A stretch of 64,000 nt of DNA from Diplonema papillatum (taxonomy: Eukaryota > Euglenozoa > Diplonemea > Diplonemida > Diplonemidae). The DNA lies in assembly GCA_030068145.1 (NCBI GenBank), contig JAPJBO010000082.1:1-64000 (forward strand). Direction: 5' to 3'. The translations under genes were made by a program, and so were the position numbers. Positions 1 through 64,000 of this stretch are shown here, in pieces (positions within the stretch are counted from its first letter, which is position 1; each line of letters starts with the position of its first letter). The notes beneath the pieces are model-generated. The model worked only from the letters and a program-made list of their open reading frames with translations. It was not told the DNA's origin and made no database searches.

Positions 1-3000
1 GGGGCGCGATCCTGCACTTTGCGAGCGCGCGGATCGGGAGGATACCAGTCTCCTGTTGCCCGGCGAATTCAGCGACGCCTTTGCGACAGCCCAGGATGAG
101 GGTAAGGGCACGACGATGCATGCGTTCAAGCGTTGTGAGGGGCCCATTAGCGGGGAGGATGAATGGCCCGTAGATTCCGAGTGCGTACGTGTACGTGGGT
201 AGCACATAGGAGAGATACAGGGTGCGGAGAACCGTGCCGTTGAAGCCGTAATCCTTGCCGGCCAGGTGTCGAAGGAGGTTCATCCTCAGCGAGAATCCAT
301 CGACAACCCGTTGGAGGTGAGGGAGGAAGGTGAATCCTTGGTCGATGGTTAACCCAAGAAGCTTCACTTTGTCAACCCACTGAAGGGTAACCACCGAGTG
401 GAGCAGTGTGAGCCCGGCATTGGCCTCTGTTACGGGCCCGAACGCGATGCCAACGAATGTTTTGCCGTCATGTGGCGTGTTCGTCCCCACCAATCTACCC
501 TCTGCCGACACTCGCCGTTCGGTGTCAGCAGGGGGAACAGGGACGTCAGCCCTCGTCGCCTTGAAGACTACGTTCGGTGGGGGGAAAGGGGCTGCGTTCT
601 TTCCAACGAAGAAGACACCTCTGGTCTTCAGAACGGACAGGGACATCAGCGCCTGCGCCGTCCAGCGCTCCACCACGTCGACAACATCTTGCGCGTACTG
701 CTCGAGGGCGGCAAACGTGCGGGCCTCCACTGCAACGCCGTCATCATCAGCATACAGGGAGAAGGTTATCGTCGCCCCGACGTTGTCCAGATGGATGCGG
801 CGCTGCAGCCGATCGAGGTCCGAACCGAGGTCGTCGATGTAGTATAGGAACAGAAGGGGGCCGAGCACCGTCCCCTGGGGGACGCCGGTATTCAAGTCAA
901 AGGAGCGGCCAGTCGCTCCGTCGATCTTGTAGGCCGCCCTCCTGTTCCGTAGGAAGGCCTCGATCCAGCGAAGGAACTTGGCGGGCACCCCTCTTCGCTG
1001 CAGGATGTCCATCAGCTTGCCGTGGTCGACGGTATCGAACGCGTTCGCCAGATCGAACGACAGCAAACACGTGAACAGCAGACGGTTCCTGGCAGAGTCG
1101 AGAGCCGAAACTATCGAGAACAGCTGCTCTTCGGGACCGCGACCCTTGCGGAAGCCGCCCTGCCGCGAGTTGAAACGCCGGACCTCAGGATGCTGCGGGC
1201 TTTCCGTGAGGTACTCGAGCCGATTCTTCACGATGACTTCCATTACCTTGGAGATCACACTCGTAAGAGATATCGGCCGGTAACCCTCCGGCAAGGAGTG
1301 GTCCCGTCCTGGTTTCGGGACGGGGACGACGTGGGCGTCTCGCCAGGATTCGGGAACGAAGCCTTCCTCCCACGAAATGTTGACCAACTCAAGGATGAGG
1401 GCCCTGGCACCGTCGGTGAGTCGGCGGAGGAACTCACTGCAAAGCCCGTCAGGGTCGAGCGAAGTCTTCGGGTCGAGGTTGTCGAGGGCCCGATCGAGCT
1501 CGTCGGCGGTGATGAGCCCGCAGCCAGCGTCGTCGTTGGATGGTTCTTTAGCGGGGAACCACGGCGGCGGTTTGGTAGCTGTCGAACCGCCGCACACCCG
1601 TTTGAGGTGATCCCCAAAAAGCTCCGTCTTCCCGTCTGCGGCCACATAATATGAGTGACCGAGCCGGATGGGGGGGATGTTGTTCTGCTGCGTTCGACCG
1701 TCGATCTTGCGGATCAGGCGGAAGAGCAGCCCAATGTCCGTGCAGCGGTTGATCCTCCCGGAGAAGGCATTCCAGTGAGCCGCCTTCGCCTGCGTGGCCG
1801 CCGACGCGAATCTGGCGACCGCGTCGGAGTAGGCGCGCTGTGCGTGTGGGGCGTCAGGGTCGGCGAGGAGGGCGGTGAAGGCCGCCCCCTTGACACGCTC
1901 TAGAGCAGAGAGCCCCGGGGTCCACCATTCCTTGTACGGACGTCCTTGTCGATACCGGGGGACAAACTGGTGTACAGCACGGCGGAACGTCGAAGCGACT
2001 CGCTTAGCGAATTGCACATTGGTTGCCGGCCGGTTTGCGAGTAGGGCAGAGCTCTCCTCGTCGAGATGCTCCATCATGCCATCCCAGTCAGCCCGAGCCC
2101 AAGAGAACCAAGTTTTGCGGAGGACGCGCGGCTGGGAGTACCCCCGGGGAACTTCGAACGCCATGGGGAGGTGGTCCCGGGTGGTACCCCAAGAATCCAG
2201 CACTCTCCAATTGCGGATGTTGGAGGTGGGGGTGGAGATTACCACATCCGGAGAGGAGTACCTGGCGTGGGGGCGGTAGGCCATCGTGGAGACCGACGGG
2301 TCGTTCAGGGTCATGGCAGACGCCTCGACGAGCCAGTCCCTGAGGATTTTTCCGCCTGTGTTCTCGGCTCCCCGAGACCAGTCCGGGTGGTGGACGTTGA
2401 GATCACCGGCGATGACCACGTGGTCGTCCATCGGGAACGGCTCCATGCACAGGTCTCTCCCTTCCTTGCGGGGCGGGCGGTACACATTGTACACCCTCAG
2501 GGGGGGAAGGCCGATGCGAGTGATCTCGACAGCAACGCAATCTAGAGAGGAGTCGGCGTCGATATCAGGGGGCGGGATTTCCGTCGCGAGCAGGCTTGTG
2601 CGAACGAAGATGAGAACACCTCCGCCGCGGGCGTCTCCGTCTCGGTCGCGTCTGAAGACTCGGTAGCCGTCGAGGCGAGGGGGAAGGGACTTGCTCGAGA
2701 GCCATGTCTCTTGAAGGAGCAGGATGTCCGGGATCCTCGGAGACATGTTGGCGACCCCTCGGCTGATACTATTGGTACCGCCAGGGATGGACTCCCTTGC
2801 CCAAAATGATCGGCAGTTGAACGACACGATCAAAAGGATGCTATCGGGGTCAAAGGGTGCAGCGGCAGCGGGGGTACTGGCGGTGCGCCTCCGCCGCCGG
2901 CCGCGACCCGGCGGAGGGGCCGGCTCCCGGCGCGAAGCAGTATTGGTGTTGGCTGCTCGCGGTGGTGCGCCAGGGGTGGGGGGTGGACCGGCCGGATGGG

Positions 3001-3052
3001 CGCGGTGGTGGGCATCGGGGGGGGTTACCCCTCGATGCGGGGGCGACTGCCC
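1..3052 (-). CDS. LINE-A copy 1 ORF2: endonuclease and reverse transcriptase, cut by window edge
   Basis: This protein nicks target DNA and reverse-transcribes the LINE RNA. Reading leftward, a basic Pro/Arg-rich leader is followed by an APE-type endonuclease at about 2830-2160. It shows NCRSF near the start, the QETW box, NVYRPP, a GDLN box, and RDH where the family usually has SDH. The reverse transcriptase runs from about 1335 to 430: PGYRP-type finger, FDLANAFDTVDH, GVPQGTVLGPLLF, and the catalytic YADDD at about 740-754. The RNase H and zinc-knuckle part seen in copy 2 lies beyond the left edge. The frame is open from the TGA that ends ORF1 (3053-3055) to base 1, and both ORFs share one frame. 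No in-frame ATG lies between that TGA and the endonuclease; the first is after the NCRSF box. How ORF2 is started is therefore unclear. Confidence 0.85.
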
Positions 3053-5680
3053 TCAGTGCTGTGATAGGAGCGGGGGGCTGTAATCAGGCAACGACCCGTC
3101 GAAGCTCGGCCCGTCGCCCGGGAGAGCCAACGACCCCCCTTCAGTCGAACGTGCTCCGGCGGGGGGCGAGGGTTGCTGTTGGGGCAGAAGCCCAGTTGGC
3201 GGCGTTGCGTTACTGGCCGGGGACCGCCCGGCTCCCCTCGGACCCTGCGGGGTGAGGCTCTCGGGAGCGCTGCGGGATCGCGGGGGGGGATACTCCGCAA
3301 ACGGACTTCTGCCCCGGCCCGCGACGGTGGCTCTGGTGGCGAGGGCGGGGTCAGGAGTTTGCGGTTGATCCGCCCGAAGCTCGGGGGTGCATTGGGGTCG
3401 GGGCGGCTCGGCTGTGGGCGGCAGGGGCGCTGGTTCCACAGCGGGACGTGCCGATCGTTTCCGCAGCAGAGACCTCTCCCGTGCAGCACGCTCGGCCGTG
3501 TCCTTGGTGTTGGGTCCCTTCCCAGTCTTCAGGGCCGACCGGGGCTTAGCGGGGGAAGGGGAACGGGTAGCGGGGGGTGGTACTAGGGGCAGCGGAGTGT
3601 CGTGCGGCTGCGGCGCCTGCAGCAAAGGTTCGGCACTGTCAACTGGTAGATCCACCTGCGTCCGGGACACCTGCTCGGAACTGGTTTCGGGCTGGGGGGG
3701 GAGGGTAGCCTCTCCCTTACAGAGCTCAGCTTCGTGGTCTGCTGACCTGTCCCGCGCTTTCTTCCGCAGCACAACCTTCGGGCGGCGGTCCAGGTCATGC
3801 CCGCGAGCGGGCAGTTCGCCCCGCAGTGTGTCGAGGGCAGCGCTTTGAAGCCTGACCGCCGCGGCCAAATCGCGGAAGGGGCCCTCCATCTCCGCGCCGC
3901 GCTTTTGGATGTCGGCGGCAAGCTCCGAGCGGGTGCTCGAGAGTGCCGCGCCCTGCGCTCGGATCTCCTCGGAGAGGCCGGCAACCTTGCTGTAGACCTC
4001 ATCCGTGATCATGCGGAAGCCGGAGAGCAAGTCGACCTCGGTCTTGGCCACCGCGTCTCGGTATCCAGCCTGCATTTGCGCAGACAAGGCCTGGAATTGG
4101 CCCAAGGCTGCAGCAAGAGCGTCCGTCTGCGAGACGTCAGTTGTGCCGGGAGGGGGAATAGGCTGGGGGGCCGCTGGGGGGGGCGAGCAAGGCCTAACCT
4201 CCTCGCTACTCGAGCTCACAGCGTCGACATCCATAGCCGGCTCGTCGTCAGGGAAGTCGGCTGCCGCGATGGTGAGGCCGCCAGCCAGGGGTTTGCCTCT
4301 CGGGGGTTCTGTTTGTTCGCCGAGGAGGCGAAGGCCGTCGACGATGCGTTGTGCAACGGCCGCACCGTGTAGCCTGGTGAGGTCGGCGAGCGACAGGGGC
4401 GGTGGGGAACAGCTGTTCGGTTGGCTGGCCGAGGTGGCAGACGGGGCGCGGAAGCTGTCGGAAAGGCGTGGGGAGTTGTCGGTTTGGGCCGGCTCGAGCG
4501 GGCAGCGGGGGATGCGCTTGAACCTGAGTGTGGGGCCCTGAGCGGTCCGTAGGGTATCCGTCCCGGGGAGCGTCTCCGACTTCACCACCCAGGTGAGAAA
4601 ACGTCCGCCCTTTCGCGTGCGGAAGAGCGGCGTGACGCCCCAGCCAAGGTCGCGGAGGTTGCGACTTAGCAGACCCCCGTTGGTGCGGCATGGTACACCC
4701 TGTACCTCGAAATAGCCGATGGGAGGGGGCAAGGGGGGCAGCTGGGCAATGGCCCGCTTGTAGTCAGCAGCCTTTACGCGGATCCCCAGTGCAGCTCGGC
4801 AGAAGGTGAGACCCCAGTGGAGGTCAGGGATGCTGCTCGCTAGGTCCTGGGCCTCGTTCACGGGGATCTCACCGAGGTTAATGACCCGGTACTCGTGGTC
4901 ATTAGCAAGCGGCTCGAAGAAGACGGTGCCGAATCCACTCGACTTCAGGGTGGCCTCGCCCAGAACAGCAGGTACCGCAAATGTGGCGCGGACAAACGTG
5001 TTCAGGCTGTCCTTGGACAGCTCTCTGTCCGCAGTCACTCCCCAGATGCCGTTGATCTCCTGGCGGTCAACAGCCCAGTGGAGGCGCGTGCGGGCAAGAG
5101 CGTGCGCGTGCTGCTGCACCTCGTTCCAAGGGGTGTCGGGCATCGGCATGGTGGCTCGGAAACGGGCCTCAGGAGCTTCCCAACCAGGGTACAGCCCGTC
5201 GACGGCGCCGGGGACGGCAGAGTGGGAGGCAGAGGCGGAGGACGCGCTGGGGCCGTAATCGTCCCGTTCCAGCGGGCGTTGGCCCTTGCCCCTACCCTTC
5301 GAACCGCAGACCTCGTGTACCACCGTACCCGAACCGCGGCCAGGTACTCCAGCCATGGAGCCCCGCCCGGAAGGTACGCTCGGGCGCCCGCTCGAACCTA
5401 TCCCCCGTCCTTGCCCTTGGCGGCTGCCAAACCCCGATCGCTTGCCCCCGAGTACAGACGGCAGGATGCTGAGTGACGGCGAGAGCCCGGCATCGAAGCC
5501 GATCTCCCGTAGCGGCGTGTCGAGGGGAAGTGGTGCTCCGCAGCCACGAACCACTCGGACGCCGGGACAAAGGAGGAGCCCGCGCCCCTCGAGGACATCG
5601 CCGAGCCGATCATCGAGGTTGGCGGTCAGACAGTGCCGCTTCCCGTCGACACCGGTGACGATGAAAGAGGACGACGGCGA
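3053..5680 (-). CDS. LINE-A ORF1 protein with N-terminal ubiquitin-like domain
   Basis: This is the probable RNA-binding ORF1 protein of LINE-A. Order of parts on the minus strand: a ubiquitin-like fold (about 5675-5442) ending Leu-Gly-Gly; a Gly/Arg/Ser-rich stretch; a domain of about 200 residues (roughly 5080-4450) holding GYFEVQGVPCRTNGG and a GWGVTPLF motif; a Pro/Ser-rich region; a predicted coiled coil (about 4080-3790); and a basic Pro-rich tail. The 200-residue domain recurs in the ORF1 of LINE-C, which supports it as a family-specific conserved domain. It ends at TGA 3053-3055, with ORF2 next in frame. No ATG precedes the ubiquitin-like part on the LINE side. The open frame runs on upstream into astacin sequence, so the true start is unresolved: a non-AUG start, a spliced leader, or the Met at about 5355 just after the domain. 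Function is inferred from position and conservation. Confidence 0.7.
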   Translation of the reverse strand, partial: SPSSSFIVTGVDGKRHCLTANLDDRLGDVLEGRGLLLCPGVRVVRGCGAPLPLDTPLREIGFDAGLSPSLSILPSVLGGKRSGFGSRQGQGRGIGSSGRPSVPSGRGSMAGVPGRGSGTVVHEVCGSKGRGKGQRPLERDDYGPSASSASASHSAVPGAVDGLYPGWEAPEARFRATMPMPDTPWNEVQQHAHALARTRLHWAVDRQEINGIWGVTADRELSKDSLNTFVRATFAVPAVLGEATLKSSGFGTVFFEPLANDHEYRVINLGEIPVNEAQDLASSIPDLHWGLTFCRAALGIRVKAADYKRAIAQLPPLPPPIGYFEVQGVPCRTNGGLLSRNLRDLGWGVTPLFRTRKGGRFLTWVVKSETLPGTDTLRTAQGPTLRFKRIPRCPLEPAQTDNSPRLSDSFRAPSATSASQPNSCSPPPLSLADLTRLHGAAVAQRIVDGLRLLGEQTEPPRGKPLAGGLTIAAADFPDDEPAMDVDAVSSSSEEVRPCSPPPAAPQPIPPPGTTDVSQTDALAAALGQFQALSAQMQAGYRDAVAKTEVDLLSGFRMITDEVYSKVAGLSEEIRAQGAALSSTRSELAADIQKRGAEMEGPFRDLAAAVRLQSAALDTLRGELPARGHDLDRRPKVVLRKKARDRSADHEAELCKGEATLPPQPETSSEQVSRTQVDLPVDSAEPLLQAPQPHDTPLPLVPPPATRSPSPAKPRSALKTGKGPNTKDTAERAARERSLLRKRSARPAVEPAPLPPTAEPPRPQCTPELRADQPQTPDPALATRATVAGRGRSPFAEYPPPRSRSAPESLTPQGPRGAGRSPASNATPPTGLLPQQQPSPPAGARSTEGGSLALPGDGPSFDGSLPDYSPPLLSQH
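5442..5675 (-). other. Ubiquitin-like domain at start of LINE-A ORF1
   Basis: About 74 residues follow the ubiquitin strand order. There is a first strand (SSFIVTGV), a DGK turn, a second strand, a short helix, a third strand (VRVVRGC), then a PLPLDTPLREIGFDAG segment matching the L-x-D-x-x-T-L-x-D-Y/G-I region of ubiquitin, a last hydrophobic strand, and the terminal LGG followed by KRSG. The helix is about three residues shorter than in ubiquitin. Similarity is judged by eye on pattern and length, not by an alignment score. In ubiquitin precursors the bond after Gly-Gly is cut by deubiquitinases; whether that happens here is inference. Confidence 0.6.
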
Positions 5681-6039
5681 GGAGCTTGCACATCTGGCCG
5701 GGGGCGTGACGTCTGGAGTAGCCACGGATAACGGGGGGGTGACCAGCGCGGGCGTGTGCGTTGTTCGGGCAACCGCAACTGTAGCAACCGAGAGCCAGGG
5801 TGCACAGGAGCGGATGACGAGCGCGTTGCCGGAGAGAGTGGCGCATAGCCCCCGGCGCGCACTCCGACGCCGGTCAGCCGCCCTTTGCAACCTTCGTTGC
5901 CTCGCTGACTGACTCCGCAGTACGGAACGAGGGGGCTGTGGAAGGCTTGGGAGGCAGGGCGCGACGATGGCGTTGGTGAGGTCGGGAAGGACCGGCTGTT
6001 GGCCATGAGGTGACCAGACAGTGTCGGCGGCCGTGACGG

Positions 6040-7411
6040 TGGATGGCCGAGTGCGAGGTCGGTCTTCACGGCAACCGACTGCAGGGAACGAGCCGCGATG
6101 CTCATGCTCGTATCTGCAGTTAGCACCAGGAGGCGAAGGGTGGGCGGTTTCTGGCGGGAGTGTCGTGACGGAGGACCGGAGGATCAACAGGTGCGCCGGA
6201 GCGCAGGAGAAATCCGGCACCGAGCCAGACGTGGCGAAGAAGACGGAGTCGTCGAGTTCCACTGCGAGGGACACCTGCGGCCCGTGGTGCATGAGGCTCC
6301 AGTAGTCGTACGGATCCAGGTCGCGCCCCGACTTTTCACGGCAACCGACTGCAGGGAGCGAGCCGCAACGATCGTGCTCGTACCTGCAGTTAGAACCAGG
6401 AGGCGAGGGGTGGGCGGTTTCCGGCGGGTGTGTCGTGACGGAGGACCGGAAGATCAAAAGGTGCGCCGTAGCGCAGGAGAAATCCGGGACCGAGTCAGCT
6501 GTTGTCGGGAGGTTCGGCGGCTGCGGCGGCCCGTCGGGAAGGGTGAACAGAGGGGAAGCAGCTGTCTGCAGGACGGCGGTCAGCGGCGCGCCTGTCGTCG
6601 GCACGACGGTGGGGCCAGCTGCCACTCGCACGACGACCGAGCACGTTGCAACCGGCACGTCGGAGATCGTGGCGGCGAAGCTGGTGGAGAAGGAGAACGA
6701 GCCGCCGACCGCTGCCGCACTATCGCTGGTGGTGCTGCCTTCTGGCGTGGACGTGGCGAAGAAGACGGAGTCGTTGAGTTCCACTGCGAGGGACACCTGC
6801 GGCCCGTGGTGCATGAGGCTACAGTAGTCGTACGGGCCCAGGTAGCGCCCCGAGGGGCCAAACTTCTCGAAGCCGCCGGTGACGTTGCTTTCGTTGTGGG
6901 TCACGTACCCGCCCCTGGCGTTCCTCGTGTGCTCGTGCCTGAGGCCCAGGGCGTGCCCGATCTCATGAGCGACCCAACCTCGATAGCAGATAGTCCCGAT
7001 GTTGACTTCGCTGACGCCGCCGAAAGTTCCGACCGGCGCGTCGCACCGGCTGGCGTCCGAGACGAAGACCATGGACGGCTCATAGCACGTGAAGGGGCTG
7101 CTGCACTTCGTGAACCGGATGCACGTCACCTCTTCCCAGTTGGCCACGGCCCACGTGATCCGGTCGTCGCCGTCCTGGAGGTAGTACGCCGCCGGGTCCT
7201 GCGCGTTAGCGTAGCTGATGGCAATGGCGTACCGCACCTGCCCCTGGTGCCACAGCCGATTCCTCCCCATGAATCCCGTGCCGCCGAAGTCGTCGCCGAG
7301 GATGTCGTCCGCCAGCGCGTACGGCGGGCCGGTGGGGCCGACCGTGTTGTTCACTCCCGCGGCTGCGTAGCAAACTGCTGCGAGCAGCACCGGTAACGGG
7401 CTGCCGAGCAT
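6040..7411 (-). CDS. Astacin-family (M12A) zinc metalloprotease, 3' part disrupted
   Basis: A secreted zinc endopeptidase. The start at 7411 gives a signal peptide (MLGSPLPVLLAAVCYAAAG). An in-frame ATG at 7486 would add 25 charged residues ahead of it, so 7411 is preferred. The catalytic domain follows with the astacin zinc signature HEIGHALGLRHEH (about 6968-6930) and the Met-turn SLMHHG (about 6820-6800). Cysteines lie around CIRFTKC and TICYRGW, as in astacins. The domain is followed by a Ser/Thr/Pro-rich tail. That tail is internally duplicated: 6227-6310 repeats 6748-6832, and 6060-6226 repeats 6333-6499. The second round lacks the segment 6500-6747 that separates these blocks in the first. 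The open frame then runs into LINE-A without a stop. The gene is probably broken by the LINE or its 3' exons lie beyond it. Confidence 0.8.
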
Positions 7412-7489
7412 TTTTCCGCCGATGGTCGGGCGCGGCTTTCGTTCTGTCTCTCTCTGCAGCGTCCTGCGAGGAGACCTTCCGTTCACGCG

Positions 7490-8399
7490 TCTTTGGTGTG
7501 TTTGGTGTGTTTCCTTTGTTGGGGACTTCTTTCACCGGGGAGACCGGTACCGCTTTCCAATAAAGTTTTTTCTTTTTTGCAAGAGGCACCACATTCTTTT
7601 GGCAGCTCCGGAGAGCCGCGTTCCAGTTTTCGGGCAGGCTTTACGGGCCTCTTCGGGCCGGAAGGCATGCCAGAGAGACACAAGACACATGCAAGAGTGG
7701 GAAGGGCTATGGTACAAGGGGGGGGGGGATAACTGTGTGTGGGTGTCCAGTATCTGAGCCTTTCACACAAACCAGCCAGGTGGCGGTTGAGTGAGGTCAG
7801 GTGGAAGACCCGGGAGACCTCTCTGGCTTCTTTCTTTCTCTGCCACTGGAACTTTGAGGGGGGGGAGTTGGAATGTGGGAATTGGTATGGTGTGGCGGAG
7901 CCCACGGTTGCTTGTTTGTTGCGGGCCTCTCCCCGTAGGGCCTTGACGGCCGGGTATCGAGGCACCGGCGGGAAACGTTGGGGACCGACTAAGAGTCAGA
8001 CACTGAAGTCAGAGGTCAGAGGCTGTGTACTGGGCATGGTCTGAAGATCGGCGCCCGCTCACTCTGCCCCGGCTATGCAAGGGGGATTAGGTGCGTGGGT
8101 GTCCAGTTTCTGAGCCTTTCACTCGAACCTGCCTAGTGGCGGTTGAGTGAGGTCAGGTGGAAGACCCGTTGTTTGCTGTAGGGCGCCGATACCGCTTATT
8201 GCTTGTAGTCAAGCGCGCTTCTCCCCTTTGGGCCTTGGCGGCCGGGGTGCCGAAGCAGGCGTTTACTGAGACGTTAGGCGGGAGCAGCTGCAGATCGACC
8301 GTCGGCGCAAGATGGCGTCTTCGGAAACGCCGCGAGGAGTTGGCGTCTGGCGCGTCCGAGCGGTACAGCCCGCAGCGCGCAAGTTGGTGGTGAGCGCCC
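7490..8399. other. Gene-free stretch with a long direct repeat, upstream of astacin
   Basis: No convincing gene. It lies 5' of the astacin gene and 3' of LINE-A copy 2, so it should hold the astacin promoter and the 3' UTR of the LINE. A direct repeat is visible: 7736-7815 resembles 8092-8175 (shared GGTGTCCAGT, CTGAGCCTTTCAC and GTGGCGGTTGAGTGAGGTCA). 7914-7965 resembles 8207-8260 (GGGCCTTGACGGCCGGG and its variant). A G-run occurs near 7721-7731. Confidence 0.5.
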
Positions 8400-11300
8400 T
8401 CAGCGAGAGATCGCGTCGTCCGAGTCGGCGGAGCGCGAGGAGGCGGCGTCAGGCGTTATGGAGCGATTGACGCCGCCGCCCACGGGCTCGGCGGACGTCT
8501 GGCCGGCGAGGATACCGTAACTCGGCAGAGTGCCGCACCTCTGCAGGTACGCCAGAGCGAGTTCCGGAAAAACGAAGAGGATTGCCCAGAGGCGCTCCAT
8601 GGCATCGACGGGCGGCGGCTTCGCATGGAGGCGGCTCTTCGCGTCGAGGTCGGCGTCCATCGTCAGCCTGGACAGCGCTGCAGCGGGGGCGTCACATCCG
8701 ACGAAGAGGTGGAGTAGCGGGGCCAACGACCGGGTGCCGCAAATAGGGCACGGGAGAAACGCCTGTCTGCGATCCGCCCTCGAGAGGTCGCGCCATTCGG
8801 TGGCGTACATGGTCATCACCAGGTGGTGGTGGCCAGTGCGGAGCTGCCGCACCTCTCTTTCCGCCCGTGGTGCCAAGTGCTTGGGGCGGGGGATGCGGCG
8901 GCCAGAGACCAACCTGGCGAACGACGACGGGTTCCTGAGGAGGGTGGCCCTGTCCAAGGCGTCTCGTGCTCCAGCTTCACTGCTCTCCAGCCAGAGGACG
9001 GAACGATAGCGGCTGTTAGCGGCCGTGGCGCAGAGGCGTGCCGAGAGCGGAGGGGGTAGATTCTTGGCCGCGGCGTCGGTGGCCGCCCGCATGAACGCGA
9101 GTGCACCACGTTTTGCGGTCTTGTCCGCCCTCTCGTTGCCTTCGAGGCCGCAGTGGCCGAAGACGAACTGCAGCGTCACGGTGTAGCCCAGCGACTCCAA
9201 CTCGGCCAGGTGCAGCCAGATCGCGATTGGGTACGGCTGCGTCTGGCAATGGGGGCCGTGGCTCAGCGTCATCAGGAGTGACTGAGAGTCACTGAGGACG
9301 AGGATGTTGAGCGGCGTCGGGGTTGGCGGGAGGAGGCGCAGGAGGAACTTCAGGCAGCTGTAGAGCGCGAACTCCTCGGCGCGGTAGCTGTGCGGGTGTT
9401 TGCCGGCGGGCAAAGAGGCATCGAACGTGCGTCGGTCGCCGGTGGGCTTGACGGGCAGGCCGTGGTCCGGCTTGATGGTGACCGACGGCCCAAGATCAAT
9501 AAACACGCCGGCAGCCCCCCAGGTCGTACGGTCCGCCGTGCTCCTCAGCCACGGGCGTAGGGCAGCGCTGGCGTTGGCGTCGCAGATCGAGGGCAGAGGG
9601 GGGTCACCGTGTACAACGGAGCCGTCTGGCCAGGCGACGCAGTCCGGGTGGGGTAGTTCCGCCAGGCGTTTCAGCACCGCTTGTTTTTTCTCCGCATTGC
9701 TGGCGTGCTTGCGGACTTTCAGCGACGTGTAGATCTCGACGTCGGGCCTGGGAACCCAGGGGGCGAACAAATGGAAGTCGCGGAGCTCCCGACGGCAACC
9801 GTCCGTGCCCGCTTTCTTGCGGATGTTGTCGGACGTCGACTTCAGGAGCGTGTCCAGGGAAAGCTCGTGCGCCCACAGAACCTTGTTGAATTCAACCTTC
9901 TCCCGGAGGGCCGCGATCCTGCACTTTGCGAGCGCGCGGATCGGGAGGATACCAGTCTCCTGTTGCCCGGCGAATTCAGCGACGCCTTTGCGACAGCCCA
10001 GGATGAGGGTAAGGGCACGACGATGCATGCGTTCAAGTGTTGTGAGGGGCCCATTAGCGGGGAGGATGAATGGCCCGTAGATTCCGAGTGCGTACGTGTA
10101 CGTGGGTAGCACATAGGAGAGATACAGGGTGCGGAGAACCGTGCCGTTGAAGCCGTAATCCTTGCCGGCCAGGTGTCGAAGGAGGTTCATCCTCAGCGAG
10201 AATCCATCGACAACCCGTTGGAGGTGAGGGAGGAAGGTGAATCCTTGGTCGATGGTTAACCCAAGAAGCTTCACTTTGTCAACCCACTGAAGGGTAACCA
10301 CCGAGTGGAGCAGTGTGAGCCCGGCATTGGCCTCTGTTACGGGCCCGAACGCGATGCCAACGAATGTTTTGCCGTCATGTGGCGTGTTCGTCCCCACCAA
10401 TCTACCCTCTGCCGACACTCGCCGTTCGGTGTCAGCAGGGGGAACAGGGACGTCAGCCCTCGTCGCCTTGAAGACTACGTTCGGTGGGGGGAAAGGGGCT
10501 GCGTTCTTTCCAACGAAGAAGACACCTCTGGTCTTCAGAACGGACAGGGACATCAGCGCCTGCGCCGTCCAGCGCTCCACCACGTCGACAACATCTTGCG
10601 CGTACTGCTCGAGGGCGGCAAACGTGCGGGCCTCCACTGCAACGCCGTCATCATCAGCATACAGGGAGAAGGTTATCGTCGCCCCGACGTTGTCCAGATG
10701 GATGCGGCGCTGCAGCCGATCGAGGTCCGAACCGAGGTCGTCGATGTAATACAAAAACAGAAGGGGGCCGAGCACCGTCCCCTGGGGGACGCCGGTATAC
10801 AAATCGAAGAAGCGGCCAGTCGCTCCGTCGATTTTGTAGGCAGCCTTCCTGTTCCGTAGGAAGGCCTCGATCCAGCGAAGGAACTTGGCGGGCACCCCTC
10901 TTCGCTGCAGGATGTCCATCAGCTTGCCGTGGTCGACGGTATCGAACGCGTTCGCCAGATCGAACGACAGCAAACACGTGAAGAGCAGACGGTTCCTGGC
11001 AGAGTCGAGAGCCGAAACTATCGAGAACAGCTGCTCTTCGGGACCGCGACCCTTGCGGAAGCCACCCTGCCGCGAGTTAAAACGCCGGACCTCAGGATGT
11101 TGCGGGCTTTCCGTGAGGTACTCGAGCCGATTCTTCACGATGACTTCCATTACCTTGGAGATCACACTCGTTAGAGATATCGGCCGGTAACCCTCCGGCA
11201 AGGAGTGGTCCCGTCCAGGTTTCGGGACGGGGACGACGTGGGCGTCTCGCCAGGATTCGGGAACGAAGCCTTCCTCCCACGAAATGTTGACCAACTCAAG

Positions 11301-12932
11301 GATGAGGGCCCTGGCACCGTCGGTGAGTCGGCGGAGGAACTCACTGCAAAGCCCGTCAGGGTCGAGCGAAGTCTTCGGGTCGAGGTTGTTGAGGGCCCGA
11401 TCGAGCTCGTCGGCGGTGATGAGCCCGCAGCCAGCGTCGTCGTTGGATGGTTCTTTAGCGGGGAACCACGGCGGCGGTTTGGTAGCTGTCGAACCGCCGC
11501 ACACCCGTTTGAGGTGATCCCCAAAAAGCTCCGTCTTCCCGTCTGCGGCAACATAGTACGAGTGACCGAGCCGGATGGGGGGGATATTGTTCTGCTGTGT
11601 TCGACCGTCGATCTTGCGGATCAGGCGGAAGAGCAGCCCAATGTCCGTGCAGCGGTTGATCCTCCCGGAGAAGGCATTCCAGTGAGCCGCCTTCGCCTGC
11701 GTGGCCGCCGACGCGAATCTGGCGACCGCGTCGGAGTAGGCGCGCTGTGCGTGTGGGGCGTCAGGGTCGGCGAGGAGGGCGGTGAAGGCCGCCCCCTTGA
11801 CACGCTCTAGAGCAGAGAGCCCCGGGGTCCACCATTCCTTGTACGGACGTCCTTGTCGATACCGGGGGACAAACTGGTGTACAGCACGGCGGAACGTCGA
11901 AGCGACTCGCTTAGCGAATTGCACATTGGTTGCCGGCCGGTTTGCGAGTAGGACAGAGCTCTCCTCGTCGAGATGCTCCATCATGCCATCCCAGTCAGCC
12001 CGTGCCCAAGAGAACCAAGTTTTGCGGAGGACGCGCGGCTGGGAGTACCCCCGGGGAACTTCGAACGCCATGGGGAGGTGGTCCCGGGTGGTACCCCAAG
12101 AATCCAGCACTCTCCAATTGCGGATGTTGGAGGTGGGGGTGGAGATTACCACATCCGGAGAGGAGTACCTGGCGTGGGGGCGGTAGGCCATCGTGGAGAC
12201 CGACGGGTCGTTCAGGGTCATGGCAGACGCCTCGACGAGCCAGTCCCTGAGGATTTTTCCGCCTGTGTTCTCGGCTCCCCGAGACCAGTCCGGGTGGTGG
12301 ACGTTGAGATCACCGGCGATGACCACGTGGTCGTCCATCGGGAACGGCTCCATGCACAGGTCTCTCCCTTCCTTGCGGGGCGGGCGGTACACATTGTACA
12401 CCCTCAGGGGGGGAAGGCCGATGCGAGTGATCTCGACAGCAACGCAATCTAGAGAGGAGTCGGCGTCGATATCAGGGGGCGGGATTTCCGTCGCGAGCAG
12501 GCTTGTGCGAACGAAGGTGAGAACACCTCCGCCGCGGGCGTCTCCGTCTCGGTCGCGTCTGAAGACTCGGTAGCCGTCGAGGCGAGGGGGAAGGGACTTG
12601 CTCGAGAGCCATGTCTCTTGAAGGAGCAGGATGTCCGGGATCCTCGGAGACATGTTGGTGACCCCTCGGCTGATACTATTGGTACCACCAGGGATGGACT
12701 CCCTTGCCCAAAATGATCGGCAGTTGTACGACACGATCAAAAGGATGTTATCGGGGTCAAAGGGTGCAGCGGCAGCGGAGGTACTGGCGGTGCGCCTCCG
12801 CCGCCGGCCGCGACCCGGCGGAGGGGCCGGCTTTCTGTTCTGTTCTGTTCTGTAGGGCGGAACGAAGCCCGGGCAAGACGAGGCAAGACGGTCTCTAACG
12901 GGCAAGCGTACAGTGGTTCTTTGTGCCACCAT
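8400..12932 (-). CDS. LINE-A copy 2 ORF2: endonuclease, reverse transcriptase, RNase H, zinc knuckle
   Basis: Complete catalytic part of the LINE-A polyprotein, 1,510 codons with no internal stop. The APE endonuclease lies at about 12740-12070 (NCRSF, QETW, GDLNVHHPDW, a terminal RDH). The reverse transcriptase lies at about 11240-10330 with YADDD at 10647-10661. The RNase H at about 9650-9100 shows YRAEE, SDSQSLL, GHCGLEGN and ERADK. A CPICG...H...C zinc knuckle lies near 8740-8690. This order is that of Ingi- and I-like LINEs. LINE homology stops near 12834 at a (TTCTG)3 motif. The first ~34 codons, including the ATG at 12932, come from the flanking DNA. It is thus a 5'-truncated insertion without ORF1, although the enzyme frame is intact. 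Confidence 0.9.
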   Translation of the reverse strand: MVAQRTTVRLPVRDRLASSCPGFVPPYRTEQNRKPAPPPGRGRRRRRTASTSAAAAPFDPDNILLIVSYNCRSFWARESIPGGTNSISRGVTNMSPRIPDILLLQETWLSSKSLPPRLDGYRVFRRDRDGDARGGGVLTFVRTSLLATEIPPPDIDADSSLDCVAVEITRIGLPPLRVYNVYRPPRKEGRDLCMEPFPMDDHVVIAGDLNVHHPDWSRGAENTGGKILRDWLVEASAMTLNDPSVSTMAYRPHARYSSPDVVISTPTSNIRNWRVLDSWGTTRDHLPMAFEVPRGYSQPRVLRKTWFSWARADWDGMMEHLDEESSVLLANRPATNVQFAKRVASTFRRAVHQFVPRYRQGRPYKEWWTPGLSALERVKGAAFTALLADPDAPHAQRAYSDAVARFASAATQAKAAHWNAFSGRINRCTDIGLLFRLIRKIDGRTQQNNIPPIRLGHSYYVAADGKTELFGDHLKRVCGGSTATKPPPWFPAKEPSNDDAGCGLITADELDRALNNLDPKTSLDPDGLCSEFLRRLTDGARALILELVNISWEEGFVPESWRDAHVVPVPKPGRDHSLPEGYRPISLTSVISKVMEVIVKNRLEYLTESPQHPEVRRFNSRQGGFRKGRGPEEQLFSIVSALDSARNRLLFTCLLSFDLANAFDTVDHGKLMDILQRRGVPAKFLRWIEAFLRNRKAAYKIDGATGRFFDLYTGVPQGTVLGPLLFLYYIDDLGSDLDRLQRRIHLDNVGATITFSLYADDDGVAVEARTFAALEQYAQDVVDVVERWTAQALMSLSVLKTRGVFFVGKNAAPFPPPNVVFKATRADVPVPPADTERRVSAEGRLVGTNTPHDGKTFVGIAFGPVTEANAGLTLLHSVVTLQWVDKVKLLGLTIDQGFTFLPHLQRVVDGFSLRMNLLRHLAGKDYGFNGTVLRTLYLSYVLPTYTYALGIYGPFILPANGPLTTLERMHRRALTLILGCRKGVAEFAGQQETGILPIRALAKCRIAALREKVEFNKVLWAHELSLDTLLKSTSDNIRKKAGTDGCRRELRDFHLFAPWVPRPDVEIYTSLKVRKHASNAEKKQAVLKRLAELPHPDCVAWPDGSVVHGDPPLPSICDANASAALRPWLRSTADRTTWGAAGVFIDLGPSVTIKPDHGLPVKPTGDRRTFDASLPAGKHPHSYRAEEFALYSCLKFLLRLLPPTPTPLNILVLSDSQSLLMTLSHGPHCQTQPYPIAIWLHLAELESLGYTVTLQFVFGHCGLEGNERADKTAKRGALAFMRAATDAAAKNLPPPLSARLCATAANSRYRSVLWLESSEAGARDALDRATLLRNPSSFARLVSGRRIPRPKHLAPRAEREVRQLRTGHHHLVMTMYATEWRDLSRADRRQAFLPCPICGTRSLAPLLHLFVGCDAPAAALSRLTMDADLDAKSRLHAKPPPVDAMERLWAILFVFPELALAYLQRCGTLPSYGILAGQTSAEPVGGGVNRSITPDAASSRSADSDDAISR

Positions 12933-12934
12933 TT

Positions 12935-13794
12935 ACTCCGTTGTGTTGTTTGTGATGGAGTGATGACTACTACTTGTTCGTTTATCGGTTTTTTGTTTCA
13001 CGTTAATTGTTTTTCCTTCTGGCTTCGGTTCTTGGTTCTCGTTATTGGGTTCGCTTTCTGGTAATGGTTTTCGGTTTACGTAAATTGGTTCTCTTTCTGT
13101 TAACGGTTTTCGGTTCACGTAAAAGTTTGAGGTCCTACTCCAAGTCCGAGGGCGTGGTCAGGGCGCGCTTTTTTTTTTTTTGTTGACACCCGACACGGCG
13201 GGAAACGGCTTTACTGGGCCGTGTTACTGTCAAGTAACATGCCACGCAGGTTAGACACTGTGTGCTGCACAAGGCACAGGCTAGTTTGTTGGGGGCTAGG
13301 TTGCTTGCTAGGCTAGGGTGGGGTGTTTTCCTTGTCTCTTGTTTCATTGTGTAACTTTTTAACGTTTACCCAGGGTTACAGTGGGTCGCTTCGTGCTGTA
13401 CCCGAACTCTCTGGGTTTGTCTTGTATGTTTTTTTGTTTGATGTAGGTGCAACAGTTGGTGGTGCCTTGGTAGCCAGTGCACAGTTTATGGAACACTTTT
13501 GCTGTTGTCGGTGCATTTGTAGTTTGTGCTTCAGTTTATATTCTTGCTGCCTTTGGAGGCGCAGCGGTTTGCGGTGCTTGGTAGCAAGTGCAACAGTCGT
13601 TTTTTTGCAGAGCTGAGTTCGACGGCGTTTGTTTGTGCACACGCTGGCTTTGGCCGAGGCGACAATGTGGAAGCTCAAGGATACGCACACGGCAGCTGCG
13701 AGTTCATCGGCGTTGTCTGGCAGCACTTCTTGAAGGCCGTGGGTTTGTAGGTGATGTTACGTTGCCGTCTTGAAGCAGCACGGGCTTCTGTCAA
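12935..13794. other. Gene-free stretch with short repeats
   Basis: No coding feature supported. 13010-13125 holds two to three imperfect ~45-bp repeats (shared GGTTTTCGGTTYACGTAAA). A T-run lies at 13170-13180. Long reading frames here are low-complexity T/G-rich and do not look coding. Confidence 0.4.
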
Positions 13795-16700
13795 AAATTC
13801 AATTTCAATTTCAATTTCAAAAATTTGGAAACCGCACCCGGGTTAGGCTTGGGGATACGGTGCTAAGGTTCCTTGTGCCTCCTCTTCATCCTTGGGGCGT
13901 TTGTTTGTTTTCTGTTTTCTTTGGTTCGTTCTTGGTATGGTTGTGGGGGGGTTCAGTGGGATTGTTTCTTGCCCGCCCTCCCCTTGTTTCTTGCCGCTGT
14001 TTTGGTAATGATGTCCTGGCGTGCCAGGCTTTACCAGTAGCGGTCGGTGTGTTTCGAGCGATTGCCGTGCTGTCAGTTGCCTGTGATAGTAATTTGTCAA
14101 GAGGATTGCTTTGGTTCGCTGCTGATATGCTGCTTGGCTCTGCGTGTTGTGTGCAGTGATGGTTGTTTTTCCTTGGTTTTGTTGTGGCTTCGTCCTTCGC
14201 TCGCCCTCCCTTTCCGGTGCGGTGTTCTGACGTCTTTTGGTAACCCTGGCGTGCCAGGTTTGCCTGTTGAGTCGGTCTTCCGTGTCGGTCGGGGGGGGTT
14301 TGCTTTCGCTTCGGGACTTTCCTGTTGTTGTCGGGCGCGTGGCGCTGTTTCGCTGCCGCTGCCCGTCCTGCTGCCTTCGCTCTTGTGGGTTGTTGTTGAG
14401 CGTGGTGCGTGTAGCACTGAAACGGGGGGTTATTACGTTGTCTGTTGTTTTGGCAGGACTCGGCTTCTCTTGCGTGCTTGGGGGGGGGGCGTTGTTATTG
14501 GTTCTGGTTTTGTGGGACAAGGTAAGGGAAAGGTATTTCTTTTTCGGCAGTTGGTGGGGGGTATTTTTTGGACTTGTTGTGCGGCTCTCCCTTCCGGGCG
14601 GTGTTCTGACTTCTGTTGGTAAACCCTGGCGTGCCAGGGTTTGCCTGTTGAGTCGGTCCTCCGCTTCGGTCGGGGGGGGCTGGTTTGGTTGCTGCTTGTC
14701 TCTGTTTCGCTTTGCGGCGCTGTTGCGTGGTGCGGTCCGTTGGGCGCTTCGCCTGCCTCTACTTTGTTCTTCCTTCCGGGGCCTTTGAGCTTGCTGCTTG
14801 TCTCTGTTTCGCTTTGCGGCGCTGTTGCGTGGTGCGGTCCGTTGGCCTGGTCGCTTCCGGCAGCGTCAGAAACACCGGGCTGGTGTTTCCGACGCTGTTC
14901 TATCCCGTGCTCATTGTCCGCTCTCGGCCCGGAGGGTTGTCTTTTTTTTGTTTTGGTTGCTAATGCACTGTTCTTGTGTTGCAGCTACCTGTCTGCCTCA
15001 GTGACCGCTCCAGTGCTCACTCTGCGTGGTGCGGTCCGTTGGCCAGGTCGTCTCCGGCAGTCGGAAACACCGGGCTGGTGTTTCTGACGCTGTTCTATCC
15101 CGTGCTCATTGTCCGCTCTCGGCCCGGAGGGTTGTCTTTTTTTGTTTTGGTTGCTAATGCACTGTTCTTGTGTTGCAGCTACCTATCTGCCTCAGTGACC
15201 GCTCCAGTGCTCACTCCACCCTTTTGGACCTTCCTATGGTCAGGTGGGTGTGCTGTCGGTGCACCGAGTCTACCCTTCGTTGGTAGTCGTGTTCGGTCGC
15301 GGCGCTGTTGCGCTGCTGCGGTGGTACTTTTGTTTGCCTTCTTTTTTTCCCCTCTCTTTTCTTATTGTTCTCAGGTGCTGTTCGGTCCGGTGACCGGCTG
15401 CGTCCGTGTCGGCGTGCGGGCTTCGGCTGTTCGTCGGCGCCTGCGTCTCCGTTGTCGTGCTGCCGGTTTACTGCTGCCGCCTTGCGGCGGTTGGTCGGTG
15501 GCCGTGGGGACTGTGTAGTGCCGGGTGTGTGCGTCTGGTGTTGGACTGCGCCGTCAGCGTACTGATTCGCGCTTCGCACTCAGCAGCCCTGTTGCGCCTG
15601 CACCGGCGGTCGGGTGAGGTTGCTTTGCACGGATGTGCCGGGTGTGTTGCCGCCTCAGTCTTCCGACCCGGCCCGAACTATGCCCATCCTTCGGCATCCT
15701 CGGAGCTTGATCCCTCGAGGTCGAAGGTGTTGTCGACGCCATTGGTTGCTGCTGCCGCCATGTTGCCGTCGAGTTCCGGTGTGCCGGGCTCAGGTGGGTC
15801 TTCGTAGACCTCGTACTTCGGCACAAGCCCCACGGCCTGAAGGTACGCGAGGGCTGCTTCAGGGAGCTCGAAGAGCAGCGGCCAAAGCAGCTTGTGCCTT
15901 TCCCTGGGTGTCGGCTTTTCCCTTGGTGTGTCCGGGATGGCCTTGTGGACCCGTCTCCACATGGTCGCTCTCTCGTCGCCCCCGATTCTGCATTCCAGGA
16001 AAAGGTGTGTTAGGGGGCAGATCGGCGTGGCGTCGCAAAGCTGGCATGGGCGGGTTGCTTGCCTCTCTTCTGCTGCGAGATCCATCCAGTCGTCCCGGTA
16101 GCAGTTCCTGAGGAGTTGGTGGTGTCCCGTGCGAAGCTGGCGGATCTCGCGCTCGGCTCGCCTCGTCAGGTGTGCCGTTTTTGGGACCTTCCGTCCTCGG
16201 ACCAACTGCGTGTACGGCAGCGGCCCGCCCGGTTGGTACGGGGATTCCCGCATTGAAGCCGCGTGTAGTGCCTCCCAGGCGTGCTCGCGGTACCGGGCCT
16301 TCGCGGTTCCTACCGTCATCGGCGGCTGCGTTTCTTCTCCGGTCTGCGAGACGCCCTGCTTCGCTAGCCCGTCCGCCTCTTCGTTCCCTGCTAGTCCGCA
16401 GTGGCCGTAGACGAACTGGAGTACTGGTGTATACCCCTTCGCAACCAGTTTCTCGAGCGCCTGCCAGATTCGGACGTTGTCCCGTTCTTGCTGTTTGTGC
16501 GGACCTTGGGACAGCACGTTCAGAAGGGAGCTGGAGTCGCTGAGCACCCAGATGTGTCTGCTGGTAGGCTCTCCTTCGAGTACCTCCCTCTTTCCCAGTT
16601 TCAGCTCCAGCGATTCCAGCGCAATTTTCATCGCCACTTGCTCCGCGCGGTAGCTGGTTGCCCACTTACCGGCCTGACGGCTTAGGCGGGTCCCTTTCAT

Positions 16701-19343
16701 CGGCGTCGCGTCTCTCCAGCTTTCTTCTCGGCGGTAGTACACCACGAGACCTGCGCCACCCCACCTCGTGACCTCGTCGGTTGTTACGGTTGTACCGTGG
16801 AGCAGCTGGTACTGTGCGTGTCTTCTCTTCAGCGCCGCAACCGATCCGTCCGTCCAGACGATGTATGTCGGGGATGGCAATCCGTCGAGGACTGCCTCTG
16901 CCTTTCTCCGGTTTTCCTCGGCGCTTTTCGACTTCTTTGGAAGTGAAGCGCAGATGTGGAGCTCTGGTGGCGGCTTCCAAGGTGGGAAGGGATTTGGTGC
17001 GTGCTTCTCCCGCCGTGGCTTCGATGTTCGCGCCGTCTTCTTGAGGATGAGGAAGGACTGCGGGAGGGTGTCGTTGGTTCGTCGCGGATGCAGCACGTCC
17101 TTCCACATGGTCTTCGTGGCCATCTTTTCCGCCAGCGCGCCTGTCCTGAGGTCGGTTATCGACCTGATTGGCAGCATTCGTGCCTCGGTGAGGACAGCTT
17201 CCGTCAACGTCGTCTTCTTGCAGCCAACCACGGCGCAGAGTGCGGTTCGATGCAGGCACTCTATCCTGTCCACGTCCTTCTTCGATGCATAACGGATGTA
17301 GACTGCCATGCCGTAGGTTAAGACCGGCAGGGCGTATGCCATGTAGAGGGCTCTGAGCACTTCGGTCTTGTGGCCCCACTTCGTCCCGGATACCAGCTGT
17401 ACCAGATTTACCCTCCGCCCAGCGCTCTGCAGTATGCGATCTATGTGAGCTGTGAAGTTCAGTCTGTCGTCGATCGTCAGCCCCAGGAGTGTTACCTTGT
17501 CCTTCCACTGAAGGTCTGACACCACCGTGAACTCTATGGGGTTTTGGGCCGTCTCCCCGATTCGATGGATATTTCGTCTCCATTGCGGTTGCGTTGTCGT
17601 TGGCACTCCGCCGATTGACACTATCCTCTTCTTGTTGTGTGGGCTGGATGGATCGATGTAGCGGAGCGCCCCATCTTGCTCGTGTGCCTTCCTGCCGAAT
17701 TCGGTTGGTGCCTCAGTGACTTTTTGGTGCGAGTTCGGGAAGGTGATCAGAGGTGGGTGGACCCTCCTTCGCATGTTCGCGGGTCGGTTGCCAGACTTGT
17801 CGATCGGGCGGAATTGAACAGCCTCCGTCTTCTTGTACGCCAGGTCCATCTTCGCCTCGGAGGCCCAGGTTGAGAGTGCGTTTACCACTCGTTGGACTGT
17901 TTCTTTGAACCCTGCCGCCGAGCGACCAGCCACTACTACCCCCACGTCGTCGGCGAATAGAGATGGGGTCACGTTATTTGGATTGGTGCGTGTTGGTTTC
18001 GGCATCGTGGACAGCTTTTCGCCGAGGTCGTCGATGTACAAGAGGAATAACACTGGTCCGAGCACAGTTCCCTGGGGGACTCCACTTTCGAGTGTCACCT
18101 CTTCGCCGTATTTTCCCTCTACCCGGAACTTTGCCTTCCTGTCCTGCAAGAAGGCCTCGACCCACCTCACTATCTTCGGCGGAATGCCGCGACGCTTCAT
18201 GATCGCGATGAGTCTGTCGTGATCTACCGTGTCGAATGCCTTTGCGAGGTCGAACACGAGTAGGCAAGTGTGGCATTCGTCCCGGAGGCTGCGGTCAACG
18301 GTCGTCACGGTCTTGAACAGCTGTTCTTCTGTCCCCCTTCCTTTCCGGAAGCCACCTTGGCACTCCGTGAATGGTCGGACGTGAGGGTAGCTGTCTCCTT
18401 CGATGATGAAATCGAGCCTTTCCCTGATCACCGTTTCCATGATCTTTGCCGCGACGCTCGTCAGCGAAATTGGGCGGTATCCTGCTGGTTCGGACTTGTC
18501 TTTTCCCGGCTTCGGAAGGGGTATGGCATGAGCCTCTTTCCACGGCTTTGGGATCGTCGCGTTGTCCCACGACGCGTTGATTACCTTCAGTAGTGCCTGG
18601 AGGGTGCCCTTCTCCATCGCTTTGTAAACTTGGGGGCAGAGGCCTTCCGGGTCGGTTGATGCCTTCGCTTTGAGCTTCTCGACTGCTCTCTCTATTTCGG
18701 CTAGAGTGATCGGGCCTTCGGCTTCGTTGTTCGCGGTTTCCTGGCGTTTTCCGGATGGTGTCGCAGGCTCCGTCGTCGGTGTTGAACCCGTCTTCTTCTT
18801 GCAGACTTCGGTGTTATGCTGGGTTTTATTTGTGGTTTCCTGGCGTTCATCGGACGGTGTCGCCGGCTTTGTTGTCGGTGTTGGTTCCGTCTTCTTCTTG
18901 CAGACGTTGGCGTAATATTTGGCGAGGAGGGTTGCCTTCTCGGCCGGGTCGGTGGTGGTCCGCTCTCCTGACCGGAGGGGAGGGAGTGTGCTACTCGTCT
19001 TCTTCCCGTCGATTTCGCGGACCGTCCGGAACAGTAGCCCTAGGTCTGTTCCGCGGTTCACTTTGTCGACGATTCCGCCCCAGTAGATCGTCTTGGCGTG
19101 TAGCGCCGCTTCCGCGAATCTCGCCCTCGCTTCTTCGTACGCGGTCTTTGCGTGCTCCGTTTTCTGCTGCTGGAACGACCGGAATGCGGCGTCTTTGCTC
19201 CGAGACAGAGGTGTCAATGTCTTGTCCCACCACGGCCTCGGGGGCAGCTTCCCAGTTGACTTGGGGATGTGCTCGCGGATCGCGTCTCGGATGTGGCCTG
19301 TTAACGTGGCCGCTAGCTCGTGGGGGTCGGTTGTTTCGTTATC
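13795..19343 (-). mobile_element. LINE-B (non-LTR retrotransposon, 5'-truncated)
   Basis: The minus-strand element comprises ORF2 (15678-19343) and a 3' region of about 1.9 kb ending in a (GAAATT)n tail at 13795-13822. The 3' region carries tandem duplications: 14690-14745 against 14787-14845, and 14840-15000 against 15028-15190. The last 370 bases recur at 19630-20002, which fixes the 3' end of the family. The 5' end is lost at about 19344, where SINE-like sequence begins, so the endonuclease and any ORF1 are missing. Confidence 0.8.
15678..19343 (-). CDS. LINE-B ORF2 fragment: reverse transcriptase, RNase H, zinc knuckle
   Basis: Reverse transcriptase of a LINE related to but distinct from LINE-A. 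The frame is open from 15678 to the truncation point; codons upstream of 19217 (the ...PRPWWDKTL region) also belong to it. Finger and palm motifs run at about 18560-17800: PAGYRPISLTS, FDLAKAFDTVDH, GVPQGTVLGP, and FADD at about 17945-17960. RNase H runs at about 16865-16360 with WTDGS, the YRAEQ glutamate, SDSSSLL and GHCGLAGNEEADG, so all four acidic positions are present. The zinc knuckle C-x2-C-x8-H-x4-C lies at about 16050-15990. The N-terminal endonuclease is absent, so this copy could not move on its own. Confidence 0.85.
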   Translation of the reverse strand, partial: DNETTDPHELAATLTGHIRDAIREHIPKSTGKLPPRPWWDKTLTPLSRSKDAAFRSFQQQKTEHAKTAYEEARARFAEAALHAKTIYWGGIVDKVNRGTDLGLLFRTVREIDGKKTSSTLPPLRSGERTTTDPAEKATLLAKYYANVCKKKTEPTPTTKPATPSDERQETTNKTQHNTEVCKKKTGSTPTTEPATPSGKRQETANNEAEGPITLAEIERAVEKLKAKASTDPEGLCPQVYKAMEKGTLQALLKVINASWDNATIPKPWKEAHAIPLPKPGKDKSEPAGYRPISLTSVAAKIMETVIRERLDFIIEGDSYPHVRPFTECQGGFRKGRGTEEQLFKTVTTVDRSLRDECHTCLLVFDLAKAFDTVDHDRLIAIMKRRGIPPKIVRWVEAFLQDRKAKFRVEGKYGEEVTLESGVPQGTVLGPVLFLLYIDDLGEKLSTMPKPTRTNPNNVTPSLFADDVGVVVAGRSAAGFKETVQRVVNALSTWASEAKMDLAYKKTEAVQFRPIDKSGNRPANMRRRVHPPLITFPNSHQKVTEAPTEFGRKAHEQDGALRYIDPSSPHNKKRIVSIGGVPTTTQPQWRRNIHRIGETAQNPIEFTVVSDLQWKDKVTLLGLTIDDRLNFTAHIDRILQSAGRRVNLVQLVSGTKWGHKTEVLRALYMAYALPVLTYGMAVYIRYASKKDVDRIECLHRTALCAVVGCKKTTLTEAVLTEARMLPIRSITDLRTGALAEKMATKTMWKDVLHPRRTNDTLPQSFLILKKTARTSKPRREKHAPNPFPPWKPPPELHICASLPKKSKSAEENRRKAEAVLDGLPSPTYIVWTDGSVAALKRRHAQYQLLHGTTVTTDEVTRWGGAGLVVYYRREESWRDATPMKGTRLSRQAGKWATSYRAEQVAMKIALESLELKLGKREVLEGEPTSRHIWVLSDSSSLLNVLSQGPHKQQERDNVRIWQALEKLVAKGYTPVLQFVYGHCGLAGNEEADGLAKQGVSQTGEETQPPMTVGTAKARYREHAWEALHAASMRESPYQPGGPLPYTQLVRGRKVPKTAHLTRRAEREIRQLRTGHHQLLRNCYRDDWMDLAAEERQATRPCQLCDATPICPLTHLFLECRIGGDERATMWRRVHKAIPDTPREKPTPRERHKLLWPLLFELPEAALAYLQAVGLVPKYEVYEDPPEPGTPELDGNMAAAATNGVDNTFDLEGSSSEDAEGWA

Positions 19344-19344
19344 C

Positions 19345-19629
19345 GGTTGCTTCCGGAGCGGGAGCCCAAAAAAAAAAAAAGGATTTCATCTGGCGGGGCG
19401 CGACCGGACGAAGCGGTCCACCCTGGTGCAGGGGGTAGTGTCACTGCATCGCGGGTTTTTTTACCTGGTCGGACCTGCTTGCTAGCAGGCCAGCCCAGGT
19501 CGCAGTGAGACTGGCGTTCACTGTGTGCTGAAGAAGCATTTTTTTGGGCTCCCGCTCCGGAAGCAACCGGATACCGGCAGCCCCGCTGTACTAACATGTC
19601 GAGTACAGTGTCCCGCGCTCCAAAAAAAA
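19345..19629 (-). mobile_element. SINE-like element, copy 1
   Basis: The interval 19370-19629 matches 26149-26402 and, in the other orientation, the left arm of the palindrome at 25934-26148. In the sense direction (minus here) the unit starts after a T-run with GGAGCGCGGGACACTGTAC and ends CCAGATGAAAT before another T-run; length about 250 bp. A GGTCCGACCAGG box resembles a Pol III B box. A partial fragment in the opposite orientation (19345-19369) separates it from LINE-B. Calling it a SINE is inference from size, copy number and T-runs. Confidence 0.5.
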
Positions 19630-20002
19630 AATTTCAATTTCAATTTCAATTTCAACATTTGGAAACCGCACCCGGGTTAGGCTTGGGGATACGGTGCTAA
19701 GGTTCCTTGTGCCTTCTCTTCATCCTTGGGGCGTTTGTTTGTTTTCTGTTTCCTTTCGTTCGTTCTTGGTATGGTTGTGGGGGGGTTCAGTGGGATTGTT
19801 TCTTGCCCGCCCTCCCCTTGTTTCTTGCCGCTGTTTTGGTAATGATGTCCTGGCGTGCCAGGCTTTACCAGTCGCGGTCGGTGTGTTTCCGGCGATTGTC
19901 GTGCTGTCAGTTGCCTGTGATATTAATTTGTCAAGAGGATTGCTTTGGTTCGCTGCTGATATGCTGCTTGGCTCTGCGTGTTGTGTGCAGTGATGGTTGT
20001 TG
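19630..20002 (-). mobile_element. Truncated LINE-B 3' end (dead-on-arrival copy)
   Basis: Matches 13796-14168 at a constant offset of 5,834 apart from the tail length. It starts with the (GAAATT)n tail at 19631-19655 and stops abruptly at 20002. A-runs on both sides (about 19621-19630 and 20004-20012) suggest insertion into the A-run of the neighbouring SINE-like element, with an oligo-A target duplication. Confidence 0.7.
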
Positions 20003-20059
20003 AAAAAAAAAGTACGTGCGCTCGGCTAAGGCCGGCGCGTGGCGAGACTGGAGGCAGCA

Positions 20060-22133
20060 GTTAAAGTTCGGGGAACAGCAAAGTTCGGGCGAAGCTAAGT
20101 TCGGGAAATGCTAAGTTCTGGTGAAGCAAAGTTCGGGTGAAGCTAAGTTCGGGCGAAACAAAAACCCATTACAGTATGTTATCCAAACTTTGAACGAATT
20201 ACAGTATGGTCCGAACTTTGAACCCATTACGGTATGTCAATCCAAACTTTGAACCCATTACGGTATGGATTTTCAAACTTTGAACGAATTACGGTAGGTT
20301 CCAAACTTTGAAACCCATTACGGTATGATCCCAAACTTTGAACCCATTACGGTATGGTTTTCAAACTTTGAACCCATTACGGTATGGTTTTCAAACTTTG
20401 AACCCATTACGGTGAGGTTCCAAATTTGAACCGATTCCGGCATGATTTCTAAACTTTGACTCTCAAAGTTTGAGCCCATTTCGGTGTCACTGTCAGGTTA
20501 TAAGCCCAACACCAACGAGATACGTAGAAGCGGACGTGGAGAGAGATCATAGATGTGAAGTTGGCGTCGATGGATCCAGTTTGTGTCTTTTGGCACATGC
20601 TCGAGGTTGGCTGCTTGCTTTGGACCTCTCGATTGCTGAAGGACCTCGCACAGATGCATCCCCAGGGGAAGTGCTCGGGTTTGAAGAAGTCGGTGCATGG
20701 TTGGGCAACCACCATGGCGGCGCACTCGCCCCTGATCCGCCCACCCCGGGGTCCGGTCCAATGCCTTCCTTCCCTGTCCAGCCGGTCGGCGGTCCGCCCG
20801 GCCCTCCGTCATCAGACTTCATGGGAGGAGGTCCCGACGAGTCCACTTCCGATTCGGGCTCGTCCGATTGCGAACTAGAGTCGGACTTGGAGTCCTGAAA
20901 CTTTGTGAAAGGGTTCCAGGGTGAGGTTCACGCTCGAGTCGACCCTGTGGCTGAAACGCCGCTGCTACTTCCGGATCCAGACGGCTGCCGCTCGCGGAGT
21001 CAGACCGACTGCGAAGTAATGCTGCTCGAAATCTGCTCCCTCTGTACGGGGGCACGGAAACCCACGGTTGATTAGCCAACTTTCACTGCTGATCATGAAG
21101 TTTACTCATGAAGTTTTACCCTTCCTCCTCCTCATCTCTCTCTTTTCGCCTTCCTGTTGACGCAAGTGATGGACAGAATCATCTGCGAATGGCGCGAACG
21201 TTCCACAGCTTCCCAAAACAGCTTCTTCCGGTCCAATCACAATCCGGACGTGGCCGTAGGTTTCACTGCCTGCTGATCACGAGGTTTACTACAGCTGTAG
21301 CAACAGCACACAGCCAACCGTTCACGTGTCACAGACTAACGCCGCATCTTTGCGTTGAACGTGGATTTCGGAGGTCGCCGTATTGGAGATGAAAGTGAAT
21401 CTGATCGGCCAACTGAAGACATGGTAGCTGCAACCATCACCCTTAGAGTCTGACTGATCGACCACTGACGTGGCACTGTAGAGTCACCACAGAAGATGAA
21501 TTTGTCGCCCAATTACATGCGTTGTTAACAACTTGCAGACTTCGACTGGCAATGGTACCTAAATTGGGCTCAAATTTTACACTTGCCGGAATTCGTTCAA
21601 AGTTTGAAAACCATACCGTAATGGGTTCAAAGTTTGAAAACCATACCGTAATGGGTTTCAAAGTTTGGAACCTACCGTAATTCGTTCAAAGTTTGGAAAA
21701 CCATACCGTAATGGGTTCAAAGTTTGGGACCATACCGTAATGGGTTCAAAGTTTGGATCATGTACCGTAATGGGTTCAAAGTTTGGATAACATACTGTAA
21801 TGGGTTTTGGCCCGTTCGGGTGAGCAAAGTTCTGGTGAAGCAAAGTTCGGGCGAAGGTGAAGCTAAGTTCGGGCGAAACAAAGTCCGGGCGAAGCTAAGT
21901 TCTGGGTGAAGCAAAGTTCGGACGTTCTGGTGAAGCTAAGATCGGGCGAAACAAAGTTCGGCGAAGCTAAGTTCGGGTGAAGCAAAGTTCGGGCGAAGCT
22001 AAGTTCTGGTGAAGCAAAGTTCGGGCGAAGCTAAGTTCGGGTGAAGCAAAGTTCTGGTGAAGCTAAGTTCGGGCGAAACAAAGTTCGGGCGAAACAAAGT
22101 TCGGGCGAAGCAAAGTTCTGGGCGAAGCTAAGT
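20060..22133. mobile_element. Repeat-armed element of unknown class adjoining LINE-C
   Basis: Two nested layers of tandem repeats surround a core. The outer layer is a ~15-bp unit (AAGTTCGGGCGAAGC and variants with TCTGG or GGTG) at 20064-20160 and 21832-22131, in the same orientation at both ends. The inner layer is a ~30-bp unit (CCCATTACGGTATGG...AACTTTGAA) at 20163-20470 and, inverted, at 21590-21808. Core 20470-21590 contains no recognisable protein; an ORF at 20470-20898 (+) ends in an acidic Asp/Ser-rich tail and may be chance. LINE-C breaks off exactly at its right edge. Confidence 0.55.
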
Positions 22134-22135
22134 AA

Positions 22136-23949
22136 GAAGGCATCACGGTCGGGAAGTCAGGGCTTTCCGTGATGTGGACGAGCCTGTTCTTGACTACCAT
22201 CTCCATGAGCTTCGCTGATACGCAGGTCAGGGCGATGGGGCGGTAGCCTTGGGGGGACGAACGGTCCTTGCCGGGCTTGTGGACGGGGACAACGTAGGCA
22301 TCTTTCCACTGGCTAGGAATTGTGCCCTGCTTCCAGGACTCGTTAAAGAGCAGGAGCATCGATTTGCGGGCCTCCGGTCCGAGATTTTTCAGGGCCGTCG
22401 AACACAGCCCCTGTGGATCAAGGCTCTCCTTCTTCTGCAGGTCCTCGATCGCCCGATCCAGTTCCTCCGGGGTTATCTCTCCGGTGGCGCCTCGGATTCC
22501 ATCGTCTGGCTCTGGCTCAGGGCCGTAGGTTGGTTGGAATCGGGATGGCGCGCCTTCCTCCTTGGCCTTACACGTTTCGGCGAGACACTTGCCCAGGAGG
22601 TCGGCCTTCTCCCTGCTGGTGGTGCGTTGGGACTGCCCGTCAAGCAGTGGAGGAAGTGAACACCGTTGACTTCGGCCGTCTATCGAGCGGATGATTCCGA
22701 ACAAGAAGCTGAGGCTGGTACCGAAGTTAATTCCAGCAACAACTTTTCTCCAGTACGTGCCCTTGGCTAGGTGAGCGGCCGCCGTGAACGACTCCTTCGC
22801 CTGGCCGTAAGCCTCGAGCTTGTCGGCGTCGAACGGATCCCCTTCAGATGCCGTCAGCGCTAACCTTTTTTGCTTCTCCAGAAGCGAGAGCTCCTGCGTC
22901 CACCACGGTTGATGCGGGCGTTTTCCAGACGCCCGGGGCACGTGCTCGCGGATGGCAGAGCGGATCGCAGCGGATAGCCTATCCGACCTTTCTTGGATGC
23001 CTAGGTCGGGGCTTGTCGGACTGCGTTGCTCAACTTCCTTTTGAAACTCCTCCCAGTCGGCTTTCGCCCAGACGTAGTGGGGGGGTCTCTTCGGCAGCAC
23101 TTGACGGTGTCCCCGGGCTGCTCGGAAGATCAAGACTTTGTGGTCGGATCCCCACGGCGGCAGTGTGTCCCAGCCATGAATCAGGGGCACCGGACTGCGG
23201 GCCGTGATCACGATATCCGGCGACGAGGGCCTAGCTCTTGAGGGCTCCCTTGTTGGTTTGGACGGGACGTTGTGCACCACCGCGGGGTACTCCTGTGCCC
23301 AGTGGAACAAAGCAGTGCCACCTGGGTTGGGCGCCCCCTTAGACCACTGCGGATGGTGGAGATTTAGGTCACCCGCGATGATGGTTGTGTCGTCCAACTC
23401 CAGAGAATCTAGGTTGAGGGTCTTCCGGGTGTGGGCACCAGGAGGTCGATACACATTCAACACCTTCAGCGGGGGGAGTCCGACGCGTTTGATCTCCACA
23501 CCGAGGCATTCCGTGTGGGGGTCATTGCTGACAGAGGCCCCGGGGATCACAGTGGCCGAGAGGTTCGATTTGACGAACGTGAGGAGGCCGCCACCGATGC
23601 CGCCCCGGTCTAGCCGGAACGCAATGTACCCGTCTAGGTGTGGAGGGAGCGAGATGTCGGAGAGCCAAGTTTCCTGCAGGAGGAGCACGTCGGGCTGCAG
23701 GGACTGAATGCCTCTGGTGATTTCGGCCAGGCCTTTGACGAGGCCCTCTCGAGCGTTGTACGACCTGCAGTTAAAGCAGGCAAAGAGGAGCGAATCACTC
23801 CACGACCGAGCTTGGGTGCGTCTTGCTCCCCTTTCCCTACTGCCCCCGCGTTCCGTGTCCCAGGGCTTCCGGCGCCTGCGTTTACATCCGCTCCCGCTCG
23901 ATTTCGCAGGCGCGAAATGAGCAAGGGGCGTCTGAGCAAGGGGCGTCAT
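22136..23949 (-). CDS. LINE-C ORF2 fragment: endonuclease and start of reverse transcriptase
   Basis: Starts at ATG 23949, 68 bases inside the end of ORF1 and in a different frame, so the two ORFs overlap. A short basic leader is followed by an APE endonuclease at about 23790-23110 with FNCRSY, QETWL, GGGLLTF, NVYRPP, GDLNLHHPQW and GSDHKV; all core catalytic positions are present. The reverse transcriptase begins (VPVHKPGKDRSSPQGYRPIALT near 22290-22240). It is cut near 22135, where the repeat-armed element starts. Residues after that point in the open frame come from the repeats. The palm, RNase H and zinc knuckle are missing. Confidence 0.85.
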
Positions 23950-25672
23950 CCACCGGGCCGCATACGTCCGCGAGGAGCGCCTGATTAGCGGCGCTGTGTT
24001 GCGACGCGGTGCTGTCTTGCGACAAAGTCAAGCTTCGGGATCTCGGCCGCGTCGACTTCATTTTCTTGTGCAAGGCCGTGATTATCTTCACGTTTTCCTT
24101 GACGCTGTCCCCGTCCAGGACCGGCATGGCGACCTTCATCGCATCCAGCTTCTGGGGCCGGCTGACCAGGGGCTGGGCTAGCTCGGTGCTGACTAGGTTC
24201 TGGCTGTAGGGAACCAGCCCGAGGCTGGCTTCGGCCGGGGGGGCAGCAACCAAGGTCTGACTTTGTTCTGAGGTCTGGGACGGCCCCATCTTCGATCCCC
24301 TGCCAGCCCCCTTGCCTGCCGGAGGCGCCCGAACATCGTTCACCTGGGCCGCCAGCGAAGACATGCGGTCCCCCATCAACTTCAGTTGAGCGAAGATTTC
24401 CTGGAGCGGGCCGTTGATAGCTTGCTCTACCTTTTGCTCGACGCGCGTCCCGACCGTGCTCTCCACTAGGGCCGCAATTTGGGGCGCGTCGAGGGTGGCA
24501 GGTCGTTCGGCAGGGGACTGCTTGTCCGCTTTCTCCAATCTCTCCTGCACCAGGTCGCTGACAAACTTCTTGAACGCAGCAGCGTCTTGTGCAGGTGGCT
24601 GGTTGGGTGCGTTCTGCGAGGAAGATCTGGGGGCCGCTGCGGTTTGCTCGTTGACGAGGTTGCGGACCAGCGCCTTCAACTCCTGTTCCTCCAGGTCTGC
24701 GACCAACCTGGGGGGGCGGATGGGCGAGGATGACTCACTCGAAGACGTCGTGGCGGGGCCTCCCCGAGCAGGTGGCGACGACTCGCGAGGTCGGACTGTC
24801 GCTTTTTCAGAAACCAACAGATCAACCTGAATCCCGCCGGCGAGCGGGGTGCCATCCGGGTTCCCGGAGCTTTCGTCCTCTTGCATGTCGTCTCCAGATT
24901 CATCGCCGGCAAGTTTCCACACGGTATCGGCACCTTCACCATAGCGCTCCACAAAGACGGCGTACCGAACAGGATCCGGTGAGCTGGTCAAGGGATCTCT
25001 CCGCTTGATATCCGGGTCGAAGCGGTAGGAGCTCGAGAGGCGGGCGCTGGAGATATGTCGGGACGGTTGAATGGGGCGGCGGTCTATTTTCTTGATGGAG
25101 ATACGCAGGCCGTTCGATAGGTCACACCGAAAACTCCCCGGGAGCGTTTCGGCTTTGACCGCCCACTCCGCGAACCTTCCAGTCCTTGCCATCTTGAACA
25201 GCGGGGTGACCTGCCAGCCTAGACGTGCGAGGTTCCGTTGGAGGGTCTCCGCGTTTGTACCGCAGGGGACGCCTGCAACAGAGAAGTACGCTATTTCAGC
25301 GGGGAGCTCGGGCAGGAGTCGGCGGGCTTCGGCGTACGAGGATGCCTTAACCCGAATGCCCGTCTCCCCCCTGCAGTAGGAGTAACCGAGGTGCAGGTGA
25401 TCAATTTTCCCGGCTACAACGTCGGCCTCTTCTTCGCTCGTCGAGTCAGGGAGCATTAGAACCCGGTATTCCTTCGGGTCATCCAGGGGCTCAAAGAATG
25501 CGCCATCCTGCCAGCGCTGACCGAGAACTTCACTTCCAGCGTCTGCAGAACTTCCCCCCTCACGGAATAACAAGCACCGTTCCTTCAGCCGCTCAGAAGA
25601 GCAGCATCCGGAACGGTCAGGCGTTACTAGCCCGTTTGCGACAAGAGACACGCGCACGAGTGACAGGTCCAC
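23882..25672 (-). CDS. LINE-C ORF1 protein
   Basis: ORF1 counterpart of LINE-A. The conserved domain at about 25500-25060 shows FFEPLDDPKEYRV, YFSVAGVPCGTNAE, GWQVTPLF and FAEWAVKAETLPG, each with a clear partner in LINE-A ORF1. It is followed by an acidic linker, Ser/Pro-rich sequence and a probable coiled coil (about 24560-24340). The N-terminal region corresponding to the ubiquitin-like domain and Gly/Arg stretch of LINE-A is absent. The first ~45 residues have no similarity, so the element is probably 5'-truncated near 25550. It ends at 23882 inside ORF2. Confidence 0.7.
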   Translation of the reverse strand: MDLSLVRVSLVANGLVTPDRSGCCSSERLKERCLLFREGGSSADAGSEVLGQRWQDGAFFEPLDDPKEYRVLMLPDSTSEEEADVVAGKIDHLHLGYSYCRGETGIRVKASSYAEARRLLPELPAEIAYFSVAGVPCGTNAETLQRNLARLGWQVTPLFKMARTGRFAEWAVKAETLPGSFRCDLSNGLRISIKKIDRRPIQPSRHISSARLSSSYRFDPDIKRRDPLTSSPDPVRYAVFVERYGEGADTVWKLAGDESGDDMQEDESSGNPDGTPLAGGIQVDLLVSEKATVRPRESSPPARGGPATTSSSESSSPIRPPRLVADLEEQELKALVRNLVNEQTAAAPRSSSQNAPNQPPAQDAAAFKKFVSDLVQERLEKADKQSPAERPATLDAPQIAALVESTVGTRVEQKVEQAINGPLQEIFAQLKLMGDRMSSLAAQVNDVRAPPAGKGAGRGSKMGPSQTSEQSQTLVAAPPAEASLGLVPYSQNLVSTELAQPLVSRPQKLDAMKVAMPVLDGDSVKENVKIITALHKKMKSTRPRSRSLTLSQDSTASQHSAANQALLADVCGPVDDAPCSDAPCSFRACEIERERM

Positions 25673-25933
25673 AGGTTAGGGGATAGGAAGGGGGGGGGGT
25701 CGACGAGGGAAATAAGAAAGTAGACGGAAATAAGCAAAGAAATAAATAAAGAAAGAAGTGTTTCGCTAGCGTGGCATGTCCCCGAGGACCGTTGTGCGCT
25801 TGGTCGGTGTCTGGGCTGCGTTTGTGCCGTCGGCCTCTCGGCCGGGCCTTTTGCCCCCCCGGTGACGGTAACGTCTCGGGTTCGCCTGCGCAGGGAGGTG
25901 CCCTGGTGGCCCGAACTAAAAAAAAAAAAAGTT

Positions 25934-26358
25934 GCAGGGGGTAGTGTCACTGCATCGCGGGTTGTTTTACCTGGTCGGACCTGCTCGCTAGCAGGCCAGC
26001 CCAGGTCGCAGTGAGACTGGCGTTCACTGTGTGCTGAAGGAGCATTTTTTTGGGCTCCCGCTCCGGAAGCAACCGGATACCGGCAGCCCCGCTGTACCAA
26101 CATCGCTTGTACAGTGTCCCGCGCTCCAAAAAAAAAAAAAAAAAAAAATTTTTTTTTTTTTTTTGGAGCGCGGGACACTGTACAAGCGATGTTGGTACAG
26201 CGGGGCTACCGGTATCCGGTTGCTTCCGGAGCGGGAGCCCAAAAAAATGCTCCTTCAGCACACAGTGAACGCCAGTCTCACTGCGACCTGGGCTGGCCTG
26301 CTAGCGAGCAGGTCCGACCAGGTAAAAAAACCCGCGATGCAGTGACACTACCCCCTGC
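25934..26358. repeat. Near-perfect 425-bp palindrome of two SINE-like copies
   Basis: Arms 25934-26127 and 26165-26358 are each 194 bp. They are joined by 21 A and 16 T and differ at about two positions. Each arm is the SINE-like unit also found at 19370-19629; the right arm continues to about 26402, while the left is cut at GCAGGGGG. The transcript or single strand would form a very stable hairpin. Confidence 0.85.
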
Positions 26359-26950
26359 ACCAGGGTGGACCGCTTCGTCCGGTCGCGCCCCGCCAGATGA
26401 AATGACTATTCTTGCCACCCCCTGGGCTACTTGAAAGCTCAATTGGTGGAAGAAGTCCTGGCAGGCGGCCGAAGCGGTCCGGTCTTCACGGAGGGCGCTT
26501 TTGCCCCAATCCCATGGTACCGCGTGAATGGCGCGATCGGGCCCACGGCAGCGCAAGCCAGCTAACGGTGGTCGCGCACGCAGCCTGTCTGCTCGCGGTC
26601 GCGCCGGCCCGGCCCGCAACCGCAGCCGCCATATGGCGGCCACATTCGCCCGTGCCGTGCCCACACGCCGGCCAGCTCATCCCATCGAGCTAGCAATCCA
26701 GCCAGTGTGAGACTTAGCTAGCTATTTGGCCAGCTAGCTATTTTTAGCTAAAAATAGCTAAAATAGCTGCCCAGACGGCTGAAAATATGTTCACGTCTTT
26801 TTCGTCAGAAAACCTCAGGTAGGTACCCAAAAATGCAAAAAATTGCGACGAAACCAGAGTTTCTGCCTCGTTCTCGTTTTCAGAGTCGCCCAACCCCCCC
26901 CTGGTACCCCCCCCCGCCCTCTCTGGGCCGTGTCACGGCGTGTGCAGGGT

Positions 26951-29640
26951 ATCGATTTCCTGGCTGGTGACATTTTCCCGCTGGTCCATGTAGCAAACCT
27001 TTTTCGACGAGTTTTTGCTCGTTTTCAGCTCCGATGAAGAGATCCGTGAAAAATAGACCCGGAGACGAAAAACTATGTGCGTGGTTCGGGGCCCTTTACA
27101 AGTTGCAAGGCGCCGGGCGTGGAAGCCGCCAGGTGTGGATTGAGAAGGGTGATTCCCCATTATGCTATTAAAGTTTGCTAATTTCCCCATTATGCTATTA
27201 AAGTGGTGCTAATTTCCCCATTATGCTATTAAAGCTGCTAATTTCCCCATTATGCTATTAAAGTTTGCTAATTTCCCCATTATGCCATTAAAACATTTTT
27301 TTGGGTTTTGGCGGGTTTCCACCCGTTTTCCACAGTTTCCCGCGGCCTCTACCACGAACATGTCCAACCTTTTCGGGAATGGCTTCCCGCAAACCCTTGT
27401 TACGTATGTGAGGATACGGCTAATAGCTTGCTGGTCATGAAATCTTCAGTACACTCCTTCAGGAGTCCTTGGTTGGTCCAAGACATGCAGCATGGCCGAC
27501 GGGAACACGTTCAAACCCGAAGTGCCCGCCCTGGCACTTCGGGTTTGACCCGGCGCCCATCATGGCCACCGCAGCGGCATTCCACTGTATCTGAATCCAC
27601 AACTGTGACAACACAAAACTGGGCTCATGAAATGATGAAAAGCCTCATCAAATTTCCAAATGAGTACCACAAAGGTCCACGCTGCAGTGCAGCCTACAGT
27701 ATGGAAGCGTTGCTTTGCTACAGTGCAGCTGAGACAGTGAGAGCTTAGCTTCGGTGCAGCTGTCTTTAGTCTGCTCCAACTTAGTCTGGTGTCAGATCAC
27801 CAGCTGAGCTGTCAGTGCGAACCCTGCTGACCCCTTTTGGTGAACATGCTGATTGTTTCCCGCGGACCAGCACAGTGCCAAGACGCTGTGAGTCGGAGTC
27901 ACAGTGTGACTTGCAAAGTTAACTGTCCGGTGGAAATAAGCCGTTTTCTCGAAACAATCTACTGACAGTAGGCTAAGTAGCGCCGTCGAATCGATTTCAT
28001 CAAACGACTGCTCGCGTTAGGCACGGTTAGAAAGTGCTTTGTCATTACCTTCCTCGAAAATGGACAAAACTACTCACAAAAAGTCTTGACCAGACTACCT
28101 GTGCTGTACTACGACCGCCAGTAGCCCAGTCGCAGAATGGGGAAATTAGCAAACTTTAATGGCATAGTGGGGAAATTAGCGCCACTTTAATAGCATAATG
28201 GGGAAATTAGCACCACTTTAATAGCATAATGGGGAAATTATCAACTTTAATAGCATAATGGGGAAATTAGCAAAAAACCCCCCCAGAATGGGGAAATTAG
28301 CAGCTTTAATAGCATAATGGGGAAATTAGCAACTTTAATAGCATAATGGGGAAATTAGCAAACTTTAATAGCATGATGGGGAATGTCCCGATTGAGAAGG
28401 ACGGGAATCGATCCCCTGGGTGGTGGCATTTTCCCGCCGGACCACGCGGCAGGCCTTTTTCGACGAATTTTAGCTCGCGATCAGCTGCAATGAAGAGACC
28501 CGTGAAAAGTAGACCCGAAAACGAAAAAGTATGCGCGTGGTTCGTGGTTCCGTGCATGATGCAGGGCACCGGGTGTGGAAACCACCAGGTGGGCATCGAG
28601 CAAGGCGGGTATCGACCCCCTGGTTGGTAACTTTTTCCCGCTGGTCCATGTAGCTGACCTTTTTCGACGATTTTTTGCTCGCAATCAGCTCCGATGAAAA
28701 GAACTGTGAAAAATAGACCCGGAAACGAAAAAGTATGTGCATTGTTCGTGGGTCCGTGCAAGATGCAGGGCACCGGGCGTGGAAACCACCGGTGTGCACT
28801 GGGAAGAACGGGTTTCGATCCCCTGGTTGGCGACATTTTCCCGCTGGTCCACATAGCAGACCTTTTCCGACGAATTTTTGCTTGCGAACAGCTCCGATGA
28901 AGAGATCCGTGAAAAATAGACCCGGAGACAGAAAACTATGTGCGTGGTCAGTAGTTTTTACAATTTGCAGGGCACCGGGCGTAGAAACCACCAGCCTGAT
29001 CAGGTGTGCATTGAACACGGACGGTATCGATCCCCTGGCTGGTGGCATTCTGTTGCTGGTCCGCGTAGCAGACCTTTGTCGACAAAGTTTTGCTCGCGAT
29101 CAGCTTCGATGAAGAGATCCGTGAAAAATAGACCCGGGAATCAAACACTACGTGCGTGGTCCGTGGGTTCTTACAGGATGCAGAGCACCGGGCTTGGAAA
29201 CCACCCGGTGTGCATTGAGCAGGACGGGTATCGATCCCCTGGTGGTGGCATTATGTTGCTGGTTCACGCAGCAGACCTTTTTCGACGACTTTTTGCTCGC
29301 GATCAGCTCTGATGAAGAGATCCGTGAAAAATAGACCAGGGACCATCCAGTATGTGCGTGGTTCGGGGGTCCTTACAAGATGCAGGCACCGGGCGTGGAA
29401 ACCACACCAGGTTTGCAGTGGGAAGGACAGGAATCGATCCCTGGCTGGTGACATTTCTTGGCTGGTCCACCGTGACTCCACGTGGCAGAGGAGACTTTTT
29501 TCGAATTCCTGCTCGCGATCAGCTCCGATGCGAGAAATGGACCCGGAAATGAAAAGGATTGTTTGTGGTGCGTCGGGTTTTCCCCCAGGCCCTACGATTC
29601 AAGCCTACCAGCATTGTTAGCAGAGACTGCCAGAGTGCAG
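26951..29640 (+). repeat. Satellite of ~205-bp unit, seven copies
   Basis: The anchor ATCGAT (or variant) before CCCCTGG recurs at 26951, 28406, 28611, 28814, 29026, 29230 and 29433. Spacing is 203-212 bp once the inner element is removed. The units share GGAAACCACC, a TTTTTCGACGA stretch and GAAAAATAGACC. Reading frames in it are repetitive and not coding. Confidence 0.85.
27149..28389. mobile_element. Inner MULE-like element with tandem-repeat arms and 11-bp target duplication
   Basis: Target duplication GATTGAGAAGG lies at 27138-27148 and 28390-28400. Removing the element plus one duplication restores a 203-bp satellite period, confirming the insertion. Both arms are ~30-bp repeats, TTTCCCCATTATGCTATTA on the left (27149-27295) and its inverse on the right (28137-28385). 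A 15-bp-arm hairpin lies at about 27510-27546 (AAACCCGAAGTGCC and inverse). No transposase. Long duplication size and long arms suggest a Mutator-like family, by inference. Confidence 0.75.
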
Positions 29641-30058
29641 CCAGACCCAGGTCCAGTCCTACTGTGCATTAGTCTACAGGGGGGAAGCCCGAGAGGGGTA
29701 GCACGGTGCACATGTGAACCTCATGCTGATCATCTGCCTGACAAATCCCGGTAAACTGTGGAAAACGGCACAAAATCCGAGAAAATAGTCGGAATAGTGA
29801 CACTTCCGTTGAAAATGCTCAGTCAGCTATTATAGCTATTTTAGCTATTTTCAGCTATAGCTAGCTAGCTATCAGCTAGGTATAGCTAAGTCTCACACTG
29901 ATCCAGCTATGGGGCACAACCGAGGATCCCGTAGCGTCAGCGGTCAAGGAACGTAGCTGAGGTCCGTCTGGTAGAACAGCGCATTAAACATGAGTTTAAT
30001 TCGCACACCGGAGCGGCGCCTACGGCTCCGAAGGCAACCGCACGGAAGGAGAATTAAA

Positions 30059-30742
30059 TGGAAGTTTAATGTCAGCTAATTTCGTGCAAGCGTCGTCAGG
30101 AGCGAAGCGTATCAAACAGTATCCTTCGATTTTCCCACCCACCCACCCCCAGAAAATGGAAGGACGAGGAAGATGACTTGGTCGGGGCGGCCGCCTAGGG
30201 GGAAAGCGAACTGCACCGACGACATTGCTCTCGGACCCCTCCCCCCTCTTGCTATCGAGTGCTTCGGGTGGCGCCCCAGGCAGGGTCAGTTATTGTCTGG
30301 TAGAGGTCGTCTCCCGCAGAAGGAAATGACGTTAGAGCTGCTATGCCTGTTACCACGTGCTCTTCGTCCTCTGCGGTACCGGCCACGTGGGGCAGGACCT
30401 CAACCAGCAGGTCCCGGCCGGGCGAAATGGCAACGCGTACGGCACCCATAGTGCGGCTGTCGCACTCTCCCGAGGGCCAGTACGGATCCGGACCAAGTCG
30501 TCACCGTGAGCGACTGGGGGCGTAAAATGGTTCGAAGGCGCGATGAGGAAGTTCTCCGCGACCCGCACTGTGTTCAATCGGTCAGGTTCTACGGCCGGAT
30601 ACGTTGGCACGTGTACACGTTAAGAGGCGCGGCGATCTAGCCGTGTGCCGGCTGCCTGTCCCAGCTGCTCACAGCTGCGCGTCCAGATGCCGAGGGTGTA
30701 GGTCTGTGTTCCCTGGATTGCTAGAGCTGTCCGGCGAAGGGA
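30059..30742. other. Gene-free stretch between the two R repeat units
   Basis: I see no gene or known element. It contains a short run of CCCACCCACCC near 30136. Frames here are short and unsupported. Confidence 0.4.
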
Positions 30743-31108
30743 CAATCCCATGGTACCGCGTGAATGGCGCGATCGGGCCCACGGCAGCGCAAGCCAGCTA
30801 ACGGTGGTCGCGCACGCAGCCTGTCTGCTCGCGGTCGCGCCGGCCCGGCCCGCAACCGCAGCCGCCATATGGCGGCCACATTCGCCCGTGCCGTGCCCAC
30901 ACGCCGGCCAGCTCATCCCATCGAGCTAGCAATCCAGCTAAGGGGCACAACCGAGGATCCCGTAGCGTCAGCGGTCCGGCCAAGGAACGTAGCTGAGGTC
31001 CGTCTGGTAGAACAGCGCATTAAACATGAGTTTAATTCGCACACCGGAGCGGCGCCTACGGCTCCGAAGGCAACCGCACGGAAGGAACCGCACGGAAGGA
31101 GAATTAAA
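30743..31108 (+). repeat. Repeat unit R, right copy (empty site)
   Basis: Uninterrupted counterpart of the left unit. It has ATCCAGC only once (30932-30938), followed by TAAGGGG where the left copy has TATGGGG. It carries a small internal duplication near its end (GGAACCGCACGGAAGGA). Confidence 0.75.
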
Positions 31109-31275
31109 CATGTACTATCTTGATCAACTCTAAGGAAAGATGTACTATCTTGATCAACTCTAAGGAAACATGTACTATCTTGATCAACTCTATGAGGTAT
31201 GTACTATAATGGGTAACTCTAAGGAAACATGTACTATCTTGATCAACTCTAAGAAAAACCGTACTATCTTGGGTA
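31109..31275 (+). repeat. Minisatellite of ~30-bp unit, about six copies
   Basis: Unit ATGTACTATCTTGATCAACT followed by CTAAGGAAAC. The last copies are degenerate (ATAATGGGTAACTCT, CCGTACTATCTTGGG). Directly follows repeat unit R. Confidence 0.8.
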
Positions 31276-31280
31276 TTGAC

Positions 31281-33043
<1,763 letters not shown>

Positions 33044-33049
33044 TTTTCA

Positions 33050-33470
33050 CCCTCGTTGTTTCGCAGGGGACAAGATGTGTTGGGTTGCTTACTCCTGGTT
33101 GGTGTAGGTAGGGCAGCGGCTCCGCTTCGCTGGGCACTGCCTGAGGGCGGACCAGCCAGCGTCGACGCCGCACGGTTCTCTGCCTGGTGGCCTCCACCAC
33201 CCGCTGGACCTTCGCGTCCCATGCTGCCCTGTCTGCCATCAGCTCCCGGATCTCCTCAGTGTTCGACATGCCGAGGTCGCGTTGGAGCACATCGAGATAA
33301 GAGAGCGGAGGTCGACCGCGTTTCTTCTTTCGACCGCGGAAGACGCGGAAAGGCATGAAGGCACGTGGGACCGGATCCGGACGACCCCGGAAGCGCGTGA
33401 TCTCGCAGGCTGCGCGGCGCATGCGCAAGGTTAATGCGCTGAAGTACATCGACCAACTCATTTGTGTGGC
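33050..33470 (-). mobile_element. 3'-terminal fragment of another LINE (RT C-terminus)
   Basis: The minus-strand frame shows the typical C-terminal tail of many LINE polyproteins: RVFRGRKKKRGRPPLSYLDV, then QRDLG, EIRELMADRAAWDAKV. The RT itself is not recognisable upstream. The (CA)n tract lies immediately 3' of it and may have grown from the LINE tail. Confidence 0.55.
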
Positions 33471-33705
33471 ACCGACCTGCCACGTTCAAGCTTGCTTCGA
33501 CCACTGCACCCTCTGCCGACACTCGCTAGCCGTCGACGCTCATGACGGCAGCCCCATCCTGAAGTGCAAATACTGCCGACGCGTCACTGCTGCTGTGTGC
33601 GCTCGGATTGGCGCCACTCAAGCGGCCACCTTATGTCACTCGTTTGTTTGTAAAGATTGCTCCTTTGACATTTTCCCGGATGAGGATGACACATACTACT
33701 ACTAG
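33358..33705 (+). CDS. Small Cys-rich ORF, possible zinc-binding protein
   Basis: I do not recognise this protein. The 115 residues start with a basic stretch, followed by several cysteine pairs: CTLC, CKYC and CKDC plus CVAPTC and two further Cys, with His residues nearby, as in zinc-binding folds. The tail is acidic (FPDEDD). The first 100 bases overlap the LINE tail on the other strand, so the start may be wrong and the frame may be chance. Confidence 0.3.
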   Translation, partial: KARGTGSGRPRKRVISQAARRMRKVNALKYIDQLICVAPTCHVQACFDHCTLCRHSLAVDAHDGSPILKCKYCRRVTAAVCARIGATQAATLCHSFVCKDCSFDIFPDEDDTYYY

Positions 33706-33707
33706 TA

Positions 33708-33843
33708 CTGTATAAGCACCTGCTTTGTAGGAAATACTTGAGAAGGCTGCCAGCTGCAAAAGATCAAAGGAGGTAAATGTGCTGTAGCCCACACGAAACA
33801 CAGGTGAATCTGGGTTTAGTGACGGGCGTAAGCGTTCAACAAA
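33708..33843 (+). repeat. 135-bp interspersed repeat, copy 1
   Basis: Shared with 56263-56395 and 59009-59137, all on the + strand. All run from CACCTGCTTTGTAGGAAAT to GGCGTAAGCGTTCAAC. The two other copies lie in dynein introns 3 and 7. Likely a short retroposed element. Confidence 0.8.
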
Positions 33844-33844
33844 A

Positions 33845-34375
33845 ATGCCGAAGCAACTCGACAGGTCGGGCGCGGTGAGCTGGGTGAAGAGAGTGGTCGG
33901 GACTGATGTCCCGTCCCTTCTCTTATTTACCGCCAGCAACCGCCGACTAGCGGCGGTCCTAAAGGTCGCACGCGACGTCGAGGGGACCGCGGAGGCGGGG
34001 CTGAGGCGCCTTCTGGGTGCCTTGGGGTACACGGACGAGGAGGCGCCCCCCGAGGGCGTGGCCCAGTGGGTCCTCGCGTGGCTGGCGGTCGCGTCGACTC
34101 CGTCCGCCACCGCGGACGAGTTCGCGGACCTGCTCCGCTCCTCTCCGAAGGCCACGCCCCCGCCGCAGACGCCGGGGCACATGCCGCTCCCCGCGACCGT
34201 TTCTCCCGCTGACGACTCGACCACCGCTGCCGTGTTCGGCCCATCTCCCCCAGCCGCGCGACGCGTCTCTTTCGCCGAGAGCGACGATCCCCTCAGCCCA
34301 CATGGCAACGATCTGAGGGACTGCAACTCCGCCGGGGGCAGCCGGGACGACCACGCGAAGTATAGAGCTCACTAG
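33845..34375 (+). CDS. Hypothetical protein, GC-rich ORF
   Basis: Not recognised. 176 residues with a G/C-biased third position like that of the dynein gene. The first ~95 residues look folded and mostly helical (LLLFTASNRRLAAVLKVARD, then a Leu/Ala-rich part). The second half is Pro/Ser/Thr-rich and probably disordered, with a RRVSFAES motif resembling a basophilic kinase site. The ATG sits two bases after the end of the 135-bp repeat. It may be an exon of a larger gene; no neighbour clarifies its role. Confidence 0.4.
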   Translation: MPKQLDRSGAVSWVKRVVGTDVPSLLLFTASNRRLAAVLKVARDVEGTAEAGLRRLLGALGYTDEEAPPEGVAQWVLAWLAVASTPSATADEFADLLRSSPKATPPPQTPGHMPLPATVSPADDSTTAAVFGPSPPAARRVSFAESDDPLSPHGNDLRDCNSAGGSRDDHAKYRAH

Positions 34376-35127
34376 GACAACAAACGGAGGCTGGGCCTTA
34401 GCCTTTTGTGGTGCGCAGCAACTTGCACACTGACCCCATTCGCCAGGACGAGCACGGTGCTGATGGTGCGTCCGTCACTCACACGACTGGCCCTGCTGGT
34501 AGCCGGTGATGGCGCCCTTCTCCAGCAGGTCTCGCGTGGCACCTCCGTCAATGGAATTTGATGCATTAGTGTGATTGTCAGGCCTTCGACTACCCCGACT
34601 CGCCGCCTGAACGCACGCGAAGAACCTATGTGAGCGCACCAGCAAACCAGAAAAGCCAGAGACAGCCCGATTCTGGGAGGGGGGGGGGGTCGCTAAAAAA
34701 CGAAAATGAGGCGAAACCCATGGGTTCTACGCGTTTTTTTGGCATTGTTGCCGCCCTACCCGAGGTTTTTCACCAAAAAACTTTCGAAATCTCAGCCATT
34801 CTGAGCCATCGAGCCATCGAGCCACCAGTGGCTAGCCAGTGGCTGCCACTGGCTGCCAGTGGCTGTTCCCCACACTGCCCCTTTCCTCCGGACCACCAAA
34901 GCCACCAATCACCACAAGCACGCGTAAGTTGAATTTCACAAACGCACAAAACGTCGAAAGTCACTGTCATCTGTCCGCCCATACGGGATTGTCAGAAACT
35001 CAAAAAACATTCCTTCAACAAAACTACGCACTTCTTCTGTCACATTTGTCAAGAGCTGCGACTCAACTATCCATTCCCATCAGGAACGCCGAGACCGGTT
35101 TCAGTCTTTCACGACGTCGATCAGATT
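34376..35127. other. Gene-free stretch
   Basis: No gene supported. A palindromic cluster of GCCACTGG/CCAGTGGC repeats occurs at 34808-34866. A G-run lies at 34678-34689. Confidence 0.4.
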
Positions 35128-35889
35128 ATGACGCCACGGCTGTGTGCTGCTCTGAAGTCGAAGCTCGCTGCACACGAAGCAGGCCCAGCGACGTTGTCCG
35201 TCCCCCAGACAACCATCTGGGTGGTCAAAGACACGCTCCGAACTGCCCTCGGTCTCGAATTTGCCTCTGAGCGGCCGCTCATCCTCAAAAGCGTTACCAT
35301 CCCCTCCCCAGCCTATCTCGCTGGCGCTGGTGCTTTCGAAAGCCGAGTGCTGCGGGCCGTAAACGGCACGGTGGTTAATACAGTCACCGACTTGAGACGG
35401 GCCATCGAGTCTGCGCAAATCATCCAACTCTCGTTCACCTCCCAGTCCTACTGCCGAACTACCGAGCCCTCAGGACAAGCCGGCGACAATCTCTTCCACA
35501 ATAGCCCCCCGTGTAATCCTCAACCGGCCGAAACACCCCCCCGCGAGCTCTTTACCCAAGAGTGCGCAGGCATCACTGAGCAACAGCGGCTAATCAGGTG
35601 TGCATTGTTACGTTTTCTAGTGAGGCCCCTTGTTCTTTTAGTGTTCTCCACCGCCGTGGAGCAGGATCCGTTGAATCCTGTCGATCTTCGTTCGATGTGT
35701 TCTCTTGACTCGAGTCGCATCATGATGGTACCTAATCTGCACGATCAAAAAGAGCATCGCCCTGGTCCTCTGGCATGTTCTCTCTGTTCTGACATGATTG
35801 AGCTGGCAGCCTGTCGTTCGGAGGCTTCATCGGTCCACCTTGAGGGGCGGATCCTGATCATGTCAAGTTCATCGCATCATCGCCACTGA
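35128..35889 (+). CDS. PDZ-domain protein, exon or short gene
   Basis: Residues ~40-110 follow a PDZ fold: the carboxylate-binding-loop-like LGLEFASE, the strand ILKSVTIPSPAYLAGAG, then RVLRAVNGTVVNTVTDLRRA and a final QLSF strand. This is the usual PDZ order of GLGF-like loop, SPA..aG.. turn, ..VNG..v.....dl..ai. The part after about 35600 (CAG|GTGTGC, a possible donor) is poorer in codon bias and may be intron. PDZ domains bind C-terminal peptides of partners; nothing here says which. Confidence 0.5.
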   Translation: MTPRLCAALKSKLAAHEAGPATLSVPQTTIWVVKDTLRTALGLEFASERPLILKSVTIPSPAYLAGAGAFESRVLRAVNGTVVNTVTDLRRAIESAQIIQLSFTSQSYCRTTEPSGQAGDNLFHNSPPCNPQPAETPPRELFTQECAGITEQQRLIRCALLRFLVRPLVLLVFSTAVEQDPLNPVDLRSMCSLDSSRIMMVPNLHDQKEHRPGPLACSLCSDMIELAACRSEASSVHLEGRILIMSSSSHHRH

Positions 35890-36540
35890 TACTTTTCACA
35901 AAAATGTGAAAAACAACGGCCGTGTTGTCTCGTGCTGTGCTGCGTCTTCGCGCCACAACCCGCAACGCAACTCCGCAGACAAGGGAAATCCCAATCCCAC
36001 ATTATCCACGTCATCCTGGTGGCGAACTCGTCGATGAGCAAAAGGCGGTTTTCGCCTCTGCAGCCTGAACTCCAGGCGGCATGCAAAAAATTGCAACATG
36101 CTCGTAGTTGGGCAAACGAAAGATGCTCGTGAATGGGCATAAAGTTGTAAGCAAGACTGCGGTGATACAACAATCCGGAACACGGTCGGTATCCGTCGTT
36201 GTTCACACATAGCAACGTGAATTTGTGCAGTGCTTGCATTGCTGAAAAGTTAGCGTGTTGAGTTTATTTACTGGCTGTCAGCTCGCTGTCACAAAGCTTC
36301 TCCGCGACAACTGTTCTGTCCACGGGCTACAGAATGCCTACGAGGCACGTTTTTTTGGGAGAAAACTGGACTGGATAATTTCTTTTAGGTAGCGGTCCTC
36401 CATGGGATGCAGAGCCAAATTAAAATGTACCCCCCAGCCTCGGACAAAACTCCACACTCTCTTGACGAAGACTTTAGCATACCAGGGCATGGTTAGGCAG
36501 GATTCTGCCAAAACATCAAACTAAGATTGCTCCCCCAAAT
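35890..36540. other. Gene-free stretch; one copy of a dispersed 65-bp motif
   Basis: No gene supported. 36466-36531 carries GACGAAGACTTTAGCAT and GCAGGATTCTGCC and CTAAGATT. It resembles 41386-41455 and 45971-46045 (the last in dynein intron 1). Confidence 0.5.
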
Positions 36541-36564
36541 CAATCATGCACACACAGTGGACCG

Positions 36565-37263
36565 GTGGCCAGCGGCAGGCCTGAGTCTCTGCCCGGCGAA
36601 TACAGAAGGGATACGTCGTTGCCGGCAGTTTGCAGCGAGCTCGGCGAGCCTGCTTGTAAGTCTCCGACGGGATGGTGTGCCGGCAGGACGAGTTGCGTGC
36701 CGTCGCTGGAGGAACGGGCGAAGAGGTTCGCGGACCTGGTGGCGGGGCCGCCGCCGCCCGAGTTCTGCGACGTGCGCCCGCCGAGCAGGCTCTCCCAGCC
36801 GGCCAGCGACCCCGGCCGGGACCCTGCGCCCCGGTCTGCCTCCAACGTCGGCGAGTGCCCCCCGGCGCTCGAGGCGCGGCTGGAGCGGCACGAGGCGTCG
36901 GACCGCTCCCGGATCGCGGACAGCGAATGCGCGGCTTGGATCGCGCTGGTCGGCGACATCGTGTCGAGGGCCCGGGCGGCCCCCTTTTCGTTCTCGCGCG
37001 GCGCCGCGCGGCGGCTGCCGACCTTCGTGACGCCGGCGGCGTTCGCGGAAAATCCGCCGTCGTGCCCCGACAATCTGCCGGTCTTCAACAACGCGCGGCC
37101 CGTCTACAACCCGAGGCCGCAGTTCGTCACGCCGGCGTCCTTCCGGGACAGTCCGGACCTGCCTCCTGCATCCCTCCCGCCGTCTCAACCACCGTCGCCC
37201 AGGCAATGGGTCCGCGTTCAAGCTGAAAACGGCATTGAAGGGGTGCAGTGGGTGAAGCGATGA
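36565..37263 (+). CDS. Hypothetical GC-rich ORF ending in a minisatellite
   Basis: Not recognised. The ORF is 232 residues. The middle has dynein-like G/C third positions and a duplicated motif FVTPAAFAENPPS / FVTPASFRDSPDL about 30 residues apart, separated by Asn/Pro-rich sequence. The frame ends inside the first unit of a 102-bp minisatellite, whose sequence supplies its last ~22 residues and the TGA. The 5' codons are less convincing than those after about 36680. It may be an exon. The minus strand is also open through the minisatellite, because 102 is a multiple of three. Confidence 0.35.
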   Translation: MASGRPESLPGEYRRDTSLPAVCSELGEPACKSPTGWCAGRTSCVPSLEERAKRFADLVAGPPPPEFCDVRPPSRLSQPASDPGRDPAPRSASNVGECPPALEARLERHEASDRSRIADSECAAWIALVGDIVSRARAAPFSFSRGAARRLPTFVTPAAFAENPPSCPDNLPVFNNARPVYNPRPQFVTPASFRDSPDLPPASLPPSQPPSPRQWVRVQAENGIEGVQWVKR

Positions 37264-37645
37264 AATGACCCCCCGTGTGTGTCGTCCGTCCCACCGTCGC
37301 CCAGGCAATAGGCCCGCGTTCAAGCTGAAAACGGCATTGAAGGGGTGCAGTGGGTGAAGCGATGAAATGACCCCCCGTGTGTGTCGTCCGTCCCACCGTC
37401 GCCCAGGCAATAGGCCCGCGTTCAAGCTGAAAACGGCATTGAAGGGGTGCAGTGGGTGAAGCGATGAAATGACATCCCGTGTGTGTCGTCCGTCCCACCG
37501 TCGCCCAGGCAATAGGCCCGCGTTCAAGCTGAAAACGGCATTGAAGGGGTGCAGTGGGTGAAGCGATGAAATGACCCCCCGTGTGTGTCGTCCGTCCCAC
37601 CGTCGCCCAGGCAATAGGCCCGCGTTCAAGCTGAAAACGGCATTC
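37198..37645 (+). repeat. Minisatellite of exactly 102 bp, about 4.4 copies
   Basis: AGGCAAT starts units at 37201, 37303, 37405, 37507 and 37609, exactly 102 bp apart. A degenerate, shortened relative (GTCGCCCAGGCAA, GCAGTGGGTGAAGAGATGAAA, CCCCCCGTGTGTGTC) lies at 41518-41600. Confidence 0.95.
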
Positions 37646-38159
37646 GGGGGATTGAAATGGTGAAGGGAACCCGCCACCCCTCCCCCCTTTTTACCCCTGC
37701 AAACCCGTGAATAGGTGCTACGGGAGTATCTGGCAACCGCTGCTTAATATGCATGCTAATCCATGGGGTTCACAAATGGTCGACCTTGACGACGCAATGG
37801 CAGGTGACGACGTCATCCGATAACCTGGCCTTCGAGGCAGTGCATGTTAATCCACGTGGTTCATGTACTTAAAAGAACTCAATGCTTAACAGTGCTCACG
37901 TGGGCGGTGTCTTCGGACAGCACCTCGTGATGTTCGCATCACAAAACAAAGAAGACGGTGAAATTGTCGTTACCTGGTCGGGTTTCGCTCACGACCGTTT
38001 CCTGAACAATCCTTCACTACATCCGCGGTTAAATAACCTGGCCACAGTAATGCAAGCACCACGCGCTCTTCAAACCCAAGAAACATTCCCCCCCCCCCGG
38101 CAATCGCTGCAGCATGGTGTCCTTTCTCGAACAAGGATCTGCGAGGCATGCCCCAACCC

Positions 38160-40060
38160 GGCGGTTCTCGATAATCTCATGGTGAGCGACCGCCTGAAAC
38201 CACCGTTGGCACACTCCTGTGCAACTTCACCGAGGTCAGCTACGAGACGCACCAACCGACAAACACCGAGGCGACCTGTCCGTGCAAACAACACATACAG
38301 ACTAGTCACCTAGACGGACACGCTCTGGGGCTAGCAACGGACCTGAAGACAGACGAGGCCCTTTTGTCACTTTTCCGCAAGGGACGAAAGTACCGAGTAG
38401 CCAGCAGCCCTATGTCACTCTACGATTCGATGCGGTTCGACGTCGAAGAGTTCGTTACCAATAACTTTAGGAAGTCAAGCGAGAGCGAGAAATCGCATTT
38501 TGCAGCAACACTGACAGAAGAGTTCGACACCGTTCTTGGAACGCTCAACGCACACACGGACGAGCCGCACCTCCGAGATGCCCTGCGGACGCTGAAGAAA
38601 CTGCAAGAACACCTTGTCATTCTTCCTGTAGACAAAACTGCACACGATTTCGGTTTCATCTGCAAGGAAAAGTACAAGGAACTCATTCGAAAAGAGCTAC
38701 ACCAAAGCTCAGCCTACAAACATGTTGACACCTCGATGGCAGACATTCTCCAGCAACACCAAACCTTCAACAAGTCCCACAACTTCACCCACTCCAACAT
38801 CCTGCCATATCTATATGGTACTCCGAAGCTACACAAACCCGAGCCTCGGATGCGGTACATTGCCGGCGTTTCAGAGAAGGGAAACGCGGAGAAAACGGAC
38901 GAAAAGCTGAAAGATTTCCCAACAAGAAGCAACCGAAGACGCGCGCCTCAACAACACCAGCCCACCAAGAGACATCGGGCATCCTAAAACTGGTTCTAGC
39001 CACACTGCAAGGCAAGGACGAAGCGTCTCGGGCAAAGACGGGGATACGTCGCTTCTTCGTCGTCGAATCAATGACGGCGTAGCCGTTCACATTAAGACAA
39101 ACTACGCACGGCTACGCCAGAAGGTCCCACGTACATTCGATTTCAAAGAAATGTACACAAAGATTCCGCAACAGCGAATTGTAGAGTACGTCATGCTCGC
39201 TGTGTCGGAAGCATTCGAGTACGCGAAGGCGGAACGTGGTTGTGCCCTGAAGGCACGACAGTCGAAGCAGCAGTTCGAGTTCAGCAATGCTGACACGATG
39301 GACGGGACAGCATACAACGTCGAGGAGATCCGGGAATTGGTCGAGTTCGTTGTCGGCAACATGTTTGTGACGAACGGTGGTCAATGTTACCAGCAGGTAA
39401 CTGGAATTCCAATGGGCGGTACCGCAAGCCCAGTATTACTACTGGTGTGAATAGCTTTACATCGATAGCCTGATCACGGAAGGACGCCATGAAGAAGCCA
39501 GAGCCCACGCCGACAGCGTCAGGTTTATTGATGATTTCCTGACTTGGAGTGCACGACCACCACAGGAAACAATCTACGGCTAGTGGGGCGACCGGATACT
39601 CCTCGGAGAGATGGTCCCTGCACTCTAACTCGTCTCTCTCTCTCTCTACGGGCATGGAGTATTCGGAAACGTCGAAAGACGTTGACGTCGTAGTCTTCTT
39701 GGGAATGCGCGTTAGAGTTGAGAGGGGTAACAAAGCCAACTTCATCCGACTCTCCGTTCTGGACACGGGTGAAGAGTTTCCATGGTACCCCCATCAAATA
39801 CACGCATGCCGAGTCGACGGTTCCGCGAAACACCGGAACCTCGATATTCAAAGGTGCCCTGATACGAGCAGCCCGCATCTGCAACAACATGCCTGATCTC
39901 AAAGTCGAGACAATGAAGGTGTACTACAGATTGCGAGATCGTGGGTTCTCCGGACGTGAACTTCGACACACGTTCGATGCTTTTGTCGTGCAGACATGCG
40001 GCAAGTACGAACTGGACGCACGGGTGCTGACAGTTTTACCACTATGTTGGGAAAGCCTAT
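38160..40060 (+). pseudogene. Decayed Penelope-like (PLE-type) reverse transcriptase
   Basis: Retroelement RT in at least five frame-shifted pieces, same strand. About 38250-38400: CPCK, then HALGLATDLKTDEALLSLF and KGRKYR, as in the N-terminal block of Penelope-like RTs. 38560-38900: LPVDKTAHDFGFICKEKY and PYLYGTPKLHKP. 39076-39440: FDFKEMYTKIPQ and YQQVTGIPMGGTASP. About 39510-39545: the catalytic FIDDFLTW. 39690-39790: VVFLGMRVRVERG and YPHQ. 39790-39960: ALIRAARIC and RGFSGRELR (thumb). No GIY-YIG endonuclease is visible. Frameshifts occur near 38890, 39070, 39450 and 39590-39780, with a stop after GIPMGGTASP. Assignment rests on motif order and not on an alignment. Confidence 0.7.
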
Positions 40061-40195
40061 GACGAAGAACGAAGAAAAGCCGTACATCAACACCCGGCAG
40101 CCGAACCGACCCACCTCCCCACCACATCAGACGCCCAACCCGCCCGAGCCCGAAAACACCACAACGACGGTCTCGCCCTCAAACGAACCAACAGG

Positions 40196-41062
40196 TTCTC
40201 CCAAACGCAACCGCAACGGCATCACCAACGTTCGCAACACGTGCTTCTTTGCCGCCAGCGTCCAATTTCTGGCACGCAAACGAAACTTCCGGAACCAACT
40301 CGAAACTATCGAGCGTCCGGATGAAGAACAGTTGGAAATCTGTCGACTTTTCACGGATTTTGATGCTGGCCGTGACATCCACGGTTCGATGACAGCAATT
40401 CGAAGTCTCGTTTCGGCACAACCGAGAACGACGCTGAACACCGTGATGCCCACGAACTGCTGACATGGATGAGAAGCTGCGTGAGGGGGGATAACAACGA
40501 CCCAACGATGGTGACATACTCACGACGAACCACCTGTAAAGTATGTCAGGAGACCTCGACAGCGGTGCCGGTCTTAGAACCATTTTTCCTTGTAGAGCTC
40601 AAGAACAGGGAGAACTCCTACACCGAGACGGTTGAAGCTCTTGTAAACAAAGTAAAGAACAAGAGAGCAGCCGATGTCGACCTCGACTGTACAACATGCC
40701 GAAAAAAGACGGTAGGCTCCTCGAAAGAGATCTATGCCTTTCCAAGTGTGACGGACGTGGCACTGAAACGAGCCCAACGGTCGAAGAGGACGGGCGAGGA
40801 GATAAAAAAGAAAGCCCGCAATCCAATCAACCATTGGGATTGGCGAAGACACGTACATGGTGACGGGTTTCATAATCCACACTGGAAAAGTACATGCTGG
40901 GCACTATTACACCATCATGAAAGAAGCAGACGAATGGGTGTGTTATGACGACCAGCAAGTATCAGTGCTCTCATGGGAAGCATGTGCCGGAAAGTTCGTT
41001 TCGAACGGTTACATCGTCTCCCTTGAGAAGATACAAACACTTTCACTCAGTGGAAGCAGTGC
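40196..41062 (+). pseudogene. Decayed ubiquitin-specific protease (USP, peptidase C19) domain
   Basis: A deubiquitinase-like domain with all landmarks in order but split by two frameshifts. Cys box NGITNVRNTCFFAASVQFL at about 40215-40275. DAHELLTWM, matching the USP QQDAHEFL block, at about 40445-40475 in a second frame. Two zinc-finger pairs, CKVC and CTTC, at about 40540 and 40690, then FPSVTDVALKR. Back in the first frame, the His box GKVHAGHYYTIM with YDDQQVSVLSWE and GYIVSL at about 40878-41030. The frame changes lie near 40430 and 40830. At about 285 residues it is a compact USP. It starts ~130 bases after the RT thumb, joined by a Pro/Thr-rich, linker-like stretch, which suggests but does not prove one retroelement polyprotein. 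Confidence 0.7.
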
Positions 41063-41659
41063 CCAGTGGCGGTTGGTTACGAGCCACAACCCAAACCAGA
41101 ACCCCCTTTTTATTAATCTGACGAAGGAAGGATGCGATACCTGGTATACATTGGAACCAGAAAGTTGTGATAGCACCGAAACAGCCGAAAGTCCCCGTCC
41201 AAAGGACCCACTGAAGAGCTCTAACTTTGGATTGGTGTGCGTTCAAGATCGAAACCAGAGACAAAGAACGAGGTGCACAAAACACCGCGGTGAAAAAAGA
41301 ATAAAGAGGAATAGTCCCTCAAGGTTCCAGCTCCCTGCGACCCTTTTCCCCTTTCCCCTATTTTATTTTACACTATCTTCGACGAAGACTTGATGCTAGC
41401 ATCAAACATGCATGCGAGACAGTGTTCTGCCTCAACATTAAACTAAGTTTTCCGTGTGCGTGCTACGGTCTTGTATTCATTCATCTTCTTCGGGGACTTC
41501 GGGTGCCTCCCGCCGTGTCAACCAGTCGCCCAGGCAACGACATCGAAGCGGCGCAGTGGGTGAAGAGATGAAAGTGCACCCCCCGTGTGTGTCACATTCA
41601 AGTTTTTCCCTTTTGAGGGCGGCTCGGATCTCCTGACAGACAGTCGGTAGACTGTCTAC

Positions 41660-41800
41660 TGGATGATATGACAAGTCATTCGCCCCTGTTAGTTCAGCTT
41701 CGGCGAGCTTTATCAACAGCCCGCAGTACGGTGCCGGGATTGAACCCGCGATGCCCCATCGGCTCCCGTCACTGTAAGCACTCAAGTCTCGTCGGCAACT
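41660..41800 (-). repeat. tRNA-like SINE remnant (possible)
   Basis: On the minus strand GCGGGTTCAATCCCGGCACC looks like a tRNA T arm with a Pol III B box (GGTTCAATCC). It is preceded by GACTTGAGTGCTTACAGTG about 40 bases upstream, which could be a degraded A-box region. The cloverleaf does not close well, so a tRNA-derived repeat is more likely than a tRNA gene. Confidence 0.35.
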
Positions 41801-42030
41801 TGTTCTTGTATCGTATCGTATAGTCTCCTTTCCGCGGGTTGCCCCCGCGGCAAAAACATGTTGATGCTCTGCCCATGTTGATGTACACTACCTCACTACC
41901 TTGCCCCTAATGTACTTCCAGGTTGCTCCCTGTCCAAAATCCTCTCGCAACCTTCTTGTCCGCGTTCTAGCTATGCTGCTGTTCTTACTACGCCGATTCG
42001 TTCTCTTGTTTGTCTGGGCGAGCTCAAAGT

Positions 42031-42815
42031 TCAAGTGCCAGTGTACGAGCTTGCATTGGTGCAGGATGATGCGACGGTGGAAGGCCGGCCGCCAATTACG
42101 TTTGAGTCCGATTAGTATCGCTGGAACAACAGCTTCTTTGAACAGCACAACACAAACCGGACGAACCATAGCCATCGGCATCCTATGCAAACATGGTCAC
42201 AGCTCACTCTTTCAACTGCCCTGTAGGCGTGTTCCGTAGTGTGTTGCATGCTCCTGGATCAAGCAAGTTTACAGTGTCGCGCTTTTCAAGCAGGGCCACT
42301 GGTTGTCCATCTACCAAAGTGTCAACCTGCGTTCTTCTTATAGGTGGTGGCGGGGTGGGGGGGGAGGAGGGATAACGAACAAAAGGTGGATTCACGATGT
42401 CGTCAAGTGCCAGCGCACGAGCTTGTATTGGTGCAGGATGATGCGACGGTGGAAGGCCGCCGCCAAATACGCCTGAGTACGGTTGGAATCGCTGGGTCAA
42501 CAGCTTTTTTTGCACAGAGCAACACCAAACCGGACGAACCGTGGCCATCGTTGTCCTATGCAAACATTGTCGCAGCTCGCTCTTTGAACTGCCGTGTGGG
42601 CGTTTTCTGTAGTGTGTTGCATACTCCTGGATCAAACAAGTTTACATTCTGTAGTGTGTTGCATGCTCCTGGATCAAGCAAGTTTACAATGTCGCGCTTT
42701 TCAAGCAGGGCCACTGGTTGTCCATCAAAGTGTCAACCTGCGTTTTTCTTATAGGTGGTGGCGGGGTGGGGGGGAGGAGGGATACACGAACAAAAGGTGG
42801 ATTCACGATGTCGCA
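42031..42815 (+). repeat. Tandem duplication of the dynein 5' flank including the start codon
   Basis: Copy A 42031-42402 and copy B 42403 to about 42815 begin TCAAGTGCCAG and run to GGATTCACGATGTCG. Copy B has an extra internal ~43-bp duplication (42607-42649 and 42650-42690, GTAGTGTGTTGCATRCTCCTGG). The real dynein ATG is 42808-42810 in copy B. The matching ATG in copy A (42397-42399) opens a 14-codon frame ending at TGA. Confidence 0.9.
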
Positions 42816-45792
42816 AGGCAGCATCGCCGGTATGCTGCAGGCCTTGAGCCGAGCGGCCGACAACCTGTTGCGGAGCCGTGAGATCAACGCCGTGAAATCG
42901 GATAATAGCACCGATGAAGTGTTTGAGTATGAGTGGAACAAGCCGAACGCATCGGCTGACAGCTGCGTGCAGCTGGTGGAGAGACTGGTGGGCGGCCTTG
43001 TGAAAGACCTCAAGTCATCAGACTCACACAAGGTGCTGCACGCGCAGGAAGACGCGACAGGCGTAGAGCTCGACTTCGCGTCCGGGTACCGCCAGGAGAC
43101 CTTCCAATCGTTCATGGAGAAGGCCATGCACGAAAAGTTCTCTTCCGAACACGTGACGTTTCCGAACGACCAGAACACGAAGCTCGTCCTGCAAAAGCTG
43201 CTTGATGCATACGTCGACCAGTTCAACTCCCCCACGTTCATTGTCGACTTCCCCGGCATCCTCTCCGGCGACGGAGAAAAGGAAGGCAAGAGGATCGATC
43301 TGATCATCCTCAAAAAACGGGTGGTCTCAGTCCTCATTGTCGACGCCACAGTCACCCTCAAGCTTCGCGCCGCTGACCTGGCGAGGATCCTTGTGAACCT
43401 CACGGACATGTCCGAGGTCGAGCAGCTGCTGCCGAACGAGTGGCCGGGACTTGAAGAAATCGCAGACGCCCTCGAGATCATCCAGGACAAGGTGAACGAC
43501 TGGTACCGAGGCCGGGGGCTGTCGGAGAGGAAGGCGGCGTACGTGTTGAGCACCATCGGGACGAGGCTGGCAGAGTACTTGAAGTCCCGCCTGGACACCG
43601 AAACCGAGCTGAAGGAGCCGATGGTTTGGAAGGGCCCGTACGTGACCGTCAAGCAGATGCTCGAGCTGGCCATCGGGGCCTGCGAAAAGTGGATGCACGT
43701 GACGCGCACTCTGACGAGCGTTGACTGGCACGAGTGGCAAGGGGGCCCGCACGTGGACCCCACCATTCTGGCGCTGTCGAAGCGCCTCGAAGAGATACTG
43801 CGGCTGCGCAGCACCTTCGACCAACTCGCCCAGCTTCTGACCAAGCAGGAGCTGACCGAGATGAAGAAGAAGATCGACGCCGCGTTCGACGTCTTCACCA
43901 ACCTGCAGCCCTTCGATTTGGAGGTTACCGACGCGGCCACGTGGAGCCGCGCCGTGAAGCAATTCGAGCAGCGCTTGGAACCTGTCGAACAGAGGTCCGC
44001 CGGCCGGTTGCGGCAAGAGCTCGGGAAGGTGTCGACCAACGCGCAGGCGCTGCTGCAAGGGTTCATCCGGTTCAACGATATCGTCAAGCGGCCGATGATC
44101 GGCGCGGAGCTGACCAGCGAGCGGGACAACCTGCTCGCGAAGCTTTCGGAGAGGGTGAACGGGCTCAAGTCGGAGTTCGAGGCCAAGTACCGAAAGGACG
44201 ACTTGGGCGCCTCCGAGCTCGACGACCGGCGGCTGCAGGCGGGCCGGAACATGCCCGTGGTCGTCAACAGCCTGATCTGGGCGCGGCAGCTCCGGCAGAA
44301 AATCGAGCACGTGCACTCTTCCGGGTCGTCGCTGCTCTCCGACTTGACGCGGTTCGAGCAGTTCAGCCTGATGTGCAACGGGCTGCTCACGGAGCTCAAG
44401 GACTACGAGTCGGAGACGTTCGGGACTTGGATCAGCGAAATCCAGGAGAGCATAGGACACGTGACGCGCGACTCGTCGTCTTTAACGCTGCGGATGGAAG
44501 GGAAGATCATGGAAATCTCGAAACGAGACGGCAGGCTGATCGTGAACTTCAGCGAGCGCCTGGTTGAGCTGGTCAGGGAGGTCCGCCAGCTGATCGCCCT
44601 GGGCTACGCGGTGCCGGCGGCTATCCAGAAGGTGGCGCAGGACGCCCTCCGCTTCTACCGGAACGCGACGGTTTTGAAGCAGGTTGCCAACTTCTACAAC
44701 ACGCTCTCCGGCAACCTGATCCCGTGCACGATCACCCTCTTGGAAAAGCCGATCACGCACTTCGAGAACGTGGTCAAAGGGAAAGGCTCGAAGTCTCAGA
44801 TTTCCTGGGGGGACAAGAGCGAAGCCGACCAGTACACCATGAAGCTCAAGGACGCCGCCGAGATCCTTACGAAGGAGAACCGAAAGCTGCGGAGAGTCCA
44901 CGACGACTTCATCGTGCTGGTCAAGCAGTTGATGGACATCGACCTCGTCAAGAACATCGACAAATGGAAGGTCGTGCTGAAGGAAATGCGGTCAAAATTC
45001 ACCGACCTCGAACGAAACGGCTACAAGGCCACCGGGCCGTGGAAGCGGCACTGGGACCACCAGCTGTACAAAGCCCTTGAGTACCAGTACCTTCAAGGGC
45101 TCGAAACGCTGAACGAGTCGCTGCCGGATATGCCGATCAACCTGTGCTTCAAACAGGGGCAGATCGTGTTCGACCCGGTGTTCGAAAAGGTGCGGGAGCA
45201 CTACTACAAGAACATCCGCGACTTCATCGCGATTCCCGTGTCGTTCAAGGGGGTAGGGGACGCCGAGGTGTTCAAGGCCATGGCCGAGAGAAACGAAGCC
45301 GGAATCGAGACTGTGTTCTTGAAGACGGAGGGGCTGTTTTCGCGGCTCGGGAAGGTGAAGAGAAAGTACAAGGAGTACGTGATGCTCGGGCTGGTGGACT
45401 TGGAGCAGTGGGTCGAGCTGCTGTCGGAAGTTTCGGACTGGGAGAAGAACTTCAAGATGATCAAGGCGAAAGGGAAGGAAATCGGCGCCCTGGAGGACAG
45501 CATCCGGATCGACTGCTTCATCATCTCCACCATCCCCATCAAAGCCGCCATCGACGATCAGCTCTCCCGCCTCGGACAGCTCCTGAACCACTCCCTGAAG
45601 AAGTCAGCTGAAAAGCACCTGCTTGGAATCGAAACATTCCTCACCGAAGGCATCGCGAAGCTAAACGAAAGTCCGACGACCCTTGAGGACATCGGCCGCG
45701 CCAACAAAGCGTACCAAGAGATGAAGGACCAGCAGGAGCCCATGCAGCGCCTCATGAAGCAGTTCGACGAGAAAAGCAATCTGTACAAAAAG
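42808..45792 (+). CDS. DYNC2H1: Cytoplasmic dynein 2 heavy chain, exon 1 (N-terminal tail)
   Basis: Encodes residues 1-995 of the IFT retrograde motor that returns cargo from the ciliary tip. The start is the ATG in copy B of the duplicated flank. From about residue 200 the protein is collinear with known dynein-2 tails: RLEEILRLRSTFDQL, a FNDIVKRP block matching KYKELVKRP of other species, REVRQLIALGYAVPAAIQ, WKRHWDHQLYKALEYQY and INLCFKQGQ. The first ~195 residues are not clearly alignable by eye, yet total length up to the first P-loop (residue 1665) is close to that of other species, so no upstream exon need be missing. The exon ends AAG|GTATCA, phase 0. Confidence 0.92.
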
Positions 45793-46075
45793 GTATCAAA
45801 AACTTTTTCGTCTCCGGCCAGGGCCACAGTCATCGCGAATCTGTTCGTTCTAAGCACGTTCTTGCGATCCCCTCCCGAGAAAGAAGTACTCCTCTACGGC
45901 ACCGCAGAGTCCGAAATCACCACGAAAAAAAGAAGCGGAAAACAAACGAAAACAAAACACCGCACCCGCGAAGAAGACTTGATGCTAACGCCAAGTACCC
46001 AAAAGGAGCAGGATTCTGCCCAAACACCGACCTAAGATTCTTCCCCCCGCCACCATCTCTCAACAACCAACGCAG
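45793..46075 (+). other. Dynein intron 1
   Basis: 283 bp, GTATCA...CGCAG, phase 0. Its 3' part (45971-46045) is a copy of the dispersed motif also present at 36466 and 41386, with GAAGACTTGATGCTAACGCC and GGATTCTGCC and CTAAGATT. The CTAAC and CTAAG in it could serve as branch-point sequence. Confidence 0.85.
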
Positions 46076-49000
46076 GTGTCGGGAGCCACGCTGGATGGCA
46101 CCGCAGTGCGATCGAAGCTCGGCGCGTTCGATGACCTGCTGAAAGCGCACGAGCAGATGATGGAAGAGCAGATCGCGCGCCTCCGCAACGAAGTGTCGCG
46201 CGACATCGAAAAGTACTTCGCGGAGCTCGACGGGTTCTGCGTGCTGTGGAAGGAGCAGAAGCCGAAGGACATGTCCGCTCTGAAGGACCACGCGGCCATC
46301 TCCGCAGCCCTGCAGTTCATCAAAGACCGGCAAGCAGAGCTCGACGACCTCGCGCAGCGCGGCAAGTCAGTCATCGACCAGTGCCAGTACTTCAAGCTCG
46401 AAGAGCCGGACATGGGCAAGCTCAAAGACGTCAAAGAAGACGTGCAAAGCCTCACCTCCGTCTGGGCACTGTACGAAGGCTTCGTGGGCGAGGTCGACGA
46501 GTTCAAAGAGGAAAATTGGTTCGCCTTCCGGTCGAAGGCGTTCAAGTTCGAAGACTTCGTGCGCGACTGGAAGGAGAAGCTGAAGGAAAAGCCAACGAAC
46601 GACGTCGTGATCTACATCCGCAGCAAGCTCGACTCGTGGACGAACATGCTGCCCCTCTTGAAGTTCTGCAGGGGAGACGGCATGACCATGGACCATTGGA
46701 CGGAGATGTTCCGATTTTTGGACGTCGACCGACACGAGGTTAAACCCGAAAAGCTGACCTTCGGACACTTCATCGATCGGTCGGACGTCATCTGCAGCCG
46801 GGAGAAGGACTTGAAAGGCCTGCACGCCCGCGCGCAAGGCGAGATTCAGATCCGAGAGGCCCTCGCCGAAGTCCGCGCCTGGGCGCACGAAGCTGAGTTC
46901 AACCTGGTGAAGGGTGGCAAGAGTTCTCTGATCAAAGACTGGAAGGAGCTGCTCACGCAGGTCAGCGACAACCAGTCGTTGCTCGGGTCGCTCAAGGACT
47001 CGCCTTACTACCAAGGGTTCTCCGGCGAGGCGTCGTCGTGGGAGCAGAAGTTCGTCGCGCTCGATGAGTACCTGCACCTTCTGATGCAGATCCAGCGTAA
47101 ATGGGTGTACTTGGAGCCCATTTTCGCCCGCGGGGCGCTGCCGGCAGAGCAGCCCCGGTTCCGGAGGGTCGACAAGACATTCCAAGAGATCATGCGGGAC
47201 ATTGATGCGGACGCCCGGGTCATCGAGCTCTCGAAGCGGGACCTGGGCTCGTCGTTGAAGTCGATCCTCGAGCAGCTCGACCGCTGCCAGAAGGCGCTGA
47301 ACGAGTACCTTGAGCAGAAGCGAGATCGGTTCCCGCGGTTCTACTTTATTGGCGACGACGACCTGCTCGAGATCCTCGGCCAGTCGCAGAACCCGGTGGT
47401 CATCCAGAACCACTTGAAAAAGTTGTTCTCCGGGATCAGCCGCGTCGAATTCGACGACAGCAAGCAGAAGATCCGATCCATCGTGTCGTCCGACGGGGAG
47501 ATCGTCCCGCTGGTGAACGAGGTGACCGTGTCCGCGGAGGTCGAATCGTGGCTGTCCCTCCTTGACCAGGAGATGCGCAACACCCTCGTCGACATGCTCT
47601 GGGGCTGCGTCAAGGAAAACGACCTCTTCAAGTTCCCCTCGCAGCTGCTCTGTCTCTCCGAGTTGATTCACTGGACGCAGAAGGCGCATTTGGCCATCAA
47701 GCAGCGCCGGCTCCCCGAGCTGCGGGAATCGTTGAACGAGCGCCTCCGCGCGTACACCCGGTCGAAGAACGAGGCGGAGGGCATCGTGTCCGTGCTGAAG
47801 ATGAAGGCGCTGATCATGGACCTGATCCATTCAATCGACGTCATCGACCAGCTGATCGCGTGCAACGTCAAGACCGAGCTCGACTGGGCTTGGCAAAAAC
47901 AGCTCCGCTTCTACCTAAAAGAAGAAGCGACGCCTTGCAAAGTGCACATGGTAAACGCGTCGTTCGTCTACACATTCGAGTACCAAGGCAACGCACCGAA
48001 GCTCGTGCACACGCCTTTGACGGACAAGTGCTACCTCACGCTGACGCAAGGCATGCACTTAGGGTACGGAGGAAACCCGTACGGGCCCGCGGGAACCGGG
48101 AAGACCGAGTCGGTGAAGGCGCTAGGGAACGCGTTGGGGCGGCAGGTGCTGGTGTTCAATTGCGACGAGGGGATCGACTTCAAGTCGATGGGGCGGATCT
48201 TCGTCGGGCTCGTCAAGTGCGGCGCGTGGGGCTGCTTCGACGAGTTCAACCGGCTGAAGGAGGACCAGCTGTCGGCGATCTCGCAGATGATCCAGGTCAT
48301 CCAGGCAGCCATCAAGAACAAGGAGTCCGCCTGCGAACTGCTCAACCGCACCATCGACGTGAACCATAACGCCGGGATATTCGTCACGTTGAACCCCGCG
48401 GGCAAGGGATACGGTGGGCGCTCGAAGCTGCCGGACAACTTGAAGCAGCTATTCAGGGCCGTCGCTATGTCGGTACCCGACATCCGTTTGATCGCTGAGA
48501 CCATCCTGCTCAGCGAAGGATTCGCGCACGCGACCCCGATCAGCAAGAAAATCGTCACCGCGTTCAAACTGTCCAAGCAGCTTCTCTCGGCGCAGCAGCA
48601 CTATGATTGGGGGCTCCGGGCGATCAAAACGTGCCTGTCGCTCTGCGGGAACCTCATCACGAAGTGGAACAAGGCGAACGAAGGGGTGGAGCAGACCGTC
48701 GAAATGGAAGAAGGCCTCGTGATCCAATCCCTCCGCGTCAACACGCTCTCGAAACTCGCCTTCGACGACACGCGGCTGTTCAACGGGCTCATCGCGGACA
48801 TTTTCCCCGGGATTCCGGTCCACGAGATCGAGTACGAGGAGCTGCTCCCGGCGATCAACGAGGCCATCGCGGAGGCGAAGCTGCAGAGGATCGACGGACA
48901 GGTCCGGAAGGTCCTGCAGCTGTATGAGGCGCTGCGGCAGCGGATGGGGGTCGTCATCGTGGGGCCCAGCGGGTCGGGCAAGAGCACGCTGCTGGCCATG

Positions 49001-52000
49001 CTGCGGTCAGCCCTCGAGAAGCTGAAGATCGTGGTGCCCCTGCACGTCATGAACCCGAAGGCCATGCCGCGCCATCAGCTCCTCGGCAACATGGACGTCG
49101 ACACGCGCGAATGGATGGACGGCGTCCTCACCGCCGCAGCCCGCAAAGTGGTCAAGGAGCCGACCGACGGAACCGTCCAGTCGTGGATCCTCTGCGACGG
49201 GGACGTCGACCCGGAATGGGTCGAGTCGTTGAACTCAGTGCTCGACGACAACAAGCTGTTGACCATGCCCAACGGCGAGCGTATCCAGTTCGGTTCGAAC
49301 GTCAACTTCATCTTCGAAACGCACTCGTTGACCTACGCGTCTCCCGCTACTGTTTCCCGGGTCGGGATGATCTTCCTCAGCGAGGAAGATGTCGACCCGC
49401 AGTCTGCAGTCGACACTTGGGTGACGAAGCAGGCGGACTCTGCGAACCCGCAGCTCGGACAGTGGTTGAATGACTTCTTCTACAAAGCGGTGCAAATGGT
49501 CCTTGACCTCGGTCACACCCTCTCCGTGCAGACCACGCGCATGGCCATCGTCCAGACCGGGCTCAGCCACCTCGTCGGCGTGCAGTCGAAGGCGGATTTC
49601 ACGATCGGCCTCATCCGCGGGCTCGGCTCGCTGCTGTACAAAACCGAGCGGGAGGACTACGCTCGGAACATCTTCGACCTGACCGGGGAGAGGTCCCCGC
49701 GGGGGAACTTGCTGGATTGCTACACGGTGGACGGGCGGTACGTCGTGTACGAATTCGACCGCGGGTTGCAGAACCTGGCCCTCGAAGACGTCAAATCCGG
49801 GGCGATGGTTCAGACGGTCGACGTGCAGAGGAACTTCGCGATCCTCCGCCCGTGGCTCACGCAGGGCACGACGCGGCCGTTCCTTCTGGTGGGCCCGGAG
49901 GGGTGCGGGAAGTCGAGCTCCGTTATGGCGATGCTCGAGGGGACGAAGGGCGTAAAAACCGCGGTCATCCACTGCTCCGCGCAGACCGAAGGCACGCACA
50001 TCCAGCAGAAGCTGCAGCAGATGTGCACGCGGCTGTCCACCGCCGAGGGCCCTGCCCTCCGCCCGAAGGAGTGCGAGCGGCTAGTTCTGCTGCTCAAGGA
50101 CATCAACCTGCCGAAGCCCGACGAGTACGGCACGGTACAGGTCCACTCGTTCCTGCAGCAGATCATCCTGTACAATGGGTTCTACGACAAGGACCTCGAG
50201 TGGATCCGCGTCGAAAACGTGCAAGTCGTCTGCACCATGAACCCGTCAGGCTCCGTCGGCAGGTACGACTTGGCCCCCCGGTTCGTCGCGATCATCTCGG
50301 TCCTCTCCATGTCGTACCCTGACAAGGAAAGTTTGACCTTCATCTTCACGGAGTTCCTCCAGACGCTCCTGCAGTCCGCGCAGCTTGAGAAAACCAGCGG
50401 CGGTTGGTCGAGCGGGAAAGGGTCCGACCTGGCGAAGGTGATGGTCAACGTGTACGAGGAGGTCAAGCGGAAGTGGACCGTCGACGACTCGTCGCACTAC
50501 GTCTTCAATCCTCGGGACATCACGGCGTGGATCCTCAACCTGCTCCGTTACGACCTCGAGAACAACGATCTCGCCGAGGTCGTGTACTACGAGGGCCAAC
50601 GCGTGTTCGCCGATCGTTTGACGAAAACCGACTACCGGCGCCGGGTGGCGGAGTTGATCTCCGAGCAGCTCTCGAGCACCGTCGGCTGGCGGAAGGAAGG
50701 GGGCGAGAAGTTCTTCACCTCGTGGCTCTCCCGCGGGCTCCTCCAGGCGATCGAGCCGCGCGACTACAAGAAGCACGTCAACCAGACGCTGCTGATGCAC
50801 GAGCGTGAGATCAAGCCTTTGGACATCGTTGTCCTCCCGGAGATGCTGGGTTGGATCGCACGGGCCGACCGAGTCCTCTCCTCCGACGGGGGCTCCATGC
50901 TGCTGTGCGGCCGGTCCGGCGTCGGGAGGAGGGAAGTCGTCTCGCTCTGCGCGTACGCGCTGCGCATGCAGATCTTCGAGCTCAAGGTCGCGAAGAACTA
51001 CGGGCTGCGCGAGTTCACGACCGAGCTCAAGACAGTGCTGACCGCCGCCGGCGTCCAAGGGCAGCACTCGCTGCTGCTCGTGGAGGACCACAACATCGTC
51101 AGCAGCTCGTTCCTCGAGATCATCAACTCCCTCCTCGCCGGCGGAGAGTCGCCCGGGCTGTTCACGCCCGAGGAGCTCGAGCCCCTGCTCGCCCCGCTGA
51201 AGGAAGAAGCCTCGAACGAAGGCTACTTCGGCGGCGTCTACAACTTCTTCGTGACGCGGGTCCGGAAGTTCCTGCACATCGCGGTGTCGATGGACCCGAC
51301 GAATCCGTTATACGAGTACCGCTGCCAGTCGAACCCGTCCCTGTACACGAAGGCGCAGGTCCTTTGGATGGGGACGTGGAGCAGCAGCGGCATGAAGCGC
51401 GTGCCCGAAATGATCCTCAAGGACATCGTCCGCGACCTGCAAGGGGAGAAGGACAAGGACAAGGACAAGGCCGAAAAACCCGACGACAACGGGAAGGTCA
51501 ACGGTGCGAACGGCCCCATCTCCCCGCGGCCCCCGAACGTCAGCTTCGATCTGCCCGTCGAGGCGCTGCTGCTCCACAACGGCGTCGGCGAGCAGGGGAC
51601 CCCGCGGATCTTCAGGTACCTGCTCGACAACTTCAAGCGGATTTGGAACGAGAAAGTGACCGCCTGCGACGAAATGCGGTCGAGGCTCATCAACGGTCTC
51701 GCGAAGCTGCAAGAGGCGGAGCTCAACGTCGACATGCTGAAAAAGGACGCGGAGGAGAAGAAGACGAAGAGCAGCAAGAAGCAGAAGGAGGCGGACGCCG
51801 CGCTGACCGAGATCCAGGAGAGGATGGAGGAGGCGAAGGGGACTAAAACGGTCACCGAGGACCAGAAGAAGACCCTCGGGAAGGAGCAGAAGGAGAACGC
51901 GAAGCGGAAGGCGCAAATCGAGCAAGAAATCGCGCACATCGAGCCGGTCCTCGCCTCCGCCCGCGAGGCCGTCGGCAGCATCCGCCCGGAGCACCTGACC

Positions 52001-52312
52001 GAGATGAGGGCGATGCCCACTCCTCCTCCGGCCATCAAGGACGTCATGGAGGGAGTCATGAGATTGATGGACTACCGCGAGACCGGCGGCGACGCGATGA
52101 AGAAGTTCCTCGGCCAGCGGGGCGTCAAGGAGCGCATCATCAACCTCGACGCGCGTGACATCCGGCCCGAGATCCGCGAAAACGTGTCGAAGCTCATGTC
52201 GCAGAAGCCGCTCTCCTTCAAGCACGAGACCATCGTCCACGCGTCGCAAGCCGCCGCCCCGCTGGCCGCGTGGGTACGCGCGCAGATCGAATACTCGACC
52301 GTGCTCGAAAAG
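46076..52312 (+). CDS. DYNC2H1: Cytoplasmic dynein 2 heavy chain, exon 2 (linker, AAA1-AAA4, stalk helix 1, microtubule-binding domain)
   Basis: A single 2,079-codon exon, residues 996-3074. The linker region includes RGALPAEQPRFRRVD and FPRFYFIGDDDLLEILGQS. Four Walker A motifs: AAA1 GPAGTGKT (48083-48106, residue 1665), AAA2 GPSGSGKS (48962-48985), AAA3 GPEGCGKS (49892-49915), and AAA4 GRSGVGRR (50909-50932), whose lysine is replaced by Arg as in other dynein-2 chains. AAA1 Walker B is CFDEFNR. A Lys/Asp-rich insert (GEKDKDKDK) lies near 51450. The coiled-coil stalk helix 1 spans about 51660-51960. The microtubule-binding region leads to AAAPLAAWVRAQIEYSTVLEK at the exon end. AAA1 to AAA3 are competent for nucleotide binding. 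The exon is flanked by CGCAG|GTG and AAG|GCATGC. Confidence 0.96.
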
Positions 52313-53795
52313 GCATGCCCCCCTTGGTTCCCCTCCCCCGGTCGCAGGAGTCTTTTCTTTTGTGTTAACAATGCATTGTTGGTACGAAAAAAATAGTAGT
52401 TGGCAGCGTACTGAAAGCAACTCACCAAATCAGGTGAAAAAAGCCGGTAGTGCGCACAAACAAACGGAAGCGCCATACTATTTTTTTTTGGCTAGCCAAA
52501 GAAGAAAGAAGAAGAAAAATAAAAAGAAAAAGGCCGCTCCTGGTTCAGACGGTCAACCACAGCTTGCAAAGCTTGAGTCGGAGGCAGCACAGTGCCACAA
52601 CCCCCTCCGCTCTGCCCTGCGGCTGACCGTCTCGACGAGCTTGTGTTCAGCGCGAGCGCCAAGCCAGGATGGTTTAGTTTGGGAAGTCGGTAGCCACTTG
52701 ACCGTAGGCCCGTGGCTCTGCAGTACCGCCGAACTGTTTATTCGGAGTCAAAGAAGAAGTAAGTAAAGAGTGAGTCAAGAACATTTTCATCTTTCGGTAG
52801 CAAACCTGCGCGTTTCTACCTGGTTACTCGCGGGGGTAGGCACCCCTGCGGAGGCCCTCTTCCGTGTGCCTCCACGCGGAAGGAACACTAGGACTTTTCA
52901 AAGGCCGCGGAGGTCAGCGGACCGGAGCTACCGGAGAGGGTGTATGTGCGTTGTGTGGTAACCTGATACGTGTGTGTGCGATGATGTGGGTTTGTGTGGC
53001 AGCCTGATACGTGTGCGCTGGCTGTTACACGAGCTTGATGCTCCGCATGGATGCTTGGTGCCGTGTGCCGTGGGCACCGCCCGCTGCACACGGGGATTCG
53101 TTTGCGACAATAAAACCTCGGAGGGAAAAAGACTGCGTGTTTATCCCACTCAAGAAAAAGAAAAAGGCCGCTCCTGGTCCAGGAAAGTGACGGTCAACCA
53201 CAGCTTGCAAAGCTTGAGTCGGAGGCAGCACACGGAGAGCAGAACCACCCAACAAATTCGCCTGTCCCGAAGAGGATTGCGTCGCACGAAACCTGAAAGT
53301 CCTACGCCACTGCAATTTCCCCCTTCATTTTTGTACCTACCCCCCTCCCCGATCCCCCCCGTGTTAGTGTCGCTGTTTAGGAAAAGGTGCCTTTAGGTAG
53401 CTTCCCTTGTCAGTGTCGCGTTTTTGCCTGAAAGCGCGAGGCGACACTGACACGGGGAGGGGTAGGTACGTACGGATAAGTATCCACCGTTCACAGTTTC
53501 ACTGAGGGAGTTGATGCACCACGAAAGTCGATTAGAGAACTTCACACAGCCTTCAGGGTGTGGTTGGTTCAAAGAAAAGTTCAAGTTTTGTGGATGGAAG
53601 GTGACCTCGCCCAAGCTCGTTTCCCCGGGTAAAGGCAGTCACTCAACATTCCCTTGCGCTAGTGCTATCAGTTACAAAGACGTTCTTACTTTTCCCTTTC
53701 TTCTAGGCAGTTCTCGTCAGACAATACGAAGAGCAGAAACTCCCATTTGTTTTGGCACGAGCTTTGCGACTCAACCATTCCCTCACGTATATCAG
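52313..53795 (+). other. Dynein intron 2 with probable GC donor
   Basis: 1,483 bp, GCATGC...ATCAG, phase 0. The exon match ends exactly at AAG and resumes at 53796, so the donor is GC, one base from the GTATGC used by introns 3, 6 and 9. It holds two + copies of a SINE-like repeat (52520-52735, 53155-53245), a GCGGGGGTAGGCACCCCTGCGG hairpin repeat (52829-52895, also 55474-55545), and at 53545-53765 a repeat found again at 63805-63985. Confidence 0.75.
52520..52735 (-). repeat. SINE-like repeat in dynein intron 2
   Basis: Matches 55955-56172 in the opposite orientation and, partly, 53155-53245. Shared core: GCTTGCAAAGCTTGAGTCGG and AGGCAGCACAGTGCCACAAC. In the minus sense it ends GGAGCGGCC plus a T-run, like a Pol III terminator. 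A second shared block, AGTTTGGGAAGTCGGTAGCC, marks the other end. Confidence 0.65.
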
Positions 53796-55073
53796 GTGCG
53801 CCCACTCGAGGGAGAGCTGAATGAGTCCGTGGAGAAGATGAAATCGTCGGAGGTGAAGGTGGCGGAGGCTGAGAAGAAGATCAAGAAGCTAGAGGACAAG
53901 ATCGGTGAGCTGCGAAAGGGCTTCACGAAGAAGAACCTGCAGGCCGCGTCGCTGCAGGAGGCGGTCGAGAAGGCGGAAGCCATGCTTCTGTCGGCGGCGG
54001 AGCTACTCGGGAAGTTGACCGACGAGAACGTCCGGTGGACCAACCAGGTCACCGAGATCAACAAGGACTTCAACGCCCTACCGAGGCGCTGCCTGATGGC
54101 GGCCGGCTTCCTGACGTATCTCAGCAAGTCGTCCGAAGATATCCGCGCCCAAACCGTGAAAGAGTGGTGCGCCCACCTCGGCTGCGACTTCTCCTTCAAC
54201 CGCTTCATGCGGCGGGAGAGGGACCTGCTGCAGTACAAGTCCGAAGGGCTGCCGCACGACGAGCTCTCGATGCAGAACGCGATCATGCTCCTCGACGCCA
54301 ATCAAACACCGCTGTTCATCGACCCTGCCTCGCAGGCCACGAAGTGGCTGAAAGAGCACCTGCACCGCCGCCCGGACGTCCACAGTGAGTACACGACTCC
54401 CGCCGACGATCGATTCGCGCACATCCTCGAACTGGCCGTCCGGTTCGGAAAAACACTCATCGTCGCCGAGTGCGACGGGATCGACCCCATGTTGTACCCG
54501 GTCATGCGGAAAGACCTCATCTCGCAGGGCCCGAAGAAGGTTGTGCCCATCGGCGACAAGCTGGTCGACTGGCAGGACACTTTTAAGCTGTACTTGGTGA
54601 CACGGCAGTCCGACCTGACGCTGCCGCCGGACGCTCAGTCGCTGACGACGGAGGTCAACTTCAGCATCACAAGGGAAGGCCTGGAGGGTCAGCTCTTGGG
54701 GATCACCATCAACAACGAGCAACCGGATCTTGAGCAACGGAAACAGGCAAACCTCGAGAAGGAGGATTCCTACAAGAGTGAGCTGGCCGGGCTGGAGGAG
54801 AGGCTGCTCGTGCAGTTGTCGCAGGCGGAAGGGTCGCTGTTGGAGAACCAGGAGCTGGTGGACGCGTTGACGAAGATTAAAACCAGCGCCGCCGAGATAT
54901 CGGAGGCCGTCACGAAGCTGAACGAGGACACCGAGCACATGGACAAGGAGCGGAACATCTACCGCCCCTTTGCGAAGCTGGGCTCGAAGCTCTTCTTCAT
55001 CGTGTCCGACCTCTCCCGCGTCAACCACATGTACCAGTTCGGGCTTCCGCAATTCGCAAAGGCGTTCCGGCAA
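53796..55073 (+). CDS. DYNC2H1: Cytoplasmic dynein 2 heavy chain, exon 3 (stalk helix 2, AAA5, strut)
   Basis: 426 codons, residues 3075-3500, phase 0 at both ends. It starts VRPLEGELNE, continuing the VLEK end of exon 2. The second stalk helix follows, then RWTNQVTEINKDFNALPRR, YKSEGLPHDELSMQNA, LFIDPASQATKWLK, AVRFGKTLIVAECDG and DLISQGPKKVVPIGDKLVD, all in dynein-2 order. A second coiled coil (EERLLVQLSQAEGSLLENQEL) leads to FFIVSDLSRVNHMYQFGL. The donor is CAA|GTATGC. The longer open frame upstream to 53511 is intronic. Confidence 0.95.
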
Positions 55074-56448
55074 GTATGCACCTCTTGTACTACTGTTCCT
55101 CAGACATTGTCACAACCTCAAAGCATACCAAGGGAGGTCCCTTTTTGCCCACTTTATCTTTAGCCATACTCCAACTCTCTTGCATTGGGCCGTCCTGTTG
55201 AGAAGCCTTTGGCCGATGGAGCACTGTAAGGGAAGCCGGCTTAACTGGGTGCGTAACTTCGTTTTATTTCCCTTCTCTCTCTCTCTGGGCCCGCTAGCAG
55301 CGGCGGACCTCGCTTCGTGGTAATTAACACGAGGGGAGAACTTGGAGAGAGGGAGAGAGAGAAGAAAGCAAGAGGGTCGGATGGAGAGGACGCTGGCGTG
55401 CGTCGGGGCCCGTGAGGAAGCACCGGCCACCTTGCCAGATGAGAAGACCTTCCCTGGAAAGAAGCACCGTTCTACTCGCGGGGGTAAGCACCCTTGCGGG
55501 GGAGCTCTTCCGTGTGCCTCCATGCGGAAGGACAATGGGCCGTAACTTCGGGAATATGATGGACTCTGAGGACCCGTGCGGAATGCCAGTGCGGTTCAGG
55601 TTCGGGCTCAGTTAACCCGCAAACCCGGGGGTCTTCAGCTTCGGAGACGCCCATGAACGGTCCGGTGAGTCCTTCTGTCCCTCCCTACTACCTGACGAAA
55701 AAGGAGTCAAGGCAATGGACTTGCAGCTGCCAGCGGGGATAAAGGGACGTTGCTGGACGTTGCTGGACGTTGCTGGGTTTGGCTGTTGTTGTCGCTGTAC
55801 TTGTCCAATGTTGAAGGCAGCTGCAGATAACCAAGATATCATGCTGCTCGTGGAATGTATGTGGCTACTGGCTGCCGAGGACTTTGGGAAAGACGTGGAC
55901 ATCAGATCCGCGGCCACTCCGGGGTATTTTGTTGTTTCGAGAAGCGGGCATTTGGTACCAGGGAAAGCCTGCTACACGGGAGCCAAGCTTCACTGCAGAG
56001 CCACGGGCCTACGGGTTAGTTGGCTATCGATTTCCCAAACTAAGCTCGTCGAGACGGTCAGCCGCAGGGCAGAGCGGACGGGGTTGTGGCACTGTGCTGC
56101 CTCCGACTCAAGCTTTGCAAGCTGCGGTTGACCGTCACGTTCCTGGACCAGGAGCGGCCTTTTTTTTTTTTTAATAGTACATCCAGGGGTTAAGTTAGGA
56201 TTTTCTTTTTAGTAGTTCGTTTATCAGTGCAAGCCCCAACTCCGGAAATGTTCCTTCTTTTGTATAAGCACCTGCTTTGTAGGAAATGCTTGAGGAGACT
56301 GCCAGTTGCGATAGATCAAAGGAGGTAAATGTGCTGTAGCCCCCACGAACCACAGGTAAATCTGGGTTTAGTGGCGGGCGTAAGCGTTCAACTTTCGAGT
56401 AGCGGGCTGCTCAGTGTGGGCACACGCGATTTAAACGTCAACAAACAG
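55074..56448 (+). other. Dynein intron 3, repeat-rich
   Basis: 1,375 bp, GTATGC...AACAG. Contains the hairpin repeat at 55474-55545, a minus-orientation SINE-like copy (55955-56172) with a T-run, a (GTTGCTGGAC)3 tract near 55750, and the 135-bp repeat copy 2 (56263-56395) only ~50 bases before exon 4. Confidence 0.8.
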
Positions 56449-56559
56449 GTTCTTTCTGCAAGCAGCGGTTCCGCAGTGTCGCCCCAGGAGAAGATCAAGA
56501 ACCTCAGCGAGAACTTGCTCAAGGAAGTCTTCATGCTAGTTTCCCGAGGGCTTTTCAAG
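56449..56559 (+). CDS. DYNC2H1: Cytoplasmic dynein 2 heavy chain, exon 4
   Basis: 37 codons, residues 3501-3537, phase 0. Encodes EKIKNLSENLLKEVFMLVSR GLFK, which matches the conserved helix before the AAA6 region. Acceptor AACAG|GTT, donor AAG|GTATTC. Too short to be found without comparison with the family. Confidence 0.88.
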
Positions 56560-57160
56560 GTATTCAACCACACTTTTGAGCTAGAACGCACCTTAGCTTT
56601 GTCGATAGGTTGTATGTCTGCTTGTCCAGAGAACTAAACCGCCGGGAAAGTGAACCCCGCAGTCCAAGTTTCCATCCCCGAGGTGTCTACAAGTCGCATG
56701 TTGCATCCCAGCGTGGCAGTTTTACCATAGTTTGCTCCAGCTGTGTATGCCTGTTCACTTTCCCGCCTCGTTTCTTTTCGGAAAAGCAGCAAGAACAATC
56801 AGTATTGCTTATCAACAGCAGACTTCGGTCCATTCTGAAGGAGAAAGCTGGCTGCTTGCGGTACTGACCGACCGAGTTCAAAAATAAAATCAGAGCATCT
56901 GAAGGAAGCACTAGTCCCCGAGTCTGTCCCCACCTGTGGTCCGACTCAAAATATTTGACTGGAGCAAGTTATAGTCGGACTCTGATGGGCACAATACCTG
57001 TGCAGCTGTCGCCGCAGCTTTCCCTGCGTTGTATTCTTCGACTACCAGTCATCATATCTGATCGGAAGTCGGTCTCCGGTTGCTGTTCGCAAGCACGTCG
57101 TCTTGGCCCACTTTGACTAGACAAAATTTGAGCACAACAACGCCAACAATTCATCAACAG
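56560..57160 (+). other. Dynein intron 4
   Basis: 601 bp, GTATTC...CAACAG, phase 0. No repeat or gene recognised inside. Confidence 0.8.
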
Positions 57161-57225
57161 GGTGACCGCCTTCTGTTCGGCATGCACGTTGTGCAAGGAA
57201 TGGCCAGCACTCCGCCCTACGACAG
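57161..57225 (+). CDS. DYNC2H1: Cytoplasmic dynein 2 heavy chain, exon 5
   Basis: 65 bp encoding GDRLLFGMHVVQGMASTPPYD plus two bases, matching the ADQLMFALHFVRGM block of other dynein-2 chains. Donor CAG|GTACGT is the only one here with the canonical GTACGT. Confidence 0.88.
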
Positions 57226-57701
57226 GTACGTGCCATTTCACGCTGTATTGTTTGCTAGCAGAAACCAACACCATGGTCATTCGCACGCAGAAAAAGAGTG
57301 CCACGCTATGCCTTTGGAAGCGTCACTTGTGGCGCGCGTTAGTTGCTTGGATGGAACTCATGCCGGTTGCAATCGTTGCCTGGCCGTGGGTTCGCGGGTG
57401 CGTTCATGGCAAAGGTGCATGTTTACCACCTGGCGAAACATTGCGATGCGACCGCACACATGAGAAGATGGTGGTCTACCACTTTTTTTTCGTGCTAATA
57501 ATCTTGCGGGTTGCCCTTCAATGTATTGCGCAGGCTAAAAAGTGCCGATTTCGCGCTTCTGTGTAGGTCCATCCAGGTGTTGTGTCAGCTGTGTTAGCTT
57601 CGCCTTGCTGCAGGCACAGCTTCGGGCTAGACACATCCGCACCCCCTTGTTATCAGCGAACGGCGCAAAAAAAAAAACTAGCAACCAAACAACCCACGCA
57701 G
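57226..57701 (+). other. Dynein intron 5
   Basis: 476 bp, GTACGT...ACGCAG. It splits a serine codon (AG|C). No repeat recognised. Confidence 0.8.
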
Positions 57702-57836
57702 CTTGTTCGACCAAAAAGAGTGGAACTTCTTCGTGAACGCTGCGGAGTACACGCACCTCGGCGCGTCCGTCTCGGGAGGGCAGGACATTCCTTCCTGGGT
57801 CGACATCGACTCTGTTGGCGTATTCCAAGCTTTCAA
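57702..57836 (+). CDS. DYNC2H1: Cytoplasmic dynein 2 heavy chain, exon 6
   Basis: 135 bp. After the split Ser codon it encodes LFDQKEWNFFVNAAEYTHLG, then IPSWVDIDSVGVFQAF. This matches the ENEWDTF and LPSWID blocks at the start of the C-terminal dynein region. Donor CAA|GTATGC splits a lysine codon. Confidence 0.9.
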
Positions 57837-58065
57837 GTATGCACCCATCATTATACCTTACGCATAGCTGTCAGCCACAAGATAGCCACTGGTGGCTATT
57901 TGGGGGAGCACAAAGAAGCCACAAACCTTCTGGCTAACCTTTGTGGCTAATTATGCAAAATTTTGGTACCAACAGGGCCCCAACAGGACCCCCAAAGGAC
58001 GCAAAAGGACCCCAAAGGACCCAGCAGAAGCCCTCATTATTTCGAACCTGAACAAAACACGCCAG
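57837..58065 (+). other. Dynein intron 6 with a dispersed repeat
   Basis: 229 bp, GTATGC...GCCAG. 57869-57970 is the second copy of the ~100-bp repeat at 31547-31645 (GTCAGCCACAAGATAGCCAC, TGTGGCTAATTATGCAAAAT). It is followed by three short CCCAAAGGAC repeats. Confidence 0.85.
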
Positions 58066-58827
58066 GCGCGACCTGCCGCACATCGAGCAAAAGCTGCAGC
58101 CCGAGCGCGAGGCGGACACGTGGTACCGCTGGATGCAGGCGACGACCCCCGAAGCCGACATGCCGGAGCACATGAAGGAGCTGACGGCCTTCCAGAAGCT
58201 CATCGTGGTGCAGTGCCTGCGGCCCGACCGGCTGACCTCCGCCATGGACGCCTTCGTCCGCACGACGCTGACCCTGTCCTCCTTGACTCCACCTGAAATG
58301 CACATGTCCGACTTCGCAAAGCTGACCGAGCCCACCGAAGCCATCCTCATGGTGACTACCCCCGGCGCGGATCCTTCGCTGCAGGTGGAGGAGATGGCGT
58401 TCAAGGAGGTCGGACGGAACAACTTTGTGCAGATCGCGATGGGCGGCGGGCAGACCGACGAAGCCATCGTCCAGCTGCGGTCGTGCGCGCAGCGCGGCAA
58501 GTGGCTCCTGCTCAAGAACTTGCACCTGGTGATCACGTGGGTGTCGACGCTCGAAAAGGAGCTCAACAGCCTCAACCCGGACCCGAAGTTCCGGCTCTGG
58601 CTCACCACCGAGCCGCACGCCCGGTTTCCCACCGTCCTGGCCATGAGCTCCGTCAAGCTCACCTTCGAAGCGCCGCCAGGCATCAAGAAGTCGCTTTTGC
58701 GCACCTACGAGCAGTGGACGCCCGAGTACCTGGCGAAGCTCTCGCCGATCCGCTGCCAGCTGCTGTTCAACCTGGCGTGGTTCCACGGCCTCGTTCTCGA
58801 ACGCCGCACCTACGTACCTCAAGGATG
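58066..58827 (+). CDS. DYNC2H1: Cytoplasmic dynein 2 heavy chain, exon 7 (AAA6 and start of C-terminal domain)
   Basis: 762 bp. Encodes RDLPHIEQ, FQKLIVVQCLRPDRLTSAMD, TTPGADPSLQVEEMA, the conserved MGGGQTDEAI, GKWLLLKNLHLVITWVSTLE, FRLWLTTEPHARFP, the APPGIKKSLLRTYEQWTPEY block and LAWFHGLVLERRTYVPQGW. All are hallmarks of the dynein AAA6/C-terminal region. Acceptor GCCAG|G completes the lysine codon. Donor ATG|GTATGG splits the Trp codon. Confidence 0.95.
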
Positions 58828-61446
58828 GTATGGCTCTGCGGCTTCTCTCTGCTGTTTTCTTTTTAGCCACATGCAATGTGTGGAGGAAACTGAACCAAGT
58901 ACGACCTTCTGATCATGATCATTTGCAAATCTGCCACCTGAAACCACGTCTAGGATTTGGGCTCAGAGTAGTGCAGTCAACGAAAACACTAGTTTCCCTT
59001 TTCTCGCACCTGCTTTGTAGGAAATACTTGAGGAGGGGGGCCGCCAGTTGCGAAAGATCAAAAGAGGCAAATGTGCTGCAGCCCACACGAAACACAGGTG
59101 AATCTGGGTTCAGTGGCGGGCGTAAGCGTTCAACAAAAAAGACCCACTTTTGGTGTGATCCACATGCCCGGTGCAAACCCGGCACAAACCCGGCACAAAC
59201 CCGGAAAAACTCAAGGGGGGTCCGATTTTTTATTTTGCACCACCCCTTCAGGTTATGGCAGGTGATCGCTGCAATCAAGCTAAACCGACTGCACCAGGGT
59301 CCTGTCGAGTAAAACCAACACCAATTAATATGTAAGGCGGCACCGAAAGTGTAGGTCCACCGCAGAAGGTACCCGGAATGCTTTGCCATTGCAGCGCTGA
59401 ATTCAGACAGGAACCACTATTTTCCAAAGCCACCAGAGGGCAAGCCCGGTTGTGCTTGACGCAACGGACTACAACTGACCACCAGCCAGCAATTGCCTCT
59501 CAAACTCTCCTGATACTACGGGAACCGAGGAGCCTAGTACAAGCAGATTAACCCTCTGCCCTCGCTGTTTCCAAATGAAGCATCATTTCCAAATTCGTGT
59601 GTCATGCTGGCTCTTGCCGGATGCTAGCGAGCGAGCGTTACTTCACCACCGCGCCGTAGCCTCCCTTGTGCCCTGGGTTCCATGATTGGCTGTTCTCGGC
59701 CGGTATGCCCGAGTCGGTGGTTCTTCAATTGTTGAACCCCAACGTCCGGGTCTGCCACTGGTGCGGCCCCGTTTCTCCGCTCCTCTGTCTCTTCTGCTTC
59801 ACCCCATGCTTCCATCCGGGCCTGCCTGCGCTTCCAGTCCGCTGGGTATTGTTCCTGGGGGTGAATCTTCCATTTCGGGTTCCCGTTTTCGAGCGACCTG
59901 CCTGAGGTACGGCACGCTCTCTCGCTTGCCATCTTGCCTGCTCGTAGAACGGCCTCGAATTCCCTGCATTTGCGGCACTCATCGTCTGCATCGATGTTCT
60001 GCATCCGCGGTACGTGCTTACTTTTCAGTCGACAACTACTGCTCCCGACACATTGAGCTAATGCTAACTCCACTGCAGAACGAGTGGTGACCTGTCTCTG
60101 GTAATTGCGTGACGCTTGTTTGCACGCAGTTGCGCGTCCACGAACGCCACGCACCCATGCTCAGTAGCCATTCCTCCCAGCTGCCGGGGTTGTTGGTACC
60201 CGCATTTTGGAGTGCATCGAAACCCCTGCAGAGCTCAAACAGCGGCTTGGTCAGCCACAGTTTGAAAGGATGCGGACCCAAAGGTAGCAGTCTGCTCAGG
60301 CCATCTTAAGCCATCCGACAGCACCTAGGCGAGGGAAAACCGGTTGTACTTGATGGGCGGGGAACCCGCCCGTCCGAACCGCTTGTTGCCGACTTCTGTT
60401 CCGCTGGCACAGCCGAGCGGGTTGAGCGTGGGAACTTCTGCCCCTCGTTCTGATCCGATGGAGATGCTGCTCCTCTTTCCGTTTTCCAAGCTACGGAAGG
60501 GGCCTCAAACCGACAAAATATTCACGATACCGAAGCCCGTAGGCTGAACATGACAGAAGGGCGAGGGACCGCAAAGAGCGGGACAAACCCCCACGAGCAC
60601 CAGACGATCATGAAACGTGGCAAAATCCACCGCGAAGCCTGAAATCTCCACGACCAAGGTTGCTAGCGGGTGCTGGGGAGACAAAAATAAAAAACCCGGA
60701 CCCCCCCCCCCCCCCCCCCCCGATACAAACCCGGCACAAACCCGGCACAAACCCGGAAAAACTCCAGGGTGGATCACACCAACTTTGTAGTTTCTCCCCT
60801 CTAAGCCTCCTTCGAAGTACGCACAAGGCAGCTCCTCGAGTATTTTTGCAACACGCTCTTCTCTCACACCATTTAAACCATGGTTATCAAGACGTACGAA
60901 ACCCGTTAGACGCCAACACAGCTCAAAGCATCTGCAGAATTCGCTCATCATTAATTTTGCAGCCGCCGCGGTTGTGCGAGTGACGAGCACTGTTCTTTGT
61001 GTTCACAATGCATGTGTTCGACACTGAGAATTAGGAGTGTGACGGCGAAGTACATCCAACTTACCAGCGCAGGGTTCCGCTTGCGCGATTCTTATTCTTT
61101 TTCGGCCCTCGTGTTTTGTCGTGTTTCGGAGCTTGTTTTGTTCCTCTCTCTTTTCCCACTCTCTTTTTCTGCAAAGAAGAATTGATTTTAAACTTTAGCC
61201 ACCGAACAAGAAACCTGCATTGGTATCTCACCAGCCAGCCCGGACGAACCAGCGAGATTCAAGACCAGGCGACCAAGAGAAAGAGGAGACACGACCCAGC
61301 TACCCGGGCTAAGTAGTCTGGCACCAGTGTGACGGGCCTTTCTTCGGAGGAGCGCACGCACTCAAAGTTCGACTTATATGCAATGGTATCCCACCTGAAG
61401 GTTATACTACGATGTCCCCCCTGAACAAATCATCGCAAAACCACAG
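58828..61446 (+). other. Dynein intron 7, largest intron in view
   Basis: 2,619 bp, GTATGG...CCACAG. Holds 135-bp repeat copy 3 (59009-59137). Two minisatellite tracts of ACAAACCCGGC (59174-59215, 60723-60762) share flanks with each other (TTTTATTT, CTCAAGGGGGGTCCG or CTCCAGGGTGGATC). A C-run occurs at 60698-60721. No gene supported inside. Confidence 0.85.
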
Positions 61447-61510
61447 GTCCAAATTCTACGAGTTTTCGCCAGCCGACCTCCGCAGTGCTGCCGACGTCAT
61501 TCTAGCACAG
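61447..61510 (+). CDS. DYNC2H1: Cytoplasmic dynein 2 heavy chain, exon 8
   Basis: 64 bp encoding the end of the Trp codon and SKFYEFSPADLRSAADVILA Q, matching KFYEFSLSDLRAG of other dynein-2 chains. Acceptor CCACAG|G, donor CAG|GTTTGT, ends in phase 0. Confidence 0.9.
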
Positions 61511-61752
61511 GTTTGTACTACGAGTCACGAGGACGTCCAGAAGATGAACTCAAGCCGAACCGATGGCTCGGCGACTGTGGCGCACTATTCATGCGCCAGT
61601 GTGGGCCTTTCGTCGGTGGGTCTCACGTACTCAAAGTTGTCGCAGACTTATATGCACTATTCCCGCGAGGGATCATTGAGCCAGACTCCGCACAGGGGCC
61701 CTTGCGATATCTGGCCAGCGAACGCATTGTATTTTCCGCCAAACCAACACAG
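61511..61752 (+). other. Dynein intron 8
   Basis: 242 bp, GTTTGT...ACACAG, phase 0. No repeat recognised. Confidence 0.8.
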
Positions 61753-61865
61753 TCTGCTGAAGACACTCCTGATTGGGAGACCATATACGGCGTCCTGGAA
61801 AATGCAATCTACGGAGGCAGGATGGACAACGACTTCGACGTTCGCCTGCTTGTTACTTACCTCAA
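61753..61865 (+). CDS. DYNC2H1: Cytoplasmic dynein 2 heavy chain, exon 9 (last one visible)
   Basis: 113 bp encoding SAEDTPDWETIYGVLENAIY and GGRMDNDFDVRLLVTYL, the highly conserved ENAIYGGR block. The likely donor is CAA|GTATGC at 61866, the same as introns 3 and 6. Alternatively the exon reads on (FSEFLSGRFTLFDKYSPY) to a CAG|GCTTGC site at 61942. About 370-400 C-terminal residues expected for this family are not found between here and 64000. Confidence 0.85.
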
Positions 61866-62256
61866 GTATGCAACCTTCTCGGAATTCTTGAGTGGACGAT
61901 TCACGCTCTTCGACAAATACTCCCCTTACCTGTCTTACCAGGCTTGCCAAAGCAAGCAAAGCGTACACGAAAGAAGCCACGCATGCCCCCCCAAACCCAC
62001 CCAGTATTAGCTTACAAAGAACCCATTCGACGAAGGTCGAATGGGTTCTTTTTAAGGGTCGTCACCCGGAGACTCTAAAATCCCGGATTCTCAAGCGAAT
62101 TTTAACTCTAAATAACGAACGGCAAACGGGGCCTTATCTCCCTCAAAACACGCCTGCTGGCTTTTGAGCTGAACTGGACCCGGGAAACAAGCTTAGCACC
62201 ACGTCGCTTCCTCGCAAAAGCGGGGGAATCATCTTGTTTGACGAAGGTCGTTGTAC

Positions 62257-63690
62257 ATCGAGTGTCTACTAAGAGCGCGCTGCGGGTTTCATGCCGTCCT
62301 CGTCTATTGTTCGTTTGATGGCCCGCTTGCAAAAGTGGAGTAGCAATCGAATAGAGAATGAGGGGCGCTCCATCCTGCAGGGCGCGTCAAATGGGCCCGA
62401 GAAAAATAACTCAGCATCACGTCGCTGCAGCAACGCCAGGAACCATCTTGTTTGCCGAAGGTCGTCCTGAGGAGATGGGCCTCGGACGCAGAACCTGTCT
62501 ACCTCCTGCCACCAATGCTGCCGCTAATGCATAGCGACATCAAGGGACTATTCTGCCTAAAGAAGCGTGCTCCTGTACGAGTGGCTCTAGCTCTCGAAAA
62601 GGTGTTGTTCTAGAACCCAAACAGTCTGGCTCGTTCCTGCACTGCAGAAAGGGTCCGTTTCGCTGCTGCGATATCTATCTGTCGCAAGAATGCGGACATC
62701 GAGTGTCTACTAAGAGCGCGCTGCGGGTTTCATGCCGTCCTCGTCTATTGTTCGTTTGATGGCCCGCTTGCAAAAGTGGAGTAGCAATCGAATAGAGAAC
62801 GAGAGGCGCCCCATCCTGCAGGGCGCGTCAAATGGACCCGAGAAAAAAATCACTTAGCTCGCGTCGCTGCAGCAAAGTCAGAAATCATCTTGTTTGCCGA
62901 AGGTCGTCCTGAGGAAGCAGAACCTGTCTCCGCGGCTTTGCCACCTAGTAATCGAGGGAATCGAGTTGTCTAAATAATAATAGAGCAGTCTGCTCCTGTA
63001 CGACCTGCTCCAGCTCTCGACAAGATGTTGTTCTAGCATCCAACCAGGCCTTACGCAGCTCTTTTGTCTTGGAGCTAAATACCTACTGGAAATCAGTACG
63101 TAGGGTCAGGCAAAAAAGAAATAGAGCCTAGGGGGCTCACCTGCCAGTGTTGCATGTCTTTGCCTCTGCTTCCTCTCCGGCCTCAACCCTCCAGTGTCGC
63201 GGCGGTAAGCAACAGCAGGATCTGCCGACCGGAGTCCCCGGTACTGCGGTTGATTCCCCAGATGAATCTGCAGGAAAGATAGTACGCGCTGACAACGTAC
63301 TGGTTTCAGCACGTGTACACGTACTGATTCAAGCATGTGTACAAAAAGAAACTAGGAAAGTTAACGTGCTGAAATCAGTACGTTCAGCATGCTGAACGTA
63401 AGGCCTGCCATCCCAGTCTGGCTAGTTCTGCACCGCAGAAGAGGTCCGTTTCGCTGCTGCGTCATCTACCCGTCTCAACAATCGAGCGCACATCGAGTGT
63501 CTACTAAGAGCGCGCTGCGGGTTTCATGCCGTCCTCGGCTATTGTTCGTTTGACGCTTGCAAAAGTGGAGCAGCAATCGAATAGAGAACGAGAGACGCCC
63601 CATCCTGCAGGGCGCGTCAATTGGACCAGAGAAAAAGAACTCAGCATCACGTCGCTGCGGCAAAGTTAGGAGTTATCTTGTTCGACGAAG
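62257..63690 (+). repeat. Three copies of a ~210-bp repeat
   Basis: Copies at about 62257-62470, 62698-62915 and 63488-63690 share ATCGAGTGTCTACTAAGAGC, TTTCATGCCGTCCTCG, CTGCAGGGCGCGTCAA and CGTCGCTGC. Before each of the last two copies lies a shared block (GGTCCGTTTCGCTGCTGCG). All are on the + strand, spaced about 440 and 790 bp. Confidence 0.85.
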
Positions 63691-63804
63691 ACTGTCGTGG
63701 GGGGAACAGAGCTTCTATCCCGCGACTTCTGACCAGGTGTACGAGAACGATCGTCACCGCATCTCTCCCGGCGCTGTCATAGTTTCAATGAGATTTGATG
63801 CTTC

Positions 63805-63985
63805 GAGGGTGTGGTTGCTGACGGCTCGGTTCCCCGAGAGAAGGCAGTCACTCAACGTTTCCTGCGCTAGTGATAATATTATGATAACAGTTCCAAAGAC
63901 GTGTTCTTGCTCCTCCGAGCAGTTCTCGTCAGACAAACGGAGCAGCAGAACCTCCCTTTACTGCAGGCAATTGCATTATGCGGAC
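63805..63985 (+). repeat. Repeat shared with the 3' end of dynein intron 2
   Basis: Resembles 53545-53765. Common blocks: AGGGTGTGGTTG, AAGGCAGTCACTCAAC, TGCGCTAGTG, CAAAGACGT and GCAGTTCTCGTCAGACAA. In intron 2 this block ends ~30 bases before the acceptor of exon 3. Confidence 0.75.
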
Positions 63986-64000
63986 CAACTCCTCCCACAG

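Follow-up and report, generated by a model that had tools for sequence, protein, structure and literature searches.

Features of the locus

The window, i.e., the whole stretch of 64,000 nucleotides that was analyzed, opens contig 82 of an assembly of 271 Mb, which was the genome searched. Positions 38098-41453 hold a dead, 5'-truncated and frameshifted copy of a Penelope-like element (PLE) that is intact elsewhere in the genome. Its parts, with nucleotide identities to the intact copy L034, are the following:

38098..41453, + strand: copy of a PLE with endonuclease (EN), reverse transcriptase (RT) and USP, 5'-truncated and frameshifted, delimited by blastn to L034 and by the terminal repeat; the intact ORF of this family has 1448 aa
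38116..40032, + strand: PLE-type RT with thumb, broken over several frames, from three-frame translation, tblastn of intact ORFs and indels relative to L034 (98.0% identity over 1877 aligned bases)
40037..40217, + strand, limits approximate: Pro/Thr-rich linker between RT and USP, in the frame of the USP, from three-frame translation (98.0% identity)
40218..41036, + strand: USP (peptidase C19, UCH) domain with Cys box, two CxxC pairs and His/Asp box and two frameshifting indels (96.9% identity over 819 bases; Pfam UCH at 5.5e-9 in one frame; solved USPs at 1.2e-7)
41366..41453, + strand: terminal direct repeat, equal to the first 88 bp of the element at 94%, from comparison with intact copies

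An earlier note on this DNA had described, on one strand, an RT followed by a Pro/Thr-rich linker and a decayed but complete USP domain, both parts with similar frame damage. All the blocks it named are present in the three-frame view of the + strand (37641-41400). The RT is represented by LYGTPKLHKPEPRMRYIAG, TFDFKEMYTKIP, QVTGIPMGG.ASP, FIDDFL and the thumb, and the USP, 3' of the linker, by the Cys box GITNVRNTCFF, the DAHE block within RDAHELL, the two CxxC pairs TCKVC and CTTC, and the His/Asp box AGHYYTIMKEADEWVCYDD. The span it gave, 38160..41062, is slightly narrow, since the element runs from 38098 to 41441-41453. By blastn, the copy is 96.2% identical to L034 over 38098-39580 and 93.2% (gaps counted) over 39645-41441; the element end falls at 41441 and is followed by 12 more bases of terminal repeat, up to 41453. 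Given the copy begins at 38098, the endonuclease part is absent from it. The damage relative to L034 is indeed of similar extent in both parts, with seven frameshifting indels and one nonsense codon over the 1877 bases of the RT, and two indels and no nonsense codon over the 819 bases of the USP. The linker has one frameshifting indel and no nonsense codon; it shares the frame of the USP, which differs from that of the RT thumb.

Pfam's UCH family was matched in two separate frames of the window, with an E-value of 5.5e-9 (over the cut-off) in the frame of the His box and 0.0025 (under the cut-off) in the frame of the Cys box. When the USP is read through with X placed at each frame join, it matches solved USPs, the best being USP15. 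The Pfam scan of the window's RT frames matched no RT family.

The neighboring sequence is eukaryotic, with a LINE-type ORF and an astacin-type protease ORF upstream of the element and a dynein heavy chain gene 3' of it, from about 42.8 kb (dynein domains in ORF 42655-46035). Three further pieces of related elements were found in the window:

36454..36541, + strand: solo terminal-repeat remnant of a related PLE, 74-76% identical to the termini of L034 and L036; its alignment with the copy at 41.4 kb beats all 200 dinucleotide shuffles
45877..46052, + strand: short 3'-end fragment (3' UTR and terminal repeat) of a related PLE, matching the 3' ends of the L035 and L037 elements
14480..14544, - strand: 3'-terminal piece of an element of clade B, matching the end of the L009 element at 83% over 66 bp (E 4e-12)

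The second of these covers both the last part of the dynein ORF and the first part of the long ORF that follows (45989-52396), and is probably intronic, because the reading frame changes there. Direct repeats at 37173-37644 (a 102-bp minisatellite) and 41506-41593 were considered as the element's own flanks. This was rejected, since the element ends at 41441-41453 and the repeat, which is seen on both sides, lies outside it.

Architecture of the intact element

Intact copies consist of one ORF, of 1448-1585 aa in those read whole, encoding an N-terminal GIY-YIG endonuclease, a PLE-type RT, a linker and a C-terminal USP. In the first five families, Pfam places UCH at the C-terminus of all five (E 9e-16 to 5.7e-23) and GIY-YIG at residues about 165-393, i.e., before the RT, also in all five (E 5.3e-6 to 3.1e-4; 21.4-27.1 bits, with the cut-off of 22.6 reached by three). 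In a second set of ORFs, GIY-YIG was matched in three of four (27.0-27.5 bits), the fourth, L038, being a sequence without its N-terminus; UCH was matched above the cut-off in L041 (7.3e-14) and L038 (3e-20). Overall, the UCH profile is present in the seven USP ORFs scanned (52-82 bits versus a cut-off of 23.9).

The RT is recognized by motif blocks common to the ten families. Pfam's RVT_1 matches it weakly (E 0.04-0.1) in three of nine ORFs, two of them among the first five, and a search of the RT against PDB sequences gave no match. The element has GIY-YIG and RT in a single ORF, as expected of a PLE; the C-terminal position of GIY-YIG that marks canonical Penelope/Poseidon elements was not found. 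The proposal that RT and USP belong to one retroelement is therefore supported by intact single ORFs joining GIY-YIG, RT and USP, while the term "standard PLE" used in the earlier note does not fit, because the endonuclease is N-terminal. The deubiquitinase of the window copy is not a stray host gene.

Structure models of both domains were compared with the PDB. For the USP, an AlphaFold model built from six sequences (mean pLDDT 59, low confidence) yielded 343 Foldseek matches in the PDB at E ≤ 1e-3, of which the best 50 are all USPs or USP complexes; the best E-value is 1.4e-10, and TM scores by query length are 0.41-0.63. For the RT model (pLDDT 51.9, likewise low), the top ten matches are all telomerase RTs, with E-values from 2.8e-3 to 7e-2 and none at or below 1e-3. 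Since PLE and telomerase RTs are held, in the available passages of PMC5718144, to have a common ancestor, this is a weak result in the direction expected for a PLE.

Copies in the genome and element ends

A search of the genome with PF00443 yielded at least 149 matches (149 scored of 935 candidates). Of the 149 listed, 112 were judged to be repeats of this element, with matches of about 800 bp and ORFs of up to about 1585 aa; the other 37 rows, judged host genes or other types, were left out of the count. When the USP piece of the window was used as query, at least 151 matches were obtained among 150 scored of 928 candidates, comprising the piece itself, one relative at 84%, a large family at 92-94% and more families down to about 55%. 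The 92-94% family has ORFs of up to 1448 aa, and one of 1475 aa. The two lists are separate counts and may overlap.

Near-identical copies, lying either in tandem or at different places of the genome, speak for mobility. L034 and the L033 array have 5802 bp in common at 99.97%, outside of which only more copies of the terminal repeat match. On the L033 contig, three USP matches lie 5726 bp apart, forming a head-to-tail tandem array. The pair L010/L012 has 5904 bp in common at 99.8% and nothing else, and the pair L009/L011 has 5689 bp at 99.97%, plus short flank repeats and an older related piece. L034 carries an identical 76-bp direct repeat at both ends; terminal repeats range from 76 to 92 bp, a similar one was seen by eye in L036, and clade A relatives have similar termini. 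Element ends run into C-rich stretches. The tandem and partial-tandem copies with terminal direct (pseudo-LTR) repeats that characterize PLEs are thus present. Three scans of viral contigs found no relatives of the element.

Spacing of the domains

The earlier note had suggested that repeated co-occurrence of RT and USP at equal spacing would speak for a single element, and such co-occurrence was found. With a clade B RT as query, 68 of 665 candidates were scored, giving 70 rows, reduced to 68 matches after dropping two second pieces of loci already counted. Among the matches listed, at least 53 of the 68 have a UCH match 3' on the same strand, at a distance of 363-369 bp in 52 cases and 630 bp in one. 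The remaining 15 have no USP partner among the matches listed; 14 of them have ORFs of at least 1067 aa, and one of the 15, L038 (C94), carries a USP on inspection.

The endonuclease gives a similar picture. Of 225 EN candidates, 150 were scored; 63 matches were assigned to the window's clade, and 87 were dropped as other families or cellular genes. At least 45 of the 63 have a USP match within 8 kb 3' among the matches listed, 41 of these 45 at a distance of 2706-2733 bp. Eight of the 18 without a listed partner have a 609-aa ORF. Such copies were considered as USP-free counter-examples; the one inspected, L047, is 3'-truncated inside the RT, so that the RT core is missing as well. RT copies without a USP, which would have spoken for chance adjacency, were also sought among families, and each of the ten families examined has a deubiquitinase-type domain after the RT.

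Lineages and the OTU variant

The GIY-YIG search also returned ORFs of 2210, 1457 and 1544 aa. The 2210-aa ORF (L041, of which 1967 aa were read) is EN-RT-USP with a C-terminal Cys/His finger. The 1457- and 1544-aa ORFs (L042 and L043) have a finger similar to that of L041 and an OTU protease after EN and RT, with Pfam OTU E-values of 2e-5 and 1e-8 (25.5 and 36.2 bits versus a cut-off of 23.3). USPs and OTUs are hydrolases of ubiquitin or ubiquitin-like proteins, and constitute two different families of papain-like (clan CA) proteases. The OTU motifs are GDGNC and GNGNC, together with a C-terminal His. In the 1544-aa family, the distance between EN and OTU is 2778 bp in seven of eight pairs among the matches listed.

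An RT tree of ten families presents four deep groups, with RT identities of 32-38% between groups, and the OTU pair forms one group with support 100/100. The order among the four groups is unsure because the branches are long. Three deep RT lineages therefore carry a USP and the fourth, lineage D, an OTU protease in the same position.

Two OTU ORFs of 1966 and 1972 aa were considered as further PLEs and set aside, being LINE-like by eye. The same genome also has L046, an OTU ORF family of 1876 aa.

Conservation and origin of the USP

The catalytic Cys/His/Asp(Asn) motifs are kept in the eight USP families, with Asn as the third residue in L041. In the six-row USP alignment A1, C10, H232, D247 and D248 are invariant. 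Selection was estimated as Nei-Gojobori omega. Most pairs are close to saturation at synonymous sites, and estimates between clades A and B are not usable. In clade A, the USP presents values of 0.096-0.249, and in clade B a value of 0.138 (0.096-0.255 overall); none of 1000 codon bootstrap replicates reached an omega of 1 in any of three pairs. Elsewhere in the ORF, the RT has an omega of 0.059-0.113 (0.051-0.113 overall), the EN 0.034-0.118 and the linker 0.17-0.52. When the two least saturated pairs are taken alone, the USP values of 0.249 and 0.255 (the latter 0.211 without the C-terminal tail) compare with 0.279 and 0.285 for the linker. These substitution patterns indicate purifying selection on the USP, to a lesser degree than on the RT; in the least saturated pairs, no difference between USP and linker is seen. 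For the OTU pair, synonymous sites are saturated, hence no omega is given.

A host USP gene matching the window copy was sought, and the six host USPs compared are only distant, with local pieces at 21-46% identity and a best E-value of 4e-10. Between clades A and B, identity is only 20-25% in the USP versus 34-37% in the RT, and the pairwise matches of clade A USPs to those of clade B and to the six host USPs are about equally weak. Both observations would suit two or more separate captures of a USP by PLE lineages, as opposed to one ancestral capture with replacement by an OTU in lineage D. In a tree of eight host and six element USPs, however, hosts and elements part at a single branch, with a support of only 72/74 and long branches. 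The tree would allow one capture and leaves one versus two captures unsettled; we give separate captures a little less than an even chance.

Relation to known elements

Chlamys-type PLEs reportedly have a permuted, N-terminal GIY-YIG (Craig et al. 2021). The element resembles them in having GIY-YIG N-terminal to a PLE-type RT in one ORF, and differs in the USP or OTU domain that follows the RT. PLE/Chlamys elements have been reported in Ectocarpus, a stramenopile, in the available main text of PMC12477816, where "ubiquitin" and "OTU" have no occurrences.

Some PLEs, although not all, have a hammerhead ribozyme motif in the terminal repeat. No hammerhead family was matched at E ≤ 1 in the seven loci examined, which is one difference from canonical Penelope/Poseidon elements; others are the N-terminal endonuclease and the extra C-terminal deubiquitinase-type domain. 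According to the available passages of PMC11167929 and PMC3846280, canonical elements form tandem or partial-tandem copies with pseudo-LTRs and usually have an ORF of 800-900 aa, versus 1448 aa and more here, whereas GIY-YIG and RT in one ORF, terminal direct repeats, tandem copies and 5' truncations are common to both.

The Helitron2 element Helinoto is said to carry three deubiquitinase-like domains. Among DNA transposons, the available passages of Bao et al. 2010 (PMC2836005) list ubiquitin/SUMO hydrolases in Ginger1 (OTU or Ulp1), Helitrons (OTU) and Mutator (Ulp1), as well as a transposase of T. vaginalis that is fused to a peptidase C19, and propose a role in DNA repair for the OTU/Ulp1 domains. 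The likeness lies in a ubiquitin/SUMO hydrolase, once of USP type, fused to a mobility protein; those are DNA transposons, whereas the element described here is a retroelement. LINEs of the same genome (L045) also have a retroelement polyprotein with an OTU cysteine protease, yet with a LINE-type RT with RNase H (by eye) and the OTU at the N-terminus.

A search of the open-access literature found no paper with a title on a PLE with a USP or OTU; an earlier description in Craig et al. 2021 or Repbase is possible. In the available text of PMC5718144, PMC3482391, PMC7599744 and PMC12910113, PLEs and the terms deubiquitinase, cysteine protease and OTU are unconnected.

Proposed explanation and alternatives

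Taken as a whole, the locus is very probably best explained as a dead copy of a PLE encoding an EN-RT-linker-USP polyprotein, in which the USP belongs to the element and would serve to remove ubiquitin. The element protein would bind its own RNA, the endonuclease would nick the target DNA and reverse transcription would be primed. The C-terminal cysteine protease may take a ubiquitin or ubiquitin-like tag off nearby proteins. The most likely substrate would be the element's own ribonucleoprotein, which would thereby escape proteasomal degradation; the second choice is chromatin or repair proteins that carry ubiquitin at the target. Given that two deubiquitinase families share one slot, ubiquitin removal itself, rather than one specific partner, seems to be the common need. 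A broader claim has in our view an even chance of being right, namely that a whole lineage of PLEs relies on a deubiquitinase of its own, that USP and OTU can replace one another in the C-terminal slot, and that the life cycle requires the removal of ubiquitin.

The window copy on its own, with RT thumb and USP in different frames, would still allow a dead PLE to lie by chance beside a dead host USP gene or retrocopy. This is refuted by the intact copies: the junction recurs at fixed spacing in many copies and in intact ORFs, the window's linker is 98.0% identical to that of an intact copy and no close match exists among the six host USPs, so that the probability of chance adjacency is negligible. 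More substantial, although still unlikely, is that the cysteine protease processes the polyprotein, or is a structural or binding module, and is no deubiquitinase. It does stand at the end of a multidomain polyprotein with an activity predicted from sequence, one OTU family reads GNGNC in place of GDGNC, and constraint on the USP does not exceed that on the linker in the least saturated pairs. Against this, USPs and OTUs act on ubiquitin and ubiquitin-like proteins, the catalytic motifs are kept in all eight USP families, and two deubiquitinase families occupy one slot.

A deubiquitinase acting on the host, e.g., on ubiquitinated histones, the clamp or repair factors at the nick, in order to complete insertion or to escape silencing, is a reading that we hold only tentatively and would not favor. 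It is in line with the repair role proposed for DNA transposons by Bao et al. 2010 (PMC2836005, available passages), and the many USPs matched by the USP model include that of the SAGA Ubp8 chromatin module; however, such a fold match is unspecific, and the sequence points to no given substrate. Under our preferred explanation, that of an element-encoded deubiquitinase, the element connects the ubiquitin system with a class of eukaryotic retroelements about which little is understood, and the results suggest that the spread of a mobile element requires the removal of ubiquitin from something. The importance of ubiquitin pathways for transposition has been proposed for DNA transposons, with a role for their ubiquitin/SUMO hydrolases (PMC2836005, available passages); the elements described here, intact, numerous and with either of two deubiquitinase families in the slot, make such a role directly testable. 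For genome annotation, the PF00443 matches (112 of the 149 listed) serve as a warning that what is taken for a "USP gene family" in such a genome may consist of transposon copies.

Synonymous divergence along the clade A ORFs

In the families of clade A, to which the window copy belongs, synonymous divergence (dS) was compared between the N-terminal part of the ORF (the first ~247 codons) and the RT. With the close pair L035/L037 excluded, the families L033, L035, L036 and L037 present a dS of 0.42-0.63 in the N-terminal part versus 1.3-1.9 in the RT. Given that dS is lower at the N-terminus than in the RT, this suggests recombination or an RNA-level constraint in that region.

Sequences surrounding the window copy

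The following features were located in the window:

37189-37644: minisatellite of 4.5 copies of a 102-bp unit, upstream of the element
41506-41593: single copy related to this minisatellite, immediately downstream of the element
45877-46052: short PLE 3' end (UTR and terminal repeat), running from the tail of one dynein heavy chain ORF into the beginning of the long ORF that follows
20063-22133 and 27153-28383: two array pairs of ~30-bp repeats, the partners of each pair facing one another in inverted orientation

The minisatellite and the downstream copy are piecewise 84-91% alike, and in both of them an open frame is closed by QWVKR-stop. The PLE 3' end at the dynein gene is probably intronic. 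The inverted arrays resemble the ends of non-autonomous DNA transposons.

Neighbours of related elements and OTU domains

Three features were recorded at other loci of the same genome:

L010, 1-1215 (-): eukaryotic large-subunit rRNA stretch, ~1.9 kb away from a clade B element
L045, 1124-7000 (-): LINE-like element with an N-terminal OTU domain, from ORF families of 1938-1972 aa
L047, 3996-5501 (+): 502-aa frame with a P-loop-like motif (identified by eye), adjoining a 3'-truncated PLE copy

In L011, the stretch at ~7669-8456 flanks a clade B element on its 3' side and reads as USP sequence from a second clade B family, a nested or head-to-tail insertion. The N-terminal position of the OTU domain in a LINE-like ORF was observed in L045; genome-wide, 150 OTU matches were scored among 656 candidates, many of them held by long repeat ORFs. 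The PLE type truncated in L047, which has a 609-aa ORF, accounts for eight copies among the matches listed.
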